Below, piece by piece: positions 1 through 37,183 of a stretch of 37,183 bases of DNA. Position numbers and translations under genes: made by a program. Numbering within the stretch: position 1 is the first letter of the stretch; each line of letters begins with the position of its first letter. The notes beneath the pieces are model-generated. The model saw nothing but the letters and a program-made list of their open reading frames with translations, was not told the DNA's origin and searched no databases. Origin of the DNA: an uncultured Olsenella sp. (GTDB lineage Bacteria; Actinomycetota; Coriobacteriia; Coriobacteriales; Atopobiaceae); assembly GCA_949296375.1 (NCBI GenBank), contig CASFQX010000183.1, positions 1-37,183 of the forward strand. Reading direction: 5' to 3'.

Positions 1-1035
1 ATGTACCTCTCCAAGGTCCAGACGAAGACCGCCCTCGCGGTGCCGTTCGCGATCTTCTTTGGCGCCATCGAGTTCATGTTCTTCTTCTCGAGCCTCACGA
101 AGTTCTTCCACGGCGGCTACGTCACCGTGATCATGAGCTTCCTCATCTTTGTGGTCATGTACGTGTGGCGCCGCGGCACGGCCGTGGAGCGCACCCAGAC
201 GGTGTACCTGCCCGTCAACAAGTACCTGGACCAGATCTTTGACCTCTCCCATGACGAGGACTACCCGCTGCTTGCAGACAACCTCGTATTCCTCACCAAC
301 GACTCGTCCTTTGACAAGCTGGACCGCGACATCCTCTACTCGATCCTGGACAAGCGTCCCAAGCGCGCGAAGGCCTACTACTTCCTCAACGTCCAGGTGA
401 CCGACGAGCCCTACACGCACGAGTTCATCGTCAACGACTTTGGGACGGACTTCCTCTTCAAGGTGCAGCTGCGCCTGGGCTTCAAGGTCAACCAGCGCAT
501 CAACACCTACCTCTACCAGATCGTTGCCGACCTCATGGAGCGCGGTCAGCTCGCGCCGCAGAACCACAAGTACTCGATCTACCTCGAGCGCGGCACCGTG
601 GGAGACTTCCGCTTCTGCCTCATTCGCAAGATGCTCTCCCCCGAAACGGACCTCTCCGGCTTTGACCAGCGCCTCATCGAGCTCAAGTACCTGATTCGTG
701 GCTTCTGCGGGTCGCCGGCACGCTGGTACGGCCTGGAGAACTCGAGCGTGATCTTTGAGTACGTGCCGCTTTTCTCCAAGACCAAGCGCCAACACAAGCT
801 CTCGCGTCGCGCACTCGAGGAGGTGGCGCCCGCGGTTGCCGCCAAGCTCGCCGAGGAGCGCGAGAACGGTGACGATGACGACATCTTCTCCGTCCAGATG
901 AAGGGCGAGCGCGAGGCTCAGGCCGAGGAGGCCATCCGCGGGCTCGTTGGCGGTGACACCGCGAGCTTCCGCCCGCTCGTCATCGACGAGGAGGACGAGG
1001 AAGGCTCCGAGGAGTTCCAGGAGGGCGAGGAGTAG
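1..1035 (+). CDS. kup: Kup-type potassium uptake protein, C-terminal part (cut by window start)
   Basis: About 344 residues of a KUP/HAK/KT-family K+ transporter are present. The N-terminal membrane domain lies outside the window. The visible part opens with two hydrophobic segments (about residues 12-33 and 38-56). The Lys-Phe-Phe-His-Gly-Gly stretch between them matches the family's conserved spot before its last helix. A long hydrophilic cytosolic domain follows, as is usual for Kup. The last 60 residues are very acidic (Asp/Glu runs), an unusual tail. The first ATG in the window is probably internal. The gene ends in TAG and is followed by a hairpin terminator. The family imports K+ across the cytoplasmic membrane, usually with protons. 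Family assignment is fairly sure; substrate is inferred from the family. Confidence 0.8.
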   Translation: MYLSKVQTKTALAVPFAIFFGAIEFMFFFSSLTKFFHGGYVTVIMSFLIFVVMYVWRRGTAVERTQTVYLPVNKYLDQIFDLSHDEDYPLLADNLVFLTNDSSFDKLDRDILYSILDKRPKRAKAYYFLNVQVTDEPYTHEFIVNDFGTDFLFKVQLRLGFKVNQRINTYLYQIVADLMERGQLAPQNHKYSIYLERGTVGDFRFCLIRKMLSPETDLSGFDQRLIELKYLIRGFCGSPARWYGLENSSVIFEYVPLFSKTKRQHKLSRRALEEVAPAVAAKLAEERENGDDDDIFSVQMKGEREAQAEEAIRGLVGGDTASFRPLVIDEEDEEGSEEFQEGEE

Positions 1036-1069
1036 GCCCGGCTACTCCCCGGCACATGTTCAGACCCGC

Positions 1070-1100
1070 AAGGGCACGGCTCTTCTCGGACCGTGCCCTT
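1070..1100 (+). terminator. Hairpin terminator after the Kup gene
   Basis: A 10-bp perfect stem (AAGGGCACGG with CCGTGCCCTT) and an 11-nt loop sit 34 nt after the Kup stop. CTTGTTG follows, so the T tract is short. It lies between convergent transcription units and just before repeat cluster 1. Confidence 0.6.
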
Positions 1101-1104
1101 CTTG

Positions 1105-1282
1105 TTGACAAAAGCGGCCTCGTCTCAGCCTTGCAGGCTTCTCGCTTGACGAAAGCAGGCTCGTCTCAGCCTAAATGCGCCTTCAGGCTGAGACGAGCCG
1201 CAAATCGTCAAGTTTTGACGCCGCCAGCCTGAGACGAGGCCGATCTTGTCAAGCCGAGAAGACCGTCACCCTGAGACGAGCC
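1105..1282. repeat. Palindromic intergenic repeat, cluster 1
   Basis: Five copies of a unit built from GGCTGAGACGAGCC, a variable 5-6 nt, and CGTCAAG. Two copies are inverted (1105-1130, 1145-1171) and three direct (1186-1212, 1228-1261, and a partial at 1269-1282). The central pair forms a 15-bp perfect stem (1158-1172 with 1185-1199) around a 12-nt loop. The cluster fills the gap between the convergent Kup gene and the minus-strand GTPase/tubulin operon. Related clusters occur at 15811-15936 and 36155-36270. Confidence 0.85.
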
Positions 1283-1316
1283 TCCAGCCGTAAAGAGTGC
1301 CGAGAAGAACGAGTCG

Positions 1317-2162
1317 TCACGAACCGGCCAGGACGAGAAGCAGCATCGCCTCGGCGGCCCATATGAAAAACAGCGTCCACAAAATGCTGTCCAGCTTGTT
1401 GAACGGCTGGTACACATACTTCAGCACAGATGCGACAAAGACGGCGACGCTCGCGACCACGCCGGCAAACGCCAGGGCCAGAGATGCCTGGCCACCCCGA
1501 AAGCCGTAGGCGATCGCAAAGATCTCCATCAGCACGCAGGCCACGGCGGCAACCTTGAGCATCATGAGGTTCTTCGTGCGCGTCTCGTAGATGGAGACGA
1601 CGTCGGACCTTCCCTCGGAGGAGAGGGGCTTTGAACCCAGCGCGAGATAGCAGCGACGGGCGAGCATCAGGCCGTTGCCCCTGTCCGCAAGCGCCGCGGC
1701 CCGATTGTAGAGCTCGTTACCCGAGATGCTCCAGAGCGGCGCGCCGAGATGAGCCGTGTCCTTGGAGGAGAGCGAGAGGGTCGAGATGAGGCCGAACACC
1801 CTCTGACGGTCCACGCCCCCGGCGATTGCGAGCGCGGAGGTGAGGCAGATCGCATTCCACCTGTCCCCATCAGGGCACCTCTCGGATACGCACTCGATCG
1901 CGTTGGCAAGCTCGGTGGACCCAGTCGTGGCGTCAAACGTCCGCGCAAAGACCAGGGCGGGGCCAACGGTCTCCCCCTCCTCGTGGAGCGCGGAGCAGTA
2001 GAGCGGGCGCTTCATCTCCTCCGGGACCGGCATCGCCGCTATCGAGTTTCTGTCCTCGAGCGCGTTGAATCCCTGTCGCATGATGAGCTCCCCCAGAATG
2101 CCGGCAGCGTAGTCGATGTCCGTCATGCTGAGCGTACGCATACCCTGAGCAACCTGTGGCAC
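1317..2162 (-). CDS. Unknown protein with three C-terminal membrane segments (last gene of the GTPase/tubulin operon)
   Basis: I do not recognise this family. About 180 soluble, mainly helical residues at the N-terminus are followed by three predicted membrane segments. These start near Leu-Lys-Val-Ala-Ala, Ala-Ser-Leu-Ala-Leu and Asp-Ser-Ile-Leu-Trp, and the last runs to within a few residues of the C-terminus. There is no signal peptide. The start is uncertain. GTG at 2162 has a GAGAGG site 9 nt upstream and is preferred. GTG at 2183 has no visible site, and ATG at 2141 has a poorly spaced one. It follows the kinase-like gene and is the last gene before repeat cluster 1, so it is probably co-transcribed. 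It could tether the cytosolic GTPase complex to the membrane or be its membrane-acting output. Both ideas are inference from position and topology only. Confidence 0.75.
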   Translation of the reverse strand: MPQVAQGMRTLSMTDIDYAAGILGELIMRQGFNALEDRNSIAAMPVPEEMKRPLYCSALHEEGETVGPALVFARTFDATTGSTELANAIECVSERCPDGDRWNAICLTSALAIAGGVDRQRVFGLISTLSLSSKDTAHLGAPLWSISGNELYNRAAALADRGNGLMLARRCYLALGSKPLSSEGRSDVVSIYETRTKNLMMLKVAAVACVLMEIFAIAYGFRGGQASLALAFAGVVASVAVFVASVLKYVYQPFNKLDSILWTLFFIWAAEAMLLLVLAGS

Positions 2163-2209
2163 CTCGATCGTCCTCTCTTCCACGGCGTGATACTACGAAC
2201 TGCTTCCCG

Positions 2210-3289
2210 TCACGCGGACGGAAGCGGGGGCCTCTCGAGATAGCTCCTCAGATCCTCCCGGATGGCCTCGGGGATGGCGAGCCAGTTCTCCTCAAAGATC
2301 TCGTCGCCGGCAAAGCCGTTCTCCCCGCCAACGCGATTGGAGTCGTCATCCGGGTCGAAGATGAAGACCGGGTTCTTCTGGTAGAGCCGCAGCCAGCGTC
2401 GATGCTCCGCGGGGTTTCCGTTGGTCTCGGGCAGCACGATCGGGCCGTAATACGGGAGGCGCCCCACGAGAAGGCGAAACAGCATGGCTCGCCGGGCGAA
2501 CAGGTCGGAGTACGCCGGAAGCTCGATGGTGTTGCCAACCTTGTAGTCGGCGGACGCCAACTGGAAGGCACGGGGGTCGAGATAGTCGAGGGACAGGCCA
2601 AGGTCGTGATCGCCAACCATGATGATCGGGACCCTCTTCTCGGGATCGATCGCCCCCGACTCCCCGGCACCGCAATATGCCGTCGAGAGACAGAACCCAA
2701 ACTTCACCGAGCCGTTGGCGTCATAGTACATCCTGCTGGGATCAAAGCCAAAGTAGAGGATCCCCGTTGAGTTGAGGAACTGCCAGGACGAGGTCAGCGA
2801 CGTTGCCACCGCGAGTCGAAGGGCGCGCTGCCTTGCCGCCTCCTCCCCGAACACCCCCATCGGCATGCCACCGGTCCAGTTGACCAGGAGGTTGGAGAGG
2901 GGCTGATAGCGCGCCACGTCACGGTCGAGCGGAAAGACGAGGTAGCTCCACTCGCCCTTGTTCGTGACAACGTCAATCGGCCAGACGAACCGGCTTCTCG
3001 GCATCGGTCGCTTTGCCAGGGGAACCCACCGCTCCTCGACCTCCTTGAGGGGAATCCAACCCCCGAAGGAGCTTCTCGAGCCATTGTTTCCCCAGGGGGG
3101 AATGGGCACGGCGTAATAGAGGTCACCGGTCTGCACATGCTTGACGAGGCGCTGCCTCGTTCCGCCAAAGGCGAACTCCGTCTGGTCCGGCAGAAGAACG
3201 TACATGTTGAAGCCGCTCACCAGGCTGAAGAGAACCTCCTCGGGCACCGCCTCGAGCGACTTGTGGTCGATTCCATAGGTCGCCCTCAC
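2210..3289 (-). CDS. Kinase-fold protein, probably a pseudokinase
   Basis: The 359 residues follow a protein-kinase layout like that of bacterial kinases encoded with vWA proteins. There is a Gly-containing N-lobe (about 40-60), a hinge-like stretch (FVWPIDVV at 101-108, then YLVFPL at 116-121), and a C-lobe with LFRLLVGRLPYYGP at 270-283. NPVFIFDPDDDSNR at 306-319 also resembles the end of that C-lobe. The catalytic loop reads YFGFDPSRM (179-187) and the DFG site reads VKFGF (195-199), so both catalytic aspartates appear to be missing. This suggests binding or scaffolding rather than phosphotransfer. GTG start at 3289 has GGGAGG 5 nt before it and overlaps the upstream stop as GTGA, giving tight coupling to the GAP1-like protein. 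The kinase-fold call comes from reading motifs and needs a profile search. Confidence 0.7.
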   Translation of the reverse strand: MRATYGIDHKSLEAVPEEVLFSLVSGFNMYVLLPDQTEFAFGGTRQRLVKHVQTGDLYYAVPIPPWGNNGSRSSFGGWIPLKEVEERWVPLAKRPMPRSRFVWPIDVVTNKGEWSYLVFPLDRDVARYQPLSNLLVNWTGGMPMGVFGEEAARQRALRLAVATSLTSSWQFLNSTGILYFGFDPSRMYYDANGSVKFGFCLSTAYCGAGESGAIDPEKRVPIIMVGDHDLGLSLDYLDPRAFQLASADYKVGNTIELPAYSDLFARRAMLFRLLVGRLPYYGPIVLPETNGNPAEHRRWLRLYQKNPVFIFDPDDDSNRVGGENGFAGDEIFEENWLAIPEAIREDLRSYLERPPLPSA

Positions 3290-5493
3290 GAGTGCCTCCC
3301 ACCCTTTCTGCGGAACAGGCCACCGTCACGCGGGGAGCCGTGACTCTCCGCGCGGGCCGCGCGCTTGTCCTCTTTCCGAATGCGCTTGAGCTGGCTCTTG
3401 ATCGAACGTGCCATGAAGCCCGCAAGGTGCGCATAGGGGGCGTCGGTCTTTGACAGCTCCTCGCAGTCGGCCATTATGCGCTCGAGGGCGCCGCTCTCGC
3501 GCAGTCCGACGGCGCGCTCGAGAAGCTCCTCGCACTTCTCGCGGTCCTCCGGAATGACACCGTGACCCAGCAGGAACTCCGTCGCGCGCTCTCCCCCAAC
3601 GAGCTGGACGGCAACGCTGTACCAGAGGTCGAGGCCATAGGGGGCCAGCCCCCCGTCGCAGGGAAGGATCTCGTCGACCGTCCGATTGAAGAGCCTCGTG
3701 GCGCTCTCGCGATTCTCCAGCTTGTCCAGGGCGGAGATGAAGTCCGGGATATGCCTCTGGAGCAGCTCCTCGTGACCGCTGAGCACGTCGTTGACGAGCT
3801 GCGAGGCGCTCGCGAGCGCGCGGTACTGGGGGCACCTCGCGTTGAGGACGCTGTCGTAGTAGCCGATGTCAAAGGTGAAGGAGACAAACGAGAACTTTGC
3901 CCAGTACGCGCCGAGCACGTCTCCCCAGATGGAGTTGGTCGCAGCCGGGGAGAGCCGCATCTTCTTGAAGAACCACCCGAAGTACCTGGAGAACTGTTGG
4001 GGGTCCCCGTCCTCGGGCACCTTGTCGAGGGCAAAGAGTCGGCAGAGCTCCACATAAGACCGCTCCGCCCGGGAGCCGCTCCCCAGGAAGGAGGTCTCGT
4101 CGCTAAAGGCGAGAAGGGCATCGGGCGTCAGGTCCGCACCCTGCGCGACAAGAGCCTCCGAGACGCGGTCGGCGTAGAACGCCTCAACGATCTCAGCGCC
4201 CCCGGGAGCCCCCATGAGGGCGTCGCGGAGGCGGAGAAACGCCGCAGTCGAGCGGCTCTCCCGCGAGGGAAAGCGCTCGAAGAGGTAGGCGGAGCCGCCG
4301 GCCGTACCCCTGCGAACAAGAACCCGCACGTGATAGGAAAAGCCCGTCTCTCTCAGCGTGGCGAGCTCCGTGGCATCGAGCGTCGCGTCGAGGCGACCCT
4401 CCTCCTCCGCGTCGAGCTCCACGTCATACTCGATGATCTCGCCGAGCGCAAAGTCGATGAGCCGGTCCCTCTCGAGCAGGCGCGCCCGATCGCCCGAGGC
4501 GGGCAGCGCCAGGCAACCGGCAAGCCGCTCGCGAAGCGTCTTGGCGTCGATGAGGTGCTCCTCGCCCGGAAGCCGGGGAATCCTGCCCTCCTCCGCGAGA
4601 CGCTCATAGGCGAGCTGGTAGGCAAAGGGAACCGCCGCGCCATCGTCGCAGAAGGTGGCGACGCGGCGCTCGAGCAGGTCGAAGACGGAGTCGAGGTCGA
4701 CCCCGCTACCGCTGGCGCAGATCGGAAGCATGGCAAAGTCGTACCTGGGGCGCAGCGGGCTCTGAGCCTGCCCGGGCTGGGCAAGCGTCACCTGACCCGT
4801 CTGGAGCGAGAAGGCCTTCCCACGCGCCTTCTCGGAGAAGACGACGTTCGTGGGCATGCCGCGGTTGGTGGAGAGCGTGCTATAGGCCACCTTGTCCCTA
4901 AGACCATAGGGAATTCCCTGGTAGATGCAGGTCAGAAGCGCATGCAGCGTCTCCTCGGAGCAGTCGCACTCAACCTCGAAGGGCTTGCCCACGAAGCCCC
5001 CCACGCTCATGGACTCGTACACGCAGGCGAGAAGGGCCGCGTATGCTTCGTCGCCCAGGCCGATCGCCTCGCGAGCCCGAGGCAGCGTCAGCGGCTCACG
5101 AAGGGACACATGCACGTTCTCCGGCTTCGTCGCCTCCTCGGTGAAGCCAAAGCTCTCGTCCGCCACGCAGAGCGCCGCCTGGGGGTCACGCTCAAACGCC
5201 GCGCGGTCGAAGACAAAGCCGTGGGCAAAGGCAGAGGGCCTGCGCCGACGATCCGGAACCCCGTACGTCAGCGTGGTGAGAAAGACGTAGGGCCCCACCG
5301 ACCTCAGCTCTCGCACCTTGCGGAGCTTGCCCGCCGGCGACACGCTCGAGACGCTGCCGACGCTGCCCGACTGGGCGCGCGAGAACGCGGCGACGGCATC
5401 ACCCGGCACGCCCTCGGACACGTTCAGGGTCTGCCATCCCGAGCCGGAGCCCTGCATACCCGTTCGTGCGTAACAGATCTGCCTGTATTCCAT
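3286..5493 (-). CDS. GTPase-associated protein 1 (GAP1)-like protein
   Basis: A 735-aa soluble protein with no signal peptide or membrane segment. The N-terminus resembles the GAP1-N2 domain of actinobacterial GTPase-associated proteins: it opens with Tyr-Arg-Gln-Ile-Cys-Tyr-Ala, has Gly-Trp-Gln-Thr-Leu-Asn at 19-24, and a His in FAHGFVFD near 91. The remaining 500 residues are largely helical and end in a basic tail. In related loci these proteins sit beside a TRAFAC-type GTPase, as here. They are thought to act with it, but their biochemical role is not established. The frame stays open upstream into the GTPase gene. ATG at 5493 is chosen because a GGAACGGAGAG site precedes it and the N-terminal motif begins there. 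It lies 53 nt after the GTPase stop and shares a 4-nt overlap with the next gene. Confidence 0.75.
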   Translation of the reverse strand: MEYRQICYARTGMQGSGSGWQTLNVSEGVPGDAVAAFSRAQSGSVGSVSSVSPAGKLRKVRELRSVGPYVFLTTLTYGVPDRRRRPSAFAHGFVFDRAAFERDPQAALCVADESFGFTEEATKPENVHVSLREPLTLPRAREAIGLGDEAYAALLACVYESMSVGGFVGKPFEVECDCSEETLHALLTCIYQGIPYGLRDKVAYSTLSTNRGMPTNVVFSEKARGKAFSLQTGQVTLAQPGQAQSPLRPRYDFAMLPICASGSGVDLDSVFDLLERRVATFCDDGAAVPFAYQLAYERLAEEGRIPRLPGEEHLIDAKTLRERLAGCLALPASGDRARLLERDRLIDFALGEIIEYDVELDAEEEGRLDATLDATELATLRETGFSYHVRVLVRRGTAGGSAYLFERFPSRESRSTAAFLRLRDALMGAPGGAEIVEAFYADRVSEALVAQGADLTPDALLAFSDETSFLGSGSRAERSYVELCRLFALDKVPEDGDPQQFSRYFGWFFKKMRLSPAATNSIWGDVLGAYWAKFSFVSFTFDIGYYDSVLNARCPQYRALASASQLVNDVLSGHEELLQRHIPDFISALDKLENRESATRLFNRTVDEILPCDGGLAPYGLDLWYSVAVQLVGGERATEFLLGHGVIPEDREKCEELLERAVGLRESGALERIMADCEELSKTDAPYAHLAGFMARSIKSQLKRIRKEDKRAARAESHGSPRDGGLFRRKGGRHS

Positions 5494-5546
5494 CTGCGTC
5501 TCTCCGTTCCCGCTGTAAACGCAGCCTGAGCCGCACCCGTCAGTCC

Positions 5547-7079
5547 CTAGAACACCCCGAACATCTTCTTGTGATTGCCAAAGCGATCGGTCTTGCAGCC
5601 CTTCGTGCCGCACCACTGAGACGCGCCGCTGTTGAGCGCACCGCAGCTGGGGCACCTCCACTGGCCAAACCGGTTGAGTCGGCAGTTGGGGCAGAAGTCC
5701 TCGGTCGCACGGATGTGGGGCCTGCCGCAGAACTGGCACGTCCAGTCCCCGGGCTCGTTGATGAAACCTCGAACCTCAAGGATCGGCCGCAGGTCCCCCC
5801 TACCGATGGGAAGCTTGCTCAGGATCCACAGGATGGGCTCGATGATGCGCTTGGGCCTCGGCTTTGCGCTCGGGACCATGAACGAGAAGCCGCCCTCGCC
5901 CTCCTGCTCGACGAGGTCGACGCCAATCGACTCGATCATGAAGTAGTTATAGCAGCCGTAGTTCATGCTCAGCGTAGTATGGAGGGGGACGTCGAACGCC
6001 ATGTTGCGAACGAAGGCCTCGATCCTGTCGCGGAGCTCGTTGTAGTCGGTGACGCTGAAGGGCTCACCCATCCCCTCGTTGACGCGCATCTCCGGGAGCG
6101 CGGGGACGTGGATGATGTCGGAGCAGAACGTGGGGGCGTACTTGTCGATCGTGCCGTCGGGGAGCTGCGGCTTGCCGTCTGCCTGGGAGATGCACACGGC
6201 GAGGGGAAGATGCCTGAGCCTCTCCCTGTCAAACATCGAGTCGATGACGGTCAGGGCGGTGACGGCATCCTCGTGGTCGTCGTCACCGGAGAACTGCATC
6301 GGGTCGATGAGCATGATGATCGCGTCGGAGTGGCGGATGAACGGGCCAAAGCGCTTCGCCGACTCCGCCACGTCTGCCCTGCCCTCGGCAAACTGGAGGT
6401 TCTCGCCTGCGATGTCGTAGAAGACGAAGGTCTGGGAGTGGGGCTGCCCCATGCTGTCCCTGAAGGAGAAGTCAAAGCACAGGGGCTGCTGGAAGATCTC
6501 GGGTGGCGTGGGCTGAGGGAGAAGGGCGTTGGCGGCAACCCGGTTGGTGGTCATGTACTCGTGGGCGTACGCCGAGGTCGGCATGACGGCGATGTTGTAC
6601 GCCCCCATGCGCGCGGCCATGAACTTGCAGAGCTGCGAGAGATAGACCGTCTTGCCGGCGCCCGAGATGCCGATCAGCGAGATGAACTTGACCGGATAGC
6701 GCCCGTAACGCCCGGGCAGGGGATTGTGGCAGTGCGGGCAGACGCGGCGCTCGGTCACGGTGTCATGGCGGTCCTTCACGCCGATGACGATGTCGTCCCC
6801 CACGAGAAAGCGAGCCGTCCCCCCAAACACGTCCTTCGTCGCCGGGTCCATGGGATCATAGACCGGGCGAAGCCACGGAGAGACGTCTCCGGCGCGGTCG
6901 CGGCTCGGCGAGAACAGCTCGGTGGTACCGCCGAAAGGCTCCCAGAACTCCTCGTATTTGCTGTCGGTCCGTGGCGCGAAGGCCTCCTCCTCGGGTTCGA
7001 CCGTCTCCATGCGGAAGTGCACCTTGGCATCGTCGAACTGTTTGAAGCAGTACGGACAGGTAATCGTGTGTCCGGGCAT
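5547..7079 (-). CDS. Zinc-ribbon P-loop GTPase (TRAFAC type)
   Basis: A 510-aa protein with a P-loop GTPase core flanked by zinc-binding motifs. An N-terminal CPYC (8-11) pairs with CPHC (114-117). Walker A is GISGAGKT (137-144), the Walker B/G3 element is FYDIAGE (220-226), and the G4-like site is SQAD (298-301) where NKxD would be usual. The last 60 residues carry three further CxxC-type knuckles, CQFC, CPNC and CPSC, plus a final Cys pair. The fold fits the TRAFAC-clade GTPases found next to GAP1 proteins in actinobacteria. It should be a soluble regulatory switch rather than a translation factor. ATG at 7079 has an AGGAGG site about 10 nt upstream. The GAP1-like gene follows 53 nt downstream, which points to a shared complex. 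Confidence 0.85.
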   Translation of the reverse strand: MPGHTITCPYCFKQFDDAKVHFRMETVEPEEEAFAPRTDSKYEEFWEPFGGTTELFSPSRDRAGDVSPWLRPVYDPMDPATKDVFGGTARFLVGDDIVIGVKDRHDTVTERRVCPHCHNPLPGRYGRYPVKFISLIGISGAGKTVYLSQLCKFMAARMGAYNIAVMPTSAYAHEYMTTNRVAANALLPQPTPPEIFQQPLCFDFSFRDSMGQPHSQTFVFYDIAGENLQFAEGRADVAESAKRFGPFIRHSDAIIMLIDPMQFSGDDDHEDAVTALTVIDSMFDRERLRHLPLAVCISQADGKPQLPDGTIDKYAPTFCSDIIHVPALPEMRVNEGMGEPFSVTDYNELRDRIEAFVRNMAFDVPLHTTLSMNYGCYNYFMIESIGVDLVEQEGEGGFSFMVPSAKPRPKRIIEPILWILSKLPIGRGDLRPILEVRGFINEPGDWTCQFCGRPHIRATEDFCPNCRLNRFGQWRCPSCGALNSGASQWCGTKGCKTDRFGNHKKMFGVF

Positions 7080-7131
7080 CTGTCTTGTTCCTCCTCGTCC
7101 AAAGGCCCGCTCCGCTCGAGCGAGCCCCTTG

Positions 7132-7839
7132 TTACGCCGTTACCACCTCGTAGCCCTGCCCCTGGCTTCTCACCACGGGTGGAAGGCCCGAGCCGCCCTG
7201 CAGGGCAAGCGGCCTCACGCACATCGTCTTTCCCAGCATCTCCCTTGTTATGGGAAAGCGCAGACCCGTACCCTCGAACTCGTACCAGAGCCAGGTCTCG
7301 TCGCTCTCGGGAATCTCGCCCTCGAGCGTGACGCTCAGCAGATAGCAGGTAAGAACCCTCTCGGGGGCGCGGTCGAACACCCGCGTGAAGCGTCCGAGCC
7401 CGTCCGCCCCGCGATCAGTCCAATAGGGACTCACGCTCGCGTGTACCACACCGGGAACGTCGCAGGCGGCCTCCGCTCCCTCGGGAACATAGATCACGAG
7501 CTCGTCGGAACTCATGTCATGCGCGCACCCAAATACGGCGTACCGAGCAAACCTCTGCGTGCACCGATAGGAGTCCGAGCGGATGGCGCCCCTCCTGAGC
7601 AGCGCCACGCTGCGCCCGTCACCTAGGTCAAAGGGCGTCCCCGAACTCGAGAACAGACTTGCCCCCAAGTTCTCGAGGGCGGCCCTCAGCCCGTCGTCAA
7701 TCTCGATGTGCGTGCCGTAGCGCCCGCACACCACGAGCGCATAGCCCACGCCCACGGAGTCCCAGACCAGCTCCCTGGCGAGCATCGCAACGTTGCGGAC
7801 GCAATGTCCCTCGTCAGCAGGAGTCGTTGTTACGCGCAT
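7132..7839 (-). CDS. Unknown 235-aa protein of the GTPase/tubulin operon
   Basis: I do not recognise this protein. It is soluble, rich in aromatic residues and beta-type sequence, and lacks signal or membrane segments. Four cysteines are scattered without an obvious metal motif. The C-terminal third (WLWYEFEG near 190, then RFPITREMLG) looks like a compact beta domain. An upstream GTG at 7869 is possible, but ATG at 7839 follows a GGGGGTG site at good spacing and lies 10 nt after the stop of the 670-aa gene. That close spacing suggests joint translation. The GTPase gene begins 52 nt downstream. It may be an adaptor between the tubulin-like and GTPase parts, on operon position alone. Confidence 0.7.
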   Translation of the reverse strand: MRVTTTPADEGHCVRNVAMLARELVWDSVGVGYALVVCGRYGTHIEIDDGLRAALENLGASLFSSSGTPFDLGDGRSVALLRRGAIRSDSYRCTQRFARYAVFGCAHDMSSDELVIYVPEGAEAACDVPGVVHASVSPYWTDRGADGLGRFTRVFDRAPERVLTCYLLSVTLEGEIPESDETWLWYEFEGTGLRFPITREMLGKTMCVRPLALQGGSGLPPVVRSQGQGYEVVTA

Positions 7840-7849
7840 GGTCCACCCC

Positions 7850-9862
7850 CTATGCCCTGAGATGGTCACTCTTGAGCGGATAGAGCCACAGCGAAGTCGC
7901 GCAGTCCCGGGGACCAGCGCTCATGAAGACGCGAATCGTCCCGGCAGGCTTGCCCAGGCGGTCGAGATAGGCGTAGAGCTGGCCTGCCTCGCCGCCCCCG
8001 CTCATCTCGCTGTGGAGGAGATACGCCTCGCACGCCTGGTCCGTCATCGGTATGAGCGAGTTGTAGCCAACGTAGTTCGCCATGTTGTCCACGAGCTCCG
8101 ACCCCACGACGAGCTGGGCGGCCTCGGGGGCCTTGCCGTCGGCCCTGCGGGTGACCTGCTCCTCCATGAAGCCGAGCCTGAAGACCTGTCGCCCACCGTA
8201 GTCCAGGTCAAAGAGCGGGGTGAGCGCACGGTCCCTCAAGACGGCGAACATCTCCGCCTCGCCATTGCCAATCCGGTCCGTGATCGCGAAGAGGGCGTTG
8301 AGCCTCGCCTGGTCGCTCAGGTACGCATCCGTGCACCTGCCGTAGAAGCCGGTGAGGTTGAAGTGGGTTCCCTCCTCGTTAACGGAAGTGCCGAGCGCCA
8401 CGTCGTTTCTGAGACGCGCAAAGGCGTCCTCGGTGCGCTCCGCCTCGGCATACAGCATCTCTATGGCCCGGATGGTCTCCTCGCGCATGCGACGGGCGAT
8501 CTCTGCCCTCATCATCTGCCTCAGGGCGTCGAGCATCGGGAGCCGGTCGATCATGCCCTGAAGGTAGCTCTCGGAATAGAGCGACGACGCCGCGGCGACC
8601 CACTCGTCCTTCCGCAGGGAGAGCATCTTGACAGCCGTAAGCGAGGATGCCAGGCGCTGGACGATGCGATCGGAGAGCCCCAGGGAGTCGCCCGGACCAT
8701 CGAGAATGGCCTGCAAGCGGGCGAGGTGGTTCTCGTACACGAAGGCGGTGAGGCACCCGCAGGTCTCGGCATTGGCCTGGCCAAAGGTAAGGGTTCCTAC
8801 GTTGACGTTCGGTCTCAGCGTGGGAAGGTACAGCTCGAAGTTGGCAAATTCGTTGATCACGCCCTCGGAGAGACCGCCGTACTCCGCCATGAAGTCAGAG
8901 CGGCCGTTTGAGAAGCCCAGTGCGCGCTCGATCTCCGCCCTGCTCGGACGGACTTCGGAGACGCTGGCGTGAAACTCGTCGAGGCGCTCGACGATCCTTC
9001 GCAGAGCAACCGAGACGATGTCTCGCCGGGGCTTCTCCACCTGCTTGAACGCCGCGGTGACGCCAGCCTCGTGCCCAGAGGAGAACAGCAGCTCCTCGCA
9101 TGAGCGAGAGCTGTCACCAGAGGAGTTGGCGAGAACCATGACGCTGCTCACCACGTCCCAGTCACCGTTCTCCTCGGCACCGTGGGCGCTGAAGAGCCTG
9201 TTGTATCTCCCGCCCTTGCTGAGGTTCCCATAGAGGAAGACGCCGTCGTACAGGTGGCGCCGCTCCGCCCTCACCTGAGGGTCCTCATACAGGGAGGAGA
9301 GCGCGGCCTTTATCTCCTTGGCGTTGGAGGTTCCGAGGCTGTCGTCCAGGAGGACGATCAGCATCGTCCTCGTCTGGAGACCGTGCAGCATGAGCTCCAC
9401 GTCGGATACGACCCCATACCAGGAGGAGAACTCCTCCGCGGTCATGCCAGAGCTGTTGAGCACGAAGAAGAGCGAGCACTGCACCATGCTCTCGAAGATG
9501 CCCGAGCTTCCCATCATGAGCTGAACCATGCTCTGGAAGCCCCGGACGTCGAGCGGGGACCCCGTCCCGGCGTCGACCACGGCAGTGCCGAAGGCCCCGT
9601 ACGAACCCACGATCTGGTGAAGCGATGCCGGGTCGGGGATGGTCACGCAGGGAATGCGCGAAGCCTTCCCTCCCCAGCCCTCCTGGAGCCCGTCCAGAAC
9701 GGTGCCGTGAAAGGACGCGGACCCCTCGCCGCAGTAGATCACGCAGGCCGGGAAGCGCGGGCTGAGGTAGTCAAGCATACCCGTAGCCCGGCGCGACCTG
9801 AGGTTTCTCGCGGCGCTGTCTATGAGGGCGCCAACGTCCTGGATGGCATCAGTGGGACCCAT
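7850..9862 (-). CDS. Unknown 670-aa protein encoded directly after the tubulin-like gene
   Basis: I do not recognise the family. The first 300 residues alternate hydrophobic strands and helices like a Rossmann or P-loop-type alpha/beta fold (for example CVIYCGEGSASFHG, TMLIVLLDDS), but no intact Walker A or tubulin signature is visible. The middle (about 320-480) is helical and charged, and the end is a mixed region. There is no signal peptide. ATG at 9886 lies just after the tubulin stop. ATG at 9862 is preferred because GGAGG stands 8 nt before it. The gene begins 28 nt after the tubulin-like gene and ends 10 nt before the next. A partner that reads or caps the tubulin-like polymer is a reasonable but untested guess. 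Confidence 0.75.
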   Translation of the reverse strand: MGPTDAIQDVGALIDSAARNLRSRRATGMLDYLSPRFPACVIYCGEGSASFHGTVLDGLQEGWGGKASRIPCVTIPDPASLHQIVGSYGAFGTAVVDAGTGSPLDVRGFQSMVQLMMGSSGIFESMVQCSLFFVLNSSGMTAEEFSSWYGVVSDVELMLHGLQTRTMLIVLLDDSLGTSNAKEIKAALSSLYEDPQVRAERRHLYDGVFLYGNLSKGGRYNRLFSAHGAEENGDWDVVSSVMVLANSSGDSSRSCEELLFSSGHEAGVTAAFKQVEKPRRDIVSVALRRIVERLDEFHASVSEVRPSRAEIERALGFSNGRSDFMAEYGGLSEGVINEFANFELYLPTLRPNVNVGTLTFGQANAETCGCLTAFVYENHLARLQAILDGPGDSLGLSDRIVQRLASSLTAVKMLSLRKDEWVAAASSLYSESYLQGMIDRLPMLDALRQMMRAEIARRMREETIRAIEMLYAEAERTEDAFARLRNDVALGTSVNEEGTHFNLTGFYGRCTDAYLSDQARLNALFAITDRIGNGEAEMFAVLRDRALTPLFDLDYGGRQVFRLGFMEEQVTRRADGKAPEAAQLVVGSELVDNMANYVGYNSLIPMTDQACEAYLLHSEMSGGGEAGQLYAYLDRLGKPAGTIRVFMSAGPRDCATSLWLYPLKSDHLRA

Positions 9863-9890
9863 TCCGTCTTCCTCCGTACTCACCATGCCC

Positions 9891-12800
9891 CTAGAGCTTG
9901 ATGTAGTAGTGCTTGACGAAGAGGTTGAGAGAGTCCTCGACGTCCTTGATCAGGCCCTTCACGTCCGAGACCTCGCGCGGGAACTCGACGTTTGCGATCG
10001 AGACGAGGCCCTTCTTGTCCGAAAGCGCCTCGGAGAGGGCGCGGCACGCCTCGGTAACCTCGTCGGGAAGCCTGTCCATGTTGATAATCTTGTCAGTCTC
10101 CTCGACGATGGCAGCGCGAATCTCGGGATCGATCTGCTTGAAGCTGAGGAACGCCTGGTACAGCGGGACGCCGCCACGCTCCATCTGAGGCTTGGAGAGG
10201 ACGGTCTCGTCGCCAAATTCGCTGTTGACGTACGTGACGCGCGGCAGGTCGAGCTTGATCACGCCCGTGAAGAGCGCCTTGCGGAACTCGTCGAGGTCCT
10301 TGTCCACCTTGGGCTCGAGGGCCTCGATGTCCGCCGCCATCTCGTCGCACTTGGCGAGCTCGGAGTCGATGAGCTCCTGGATCTTGGGGGCGTTGACGAG
10401 GCGGTCGATGCAGAGCACGCGCTCGATGTCGTCGTTGCCGGGCCGGAGCTCGGTAGAGAGCACGATGCTTCCAGGCTCGAAGACGCGGTTCTCGCTCATG
10501 CTCCTCAGCGCTGCCTGGGCATCGAGCTTCTCGTCGTTGGGCTTGTCCTTGGCAACCTCAAACTTGCTGCGGAACTCCGTCATGAAGGAGCTCGCGATGA
10601 CGCGGACCTCAAACCCGGTGACGGTCTTCTGGATCACGCCGCCGGCGATGCCCCTGTCGTATGCGGAGACAGCGGACTCGGCGCGCTCGAGGACGCGCGG
10701 GTTGTTCTGCTCGGTCATCATGCTCTTGGGCGTTGGGGACGGCAGGAGATTCCAGTCGCGGCTCTCGACCTGCGGAACGCCCTCGACGTACTCTGCCTTC
10801 TCGTAGAGGTGCTTGCCCGGGCGCGGGGAGGAGTCGAGCTCGTACTGCTTGACGCCCTTGTAGCCCCACATCGGGACGCCGATGAGGCAGCGCAGGATGG
10901 AGATGCGGTCGCGGACCGTGGTCTCGCGGACGGTGAGCTTCTGGTTTGCCTGGGCCTCCGCGAGCATCGTTGCGGCATCGACCACCTCGGCTGCGAGCTG
11001 GGGCACCGTGACGTATCCGATGGCGCAGGCGTCGTTCACGTTGTAGCCCATCTCGGTCCAGAACAGCGGCGCCGCGTTGTCGTTAACAACCTGGAGCAGG
11101 TCGTTGTAGATGTTGTTGGCGAGGCGGATGGGATCGGTCGTCTTGTACTTGTCCTGCAGGAACTCAGAGAGCGAGCGGGTCGAGTAGATGCTGAAGCGGT
11201 TGAGGAAGAACTGCGACACGATGTGTGCCATGCGGCTCTCGTCCCCGTTGGGGCCCCAGCTCTTGATGCCCTCCTCGGTGAGGAGCTCGCCCATGAAGTC
11301 GCGCGCGACGGAAGGCACGTCGAGGGCGTTGAGCGTGGTGTTGAGCGTGGGGAGAAGGTCGTTCATCGAGACGAGCGGCATCTCGTAGGGGTTCTTCTTG
11401 TCCGCGAAGGCCTCGAGCTCGGCACGGTTTGCCGCAAAGACCGTGAAGAGGTTGGCCATGGTCTTGCGGAAGGGGTCGGTGAACTCGTTCGCGAGGCGTC
11501 GCACCTGCTCGGCCACGGCGTCCATGAGGTTCATGACCGTCTGGTACGTGAGGACCTCCGCCTGGGTGAGGTAGAGGTTGCGAGTCTGGTTGACAAAGTC
11601 GCGGAAGTGGCGCCCGATGTTGAGCACGTTTGCGTGGCGGAAGGCGTTCTGCGCCTGCTGCTGCTGGAAGTAGAGGTGATCATCCAGCTGGAACTGAGCG
11701 TGGTCGCGGCGGCTCCTCGCCTCCTCGCGGATGCCCGTGCAGGCGGCGAGAAGATCGGAGCCCGACGTGCCGCGCACGAGGGTGGCGGCATATGCGGGAC
11801 CAGCGGCGGGGCTGGACATGGCCACGCGCAGCTCAGAGAGGACGTTGGCCATCAGGGAGCTGTTGCCCACCACGGCACCGCCGATCGTCGGGGCGTACGT
11901 GGGCGGCACAGAAGAGAGGTCCCTGAGATTCTTGGCGAGCGTGCCCTCGACGCGCGCGAACATGCTCTGGAACCAGGTGACGACGAGCCTCTCGTTCTCC
12001 TGGGCGTCACGGGGCTTGACGTCGGGAACGGGAAAGGACATGTCGATGCCCATGCGGACTCGATAGAGCACCTGATCGAAGGTGAAGCCAATCCGCTGCT
12101 GGAAGCCGCGGGACTCCTCGATCGTGGGAACGCGGTTCTGAACGTACTCAAAGCCGGCGAAGACGCCCGAGGCGAGGTAGGTAAGCACCTGCTTGAAGGG
12201 GATCACTGCGCTGGCGGCGCCCAGAATCAGGTAGTCGTAGCAGGCGCCAGCGTTCTTGCGGATGTACGCCTTGTTGGACGTGACGTTGGAGAAGTGCGAG
12301 TTGAGGTCAAAGCTGTTGACGGAGTCGGAGCGCACGAGGAAGTCCATGACGTAGTCGGTGACCACGTTGAGGGAGTAGCGGTACGCCTCCGGGACGACGG
12401 CACCCGAGCTCGTGGTAGCCGAGACGAGGTGGCACCACTCCACGGGCGGGTGGGACGTGCGGATCTCGCCGATGGCGCCGGGATAGGTCTGGCGCCACTC
12501 GTCCCCGTTGTGCTCGAGGTTCATGCAGTAGTCGAGCTCCTGCATGGAGGCGTAGCCGTTGCTCTTGATGTAGGTTCTCGTCTCGGCAGAGAGACCCTCC
12601 TTGGCGAGGTTCACGTCGGGCAGGAAGAAGTAGCCCATGGTCTTGTAGTTGCCCACACCCTCGTTAATGAGGGCTTTCTGGACCAGGTAGCAGGCGTCGA
12701 GGAAGGTGCCCGCACCCGTGCCGCCGCCCATGCCCGAGAAGATGTGAATGTCAACGGGGCAGGAGCCGAGGCCCGTCATCGCCTGGTGGACCATCTCCTG

Positions 12801-13304
12801 GACCTTGGCCACAAACTGCTCTGCCTTCTGCATGAGCAGGAAGCGGCCGAGATGGCGGATGCCGCCCGCACCGTTGTCCGCCTCCGCGGCGTCAATCTTG
12901 TCAAACTGGAGCCACTCGCGATACACGGGGTCGCGAGCGAGGCTGGAGCGCATCGTCTGGAACAGGTTGGAGATCTTCTTGTCATAGGAGATGTCAAAGA
13001 ACTCGCTACTGAGGTTGAGCTCACCGAGCGCGCCATCCTCGGTCTCCGTCGAGGTCTTGGCCTTCTGGACCATGTCGCGCTTGTCGGTGTCAACGGCAAG
13101 GAACTTGACATGCGAGTAGACGGGAACCACGGCATTGGGATCGTCGGGCTTCACGCGGTTGTAGAGCTTTTGCTTGAGGTTGCGCAGGGCGTCCACACCG
13201 GTGCCGCCCAAGCCGATGGCGATGACCGCGCAGTTGTCCTGTTCGGATTGCTGAACGCGATCGATGATTCCGCCGCCCGCAGCCAGAAGTAGCTTCTCGT
13301 ACAT
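9891..13304 (-). CDS. Large tubulin/FtsZ-like GTPase
   Basis: A 1137-aa protein with a tubulin-type nucleotide fold at its N-terminus. IAIGLGGTG (28-36) matches the first glycine loop, and the signature GMGGGTGAGT (191-200) matches the tubulin/FtsZ GGGTGTG loop. FLAVDTD at 68-74 fits the strand after it. Residues beyond about 420 are largely helical, with several coiled-coil-like stretches. That makes it about three times the length of FtsZ and places it with the bacterial tubulin-like family (Pfam Tubulin_2 type). Such proteins are expected to bind GTP and may polymerise. It is not the cell-division FtsZ by length or context. ATG at 13304 follows AAAGGGGAGAGC; an in-frame GTG 15 nt upstream is less likely. 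A hairpin separates it from the vWA gene. Confidence 0.85.
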   Translation of the reverse strand: MYEKLLLAAGGGIIDRVQQSEQDNCAVIAIGLGGTGVDALRNLKQKLYNRVKPDDPNAVVPVYSHVKFLAVDTDKRDMVQKAKTSTETEDGALGELNLSSEFFDISYDKKISNLFQTMRSSLARDPVYREWLQFDKIDAAEADNGAGGIRHLGRFLLMQKAEQFVAKVQEMVHQAMTGLGSCPVDIHIFSGMGGGTGAGTFLDACYLVQKALINEGVGNYKTMGYFFLPDVNLAKEGLSAETRTYIKSNGYASMQELDYCMNLEHNGDEWRQTYPGAIGEIRTSHPPVEWCHLVSATTSSGAVVPEAYRYSLNVVTDYVMDFLVRSDSVNSFDLNSHFSNVTSNKAYIRKNAGACYDYLILGAASAVIPFKQVLTYLASGVFAGFEYVQNRVPTIEESRGFQQRIGFTFDQVLYRVRMGIDMSFPVPDVKPRDAQENERLVVTWFQSMFARVEGTLAKNLRDLSSVPPTYAPTIGGAVVGNSSLMANVLSELRVAMSSPAAGPAYAATLVRGTSGSDLLAACTGIREEARSRRDHAQFQLDDHLYFQQQQAQNAFRHANVLNIGRHFRDFVNQTRNLYLTQAEVLTYQTVMNLMDAVAEQVRRLANEFTDPFRKTMANLFTVFAANRAELEAFADKKNPYEMPLVSMNDLLPTLNTTLNALDVPSVARDFMGELLTEEGIKSWGPNGDESRMAHIVSQFFLNRFSIYSTRSLSEFLQDKYKTTDPIRLANNIYNDLLQVVNDNAAPLFWTEMGYNVNDACAIGYVTVPQLAAEVVDAATMLAEAQANQKLTVRETTVRDRISILRCLIGVPMWGYKGVKQYELDSSPRPGKHLYEKAEYVEGVPQVESRDWNLLPSPTPKSMMTEQNNPRVLERAESAVSAYDRGIAGGVIQKTVTGFEVRVIASSFMTEFRSKFEVAKDKPNDEKLDAQAALRSMSENRVFEPGSIVLSTELRPGNDDIERVLCIDRLVNAPKIQELIDSELAKCDEMAADIEALEPKVDKDLDEFRKALFTGVIKLDLPRVTYVNSEFGDETVLSKPQMERGGVPLYQAFLSFKQIDPEIRAAIVEETDKIINMDRLPDEVTEACRALSEALSDKKGLVSIANVEFPREVSDVKGLIKDVEDSLNLFVKHYYIKL

Positions 13305-13321
13305 GCTCTCCCCTTTCACTG

Positions 13322-13343
13322 CGGAGGCCCCGAGGGGCCTCCG
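13322..13343 (-). terminator. Intercistronic hairpin between vWA and tubulin-like genes
   Basis: A 10-bp perfect stem (CGGAGGCCCC with GGGGCCTCCG) around a 2-nt centre sits 9 nt after the vWA stop and 18 nt before the tubulin-like start. No T tract follows on the minus strand. Partial termination or RNA processing that sets the vWA to tubulin ratio is more likely than full termination. Confidence 0.5.
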
Positions 13344-13352
13344 TCCTCATTC

Positions 13353-15557
13353 CTAGTAGTAGGCCCCGCCGTTGCCGTTGTTATTGCCATAGGCCCCGCC
13401 GTTGCCGCCGTAGGCTCCGCCTCCGTAGGGGTCTCCCCCGTAGGCGCCGCCCGACGCGCCGCCATAGGGGCCGCCGCCGTCGCCATAGCCGCCCGACACG
13501 CCGCCGTAAGGGCCGCCGCCGGGCATGCCGCCGGGCATGCCGCCGCCAAAGCCGTCTCCGCCAAAGCCTCCGCTCATGCCGGAGTCGCTCTTGCGGCTTA
13601 CGAAGCGGACGATGACGCCGCGCTGCATGCTCTGGTCCGTCGAGATTACGGTCTCGAACCCATTACCCGGGACCTTGATCTTCTTGGTCATCATTCCGCC
13701 GGCGAAGATGGGATCTTTGCTCACAAAGGTCACGTAGTCCTTGCCGGAGGCCTGGAAGTACGCCTTCTTGGGGTTGATCCCAAACGTCTCGCACCCAAAG
13801 GCGAAGAGCCTGAGGCGTCCACGGCCCTTCTCGCGAGAGACCTCGTCAAAGTACGCATATCCGCTCGTGTTGTCGAAGGGCCTCACGTAGCAGACGCCGT
13901 AGAAGCGCTTGTTGAGGGCAATCCAGAGCAGGATGCCGAGAATCGCGAGCACGACGACCGTCGCGATGCCAATGCCGATGAGCGTCAGCAGGCCAATGTT
14001 GACCGTGGCGACCCTCACGTCAAAGGTGCACCAGCCTCCGTCCGGGTCCGTCGCACGCACGGTGAAGGAGCCCTCGGAGAGGCTGTAGCTCGTGATGACG
14101 AGGTTGGACCCGTCGATCTCGTATTCGTCCGACATGAACGAGCTCGAGTCAACGGAGTACTCGAGGTCTCCCCCGTCGGGGTCGCTCGCGCCGGGAGTGA
14201 GGTCGATCGTTGCGGTGTTGTCCATGAAGGGCCACAGGTAGACGGTCTGCTCGATGACCTGACCAGTCGGCACGGGCGCCGCGTTCTCAACGTTGAAGAC
14301 GAGCTCTGACGTGGCAAGTTCAAAGCCCTCGCCCTCCACCTTCGCAGACACGGTGTACGAGCCTCGCTCGGAGAGCTCGAGCTCGGCAAAGAGCGCGCGG
14401 TTCCCCGCCTCGAGCTCAACGGTGTCCTCGTCTCCGGAGGAGTCAGTCACGGCAAGCTCACCGGTGAAGTACTGGTAGACGTCGCCGGAGACGGCTCTTC
14501 CGTCCTCGAGCAGCGAGACCTCCACCCTGACGGAGTCGCCGGTCTCCAGGACGTCGTCCTCGTCCACGTTGGACTCGATCTGAGTGTTCACGTTGACGTT
14601 CCTGACGATGTCAACGCTCACGCTGTCATCGTCAACGTCTGCGACCTTGTAGTTCCAGGTACCGGGCTCGGGGTCCTCGATCTTGACGACCGTAAGCCCC
14701 TCCGTGGAGAACGTCACGTCCTTGAGCTGGCTCTCGGGAAGCGTGGACCCGCTCGGCTCCACAAAGGTCAGCTCGGTGGGCTCTCCGGAGATCGCGATGT
14801 TGACCTCCTCCACGCCGATCCTCGCGATGTCAAAGGACCCCTGGGCCCCGCCCGGCGTGGAGATGGAACCAAAGATGATGCTCTGATACAGGCGATACAC
14901 GTCATCGAGGTCGGAGGCGTCGGAGACCTCCCTGAACTCGCCCCCCGTCGCAGATGCCAGCTGCTCGAGCTCCGCGGAGTTTGCCTCGCCGTTGGCGTTG
15001 AGGCTCACGGCATAGATCACGTAGCCGTTCTGGCGGGCGCGCTCGACCGCGGAGGACTTGGCGTCGTTGGAGGCTTTGAGCGAGTCCTCGTTCGGCATGT
15101 CCGTGTTGCCGTCCGAGAGAATCAAGATGATCGAGGGGAGGTCTTCGTCTCCCTGCTCGTCAAGCATGTCGACGGCGGCATCGAGGCCCTCGCCGATGTT
15201 GGTCCAGCCCTCGAGCTCAACGTCCCTGTTCTGGTCGATGAGGTCGTCGCGCGACTCCCTCGTCGAGATCGCGGACATCGGGACCTCAAGCGGAACCCCC
15301 TCGCCAAAGGCCACGGAGCCAACGTTGTTGCCCTCCATCGTCAGGAGGTACAGGAAGTTGGCCATGGACCTAAAGCGCAGCTCGTCGGGATCGGTCTCGA
15401 GAAGGGAGCCGCTCGCGTCGGTCACGAGCACCACGTTGAAGCGGTTGGTCTGGCCGTCGCTCTCGTCAGCGAGCGCTCGCGATGGCGCCAAAAGCAGGGA
15501 GCAGAGCACGAGACATATGACGCTCAATACTCGTAGCACGCGTTTCCGCTGGTACAT
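13353..15557 (-). CDS. Membrane-anchored vWA-domain protein with Gly/Tyr-rich tail
   Basis: A 734-aa protein in five parts: a Sec signal peptide (1-30, likely cut after Ala-Leu-Ala), a vWA domain, beta-rich Ig/cadherin-like extracellular modules (about 250-520), one membrane segment (about 522-548), and a cytosolic C-terminal region. The vWA metal site is intact: DASGS at 47-51, Thr119, and Asp149 in LSDGNTD. The cytosolic part has a roughly 110-residue beta domain and then a 75-residue tail made almost only of Gly, Tyr, Pro, Ala and Asn. ATG at 15557 follows AAGGGGG. This is the first gene of the minus-strand operon, so the protein likely senses or binds something outside and signals to the tubulin/GTPase proteins inside. 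The domain calls are direct; the sensor role is inference. Confidence 0.85.
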   Translation of the reverse strand: MYQRKRVLRVLSVICLVLCSLLLAPSRALADESDGQTNRFNVVLVTDASGSLLETDPDELRFRSMANFLYLLTMEGNNVGSVAFGEGVPLEVPMSAISTRESRDDLIDQNRDVELEGWTNIGEGLDAAVDMLDEQGDEDLPSIILILSDGNTDMPNEDSLKASNDAKSSAVERARQNGYVIYAVSLNANGEANSAELEQLASATGGEFREVSDASDLDDVYRLYQSIIFGSISTPGGAQGSFDIARIGVEEVNIAISGEPTELTFVEPSGSTLPESQLKDVTFSTEGLTVVKIEDPEPGTWNYKVADVDDDSVSVDIVRNVNVNTQIESNVDEDDVLETGDSVRVEVSLLEDGRAVSGDVYQYFTGELAVTDSSGDEDTVELEAGNRALFAELELSERGSYTVSAKVEGEGFELATSELVFNVENAAPVPTGQVIEQTVYLWPFMDNTATIDLTPGASDPDGGDLEYSVDSSSFMSDEYEIDGSNLVITSYSLSEGSFTVRATDPDGGWCTFDVRVATVNIGLLTLIGIGIATVVVLAILGILLWIALNKRFYGVCYVRPFDNTSGYAYFDEVSREKGRGRLRLFAFGCETFGINPKKAYFQASGKDYVTFVSKDPIFAGGMMTKKIKVPGNGFETVISTDQSMQRGVIVRFVSRKSDSGMSGGFGGDGFGGGMPGGMPGGGPYGGVSGGYGDGGGPYGGASGGAYGGDPYGGGAYGGNGGAYGNNNGNGGAYY

Positions 15558-15810
15558 CAAGTGACCCCCTTCTTTCGGTGCCCCAAGGGACGAGAGACAG
15601 CCAGAAGACGGCGGGCGCAGCGCCCCACCGGGCGGCGTCCGCTCATTTTTCAACAAGTTGAATTCTGGCACTGTTTGTGGATTTTTTCTTCGAAATCGCC
15701 AGCTTCTCTTCAGGTGGTTACAAACGGGGCGTGGGCGCAGACGCCCGGGAAGAATCGAGAGACCTGCGGCGGTGAGCGCGGCGGCGGGCGGCACTCGGCC
15801 TCGGAATGGC
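15558..15810 (-). other. Leader region upstream of the vWA operon, with a short palindrome
   Basis: No gene is visible in 15558-15810. It contains a locally AT-rich stretch (about 15640-15725) and the palindrome TTCAACAAGTTGAA at 15649-15662 (6-bp arms, 2-nt centre). A GGGCGC/GCGCCC mini-hairpin lies between that and the vWA start. I find no convincing -35/-10 pair. The palindrome is a candidate operator only. Confidence 0.35.
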
Positions 15811-15936
15811 CGCTCGTCTCAGCCCCTTGCGGTTCTCGCTTGACGAAAGCGGGCTCGTCTCAGCCAATTCCCGCGCCAATCCTGAGACGAGGCCGGGATC
15901 GTCAAGCCGAGAAGCCCCTCGCCCTGAGACAAGGCC
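15811..15936. repeat. Palindromic intergenic repeat, cluster 2
   Basis: Four units of the same repeat as at 1105-1282: a partial inverted copy (15811-15825), a full inverted copy (15839-15865), a direct copy (15881-15914), and a worn direct copy (15922-15936). CTCGTCTCAG and CTGAGACGAG arms of the central pair can form a 10-bp stem. The cluster lies between the citrate synthase terminator and the vWA operon leader. Confidence 0.8.
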
Positions 15937-15949
15937 ACAATCAGCAAAG

Positions 15950-15979
15950 GGCCGGGCCCCGGTTTCCCGAGACCCGGCC
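15950..15979 (-). terminator. Terminator after citrate synthase
   Basis: On the minus strand a 13-bp stem (two G-U pairs) closes a GAAA tetraloop: GGCCGGGTCTCGG, GAAA, CCGGGGCCCGGCC. CTTTGCTG follows. It begins 42 nt after the citrate synthase stop. Confidence 0.7.
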
Positions 15980-16021
15980 GCAAGCATTCGCCTGGCGAGA
16001 AGAACGTGCGCCCGAAAGCGC

Positions 16022-17473
16022 CTATCGCTCTTCGATCGGCACGTAGTCGCCGCCGTGCGGCATGATGGAGTTGTATGCGGGGCGGATGATGCGCCCGGCA
16101 CCGTAGAGCTCCTCCATGCGGTGCGCCGTCCAACCTGCGAGGCGCGCCATGGCAAAGATCGCCGTGTAGAGGTCGGGCTCGATGCCGAGCATCGAGTAGA
16201 TGAAGCCGGTATAGAGGTCGATGTTGGCGCAGATGGCCTTACCCGAGCCCTTGATGTCGCGCATGACCTGCGGTCCGAGCCTCTCGATGCTCTCGATGAG
16301 GTCAAAGCGGTCGACCAGACCCTTCTCGGCGGCAACGCGGCGTGCATACGTCTTGACGATCTGGGCGCGCGGGTCGGACAGCGTGTAGACCGCGTGGCCC
16401 AGGCCGTAGATGAGGCCGCTCTTGTCGAAGGCCTCCTTGCGCACGATCTTCTCGAGATAGCCTGCCACCTCGTCCTCGGAGCCCCAGTCGCGTACGTGCG
16501 CGGCAACGTCGTCGATCATCTGGCTCACCTTGAAGTTGGCGCCGCCGTGCTTGGGGCCCTTGAGCGAGCCGATCGCTGCGGCGTATGCCGAATAGGCGTC
16601 GGTCCCGGAGGAGGAGAGCACGCGCGTGGTGAACGTGGAGTTGTTGCCGCCGCCGTGCTCGGCGTGGAGGATGAGCATGACGTCGAGGAGCATCGCCTCC
16701 TCGTGGGTGAAGCCGTCGTCGCTGCGCAGGACATCGAGGACGGTCTCGGCCATCGAGTAGCCCTCGCGAATCGGCGGCACCACGAGCTTCTCGTCCGCGA
16801 GCTCGGCCTTGTGGGCGGCGTGCGCCACGGCCGCCGTGCGCGGCCAGCGACCGAGAAGCGAGAGCGCAACGTCGATCTCGTGCGTGGGCGAGGTGTCGTC
16901 GGGATTGGGGTCGAAGGCGTAGAGGAGCAGCGTCGCGCGCTGCAGGACGTTCATGATGTTGTGGCTGTACGTGGCGCGCGGGAAGATGCCAAAGTAGCCC
17001 TCGGGCAGCTGCTTGCGGGCGTCGATGCGCGCGCAGAAGTCGTCGAGCTCCTCGCGCGTGGGCAGCTTGCCGGCAATGAGCAGGTAGGCAACCTCCTCAT
17101 AGCCAAAGCGGTCCTCCGCCTGAGAGGCGCCGATGAGATCTGCCACGCGGTAGCCGCGGTAGATGAGATCGCCCTCGTCGGGCTCCACGCCGCGCGGCGT
17201 CCGGTTGTAGCCGTGCACGTTGGAGATCGTTGTGAGGCCCACGAGCACGCCCGAGCCGTCAGCGTTGCGCAGGCCGCGCTTGACGTCGTACTTGGCGTAG
17301 AGCTCGGCGGGGACCACGTCCACGCTCTCGTAGCCGTGATAGAGGCCATCGGAGACGGGCGGCAGACCAAGACCCACCGAGGGCATGGGATAGGCATCGG
17401 CAACGTGGTCGAAGGCGGGGGTGTCACGTGGAGTGAGAATGGGCCTCCCGCCGCCCTTGGGCAGGTGAATCAT
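16022..17473 (-). CDS. gltA: Citrate synthase
   Basis: A 483-aa citrate synthase, which condenses acetyl-CoA with oxaloacetate to citrate in the cytosol. The catalytic residues are all present: His273 in HAEHGGGN (270-277), His360 in GLGHAVYT (357-364), and Asp419 in NIDLYTG (417-423). GPKHGGAN (307-314) is the substrate-binding stretch. It is about 50 residues longer than typical bacterial enzymes, mainly through an N-terminal extension of roughly 60 residues. ATG at 17473 has AGGAGG 4-5 nt upstream. It lies 48 nt after an ACT-domain gene and ends at a strong terminator, so the two probably share a transcript. No aconitase or isocitrate dehydrogenase gene is in the window, so it cannot be said whether it feeds glutamate synthesis or a full cycle. 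Confidence 0.95.
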   Translation of the reverse strand: MIHLPKGGGRPILTPRDTPAFDHVADAYPMPSVGLGLPPVSDGLYHGYESVDVVPAELYAKYDVKRGLRNADGSGVLVGLTTISNVHGYNRTPRGVEPDEGDLIYRGYRVADLIGASQAEDRFGYEEVAYLLIAGKLPTREELDDFCARIDARKQLPEGYFGIFPRATYSHNIMNVLQRATLLLYAFDPNPDDTSPTHEIDVALSLLGRWPRTAAVAHAAHKAELADEKLVVPPIREGYSMAETVLDVLRSDDGFTHEEAMLLDVMLILHAEHGGGNNSTFTTRVLSSSGTDAYSAYAAAIGSLKGPKHGGANFKVSQMIDDVAAHVRDWGSEDEVAGYLEKIVRKEAFDKSGLIYGLGHAVYTLSDPRAQIVKTYARRVAAEKGLVDRFDLIESIERLGPQVMRDIKGSGKAICANIDLYTGFIYSMLGIEPDLYTAIFAMARLAGWTAHRMEELYGAGRIIRPAYNSIMPHGGDYVPIEER

Positions 17474-17496
17474 GGGTCCTCCTTTGTCTGTGGGTG

Positions 17497-17514
17497 CGCG
17501 GCGGGTCCGCCGCG
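17497..17514 (-). other. Hairpin between the ACT gene and citrate synthase
   Basis: An 8-bp perfect GC stem (CGCGGCGG with CCGCCGCG) lies between the ACT stop and the citrate synthase ribosome binding site. No T tract follows, so it is more likely a processing or attenuation element than a full terminator. Confidence 0.4.
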
Positions 17515-17521
17515 TCGGCGC

Positions 17522-17818
17522 CTAGAGGCGGTACATGTACTTGAAGACCTCTTCGCGCTGCATGAGGATCTGCACCCCAAGGCTCTGGGAGAGCTCGTCA
17601 AGGTGGTCCTTGAGCTCGGAGAAGTCTGCCTTGGCAAGGTCAACGAGCATGGTCATCGTAAAGATGCCCTGGAGGATCGTCTGAGAGATGTCGAGGATGT
17701 TTGCCTCACGCTCGCTGAGAGCCCCCGCAACAGCGGCAACGATGCCCGGGCGGTCACCACCCAGAACGGTGATGATCACCCTGTTGGAAAGGGCTCCTTC
17801 GGTCTCGGGTGTCGTCAT
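17522..17818 (-). CDS. ACT-domain protein, UPF0237 family
   Basis: A 98-aa protein made of a single ACT domain. VIITVLGGDRPGIVAAVAG (about 14-32) and the following NILDISQTILQGIFTMTMLVDL match the UPF0237 family closely. ACT domains bind small ligands, often amino acids, and usually act as dimers that regulate enzymes; no ligand is known for this family. The frame runs further upstream, but ATG at 17818 has a GAGGAGG site 4-5 nt before it and the domain begins just after. It precedes citrate synthase by 48 nt in the same direction. A link between amino acid level and citrate synthesis is possible but rests on gene order alone. Confidence 0.85.
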   Translation of the reverse strand: MTTPETEGALSNRVIITVLGGDRPGIVAAVAGALSEREANILDISQTILQGIFTMTMLVDLAKADFSELKDHLDELSQSLGVQILMQREEVFKYMYRL

Positions 17819-17966
17819 GGCTCCTCCTCGGGATCGTCTCGTTATAACGTTACTCATTGTACGTTGGAACGACGCCGGCTCACAGCGCCCACACGAGAAG
17901 GACCGCAAACGGAAACGCAGGAACTAAAATGCCTGCTCAGAAGGATATCGCACTTGCACGGAGCGC

Positions 17967-18467
17967 CTAGTTCCGCTCGTCTGCCTCGCCCATCATGCGC
18001 TGGAAGAGCAGGTTCACGTCCTCGGGCGTGCAGCCCAGAGCGATGGACAGCTCCACGCTCGAGCGCTCGCGTGCCTCCTTGAGGATGCGCTCATAAACCA
18101 CGGGAGGCTTCTTGTTGCGAGCGGAGAGCTCGTCGATCCTCACGCGGAAGGTCTTGGCTATGCGAACGGAGTCAAGGCAGGAGCCCTGTCGCATCTCGTT
18201 GCGATAGTGCTCCTCCTCGAGGCTGTTGTTGCGCGCCTGAAAGCTCTCGATCTCCATCGAGGGGTATGACTCGATGATCTTCTCGGCCTCCCCGCGGGAG
18301 AGCACGGGGCGGAGCCTGTCCTCGTTGGAGATGGGAAAGCTGATGTGAACGGGATGCCGCTTGCCAACGGGAAGCAGCTGATAGACCGCCTGGGGACCTT
18401 CCGTCACATCCTTCACCTGACAAACGCCCTGACCAGGATGGACGAGATAGTCTCCAACGGAATACAT
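17967..18467 (-). CDS. CarD-like transcription regulator
   Basis: A 166-aa CarD/CdnL-family protein. These bind the RNA polymerase beta subunit and stabilise open promoter complexes. The N-terminus (MYSVGDYLVHPGQGVCQV, 1-18) is the typical start of the RNAP-interacting domain, followed by a beta-rich stretch to about residue 55. The rest is helical, ending in a basic and acidic mixed region, as in CarD proteins, where this part contacts DNA. Length fits the family. ATG at 18467 follows AAAGGAG, and an extended -10 promoter lies just upstream. The gene appears to be transcribed alone. In actinobacteria CarD proteins are usually important for rRNA and growth control; here that is inferred from family. 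Confidence 0.9.
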   Translation of the reverse strand: MYSVGDYLVHPGQGVCQVKDVTEGPQAVYQLLPVGKRHPVHISFPISNEDRLRPVLSRGEAEKIIESYPSMEIESFQARNNSLEEEHYRNEMRQGSCLDSVRIAKTFRVRIDELSARNKKPPVVYERILKEARERSSVELSIALGCTPEDVNLLFQRMMGEADERN

Positions 18468-18492
18468 GATGCCGCTCCTTTCACGTGCTCTT

Positions 18493-18501
18493 AGTATAAC
18501 A
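18493..18501 (-). promoter_or_regulatory. Extended -10 promoter of the CarD-like gene
   Basis: On the minus strand TGTTATACT gives an extended -10 (TGn plus TATACT) 26 nt before the ATG, leaving a short leader that carries the AAAGGAG site. No good -35 is visible, as is common with extended -10 promoters. Confidence 0.6.
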
Positions 18502-18602
18502 CCCAAGAGGTGCTTTTTTTACCGTTCACGGAAAGGGTATTGTCAGCGTGTGGTCATATCGGTATTTTTTTGGGTTTACCTTTTCAGGTTAACGTCAACA
18601 CG

Positions 18603-18636
18603 AGAGGGGCGGAGACAGAAACGTCCCCGCCCCTCT
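18603..18636 (-). terminator. Hairpin after the cyclophilin gene
   Basis: A 10-bp perfect stem (AGAGGGGCGG with CCGCCCCTCT), extendable to 14 bp with one G-U pair, closes a 6-nt loop 31 nt after the cyclophilin stop. The T tract is lacking on both strands, so termination efficiency is uncertain. Confidence 0.55.
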
Positions 18637-18666
18637 GAGTCTCTCGGCGTCGCCCAGGCGACGCGT

Positions 18667-19350
18667 CTAGTCAAGAATCTCGACCTTGGCGATGACCGGC
18701 TGGTTCTCGGTGGCAACCAGGCCGCTCTGCTCGTCCGCCACGGGAACCTCCTCGCAGATGGCGTCCACGACCTCCATGCCCGAGGTCACGCTGCCAAAGG
18801 CGGCGTACTCGCCGTCGAGGTACGAGGCGTCCTCCTGCATGATGAAGAACTGCGAGCTGGCGGAGTCGGGATTGCTCGAGCGCGCCATCGAGATGGTTCC
18901 GCGCACGTGCGGGATGGAGTTGTCAACTCCGTTGGAGGAGAACTCGCCCTTGATGTCGGTGCCGGAGCCGCCCGTGCCGTTGCCCTCGGGGTCGCCGCCC
19001 TGGATCATGAAGCCGGGCACCACGCGGTGGAACGTGAGGCCGTCATAGAAGCCCTCCTCGGCAAGGTGGCAGAAGTTGGAGACGGTGATGGGCGCCACGT
19101 TGGCGTTGAGACTCACCTCGATGGTCCCGTAGCCCTCAACCTCGATACGCGCGTGATGGACGCCGGTGGCATACGGGTCATCGGGGTCAACCTCTGCCCT
19201 CGTCTCCTCGGCGGCGGGCTCGGAGGCTCCCTGGGCATCATCCGAGGTCTTCTGCCCGGTCTCCCCGCCGCAGCCAACGAGGACGACGGAGACGAGCAGA
19301 ACGGCGAGAAGGGCGGGAATGGCCTTCCTCAGTTTGGAAACAGCAGACAT
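18667..19350 (-). CDS. Cyclophilin-type peptidyl-prolyl isomerase, lipoprotein
   Basis: A 227-aa exported cyclophilin. A short basic N-terminus and hydrophobic core end in the lipobox LVGC with Cys27, so the protein should be lipid-anchored outside the membrane. An acidic, Ser/Ala-rich linker (about 30-65) leads to the isomerase domain. FHRVVPGFMIQGGD and the later SQFFI stretch are core cyclophilin motifs containing the catalytic Arg and Gln-rich pocket. It should speed folding of secreted proteins. ATG at 19350 has AGGAAAGGAAG upstream. It lies 35 nt after the BrnQ stop, with a hairpin in between that ends just before its ribosome binding site. Confidence 0.92.
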   Translation of the reverse strand: MSAVSKLRKAIPALLAVLLVSVVLVGCGGETGQKTSDDAQGASEPAAEETRAEVDPDDPYATGVHHARIEVEGYGTIEVSLNANVAPITVSNFCHLAEEGFYDGLTFHRVVPGFMIQGGDPEGNGTGGSGTDIKGEFSSNGVDNSIPHVRGTISMARSSNPDSASSQFFIMQEDASYLDGEYAAFGSVTSGMEVVDAICEEVPVADEQSGLVATENQPVIAKVEILD

Positions 19351-19366
19351 GTTCTTCCTTTCCTGA

Positions 19367-19387
19367 AGGTCGGGTCAGCGCCGACCT
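19367..19387 (-). other. Hairpin overlapping the BrnQ stop, before the cyclophilin gene
   Basis: A 7-bp perfect stem (AGGTCGG with CCGACCT) and 7-nt loop overlap the BrnQ stop codon and end just before the cyclophilin ribosome binding site. It may act as a weak terminator or RNA boundary. Confidence 0.4.
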
Positions 19388-20762
19388 ATCTTACAGACCG
19401 AGAGAGGAGCCGAGAAGCCCCTGTGGAGAGCGCGGCAGCGAGAAGGGCGGGGAGCACCCACCCCAGACCCATGCTCGCAAACGGGAGCGCGTCGAGGGGA
19501 AGGGCGACGCCGGGAGCGAGCGCATCTCGCAGAACCTCGGCAACGCTCGCCACGGCCGTCACGCCCACCGTCCATCGCCATGCCGCAGGGATGGCGTCGA
19601 AGAGCCGGCGAAGCATCCCCATGACAACGAGCACGATGGCAACGGGATACATCGCGCCCAGCAGCAGCGCAGAGAAGTCGAGGATGGCATCGAGCCCGAG
19701 GTTGGAGACGGCACACGAGAAGATCGAGAAGGCAAGGGCGCATGCGCCATAGGAGACGCGGGGGATCTCCTCGGAGAAGTAGGTCCCGCAGCAGCTGATG
19801 AGGCCGATGCAGACATTGAGGCAGGCAAGCAGGAAGATGGCCGCAACGAGAACGGTCCCGGCGGTGCCAAAGTGGGCGGTCGCCGAGGCAGTGATGACCT
19901 CGGCGCCGTTGGTGGCGCCCGCGAGCGCGACGCTCTGCTCAAAACCCACGGCGCAGAGGCCCCCGTAGACGGCGATCATCAGAACGCCTGCCATGATCCC
20001 GGCGCGACAGATCTCGCGCATGACGCCGCCCTTCTCGCTCACCCCGAGAGAGCGCACGTTGCTAGCAATCACCAGGCCAAAGGTGAGCGAGGCGAGAAGG
20101 TCCATCGTCTGGTATCCCGTGAGGAAGCCCTGAACGGCCGGGGCCTCGTCATAGGGCGCGACGGGGGCGGCGTCGGGCAGCGCGGGAGCGCCCGCGAGAG
20201 AGGCAACCGCCGCCATGACCACGCCGACGATCAGGAGGATGAGCGCAGGCCCCGTGACGCGCCCGAGAAGGCGCGTAAGGCGGCCGGGGTGCATGGCGAG
20301 CAGATACGCCACGGCAAAGAAGCCAACCGAGAAGACGAGGCGCGCCACCTCGAGCGGAAGGGCCTCGGGAAGGAGGGGCGCGAGCATCTCGAAGGCGGTC
20401 GAGGCTGTGCGAGGAATCGCGAGACAGGGTCCTATCGCCAGGTAGACAAGGGCAACGAACAGACGCGCGAACACGGGATGGACCCGTGAGGCGAGCTCGC
20501 GCAGGGTTCCCGAGAGCGCCACGGCAACGATGCCCAGAACCGGCAGGCCGACACCCGCGACAAAGAAACCGAGAATCGCGGGAAGGCTGTCACGACCCGC
20601 CTGGACGCCCAGAAGCGGCGGCAGGATGAGGTTGCCCGCCCCAAAGAACATCGAGAAGAGCGTCACGCCAACAAAGACCGCCTGCCTCAGGGGCAGGGAC
20701 GCCCGCGTCTCCCCTGCGCGGACGCCGGGCTCAGCGACACTTTCGCCTGAATCCGAAGCCAT
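19386..20762 (-). CDS. brnQ: BrnQ-type branched-chain amino acid carrier
   Basis: A 458-aa, very hydrophobic protein with about 12 membrane segments, matching the LIVCS family. These carry leucine, isoleucine and valine, usually with Na+ or H+. The first helix region (VGVTLFSMFFGAGNLILPP, about 27-45) is the family's hallmark, and a later FxTGYQTMDLLASLTFG stretch also fits. The frame extends upstream, but ATG at 20762 has GGAGGG just before it and precedes the first helix by about 25 residues. It begins 8 nt after the stop of the tannase-like gene, so the two are almost certainly co-transcribed. No amino acid-related link to that esterase is obvious. Confidence 0.92.
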   Translation of the reverse strand: MASDSGESVAEPGVRAGETRASLPLRQAVFVGVTLFSMFFGAGNLILPPLLGVQAGRDSLPAILGFFVAGVGLPVLGIVAVALSGTLRELASRVHPVFARLFVALVYLAIGPCLAIPRTASTAFEMLAPLLPEALPLEVARLVFSVGFFAVAYLLAMHPGRLTRLLGRVTGPALILLIVGVVMAAVASLAGAPALPDAAPVAPYDEAPAVQGFLTGYQTMDLLASLTFGLVIASNVRSLGVSEKGGVMREICRAGIMAGVLMIAVYGGLCAVGFEQSVALAGATNGAEVITASATAHFGTAGTVLVAAIFLLACLNVCIGLISCCGTYFSEEIPRVSYGACALAFSIFSCAVSNLGLDAILDFSALLLGAMYPVAIVLVVMGMLRRLFDAIPAAWRWTVGVTAVASVAEVLRDALAPGVALPLDALPFASMGLGWVLPALLAAALSTGASRLLSRSVR

Positions 20763-20770
20763 GGCCCTCC

Positions 20771-22684
20771 CTACGCCGTGCAGCAGGAGACGACCCACTT
20801 GAGCAGGTTCGCAGCGGGCGAGCCCGAGCGCTCGGCGAGCACGTGGCCCTGGCCCCAAACGGGCGTGTGCGAGACGCTTTCCACGTCATCGTACTTGCGC
20901 AGGGCAAACACGACGTTCGCCGCGGTGCACAGCGACGTGTCAGAGTCGAAGAGGCCCTCGTTGATACGCCAGTAGGGGGCGACCGTCGACTGCCCGTACG
21001 CCTCGTAGTGGCCGCTCAGCCAGGTGAGCGGGTTCATCATGGCCACGCGCTGCGCCATGGGCGTCTCTAGGGCGTCGACCTTCTCGAGGTCCTCTGCCCA
21101 GGCAAGGCCCTGCTCCTCGTCCCAGTCCTCGCAGGCGGCGTAGGCCTCCGCCCCCGCATCGACCACTTGGGAGACGCAGGACGAGAAATGCAGCGTGGAC
21201 TCCTCGCCTATGCCGAAGAGCTGGTTGGTCTTGGAGCTCCTGTCGGTGCAGTCAAACCCGGAGGAAGGAAGGAGGGCGGGACGGAGGTGTAGCACGTAGT
21301 CGCGCAGGCTCGAGACGGAGACCCCACCGGAACGGTGGTTGTAGTTGATCCACCACGAGCTCTCGTTGAGCGACGCGAAGTAGCTCTGGGCGGACTCGTA
21401 GACCGTCGACTGCACCTGGGCGACGCCCGAGGTGCCGGAGGTCGTCTCGTCGCTCGGCTTGCCGGCCTCGCCCTCGCCTGTTCCATCCGCGGTGGCGGCA
21501 CCGGGGTCCTGGTCCTGGACCGCATCGGCAGCTCGGGACGCAGCGAGGTTGGGGTCTCCCGGGAACGTGGGGTCCTCCAGCCTGAGCGGGGTGTAGGTAT
21601 ATGGGAAGGCGGTATTCTTGACAAAGTGCGTCGCCGCATCGTCTATCTCGTCGAGAAGGGCAGACGCGTAGGAGCCCATGGAGTAGACGCCCGCCTCGGT
21701 CTCGTCGAGCGTGAGCTGGGCGTCGTTCTCGTCACGGAGGTCCATCTCGTTCACCCAGGCGCCGTAGGTTGCGGCGAGGTCCCTCGAGAGCAGCTGGGTC
21801 CAGGTTCCGTCCGCGCGGCTTCCGTCCGTCGCGTACTGACCCTGGCACCACTCATAGGCGGCATCCGCCATGTCGAACGACGTGACGGGGCACCATGAGG
21901 CGCTGCCCGCGATCGCATCAGAGATGGGCTCTCCCGCGGCGTTGTGCGTGACCGCCCCGATCGAGGCGAGGTAGGGGTCAAACAGCTGCGAGTCTCCCGA
22001 CGCTCCGAGGACCTCGCTCAGCCCGCCTCCGGCGGAGAAGCCAAAGACGAAGACGCGCTCGGTGTTGCAGGGAAGGGCGTCGGCGTTGTAGCGCAGGTAG
22101 CGGATAGCTGCCTTGAGGTCCACGACGGGCCAGGGGGCGCCTCCTGGGATGAGCGCGTCAGACCCCGAGGAGGTGTCGACCACCGCAGAACGGCCGCGGA
22201 AGCCGGCATAGACGTAGACGCACCCAGCATCCATGTAGGGCCCCAGGCCCTCGAAGCCATAGACTGTGGGGCTTGCCTGGGCGGAGAGTGTCCCCGCGTT
22301 GATGGGCATCAGGATCGGTGCCGTGGAAGCGGTGAAGTTGCCCACCACGGTCCTGTCGTTTATCTCACAGGTATAGGTCTCGCCGTTCTTCTCGGCGGTG
22401 AAGTAGGCACCGGGGACAAAAATCGCCAGGGTCTCGTAGGTCTCGGTCTCGGGCTCCAGGCAATAGGTCAGCCCGAGCTGATAGTAGACGTCGTTCTCCT
22501 CGTCATAGCTCCAGGCAGAGGGATCGAGGGCGAGCCCCTTGAACTTGGAGGCGTCCGTCGCCTCCGCACCCTGGTCGGGGTTCTCCGGCGGGTTAGGAGC
22601 GTCCTGCTGCGGGGTGCATGCGGCAACGCCCGCAACCGTCCCCATGGACGCGAGCGCAAGAAACTCTCTTCTGGTGCAGCCCAT
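20771..22684 (-). CDS. Tat-exported tannase-like esterase, lipoprotein
   Basis: A 637-aa alpha/beta hydrolase resembling the bacterial tannase that cleaves galloyl esters. The nucleophile motif is GFSAGG with Ser217. VDLKAAIRYLRYN (188-200), the downstream LGASG, and MADAAYEW match Lactobacillus tannase closely. Asp580 or Asp582 (FDSDTS) and His614 (GQGH) complete the likely triad. The N-terminus has a twin-arginine motif (TRREFLALA, 4-12) and a lipobox ending in Cys23, so it should be exported folded and lipid-anchored. A low-complexity acidic insert lies near residues 405-450. Two adjacent ATGs exist; the second (22684) has better spacing from GGGAGGG. Galloyl esters are the likely substrate, but other aromatic esters are possible. 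Confidence 0.8.
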   Translation of the reverse strand: MGCTRREFLALASMGTVAGVAACTPQQDAPNPPENPDQGAEATDASKFKGLALDPSAWSYDEENDVYYQLGLTYCLEPETETYETLAIFVPGAYFTAEKNGETYTCEINDRTVVGNFTASTAPILMPINAGTLSAQASPTVYGFEGLGPYMDAGCVYVYAGFRGRSAVVDTSSGSDALIPGGAPWPVVDLKAAIRYLRYNADALPCNTERVFVFGFSAGGGLSEVLGASGDSQLFDPYLASIGAVTHNAAGEPISDAIAGSASWCPVTSFDMADAAYEWCQGQYATDGSRADGTWTQLLSRDLAATYGAWVNEMDLRDENDAQLTLDETEAGVYSMGSYASALLDEIDDAATHFVKNTAFPYTYTPLRLEDPTFPGDPNLAASRAADAVQDQDPGAATADGTGEGEAGKPSDETTSGTSGVAQVQSTVYESAQSYFASLNESSWWINYNHRSGGVSVSSLRDYVLHLRPALLPSSGFDCTDRSSKTNQLFGIGEESTLHFSSCVSQVVDAGAEAYAACEDWDEEQGLAWAEDLEKVDALETPMAQRVAMMNPLTWLSGHYEAYGQSTVAPYWRINEGLFDSDTSLCTAANVVFALRKYDDVESVSHTPVWGQGHVLAERSGSPAANLLKWVVSCCTA

Positions 22685-22721
22685 CATCCCTCCCTGTGCA
22701 TAGGCTCGAAGGCGCGGGTAT

Positions 22722-22730
22722 ATTGTAGCA
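22722..22730 (-). promoter_or_regulatory. Extended -10 promoter of the tannase-like gene
   Basis: TGCTACAAT on the minus strand is an extended -10 (TGn plus TACAAT) about 38 nt upstream of the start. No clear -35 is visible. The gap also serves the divergent acylphosphatase gene. Confidence 0.5.
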
Positions 22731-22795
22731 ACGAGCGGCTTTGTCGCCGCCATGCCATGCGACGACCACAATCTTGAGCGCACGAGGAGGACGCC

Positions 22796-23131
22796 ATGTC
22801 AGCCTTCTGGAGCAAGAGGCAGAGCAACGACCCGATCGAGACGCCCGAGAACGCCAAACGACTCCGCGTTCGCTTTGTTGGCAGGGTCCAAGGCGTAGGG
22901 TTTCGCTGGACCGCACTGATGGTGGCACGCGAGCTCTCCCTCACCGGCTGGGTGCGAAACGAGCCCGACGGCTCCGTCTCGGCGGAGATCCAGGGCGACC
23001 CCTCTCACGTTGGCGCATTCTTCTCGCACATGCTCGAGGAGATGAGCGGCAGGCGCGCAAGCTTTGTTGTGGACGAACGGGAGGACATCCCGGTCGTCTG
23101 GGGCGAGCGGGACTTTGAGGTGCGCCACTAA
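22796..23131 (+). CDS. acyP: Acylphosphatase
   Basis: A 111-aa protein with a complete acylphosphatase domain, which hydrolyses the carboxyl-phosphate bond of acylphosphates in the cytosol. VGRVQGVGFRW (28-38) holds the phosphate loop with the catalytic Arg, and GWVRNEPDGSV (about 51-61) holds the catalytic Asn. The remaining core is of normal length. About 20 extra residues at the N-terminus precede it, which are Lys/Arg/Asn-rich and not part of the fold. ATG at 22796 follows GAGGAGGA at 4 nt. It is transcribed divergently from the tannase-like gene and stands alone before the tRNA. Confidence 0.92.
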   Translation: MSAFWSKRQSNDPIETPENAKRLRVRFVGRVQGVGFRWTALMVARELSLTGWVRNEPDGSVSAEIQGDPSHVGAFFSHMLEEMSGRRASFVVDEREDIPVVWGERDFEVRH

Positions 23132-23239
23132 GGGCTCACGGACATCACCCCCACGGGCGTCTCGATTCTCCGAGAGTTCGCAAGGCGGACCCCCTTGACC
23201 CGGATGCCAGCCATCCAAAACATCGCCGAGAAAAAGTCT

Positions 23240-23267
23240 TTGACACTCGCGGTGAGTTTGGTATAGT
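23240..23267 (+). promoter_or_regulatory. Promoter of tRNA-Phe
   Basis: A perfect -35 TTGACA (23240-23245) and a -10 TATAGT (23262-23267) are separated by 16 nt, with the tRNA starting 17 nt beyond. This is the clearest sigma-70-type promoter in the window. Confidence 0.85.
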
Positions 23268-23283
23268 AATCGCTGCACCAAAT

Positions 23284-23359
23284 GGCTGGGTAGCTCAGTT
23301 GGTAGAGCAGGGGACTGAAAATCCCCGTGTCAGGGGTTCGACTCCCTTCCCCGCCACCA
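23284..23359 (+). tRNA. tRNA-Phe (GAA)
   Basis: A 76-nt cloverleaf with encoded CCA. The D stem is GCTC/GAGC, the anticodon stem GGGGA/TCCCC encloses CTGAAAA with anticodon GAA, and the T loop is TTCGACT. The acceptor stem (GGCTGGG with CCCCGCC) has one T-C mismatch at the fourth pair, and the T stem has one G-T pair. Confidence 0.95.
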
Positions 23360-23367
23360 GAACTTTC

Positions 23368-23398
23368 GCAGGTCGGAGGCTATGTGCCCCCGACCTGC
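23368..23398 (+). terminator. Terminator after tRNA-Phe, shared with the FHA gene end
   Basis: A 9-bp perfect stem (GCAGGTCGG with CCGACCTGC), extendable past an A-C mismatch, begins 8 nt after the tRNA and is followed by TTTGCT. On the minus strand it stands directly after the FHA gene stop, so it may serve both directions. Confidence 0.65.
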
Positions 23399-23402
23399 TT
23401 TG

Positions 23403-23930
23403 CTATGCGCCGCCAGTCTCCCCGTCCGGGGGCATGCCTTGTCCCGCACCCCTCGGCCCGGTCATCACAAGGGTGCTCCCGCACACGTCGATGGAGTCCC
23501 CGTAGCAGACGACCACAGTGCCCCGAACCTCCCTCCCGTTGTATGTGGCAGGGTTCTTTGAACCTTGGTCGCTCACCTCCATGCCGTCGGGCGTTGGGAC
23601 AACGCGAAGATGCCTCCTCGACACGGCGAGGGAGTGGAGCACCACGTCGTTGTCAGGCCCTCTCCCAACGCTCACACCCTCCGGCCCCATACCCCTCCAG
23701 ACGTCGACCACGGGAGTCCTCACGAGCATCCCCACCTCCTCAGGTGCGGACCTCCGCTCGGAAGGCCCCGCCGCCAGCCTGGGCAGAACGGCGGTTCTCC
23801 CCGCATCCTGCCGACGCGGGCGGCTGCGGGAGAAGTCATATAGGCACCCGTAGCACACGCTCATGTCTGCATAGAGCTCCGAGCCGCACCGCGGGCACGT
23901 CTTTGTCTTAAAATCCCCGCTCTCTTGCAT
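23403..23930 (-). CDS. Zinc-ribbon FHA-domain protein
   Basis: A 175-aa soluble protein with two modules. A zinc ribbon at the N-terminus uses Cys12, Cys15, Cys26 and Cys29. An FHA domain (about 70-160) shows the usual GR (89-90), ND at 94-95, SRRH (104-107), and a GSKN-type loop ending in Asn-Gly (123-132). FHA domains bind phosphothreonine, so a Ser/Thr kinase should exist elsewhere in the genome. A linker rich in Arg and Pro joins the modules. ATG at 23930 has only a weak GGGGG site. It lies 65 nt after the DUF192 gene and closes the minus-strand Tad gene run. A role in coupling pilus action to phosphorylation is possible. Confidence 0.85.
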   Translation of the reverse strand: MQESGDFKTKTCPRCGSELYADMSVCYGCLYDFSRSRPRRQDAGRTAVLPRLAAGPSERRSAPEEVGMLVRTPVVDVWRGMGPEGVSVGRGPDNDVVLHSLAVSRRHLRVVPTPDGMEVSDQGSKNPATYNGREVRGTVVVCYGDSIDVCGSTLVMTGPRGAGQGMPPDGETGGA

Positions 23931-23994
23931 CGCATCCCCCTCTTCTCCCAAGACCAAAGCCGAGAGCGCCTACCGTGCGCGACCCCGACATGCG

Positions 23995-24351
23995 TCAATG
24001 GACCAGGCTCACCCCCAGCGCCGACGTCCAGAGGTGCTCTCCCTCCTCGATCCAGTCCCCCGGTGCGGCGGGACGCTCTATCGCGCAGCAGGCGTCCGCG
24101 TGCGAGAAGAACTCCCTTGGGGCAAGCCCGCGCCTCACGGACAGGACCTCCCCGAGCTCACCGACAAGCGCGACGTCAAGCGGATATCTCATCCCGAAAG
24201 TGTGAACGGAGCCGCACCGAGAAATCAGCACCGGGTCCGCCTCGGGCCCGGTTCCGAGAAGTCCTCTCAGCCTCTCGGGCCACGTGCTCAGGACGCGTAG
24301 CTCGAGCCTGAGCCTCGGCCTCTCGTCTGAGGCGAGTCTCACAAACCCCAT
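23995..24351 (-). CDS. DUF192-family protein
   Basis: A 118-aa DUF192 (COG1430) protein. The core reads Leu-Gly-Thr then CGSVHTFGMRYPLDVALVG (about 47-65), with the family's Cys-x-x-x-His-Thr-x-x-Met pattern, and ends in CCAIERPAAPG. Family members are often secreted, but no signal peptide is present here. The function is unknown. ATG at 24351 has no strong ribosome binding site; it lies one base after the TGA of the preceding pilin-like gene (TGAGATG), so translation probably depends on coupling. Its place within the Tad gene run suggests a pilus-related job. Confidence 0.82.
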   Translation of the reverse strand: MGFVRLASDERPRLRLELRVLSTWPERLRGLLGTGPEADPVLISRCGSVHTFGMRYPLDVALVGELGEVLSVRRGLAPREFFSHADACCAIERPAAPGDWIEEGEHLWTSALGVSLVH

Positions 24352-24352
24352 C

Positions 24353-24835
24353 TCACACCACCACCCCGGGTCGATACCTGTCAACAACCAGCTCTCGCTC
24401 GTGAGTCAGCTCGATGGGCGCCTCAAACGTGACGCCCGGCAGCCTCACGAACCTCGGCCACGTCCGATAGCGAAGCGTGCACACGTAGCGAGTCATCAGC
24501 GGGGAGACCGCAAACGTCTCGACTCCCCCACCCGAGGATGCCGACTCCGCCCTCACCTCAACATCGCAGCGGTCCTCCCTACCGAGGAGCTCCTCGAGCG
24601 CCCCCTCCACCTCGCTGACGGCCGCCATCTCACTTTGCTCGCCCGGAGGCGCGACGCCATGGGCGACGATTGCCTCGAGAGCCGCCTGATCGAAGGCGGC
24701 ACACGCCTCGATGTACCCCACGAGGTTCAATGCGACGAGCGCGACGACCAACGCGACGGGGACCATCACGGCAAGCTCGACGGTCATCTGCCCCCTCTTG
24801 CCGAGCGAGGGCCGCCACGCTCTTATGCCCCTCAT
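24353..24835 (-). CDS. TadE/TadF-like minor pilin
   Basis: A 160-aa TadE-like pseudopilin. The 15-residue basic leader ends in Gly and is followed by QMTVELAVMVPVALVV, with Glu at +5 after the expected prepilin cleavage site. One membrane segment follows (to about residue 40). The rest is predicted extracellular and ends in a basic stretch. These minor pilins are thought to initiate or cap the Flp pilus. ATG at 24835 overlaps the upstream TadG-like stop as ATGA. It is followed by DUF192 with one base between. Confidence 0.82.
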   Translation of the reverse strand: MRGIRAWRPSLGKRGQMTVELAVMVPVALVVALVALNLVGYIEACAAFDQAALEAIVAHGVAPPGEQSEMAAVSEVEGALEELLGREDRCDVEVRAESASSGGGVETFAVSPLMTRYVCTLRYRTWPRFVRLPGVTFEAPIELTHERELVVDRYRPGVVV

Positions 24836-26895
24836 GGCACGCCCCCGAGGGCAGAGAGGTCTATCGTGAGCGGGACGGAGACGCCCGTCCCAGGGATCTC
24901 AAGCTCAGCGACTGTGATCCTGCCCCCGCTCGCCCCGTCTGTCAGCTCGACCCCGAGCGACTGGGCAAACTCGTAGGGGGTGGTGGAATCTGGCAGGCGG
25001 CGCACGAACTCCCGCACCGTGGAGGCGTCGTCGTATCCGCTCTGGTCGAGAACGTCCTGCGTGTTCGCCAGCGCAGGCTTTCTGAGCCTCATGTCCACCG
25101 GTGCAAACCCCGCCGTCTCGAGAGCCCCCTTGATCTGGTCCTTGAGCCATGAGCCCGTTGTCCCGCCGAGCACCCCATCAAAGCTGTCGAGGAAGCCTCC
25201 CCCTGCCTCCGCTATGCCCTCGCAGGCCGATCCATAGCCAACCAGCAGCGACCCCCAGAGCTCCAGCAGGCCGTCAAGCGATCCGCCGACGACTGAGTCG
25301 CCCGCACCGAGGGAGTCAAAGAAGCTCGCAAGGACGTTGTTGCCGTCGGTGTCCTCGTCGGGGGCGAGCGCCGCCGCGGAGACGGCGACCCCCGCCGGCA
25401 GATTGGCTGACTGGAGAAATGCGCCGGTCAGCTCTCCTGGCACCATGGTCCCATCCGAGCGGGATACGACCGAGACGCACCCCCAGGCGCCCGGCGGACA
25501 CAGCGTGGGACCACCAGAGGAGAGCTGGTCGAGAGCCCCCTCGAACGCACCCTCGCCCTCCTCGGCGAGCTCCCTCGTCTCCGCCTCGGCCTCCGCCCAC
25601 TCCGAGCGAGCGGCCCGATAGTCCTCCGATGCCTCCACAATCAGCCTCCAGTGATACTCGAATCCGTTCTCGATGGAGGAGGATGCCGCTGCGACGCGAC
25701 CGAGCTCCCCTACGTCCATCTGGCAGGAGCCGCACCTTGTGACGGCACCCGCGTCGAGTTGCTCGAGCGACGCCCGCCCCGAGGAGGGGCCAAGCGCTCC
25801 CGGGCAGCTCGGGGAGCAGTGGAGGACGCGGCTCCCGCTCTCGACGGTGCAGGGCCACGCCTGCTGCGCGTAGAGAGACGACGCGCGGGTCTCGTCCGCG
25901 TTTCTCGGCAGCTCGGGCATGCGGGCGTCAACGCTCCCGTCATCGCGCTCGATCCAATAGCCCGCCCTCATCTCACCCAGGGCGTACTCGTAGAAGGCTC
26001 GGCGGCAGGCGGCGTCCGTCAGCTCCTCGGCGTCGCTCCCCCGCACGCTCTCACTCGCGAGGCGCGCCGCGTAGTAGCTGCGCGCTCGCACCAGCGCTGC
26101 GCCAAACGTCCAGGTGTCTGACGTTGGGTAGTAGCGGTTCTCGACCGCCGAGAGCCCGGCGAGCCTTCCCGCCCGCTCATAGAGCGAGTAGGGCGCTGAT
26201 CCGCAGTCTGCCCTCCAACCCCTCTCGAGTGCCGCACGCATCCGCTCGTATGCCTCCCCCGACTCCTGCGACACCTCGCGCATGCGCCCAGAGAGCTCAT
26301 CCATGCCGGCGTCGTCCACCTCGACGGAGAGTGCGGAGAAGTCCGACTCCGACCTCTGGGGAAAGGGAATGGCGCATCCCAGGTAGGAAAGCCCGTCTTC
26401 GCAGTTTGCCGCGACGCACGAAGCGGAGTTCGCCACCACGATGAGGGGAAGGGCGGCCTCGAGCCGCTCGATTCCCGCCGTGGCGGAGCGTACGAAGCTC
26501 GTTCTGGCATCCAGGACGCTCTTCCCCGCCGAGCTCACCCGCGCGCCTATCACCGCGAGACCCGGTATGCACGAGAGGACGAGGCCGGCGCCAAGCACGA
26601 CTATTCCCGTGAGCCCGAGGCTGAGCGAGCAGGCGTCGACGACCTGGACGATCGTGGAGAACCCCGCGACGGCGTTGGCCCCCGCCATGGCGGCGGCGTC
26701 CGCCACGTTCTGGACTTCCGCCGACCGCGACCCCACCCATCCGGAAGACGCGGCCGCAAAGACGAGCGTCAGGCTCAGAAGCAGGGCAAGGGCCACGGCA
26801 ACGGTCGTAAACCCATCCTCGTCATCCCTGAAGACGGAGAGCACGGGGGCGTCACGAGCCTCTCCCCTATCCCCACATCTCGACCCAATCCGCAT
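24832..26895 (-). CDS. Large TadG-like pilus-associated protein
   Basis: A 687-aa protein with an N-terminal membrane segment (29-50) after a charged leader, matching the layout of TadG-type minor pilins. The junction reads Asp-Gly-Phe-Thr-Thr-Val-Ala, so Gly precedes a hydrophobic helix, but the Glu at +5 seen in the other pilins is absent. A second hydrophobic stretch lies at about 87-117. The long extracellular part holds many cysteines. One cluster, Cys349, His359, Cys360, Cys364, Cys388 and Cys391, looks like an Ada-type metal-binding motif found in some surface proteins. ATG at 26895 has TTGGAGG 5 nt upstream and overlaps the TadE-like gene by 29 nt; a TTG at 26907 is less likely. Confidence 0.78.
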   Translation of the reverse strand: MRIGSRCGDRGEARDAPVLSVFRDDEDGFTTVAVALALLLSLTLVFAAASSGWVGSRSAEVQNVADAAAMAGANAVAGFSTIVQVVDACSLSLGLTGIVVLGAGLVLSCIPGLAVIGARVSSAGKSVLDARTSFVRSATAGIERLEAALPLIVVANSASCVAANCEDGLSYLGCAIPFPQRSESDFSALSVEVDDAGMDELSGRMREVSQESGEAYERMRAALERGWRADCGSAPYSLYERAGRLAGLSAVENRYYPTSDTWTFGAALVRARSYYAARLASESVRGSDAEELTDAACRRAFYEYALGEMRAGYWIERDDGSVDARMPELPRNADETRASSLYAQQAWPCTVESGSRVLHCSPSCPGALGPSSGRASLEQLDAGAVTRCGSCQMDVGELGRVAAASSSIENGFEYHWRLIVEASEDYRAARSEWAEAEAETRELAEEGEGAFEGALDQLSSGGPTLCPPGAWGCVSVVSRSDGTMVPGELTGAFLQSANLPAGVAVSAAALAPDEDTDGNNVLASFFDSLGAGDSVVGGSLDGLLELWGSLLVGYGSACEGIAEAGGGFLDSFDGVLGGTTGSWLKDQIKGALETAGFAPVDMRLRKPALANTQDVLDQSGYDDASTVREFVRRLPDSTTPYEFAQSLGVELTDGASGGRITVAELEIPGTGVSVPLTIDLSALGGVP

Positions 26896-27340
26896 ACTCG
26901 CCTCCAATCCACTGCGAGCGAAGCGAACCCGAGGTCCTCACCCTCAGCTCCACCGAACCGCCCGCACCCGCTCCCAGCATCGAGACGAACGCCCCGAGAA
27001 GGGGGAGCGGGCGCACCCGCCCGACAATCAAGACCTCCACGGCCCCGTCGTCGCTCGGCCCCGTGACCTCGACATCCCACGCCGCCGGGCCGCCCTCGTG
27101 AAACGCGGGAACGTCCGGAACCGCCGCGAGCCTCCGGAGCGCAAATGATCGCAACTCGTCCTCTCCGCCGCGCGAGGTTGCCGCCAGCCGTGCCAGCTCC
27201 CCCGCCGTCGCCGCCATCACCGCCCTCGTGTACAGGACGCATGCCGGTTGCACGAGCAGTGCCACGACCGCCAGCACAACGGGAACGAGAAGGGCCGCCT
27301 CCACGCTCATCTGCCCCAGACGACGCTCTTCGCCAGTCAT
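26867..27340 (-). CDS. TadE-like minor pilin
   Basis: A 157-aa TadE-like protein. A short leader ends in Leu-Gly, followed by QMSVEAALLVPVVLAVVALL, with Glu at +5 and a single membrane segment to about residue 30. The remaining part is predicted extracellular, mostly alpha/beta, and free of repeats. It should be cleaved by a prepilin peptidase and act as a minor pilin. ATG at 27340 lies one base after the preceding stop (TGAGATG), so it is coupled. The 3' end overlaps the TadG-like gene by 29 nt. Confidence 0.82.
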   Translation of the reverse strand: MTGEERRLGQMSVEAALLVPVVLAVVALLVQPACVLYTRAVMAATAGELARLAATSRGGEDELRSFALRRLAAVPDVPAFHEGGPAAWDVEVTGPSDDGAVEVLIVGRVRPLPLLGAFVSMLGAGAGGSVELRVRTSGSLRSQWIGGEYADWVEMWG

Positions 27341-27341
27341 C

Positions 27342-27536
27342 TCAGTAGCTCAGGACGTCCTTGAGCAGGGCGGTTGACCCCTGCTCCGTCCCATGGGACG
27401 CGGCTGCCGCCGCACGGTCCGAGAGGTCTCCGTCCCCTCCCGCATGCCAGATGAGGGCAAGCCCGGCGAGCATCGAGACAAACGCCCCGAGCACGACGAG
27501 GTACTCGACGGTCGCCTGACCGGTGCAGTCCCTCAG
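27342..27536 (-). CDS. Short second pilin-like protein (start codon probably CTG)
   Basis: A 64-aa pilin-like protein: a short leader, then TGQATVEYLVVLGAF with Gly at -1 and Glu at +5, and one hydrophobic helix. It resembles Flp, though the C-terminal part is more polar. No ATG or GTG lies close to the leader. CTG at 27536 overlaps the upstream stop as CTGA and has GGAG 9 nt before it. The same N-TGA arrangement is used at three other junctions in this operon, so CTG is preferred. GTG at 27578 or an ATG at 27659 would give longer leaders but would overlap the upstream gene by 46 or 127 nt. It may be a second pilus subunit. Confidence 0.65.
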   Translation of the reverse strand: MRDCTGQATVEYLVVLGAFVSMLAGLALIWHAGGDGDLSDRAAAAASHGTEQGSTALLKDVLSY

Positions 27537-28015
27537 ACCCCCAGGCTCCGGGCGGCTTCGTCCGCGTCCATACGCCACGTGCGGATGGAGCACCCTCCCC
27601 CGTCGCTGTCCTCCGCCACCAGACAAACCTCCACCCACCGGTTCCCCTGAAATACGCATCCCCAGACCCTCCCCGTAAAGTCGAGATAGCCCGCCCGGGC
27701 AAGGACGCAGTCGCCCGCGCCCTCGCGCTTCTCTATCAGCTGGCTCGAAACCTCCTCGACGCTGCCCTCGCGCCTGACGACGCCTCCCCCCGATGGCGTG
27801 AGTGCGGCGCCCTCGCCCTGCTCCCCCTCTTGGGAAGCCCCACCGTCGGATCGGCTCTCGTCGCCCGGCTCATCCCCCTCGTCGCGCTCCCGTGCGTCAA
27901 CCGTCGAGGCCCCCTCAGTCGGGGGCGTCCCGCTCGTGCCTTGAAACGCCGCGAGCAGGCCGACCGCCGCGGCAGCGAGAAGCGCCAGCGCAACCGCCGT
28001 CCCGCGCACGCTCAC
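27533..28015 (-). CDS. Unknown anchored protein of the Tad operon
   Basis: A 160-aa protein with a single N-terminal membrane segment (about 6-24), an acidic Gly/Ser/Glu linker (30-80), and a small C-terminal domain with four cysteines (GDCVLA, WGCVF, EVCLV, GGCS). The cysteines could pair outside the membrane. I do not recognise the fold. GTG at 28015 overlaps the Flp stop as GTGA. It sits between the two pilin genes, so a pilus-specific role, such as assembly or anchoring, is likely but not shown by sequence. Confidence 0.75.
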   Translation of the reverse strand: MSVRGTAVALALLAAAAVGLLAAFQGTSGTPPTEGASTVDARERDEGDEPGDESRSDGGASQEGEQGEGAALTPSGGGVVRREGSVEEVSSQLIEKREGAGDCVLARAGYLDFTGRVWGCVFQGNRWVEVCLVAEDSDGGGCSIRTWRMDADEAARSLGV

Positions 28016-28206
28016 AGCGAGTTGATGCCCGTCGAGATTGCCTCCCAGAGCTCGGAGATCTTGTCCCTGAACGCGAGGATCGCCACGATCGCTATCACGA
28101 CGAGCACGCCAACGAGAATCGCGTATTCGGTGGTGCCCTGCCCCGAATCGTCCGTCAGTAGCCTCCGCAGCCCATCCGCCTTACGCTCCAGCACCCTTGC
28201 CCCCAT
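28012..28206 (-). CDS. flp: Flp-type pilin
   Basis: A 64-aa Flp/Fap prepilin. A leader of about 26 residues, mainly basic with two aspartates at its end, finishes in Ser-Gly, then QGTTEYAILVGVLVVIAI with Glu and Tyr at +5 and +6, the signature of type IVb Flp pilins. One membrane helix follows, and the mature protein is short and polar at the end. It is the main fibre subunit after cleavage by a prepilin peptidase, not present in the window. ATG at 28206 is preferred over a TTG at 28236, because GGAG lies 6 nt upstream. It is the only Tad gene with a sizeable gap (38 nt) and its own strong site, as expected for the most abundant product. Confidence 0.92.
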   Translation of the reverse strand: MGARVLERKADGLRRLLTDDSGQGTTEYAILVGVLVVIAIVAILAFRDKISELWEAISTGINSL

Positions 28207-28244
28207 CTCGCTCTCCTTCCTCCTCGCCTCCGTCAACTCCGCCG

Positions 28245-28883
28245 TCAGCCCATCACCGAGCCGAGCAGCGGTCCAAGCACCGCAAGAAACATCGCGGGAA
28301 CCACGAGCGTCCCCAGTGGGATCAGCATCTTCACCGGAACCCGCTCGATCCTCTCCTCGACCTGAGCGCGCTGCTCGTCCCTGATTACGCGCGCCTGGCC
28401 CTCGAGGGCCTCGGCGAGAGGGGCGCCAAAGGCGAGCGCCTCGCTCACGATCGAGGCAAACCGTCCGAGTGCGGGCGCTCCCACGTCACCCGCCACCTTC
28501 CAGAGCCCCTCCTCCCTGGTGTGGGACCCGATGCGCCACCCCAGCATCGCCTCGCGAAAAACATCGGCAAGCGTCCCCTCGTTCCTCGAGCAGTAGAGCT
28601 CGAGCGAAGCGTCAAAGGAGAGCCCGGCGGAAAGGCCGAGCGTCACCACGTCGAGAAGGGCGGGGAGCTCGTCCAGGCACGCGGCACGACGCTCCTCAGG
28701 GGTCTTGCGACGGGAGGTCTTTCTCGACAGCTGGTTCGCATCGAGGAGAAGCCTCGCTCCCGCAAGCCTCCTCAGAGCCAACCCAAGAGCGGCGCGCCCG
28801 GGCACGGCATCCATGAGGAGAGCAGCCGAAAAGGCCGCACCCGCCGCTGCGCCCAGTGGCAGCAGCTCCCCTCCCGCAGGCAT
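28245..28883 (-). CDS. tadC: TadC-like pilus platform protein
   Basis: A 212-aa membrane protein of the type II secretion F (GspF) family as used in Tad systems. A hydrophobic N-terminus, a helical cytosolic part (about 60-165, with LDELPALLDVVTLGLSAGL typical of TadC) and two C-terminal membrane stretches are visible. The long cytosolic loop is shorter than in TadC of proteobacteria. It should form the inner-membrane platform together with TadB. The frame opens far upstream, but ATG at 28883 overlaps the TadB stop as TGATG and has GAGGGG about 7 nt before it. Confidence 0.88.
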   Translation of the reverse strand: MPAGGELLPLGAAAGAAFSAALLMDAVPGRAALGLALRRLAGARLLLDANQLSRKTSRRKTPEERRAACLDELPALLDVVTLGLSAGLSFDASLELYCSRNEGTLADVFREAMLGWRIGSHTREEGLWKVAGDVGAPALGRFASIVSEALAFGAPLAEALEGQARVIRDEQRAQVEERIERVPVKMLIPLGTLVVPAMFLAVLGPLLGSVMG

Positions 28884-29806
28884 CAGAGCACCCCTCTCAT
28901 GAGGCGCCTGATGACGACCAGGGCGATGACGTCCAGAACCGCAGCAACCGTCACGCACCCCATTCCCACCGGGGTCGCGAGCCCCGCCTGAAAGTCCGGC
29001 GACATGAGCGCAAGGATCCCCATCATGACCACGGGGAGAAGGCACACGATTCTCACGGATAGCCTGACCTGCGCCGTCTTGACACCAAGCGTCCTCTCGA
29101 ACTCCTCCTGGCGCTCCGCGAGCGCGGCCGACCTCAGGAGGAGGTCGCGCAGGGGGCTCCCCGTCCTGTGAGAGATCACCAGCGCCGTGGCGAGAAGTCC
29201 CGCCCCGGGCGCGGAGAGCTCCTTGGCGAGAAGGTCGACCGCCTCCTCCGTCGACGCGCCGCACCTGAGACGAAGCGACATCCTCGCGAACACCCGAGCC
29301 ACCGCCCCATGCTCGTGCGCCCCGACATAGGCAACCGCCTGCGAGAGGGTCTGCCCCGACCCCAGCGCGACCGCGAGCGTCCGATAGACGCCTGGCATCG
29401 CACCGAGAGCCTCCCGACGCTCGCGCTCACGAATCGAGGCGTCTCGAGCGAGCATCACCCCAACCAGACCGCCTGCCACAACCAGCACCGCTAGTGGCGA
29501 GGCAAAAAGGGCCCCGCCCAGAAGCGACGCCGCCAGCGCACCGATGACGAGTGCCGCGACCGCGGAGTGCGGGTCCAGGGAGACGCCCCTGTCGGCGGCC
29601 CTCTCAGAGAGCTCCTCGGAGAGCGATCTGACGCAGTTCGCATCGAGAAGCGCCTCGACGACGTTCCACCCGCCAATCCACCGAAGGGCTGCCCTCGCCC
29701 TGGATCCAAGCAGCGGGAGCCTGCGCCCCGCCCCCGCAAGTGACGGCAGCGCCCCGCCGCTCGCGAGAAGGCCCGCCAGGCCAGAGAGCGCCGCGGAGCC
29801 AGCCAT
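28883..29806 (-). CDS. tadB: TadB-like pilus platform protein
   Basis: A 307-aa GspF-family protein with membrane segments near residues 3-20, 85-125 and two near the C-terminus (about 248-305). The central cytosolic helices contain LGSGQTLSQAVAYV, typical of TadB/TadC domains. It pairs with TadC to link the motor to pilus growth. An ATG at 29821 is possible, but the ATG at 29806 has GGAGG 8 nt before it and overlaps the TadA stop as TGATG, matching the next junction. It is therefore preferred. Confidence 0.88.
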   Translation of the reverse strand: MAGSAALSGLAGLLASGGALPSLAGAGRRLPLLGSRARAALRWIGGWNVVEALLDANCVRSLSEELSERAADRGVSLDPHSAVAALVIGALAASLLGGALFASPLAVLVVAGGLVGVMLARDASIRERERREALGAMPGVYRTLAVALGSGQTLSQAVAYVGAHEHGAVARVFARMSLRLRCGASTEEAVDLLAKELSAPGAGLLATALVISHRTGSPLRDLLLRSAALAERQEEFERTLGVKTAQVRLSVRIVCLLPVVMMGILALMSPDFQAGLATPVGMGCVTVAAVLDVIALVVIRRLMRGVL

Positions 29807-31125
29807 CAGCACCGCCTCCATTGCCGCACCTCCTCCTCGCTCAGCACGCCGTCCTCGATTCCCCCGCGCACGAACATCGGCTCGGAGCGAAGCTCCCAGG
29901 AGCGCTCCCCGGACCGATAGCTCACGCACTCGTCGAGCCGAGCGGATCCGTCCTCCGCCCGCGACACCTCCGTCAGAGACGTCACCACCCTCGTCCCGTC
30001 TGAGAGCCTCTTCGTGACCACGATTAGATCTATTGCGGTTGCTATCTGCTCCTCGATGAGGTCCGTCGGAAGGTCCATGCCAAAGCGCGCCATCAGCACG
30101 AGGCGCATGAGCGCCTCCTCGGCGCTACCCGCGTGGAGCGTGGTGAGAGACCCCTCGTGCCCCGTGTTCATGGCGTTGAGCATGTCGATGCACTCCCCCG
30201 AGCGCACCTCTCCCACGACGATGCGATCCGGCCTCATCCTGAGCGCGTTCTTCACGAGATCCCTTATCGTCACCTCTCCCGAACCCTCGATCGAGCTGTC
30301 ACGGGCCTCGAGTCTCACTACGTTGGGATGAGCGTCAAAGCGCAGCTCCGCGGAGTCCTCTATGGTCACGATTCGCTCGCCGATTGGTATCTCGCAGGAG
30401 AGTGCGTTGAGCAGCGTGGTCTTGCCCGAGCCCGTGCCCCCGGCAACCGCGATCGAGCGAGAGCATCGCACTGCCCAGGAGAGCAGCTGCGCATACCATT
30501 CTGGAATGGAGCCAGTCTCCACGAGTCGCTCGAGGGTGCGAATCCGATCGGAGAACTTCCGTATGGTCACTGCCGGTCCGTCGATGGCTATCGGCGCCGC
30601 GACCGCGTTCACTCGGTCGCCGTTTGCCAGGCGCGCGCTCACGAGGGGGCTGGAGCGGTCGAGGCGCCTTCCCAGCGGCGCGAGGATCCGGTCCATGACG
30701 ATCATGATCTGCTCGGGGGAGTCGAACACCGTATCGGCCGGGTAGAGCTCGCCCCCGCGCTCGTAGAAGAGGGCGCCGACCCCGTTGATCATGACCTCGG
30801 TGACCTCCCTGTCTTCGAGCAGCGGCTGAATCGGGCCAAGCCCGCAGACCTCGTCGATGACCTGTCTGAGCAGCGTGTCCCTGTCAACTGCGCGGCAGTC
30901 GTCCTCTCTGGTGTTGAGAATTGCCTCGAGAACAACGCGCAGCTCGGAACGCACCTCTGAGGCACCCTCCTCGGAGAGCATCGAGGCGATCGTCGCCAGG
31001 CCAAGCCGCTCAACCAGCTCTGACCTGAGCATTTCGCGGGCATGCCTGAGCTCGACGCTCGTGCCAGGCGTCCCGTTGACTGAGCGGGCGACCTCAACCT
31101 CCCTCACACGCTCGAGAACAGACAT
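29806..31125 (-). CDS. tadA: TadA/CpaF pilus assembly ATPase
   Basis: A 439-aa secretion ATPase of the GspE/VirB11 superfamily that powers Flp pilus assembly at the inner membrane. The N-terminal domain (1-200) includes the LGPIQPLLED and VTEVMING stretches of CpaF. Walker A is GGTGSGKTT (229-237), the Asp box lies in TIEDSAEL, the Walker B-like RIVVGEVR is at 301-308, and the His box is TGHEGSLTTLHAGS (321-334). All catalytic elements appear intact, and the length is standard. The start ATG directly follows the TadZ stop (TAGATG). Confidence 0.96.
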   Translation of the reverse strand: MSVLERVREVEVARSVNGTPGTSVELRHAREMLRSELVERLGLATIASMLSEEGASEVRSELRVVLEAILNTREDDCRAVDRDTLLRQVIDEVCGLGPIQPLLEDREVTEVMINGVGALFYERGGELYPADTVFDSPEQIMIVMDRILAPLGRRLDRSSPLVSARLANGDRVNAVAAPIAIDGPAVTIRKFSDRIRTLERLVETGSIPEWYAQLLSWAVRCSRSIAVAGGTGSGKTTLLNALSCEIPIGERIVTIEDSAELRFDAHPNVVRLEARDSSIEGSGEVTIRDLVKNALRMRPDRIVVGEVRSGECIDMLNAMNTGHEGSLTTLHAGSAEEALMRLVLMARFGMDLPTDLIEEQIATAIDLIVVTKRLSDGTRVVTSLTEVSRAEDGSARLDECVSYRSGERSWELRSEPMFVRGGIEDGVLSEEEVRQWRRC

Positions 31126-32436
31126 CTACCTCGCCTCCCTTCTCAACCCAAACAGTGAGACCCTTCGACCCCCATCCGTCTGCTCGTACGCGCTTCTCGC
31201 CTCGTCACAGTCGGGAAGCCTCCCGAGCTCGGCAAGCAGCTTTGCGACGGCGGAGGAGAGCGAGTCGGCAAACGCGACCCCCGGCTCGCAGAGCTCCTCC
31301 GCCCGCCCCTCGCCCAGCAGCTCCCCGACGCCTCTCCCTCCCTCGAAGACCCGGTACACCCGTGCCGTCTCGAGACCCACCTCCGCCCTTCCGACGGAGA
31401 GGTCCGGCTTGAGGCGGGGGCTTGCGCGGTTCTCGATGCGCGCGATGCGCGTTCTCGCCACCCCGAGGCGCACGGCAAGACCGCTCGTCCTCGCAGCCGA
31501 GGAGATCGACCCCTCACGGGAGTCGGTAATGATGACCAGTCGGTCGGCACGCTGCGCCGCCTGGGCAACGGCGTCGGTGAACGTCGGCGACGTGTCAACC
31601 ACGACGAGCTCGAACTCCCTCGAGGCTCTCTCAATCACGCTGCTCACATGGGGAAATACGAGCTCCGCCGCCTCCGGAAGGGCGCAGGGTCCCAAGACGG
31701 AGACCCCCGAGGCGGACGTCTGGCAGATCTGGGCGACTGGCGCCGCCCCGGACTCGCCATAGGAGCTGAGGTCCGCCCCCTCTCTCAGCCCCAGCATGGC
31801 GTACGCATTCCCGCAGGAAAGGTCGAGGTCGAGAAGGCAGGTCCTCACGCCCCATCTGCTTGCGATGACGGCGGCGCACGTCGCGAGCACCGTCTTGCCC
31901 ACGCCGCCCCTTCCCGAGCAGAAGACGAGCACGGGCGCTCGGGCCGAGGAAACCTCCTCCGAGGGTTCCTCGAGGTCGAGCACCAGCTCGGGCAGCCCAT
32001 GCAGCCCAGCCGCGCACGAGGCACCATAAGCCGCCGGCAACGGTTCGTGCGCAGGCACCTCCGCCTCCATCGGCCGCCCGCCCGGCGCCGGCGCGCGGCC
32101 GGGCTCCCCCTCGACCTCCTCGAAATCGACGACGAGGTCGACGCCCGCGCGAGCCGCCCTGGAGCGAAACGACCCCGTGACGGCACGCTTGGCGATGGCG
32201 ACAAACCGCGCCCTCCCGTCCGCGACGACGGCCGCTGCCAGGTTGATGTCAGACACGCCCTCCCCCGCGGCGCCAATCACGACGCCCAGCTCGCCCGGAC
32301 GCGAGGAGATCACCCGCTCCCGCAGCTCGTCCTGGTTGTCCGTCCAATAGACGAGCGGGCTCTCGTCCATGTTCGCAACAATGCCCCCCATCCGATCGAG
32401 ATCGGCCTCGGAGCACAGGACCGCCCATTCGCTCAT
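31126..32436 (-). CDS. tadZ: TadZ/CpaE-like ATPase
   Basis: A 436-aa MinD/ParA-related ATPase with an N-terminal atypical receiver-like domain, as in TadZ/CpaE. The deviant Walker A is GRGGVGKT (175-182), followed by LLDLDLSCGNA and VVVDTSP. A Pro/Glu-rich linker separates the two domains (about 108-165). TadZ proteins localise the Tad machinery, often to a cell pole, and recruit TadA. Start ATG overlaps the CpaB-like stop as ATGA. Confidence 0.92.
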   Translation of the reverse strand: MSEWAVLCSEADLDRMGGIVANMDESPLVYWTDNQDELRERVISSRPGELGVVIGAAGEGVSDINLAAAVVADGRARFVAIAKRAVTGSFRSRAARAGVDLVVDFEEVEGEPGRAPAPGGRPMEAEVPAHEPLPAAYGASCAAGLHGLPELVLDLEEPSEEVSSARAPVLVFCSGRGGVGKTVLATCAAVIASRWGVRTCLLDLDLSCGNAYAMLGLREGADLSSYGESGAAPVAQICQTSASGVSVLGPCALPEAAELVFPHVSSVIERASREFELVVVDTSPTFTDAVAQAAQRADRLVIITDSREGSISSAARTSGLAVRLGVARTRIARIENRASPRLKPDLSVGRAEVGLETARVYRVFEGGRGVGELLGEGRAEELCEPGVAFADSLSSAVAKLLAELGRLPDCDEARSAYEQTDGGRRVSLFGLRREAR

Positions 32437-33206
32437 ATCTGCCCGCCTCTCTCGTCAGTGTTCTTCTCGCCTTGATCTGCAGCCTCCCCGTCACCGACCC
32501 GCCCGTCCCCCTCCCCCGAGGTCTCCTCCGGCGGAACGTTGCCCGGGTCGGGCGCGCCCGCTCCGTCCATGGCAAGCGCATGCTCCCCGGGCAGCGCGAA
32601 CCTCAGGCTTCCTTCGCCGCTCGACGCAAGAAGCGGGGCAACGTCATCCGGGTCCACGGCAACAGTCAGCTGTCCGGAGGAGAGCACCCCCGCCGAGCCT
32701 GCGGGAACCGAGAGGACCTTGAGGTCATCGGCGATCAGGCGCACGCCCTCCGCGCCAACCTCGTAGGCCGCGAGGATGGCCCCAATCTCCAAACCAGGCG
32801 GAACGCCCATGTCGCTGTCCGCGGCGATGGCGAGGGCGACCCTCTCCTCGGGCACCTCGACCGCCTCGGCCGAGTCGCGAAGATTGAGCTCCGTCACGGG
32901 CATGCCCGCCGCAACGGGCACGCTCACCTCCGCCCCCTCGACGGAATCAAGGCCCGTGATCGCCCCCTCGGGAGCGAGCTCGGCAACCCAGTCGCGCTCG
33001 CTCACATTGTTCGAGCTGATGGTTTCGCCCGCTTCGATGGGTTCGGTGGCAACAACGAGTCTCACCACCTCACCGCCGTAGCGCTCCAGCGCCTCGGTGC
33101 GCTCGTGCTCGCACTGCGCCCTCACCTGCTCGCCGTATGCCAAGCAAAGCGCAGCGGCGAGCAGGGCGCACGAGCCCGATATGAGGTATCTGAAGCGACG
33201 GGTCAC
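32433..33206 (-). CDS. cpaB: CpaB/RcpC-like pilus assembly protein
   Basis: A 257-aa protein with an N-terminal membrane segment (9-25) and a SAF-type beta domain (about 45-110), matching CpaB/RcpC, first gene of many Tad loci. The C-terminal 45 residues are acidic and Gly/Pro-rich, absent in typical CpaB. In proteobacteria CpaB works with an outer-membrane secretin; no secretin is present here, in line with a monoderm cell. GTG at 33206 has GGGGAGG 4 nt upstream and is chosen over a TTG at 33227. It is the first gene of the operon, behind an AT-rich leader. Confidence 0.85.
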   Translation of the reverse strand: MTRRFRYLISGSCALLAAALCLAYGEQVRAQCEHERTEALERYGGEVVRLVVATEPIEAGETISSNNVSERDWVAELAPEGAITGLDSVEGAEVSVPVAAGMPVTELNLRDSAEAVEVPEERVALAIAADSDMGVPPGLEIGAILAAYEVGAEGVRLIADDLKVLSVPAGSAGVLSSGQLTVAVDPDDVAPLLASSGEGSLRFALPGEHALAMDGAGAPDPGNVPPEETSGEGDGRVGDGEAADQGEKNTDERGGQI

Positions 33207-33440
33207 GATGCCTCCCCTGTGTCCCAACGGTCGGTAGAGGCATTTTCCACTCGCATCACGTCATGACATTGCTCATTCTGAGAAAGTCATGCACGAATCT
33301 GCATCATCTTGTCTGTAATCTGGCGAGCACGCGATTATTGCAGCTAGATGAGCTACGCAATTCCACTCTAAATATCATATTTGCAATTTGCCAGTCACGC
33401 CATCTTCACACACGCAAATGGGTTTATTTCACGGTCTTAT
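33207..33440 (-). promoter_or_regulatory. AT-rich leader of the Tad operon
   Basis: No gene is accepted in this 234-nt gap. From about 33241 to 33440 it is over half A+T, far above the surrounding DNA. It contains a -10-like TATGAT on the minus strand (33374-33379) with no clear -35, the palindrome GTCATGAC near 33260, and imperfect inverted repeats around TTGC/GCAA. It most likely holds the Tad operon promoter and regulator sites, but these are not pinned down. Confidence 0.45.
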
Positions 33441-34580
33441 TTAGAGAATGACGTCGGGGTCAAGCGTGCGGGCGCTTTCGCGCATCTCGGCTGCAAGCGC
33501 CAGGTAACAACTGAGCCGCTCGTCGGAGAATGCCCCACCCAGGTGCCGTGCAAGCACGGCGCACCCCGGCTCGTGCGTGTGCGTGCAGTCCCTGAAGCGG
33601 CACTCGAGCGCCGCCTCGGCAATCTCGGGAAACGCCTTGGCAAGCCCACGCTCGTGACCCACGAGCGGCAGGCTCCTGAGCCCCGGCACGTCCGCAATCA
33701 CGCCCGCGCCCGGCAGGCGAACCATGACGCGGGAGACCGTGGTGTGGCGACCCGCATCGTCCTTCTCGCGAACCTCGCCCGTAGCCAGGGCCTCGTGGCC
33801 GAGAAGGGCGTTGAGCAGCGTTGACTTGCCCGCACCAGACTCGCCGAGAATCATCGCGCAACTCAGGGGAGGCACGCAGGCGCGCACCTCCTCCACGCCG
33901 GCCCCCGTGGCAGACGACGTCACGATTACGCGCACGTCATCGCCAACGAGACGGCGCACGCGATCGACCTCGGCGGAAAGCTCGGCATCTGCCGCACGGT
34001 CGGCCTTGGTTAGCACAACCACCGGCGTGAGGCCGCAGTCTCGCGCCAGCACGAGCGAGCGCGCCACGCGCCCGAGAAGCAGCTCGCCCGCACCGAGCGG
34101 CTGCACGACGAGGATAGAGTCCACGTTTGCCGCCAGCACCTGGCGCTCCCCTCGGCTGCGCCCGCGCCACCGCTCGAAGACGGTGCGCCGCGGCAGCACG
34201 CGCTCGATGACGCCCATGTCGTGCCCGGGCGCGCGACGCACCGCCACGCAGTCGCCCACGGCGGGCAACAGGCCGTCGTCCTTCTCGGCGTTCTGCTTGG
34301 CAAAGCTCACGGAGTGCTCGGCTCGAAAGGCGTCCAACTCCGTGACCACAAGCGGAAAGCCGCGATCGAGACGAACCACAAAGCCGGGTGCCATCTCGCT
34401 GGCGTTTTCCGCATTGGCGAGAAACGCATCAAAGGCCTCACACTGTGCGTCATCGAGCCGCAGGTCGTCAAAGGCGGGCAGGTCCTGCAGGGCGTCAATC
34501 GCGGGAAGGGTGATCTGCTGCTGGCGGCTCGCCCGCCGCTTGCGCGACGTCGCCGCCGAACGCTGTCCCCGCTTTGCCAC
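33441..34580 (-). CDS. rsgA: Ribosome small-subunit GTPase RsgA
   Basis: A 379-aa circularly permuted GTPase that helps mature the 30S ribosomal subunit. The order is an N-terminal OB-like domain, then the G motifs with G4 (TKAD, 191-194) before G1 (GESGAGKS, 246-253), G2 (GRHTT, 277-281) and G3 (DVPG, 297-300), and a C-terminal zinc site with Cys327, Cys332, His334 and Cys340. G3 reads DVPG where most RsgA have DTPG. The frame extends upstream, but GTG at 34580 has AGGGAGG 6 nt before it. The gene is transcribed alone, next to a divergent permease. Confidence 0.93.
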   Translation of the reverse strand: MAKRGQRSAATSRKRRASRQQQITLPAIDALQDLPAFDDLRLDDAQCEAFDAFLANAENASEMAPGFVVRLDRGFPLVVTELDAFRAEHSVSFAKQNAEKDDGLLPAVGDCVAVRRAPGHDMGVIERVLPRRTVFERWRGRSRGERQVLAANVDSILVVQPLGAGELLLGRVARSLVLARDCGLTPVVVLTKADRAADAELSAEVDRVRRLVGDDVRVIVTSSATGAGVEEVRACVPPLSCAMILGESGAGKSTLLNALLGHEALATGEVREKDDAGRHTTVSRVMVRLPGAGVIADVPGLRSLPLVGHERGLAKAFPEIAEAALECRFRDCTHTHEPGCAVLARHLGGAFSDERLSCYLALAAEMRESARTLDPDVIL

Positions 34581-34822
34581 GCACGACCTCCCTCTGCCGT
34601 CGTCATCCTCGGCAATCTTACCGCAGTTGGCGCGGCATGTGCCGGAAGCGACACCCAGCTTTCGCGCGAAGGCCCGTCCCGAGGCCACGCCTCGTCGTGC
34701 GTCGGCACCGCAGCGTGTCTACCGTGTAACGCATTGGCATCGAGGCGTTTTCAGGTTTCCCGCCCGGCGTCTCCCTCCCGTAGACTTGCACAATCCAGAA
34801 ACGCCAGCGGATTGGAGCCCTC

Positions 34823-36133
34823 ATGCTCGGCATCGCCGGACTCGTCCTCGCCGTCGTCGCCATCGTCGCCCTCATCTGGCGCGGGTGGCACATGGTGGTT
34901 GTCTCGCTCGTGGCCTCGCTCATCGTCATTCTCGCCAACGGGATGGACATCCTCTCCGCCATCAACGAGAGCTATATGGGCGATATGGCCGCCTTTGTGG
35001 GCAGCTGGTTCCTGCTCTTTGCCCTCGGTTCCGTATTTGGCCGCGTCATGGGCGACTCCGGGGCCTCGGCGGGCATCGCGAGTAGCATGCTGCGCCTCGT
35101 GGGCGAGAAACACGCGCTGCTCGTGATCATGGTCACCGGCCTTGTGCTCTCCTATGGCGGCATCAGCGCGTTCATCATTGCCTTCTCGGTCTATCCCATC
35201 GCCGCCGAGCTCTTCGAGCGGGCGGACATCCCCAAGAAGCTCATCGTTGCCGCCATCATGGTCTGCCCTGCCACTCTCGGCATGGTCATGATGCCGGGCA
35301 TCCCCTCCACGCAGAACCTCATCCCTGCGAGCTTCCTCGGGACGGACGCCTACGCGGGCGCGCTTCTCGGCGTCATCTGCTCCGTGGTGATGTTCGCGCT
35401 CTCCTACGTCTACCTGCAGTGGGAGATCGGCCGCTGCCGCAAGCGCGGTGAGCACTTCTCCCCCAGCCCCGGAGAGACGCTCTCCCGCCCGGATGACGCC
35501 AGCACCCCGCCCGTCTGGGCGTGCTTCGCGCCGATCGTCCTTCTCGTTGTGCTGGTCTTTATGCTGCAGCGCGCGGCATCGATGTCTGCCACAGACGCCG
35601 TAACCGTCTCGATGCTCGTCTCGGTTGTCGCAGCGTGCCTGCTCTATCGCGGGCGGCTGGCAAACGTCAAGCGTGCCATCGGCGAGTCCTGTACAAGTGG
35701 TCTGAGCTCGCTCGTCTCTGTGGCGGCCATCATGGGCTTTGGCGGCGTGGTGGTGGCATCGCCCGCCTACCAGGGCATCATCGAGGCGCTCATGTCCACG
35801 AGCCTGAACCCCCTCTGGCAGGGCTTCATCACGATCTTTGCCATCGCCGGAATCACGGGCTCTGCCATCGGCGCGCTCAACATCTACCTCGGCAGCATGG
35901 CGCAGACGCTGCTGGCCACCGGGCTCGACCCGGCGATGATGCACCGCGTGCTCTGCATGACGTCCGTGGGGCCGGCCACGCTGCTGCCCCACACCTCGGC
36001 GATGCTCGCCGCAAACCAGGCCGCCAAGACCGAGGTCCGGGATACGTACCGCTACGTGCTCGTCTCGTGCGCGCTGCTGCCGATTGCGGTGTCGTTGCTG
36101 GGCATGGCTCTCGGCCTCGCCGGCGTGGCGTAG
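34823..36133 (+). CDS. GntP-family permease
   Basis: A 436-aa integral membrane protein with about 12 segments, matching the gluconate:H+ symporter (GntP) family. The stretch FALGSVFGRVMGDSGASAGIA (about 67-87), SYGGISAFIIAFSVYPIA (about 111-128), and MMPGIPSTQNLIP (about 153-165) fit the family. A hydrophilic loop (about 200-220) separates two halves. The substrate of this branch cannot be told from the sequence; sugar acids and other carboxylates are transported by relatives. ATG at 34823 has GGAG 6 nt upstream. The gap to RsgA holds no further gene; the downstream gap holds repeat cluster 3. Confidence 0.88.
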   Translation: MLGIAGLVLAVVAIVALIWRGWHMVVVSLVASLIVILANGMDILSAINESYMGDMAAFVGSWFLLFALGSVFGRVMGDSGASAGIASSMLRLVGEKHALLVIMVTGLVLSYGGISAFIIAFSVYPIAAELFERADIPKKLIVAAIMVCPATLGMVMMPGIPSTQNLIPASFLGTDAYAGALLGVICSVVMFALSYVYLQWEIGRCRKRGEHFSPSPGETLSRPDDASTPPVWACFAPIVLLVVLVFMLQRAASMSATDAVTVSMLVSVVAACLLYRGRLANVKRAIGESCTSGLSSLVSVAAIMGFGGVVVASPAYQGIIEALMSTSLNPLWQGFITIFAIAGITGSAIGALNIYLGSMAQTLLATGLDPAMMHRVLCMTSVGPATLLPHTSAMLAANQAAKTEVRDTYRYVLVSCALLPIAVSLLGMALGLAGVA

Positions 36134-36154
36134 GGGTGGCGCGTCGCGGCAACG

Positions 36155-36270
36155 CTTGACGTAAGCGGGCTCGTCTCAGCCTGAAGGTTCATTTCGGCTG
36201 AGACGAGCCCACTTTCGTCAAGCGAGAAGCCAGCAACCCTGAGACGAGCCCGCTTTCGTCAAGCCTGAAG
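36155..36270. repeat. Palindromic intergenic repeat, cluster 3
   Basis: Three units of the same repeat as at 1105-1282 and 15811-15936: one inverted (36155-36181) and two direct (36196-36229, 36238-36270). The first pair forms a 15-bp perfect stem (36167-36181 with 36196-36210) around a 14-nt loop. It lies between two convergent gene ends, like cluster 1, and is the best-preserved copy. Confidence 0.85.
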
Positions 36271-36295
36271 CGCACGGCCCCGCCCAACACAAAAC

Positions 36296-36325
36296 CGGGC
36301 CCCGTTCCGCAGGGAACGGGGCCCG
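36296..36325 (-). terminator. Terminator after the P-type ATPase gene
   Basis: A 13-bp perfect stem (CGGGCCCCGTTCC with GGAACGGGGCCCG) closes a 4-nt loop 28 nt after the ATPase stop, followed on the minus strand by GTTTTGTG. It also faces repeat cluster 3. Confidence 0.8.
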
Positions 36326-36353
36326 CTCAAAACGCTTTCGCGAGAGACGCGGT

Positions 36354-37183
36354 TTACTTGTTCTTCTCCACCGCGCGCATGATGGCCTTGTAGACCTCCA
36401 TGATCGGGATGATCAGGAACGCTAGGCCAAGCGCCGTGAGCAGCGCCTCGGGGTTGAGCGTCATGAAGCCAAAGACCTCGGCCAGGAAGTCAACCTCAAC
36501 GGGGATCACCGTGAGCACGGCAGCCAGGATGGCGGCGCCCCACAGCCACTTGTTCTGCTTCTTCAGGGAGAAGAGCGACGCGCGGCGGCTGCGCATGTTG
36601 AACGAGTGGAAGATCTCCACCATGGAGAGCGTGATGAACGCCATGGTGACGCCCTCCTCGTCGGGAATGCCGTCGAGCAGCATGGAGATGTCGATCACGC
36701 CGTTGTTGTGGAAGTACATGCCGGCGAAGAACGAGGCCAGCACCAGCGCGGTGATCACGATGCCCTGGAAGACGATGTCGACGCCCATGCCGCCGGCGAA
36801 GACGCCGTCGGAGGCCTTGCGGGGCTTGCGCTTCATGACGTCGCCCTCGGCCTCCTCCATGCCGAGTGCCAGCGCCGGGAAGCAGTCAGTGATGAGGTTG
36901 ATCCAGAGCAGCTGGACCGGCTGGAAGATCGTGAAGCCCACCATCGTGGCCACAAAGACCGAGAGCACCTCGGCGATGTTGGCGGAGAGCAGGAACTGGA
37001 TGACCTTGCGGATGTTGTCGTAGATGCGACGACCCTCTTCGCACGCGTTGATGATCGTGGCGAAGTTGTCGTCCGCGAGGACCATGTCGGCCACGTTCTT
37101 GGTGACGTCGGTGCCGGTGATGCCCATGCCCACGCCGATGTCGGCGCGCTTGATGGACGGGGCGTCGTTCACGCCGTCGCCGG
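36354..37183 (-). CDS. Calcium-type P-type ATPase, C-terminal part (cut by window end)
   Basis: The last roughly 276 residues of a P-type cation ATPase. GDGVNDAP at the very edge is the conserved hinge motif of the P domain. Next come the M5 helix region and QLLWINLITDCFPALALG, characteristic of P2A/PMCA-like calcium pumps. Further membrane segments follow and the C-terminus is short and basic. The start and the phosphorylation site (DKTGT) lie beyond the window. Family members pump Ca2+ or other divalent ions out of the cytosol; the ion is inferred. It ends 28 nt before a strong terminator. Confidence 0.9.
   Translation of the reverse strand, partial: GDGVNDAPSIKRADIGVGMGITGTDVTKNVADMVLADDNFATIINACEEGRRIYDNIRKVIQFLLSANIAEVLSVFVATMVGFTIFQPVQLLWINLITDCFPALALGMEEAEGDVMKRKPRKASDGVFAGGMGVDIVFQGIVITALVLASFFAGMYFHNNGVIDISMLLDGIPDEEGVTMAFITLSMVEIFHSFNMRSRRASLFSLKKQNKWLWGAAILAAVLTVIPVEVDFLAEVFGFMTLNPEALLTALGLAFLIIPIMEVYKAIMRAVEKNK

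Follow-up and report, generated by a model that had tools for sequence, protein, structure and literature searches.

The stretch of DNA analyzed here (the window, 37,183 nucleotides from an uncultured Olsenella sp.) carries a cassette of eight genes in one minus-strand run, labeled A to H in gene order (Table 1). With the starts best supported by ribosome-binding sites, the intergenic gaps are 48 nt (vWA gene to tubulin gene), 28 nt (tubulin to C), 10 nt (C to D), 52 nt (D to GTPase), 53 nt (GTPase to GAP1), and 26 nt (G to H), and the GAP1 gene and G overlap by 4 nt; the gaps therefore span 10 to 53 nt, in line with the original description (at most about 55 nt, with one 4-nt overlap). All eight genes are under purifying selection, with dN/dS values of 0.09 to 0.25 versus 0.075 for citrate synthase. 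This selection, together with the profile matches and folds given below, marks them as more than chance open reading frames. A promoter scan gave no site above chance. The palindromic repeats flanking the cassette were considered as its boundaries and rejected, since they occur genome-wide.

Table 1. Features of the cassette locus and its flanks
Feature	Coordinates	Strand	Basis or remark
Cassette, eight genes	15557–1317	minus	All are open reading frames
A: vWA surface receptor, 734 aa	13353..15557	-	VWA_2 6.5e-9, TM prediction
B: tubulin-like GTPase, FtsZl1/Tubulin_2 family, 1137 aa	9891..13304	-	PF13809 2.1e-56, 192 bits
C: predicted pseudo-tubulin, 670 aa (678 aa from upstream ATG at 9886)	7850..9862	-	Predicted structure
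D: small conserved protein, 235 aa	7132..7839	-	18-sequence family
E: zinc-ribbon DO-GTPase, 510 aa	5547..7079	-	PF19993 (DO-GTPase2), alignment
F: GAP1 (GTPase-associated protein 1), N2 type, 735 aa	3286..5493	-	GAP1-N2, orthologue matches
G: pseudokinase, 359 aa	2210..3289	-	Predicted fold; HRD/DFG aspartates absent
H: soluble domain and three C-terminal TM helices, 288 aa	1317..2183	-	TM prediction; start codon uncertain
KUP-type K+ transporter, C-terminal part	1..1035	+	Hotspot flank; named by sequence resemblance, without profile search
Citrate synthase	16022..17473	-	Other hotspot flank; named by sequence resemblance

A is predicted to consist of a signal anchor, an extracellular vWA domain, a β-rich, Ig-like ectodomain, a TM helix, a cytoplasmic β-rich part, and a Gly-rich tail. 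The MIDAS motif of the vWA domain (DASGS) is intact and is conserved in relatives, and the β-rich ectodomain gives a match to GBD_Hemicentin (9.5e-6). Pfam matched no fn3 domain in the eight proteins; fn3 repeats are said to evolve fast. E matches DO-GTPase2 (1.5e-9; 38.3 bits against a cutoff of 27) and also contains a zinc ribbon; its Walker A motif reads GI(S/T)G(A/S)GKT, and its Walker B motif includes a glutamate (D..GE), with D222, G225, and E226 invariant among 17 sequences. The window copy of F gives a weak hint of GAP1-N2 that lies below the cutoff (E = 0.065), and orthologues in the matching position pass, for GAP1-N2 in locus L013 (29.3 against 24) and for GAP1-M in Bifidobacterium (27.9 against 24). 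The C-terminal half of F evolves fastest, with dN/dS up to 0.46. D lies between C and the GTPase gene in every complete locus; no Pfam or PDB match was found for it.

The AlphaFold model of G was matched to kinases by Foldseek (E = 9.6e-9, with kinases throughout the 50 matches listed) and by VIA-align (Z = 15.2), and one sequence in the alignment of the family exceeds the Pkinase cutoff (2.5e-17). The positions of the HRD and DFG catalytic aspartates are both occupied by other residues in the window protein. G is thus, as modeled, a kinase fold without catalytic residues, an assignment that is new here. H carries three hydrophobic C-terminal helices, is encoded next after G in most relatives, and, judged from its sequence, is a candidate membrane output. 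The original prediction, made from the DNA letters, had named a membrane vWA protein, a tubulin-like GTPase with the sequence GMGGGTGAGT, a zinc-ribbon P-loop GTPase, a GAP1-like protein, a kinase-like protein lacking catalytic aspartates, and a three-helix membrane protein. These assignments agree with the profile matches, predicted folds, and TM predictions reported here, that of GAP1 by way of the relatives that exceed the cutoff.

The N-terminal domain of B is the tubulin domain matched by Tubulin_2, and GMGGGTGAGT is part of its conserved glycine-rich loop, in which most glycine columns are invariant across 24 sequences. The loop of B reads GGGTGAG, with alanine where serine or threonine is usual (GGGTG(S/T)G type); the family consensus is GGTGSG. 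C and D had both been listed originally as proteins of no recognizable kind, and this description still holds for D but no longer for C. The AlphaFold model of C (pLDDT 83.9) has tubulins as its best PDB matches in VIA-align, with a Z score of 16.3 to OdinTubulin (275 residues, rmsd 3.9) and of 15.0 still at rank 50, all matches listed being tubulins; Foldseek gave an E value of only 0.004. A large helical insertion is present in the predicted fold, and the GTP-binding glycine loop (T4, GGGTG) is absent, its expected place in the alignment being occupied by VLDT/VLNSS-type sequence. Profile alignment of C with B by hhalign, using full and N-terminal alignments, found no significant relation (18.8 versus 23.7 for the reversed control), there was one weak match to Tubulin_2 (E = 0.092), and searching PDB sequences with the profiles of B, C, and D returned nothing useful. 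No significant sequence relation having been found, we base the tubulin assignment of C solely on its predicted structure, which suggests a complete tubulin fold from which the GTP loop has been lost. If so, a GTP-type tubulin and a predicted pseudo-tubulin are encoded together in each operon, an arrangement proposed here for the first time.

The eight families recur with unchanged order in Coriobacteriia (Atopobiaceae), in Bifidobacterium, and in many Clostridia, and most of their hosts are anaerobes of the gut or rumen. The gene trees are congruent (r mostly 0.80 to 0.97), less so for the vWA gene (0.52 to 0.78), and they do not follow species relations, from which we conclude that the cassette has been transferred as a unit. 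A is the least congruent gene; A, C, F, and H evolve faster than B, E, and G. In about 20 loci the gene order is conserved and the trees agree, which refutes the idea that these are unrelated genes lying side by side; we give that idea practically no credence. The original prediction of a single co-inherited system has accordingly withstood the two findings that were to count against it, a lack of co-occurrence in other genomes and independent phylogenies: the eight genes are one inherited, horizontally moving unit. Its distribution is patchy; the cassette was found in 5 of 398 genomes of the class, and the C family in 1 of 396 genomes of the phylum. In many relatives, a second vWA protein and a polytopic membrane protein with 8 to 13 predicted helices are present in addition. 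Among 92 proteins flanking other loci, some defense-type matches are mixed with housekeeping genes; these were not used as evidence, because of that mixture and because there was no control set.

Citrate synthase and KUP lie 104 to 521 bp apart, with nothing between them, in 19 sister genomes; 4 of 23 resolved sites are occupied. The window and locus L093 carry the cassette at this slot (15 kb), probably as the result of one event. In genome G306 the slot holds an unrelated HSP70/GrpE/fn3/two-DO-GTPase/GAP1 system, with 19.5 kb between the flanks, and in genome G088 it holds a DUF4062-NACHT-TPR protein; members of the DUF4062 family are NADases for which phage defense has been demonstrated (PMC13174449). 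All DO-GTPase2 matches in 27 genomes of the genus map to the citrate synthase–KUP slot. The cassette thus sits in a hotspot at which it exchanges with other genes whose role in conflict is predicted or known, a finding that is new here; both the hotspot and the pseudo-tubulin had escaped the original prediction. Another hotspot neighbor, in a sister genome (L101), is a giant surface adhesin; immune genes may therefore not be the only occupants of the slot.

The original prediction knew of nothing like this gene set, and in this respect it does not stand. Kaur, Burroughs, Iyer, and Aravind (2020, eLife, PMC7159879) describe the combination of tubulin, vWA protein, DO-GTPase, and GAP1-N2 as theme 1 in their main-text section on GAP1-N2 systems, and they predict a conflict function for the GAP1-N2/DO-GTPase class on independent grounds. 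As that section presents it, the theme includes Tubulin_2, a membrane vWA protein, and a zinc-ribbon DO-GTPase2, with the GAP1 gene just downstream of the GTPase gene, and occurs in actinobacteria and firmicutes. The cassette shares with it a DO-GTPase with a Walker B glutamate, GAP1 downstream, and a linked tubulin and vWA membrane protein. In contrast to the theme so described, it has one tubulin together with a predicted pseudo-tubulin, one GTPase, and no recognized fn3 protein; D, the pseudokinase G, and the three-TM protein H do not appear in that section. Tubulin, vWA, GTPase, and kinase had also been brought together in 2010 as the FtsZl1/vWA/GTPase system (Makarova and Koonin, Biol Direct, PMC2875224), which shares with the cassette an FtsZl1 tubulin with a long C-terminal part, a vWA protein, a P-loop GTPase, a kinase-family protein, and membrane proteins. 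GAP1 is not described there, whereas the cassette has GAP1, a pseudokinase as its kinase, a second, nucleotide-dead predicted tubulin fold, and no OmpA-type protein. The HSP70-theme GAP1-N2 system from a sister species (L098) shares the insertion site, DO-GTPase2, GAP1, vWA, and zinc ribbons, but it has HSP70 and GrpE instead of tubulins, an fn3 protein, and a GTPase only distantly similar to E (about 24% identity). We found no experiment in the literature on a tubulin-theme GAP1-N2 or FtsZl1/vWA/GTPase system, and the PADLOC-DB 2.0.0 profiles gave no significant match to the eight proteins.

We regard it as an evenly poised proposition that the cassette is a horizontally exchanged immune or conflict-type system of the GAP1-N2/DO-GTPase class, with a tubulin theme, that is surface sensing, GTP gated, and polymer based. 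In such a system, the vWA ectodomain of A would sense a ligand or a disturbance at the cell surface and relay the signal through its TM helix to a cytoplasmic complex. There, E and F would form a threshold switch that licenses a GTP-dependent polymer or scaffold of B, with the nucleotide-dead C as an obligate partner or cap and with G and D as scaffolds or allosteric adaptors. H would provide the membrane output, which would stop the growth of a cell under infection or attack or disturb its membrane. The sequences are consistent with the layout put forward originally, in which the vWA domain lies outside, the GTPase and tubulin lie in the cytoplasm, and the last protein lies in the membrane; we infer the localization of each part, polymer formation, the order of signaling, the trigger, and the output. 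Besides the hotspot, the patchy distribution, the transfer as a unit, the faster evolution of A, C, F, and H, the weaker congruence of the receptor, and the prediction of Kaur et al. speak for this reading. Against it count the failure to find a recognizable killer domain or a significant PADLOC match among the eight proteins, the mixed neighborhoods of the other loci, the adhesin at the hotspot, and the small number of occupied sites behind the hotspot argument (4 of 23 resolved, of which the window and L093 copies are probably one event).

The original prediction had left conflict or defense and envelope control side by side; conflict or defense is now favored, because of the hotspot exchange and because all DO-GTPase2 matches of the genus lie at the slot, and envelope remodeling is still a live rival. 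In that alternative, proposed for FtsZl1 systems by Makarova and Koonin (PMC2875224) as a role in membrane or envelope remodeling, the tubulin pair would lie beneath the membrane as a GTP-driven scaffold and work with the vWA and TM proteins in envelope shaping, surface-structure deployment, or vesicle making. A and H are membrane proteins, the polytopic protein and second vWA protein of many relatives fit the same picture, and so does the adhesin at the hotspot; a housekeeping envelope role, however, does not predict rarity in the class, transfer between phyla, or a single site at which an HSP70 system and a DUF4062-NACHT protein can take the place of the cassette, and we consider this reading unlikely, if worth keeping in view.

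The same rarity and hotspot exchange weigh against non-immune signaling of envelope stress or surface contact, in which vWA binding would act through the GTPase and tubulin scaffold to control growth or adhesion in the gut. The intact metal site of the extracellular vWA domain and the gut or rumen hosts suit it, as does the composition of the eight proteins, among which no toxin, nuclease, or other recognizable killer domain was found; it leaves the alternative occupants of the slot unexplained and seems to us improbable. A tubulin homologue within a horizontally moving cassette could also serve the segregation or replication of a mobile element, in a TubZ-like manner. This was rejected as very improbable: searches gave no phage or viral-contig match for the tubulin and one weak plasmid match, with nothing close, and the cassette is inserted cleanly between two housekeeping genes, with no integrase, replication, or centromere-like elements recognized at its junctions.

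Since 2010, FtsZl1-family tubulin-like proteins have been without a known function, and for the GAP1-N2 systems an immune role is predicted of which we found no test in the literature. With the cassette, a gut bacterium of small genome size offers a compact version in eight genes, with an explicit, predicted partner for the tubulin, and the three alternatives at one slot (tubulin system, HSP70 system, and DUF4062-NACHT protein) amount to a natural experiment. Their mutual replacement makes directly testable both the function, defense or otherwise, and the prediction that the tubulin and HSP70 versions are equivalent. We suggest, tentatively and with some doubt, that a heteropolymer of tubulin and pseudo-tubulin might be an immune signaling core that co-assembles on the command of DO-GTPase/GAP1 and vWA, fires a membrane output, and is functionally interchangeable with the HSP70 version at the slot. 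Like α/β-tubulin, BtubA/B, and other tubulin pairs, the cassette would encode two tubulin-fold proteins together; unlike them, its C lacks the GTP loop, carries the large helical insertion, and has no detectable sequence relation to B. The wider proposal that a pseudo-tubulin follows every Tubulin_2 gene was not upheld, as locus L070 shows none; another actinobacterial locus, L069, weakly shows one after Tubulin_2 (30.9 versus at most 22.1 in controls).

The original prediction described eight minus-strand genes, encoding proteins A to H, and inspection of the open reading frames showed that all are present, with start codons selected by ribosome-binding sites. Neighboring genes are separated by 10 to 53 nt, except for one pair that overlaps by 4 nt. 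Searches of Pfam, NCBIfam, and PADLOC found nothing significant for C, D, G, or H. Orthologues of F at the same position score above the curated GAP1-N2 and GAP1-M cut-offs. Alignment of E revealed a conserved Walker A motif, GI(S/T)G(A/S)GKT, a Walker B motif carrying Glu, zinc-ribbon cysteines at both ends, and S(K/Q).D in place of NKxD. Although the host genome comes from a metagenome and its assembly is fragmented (completeness 88%, contamination 5%), misassembly of the cassette is unlikely: the flanks match those of the host genus, and one sister genome shares the arrangement.

Genes of the window operon
Gene	Coordinates	Strand	Assignment
A, vWA	15557-13353	minus	Pfam VWA_2
B, tubulin	13304-9891	minus	Pfam Tubulin_2, 2e-56
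C	9862-7850	minus	predicted tubulin fold
D	7839-7132	minus	no significant profile match
E, GTPase	7079-5547	minus	Pfam DO-GTPase2, over cut-off
F, GAP1	5493-3286	minus	Pfam GAP1-N2, weak; orthologues pass
G	3289-2210	minus	predicted protein-kinase fold
H	2183-1317	minus	no significant profile match

An AlphaFold model of C, built with 19 homologues, was confident (pLDDT 83.9). Foldseek placed tubulins on top in the PDB at an E value of only 0.004; with VIA-align, tubulins made up all 50 of the entries listed (Z of at least 15.0), and residues 44 to 678 were spanned, with a Z score of 16.3 to Odinarchaeota tubulin over 275 residues at 3.9 Å. In the model, a long helical insertion of roughly 250 residues comes before the strands with which the C-terminal part of the tubulin fold is completed. 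Sequence methods did not detect this relationship, so the assignment rests on predicted structure. The GTP-binding glycine loop is absent throughout the C family, and C is thus a predicted pseudo-tubulin; if this is right, a GTP-type tubulin and a pseudo-tubulin are paired in every operon of this type. Kaur et al. mention a second tubulin in firmicutes, which could be C. At another actinobacterial locus, the gene after Tubulin_2 (L069:1154-3484, minus strand) starts with a tubulin-like loop, VLIGLGEFGSSCL, and its product may be a second, independent pseudo-tubulin.

G, anticipated to be kinase-like without catalytic aspartates, is indeed predicted to adopt a protein-kinase fold (pLDDT 81.9; Foldseek, 9.6e-9; VIA-align Z, 15.2), and the window protein has neither aspartate. 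In many clostridial orthologues, the HRD Asp is retained but the DFG Asp is absent.

A tubulin search was positive in 5 of 398 genomes of the taxonomic class and found 22 loci in GTDB contigs. Iterated profiles traced all eight families, and the expected co-occurrence was borne out: the order A-B-C-D-E-F-G-H is common to a related Atopobiaceae bacterium (L009), Bifidobacterium callimiconis (L010/L048), and many Clostridia. In an Oscillibacter-type subgroup and in Eubacterium cellulosolvens, A to F are retained but G and H are undetectable. In many relatives, H is followed by a polytopic membrane protein and another vWA protein, both absent from the window, and some relatives carry tubulin genes in tandem, two or three in number. 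B. callimiconis has three in tandem and an additional 1,054-aa DO-GTPase; genome G232 also has three, with an in-frame TGA inside one match (L010/L048 and L031/L032).

Gene-tree distances correlate strongly, as predicted for a single unit (r mostly 0.80 to 0.97; every permutation P about 0.001 to 0.002), with receptor A the exception (r, 0.52 to 0.78). One group joins the window, L009, G232, Bifidobacterium, and a Clostridia bacterium; G195 and G241, from the window's own family, are placed with other Clostridia. Because the trees are congruent and cut across species, the cassette is transferred as one whole. Between the window and the L009 record (L093), dN/dS is 0.09 to 0.25, so the genes have been kept functional; evolution is fastest in the C-terminal half of GAP1 and in segments of A, C, and H.

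The operon is a compact variant of a class that had already been predicted. Kaur et al. 2020 (PMC7159879) described GAP1-N2 systems with tubulin and vWA, from firmicutes and actinobacteria, as conflict systems, and we consider such a function, an immune-type system at the envelope, the most likely reading, at about an even chance. A would be the sensor, E and F would set the threshold, B would assemble together with C, G and D would serve as scaffolds, and H would act on the membrane. For neighborhoods combining FtsZl1, vWA, GTPase, and kinase, Makarova and Koonin 2010 (PMC2875224) proposed membrane remodeling; envelope remodeling by the window system is a less likely but serious alternative, and non-immune surface signaling is less likely still. 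Open-access full texts yielded no experimental work on GAP1-N2/tubulin or FtsZl1/vWA systems.

The cassette occupies an insertion hotspot flanked by the citrate synthase gene and the gene for a K+ transporter of the KUP type; the interval between them is 15 kb in the window and L093 versus 104 to 521 bp in 19 sister genomes, and homology to the empty site stops no more than a few bases from the two flanking stop codons. In a sister species, G306 (L098/L116), the interval is 19.5 kb and holds a complete HSP70/GrpE/two-DO-GTPase/GAP1/fn3/HerA system (G306:C1:34001-53128). Its GAP1 passes the GAP1-M cut-off, fn3 occurs in a zinc-ribbon protein, one of the two HSP70 proteins is fused to vWA, and the ATPase is HerA-like; this is the HSP70 theme of the GAP1-N2/DO-GTPase class. 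DO-GTPase2 was found in 3 of 27 genomes of the genus, always in this slot; therefore, two unrelated DO-GTPase systems share the insertion site and replace each other. Only four occupied slots were resolved, and the window and L093 cassettes probably represent one insertion event. In G232, G195, G241, and Bifidobacterium, neither citrate synthase nor KUP was detected next to the cassette, so it enters other sites too.

G088 carries a 1,367-aa DUF4062-NACHT-TPR protein alone in the slot (L095:1507-5610, minus strand), a candidate NADase defense protein; a recent study showed that DUF4062 proteins are NADases that provide phage defense (PMC13174449, 2026 preprint). In G354, a 1,784-aa CshA/G5/Rib surface adhesin (L101:1730-7084, plus strand) lies downstream of citrate synthase on a contig that stops short of KUP; in G184 and G1065, which are not among the resolved slots, citrate synthase is at a contig end. 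The window also contains dispersed REP-like palindromes, spaced about 41 nt apart and sharing the core GGCTGAGACGAG, at positions 1105-1295, 15813-15907, and 36170-36207. The core has nine window matches with up to one mismatch (0.7 expected) and 35 exact copies genome-wide, versus 1 for a control.
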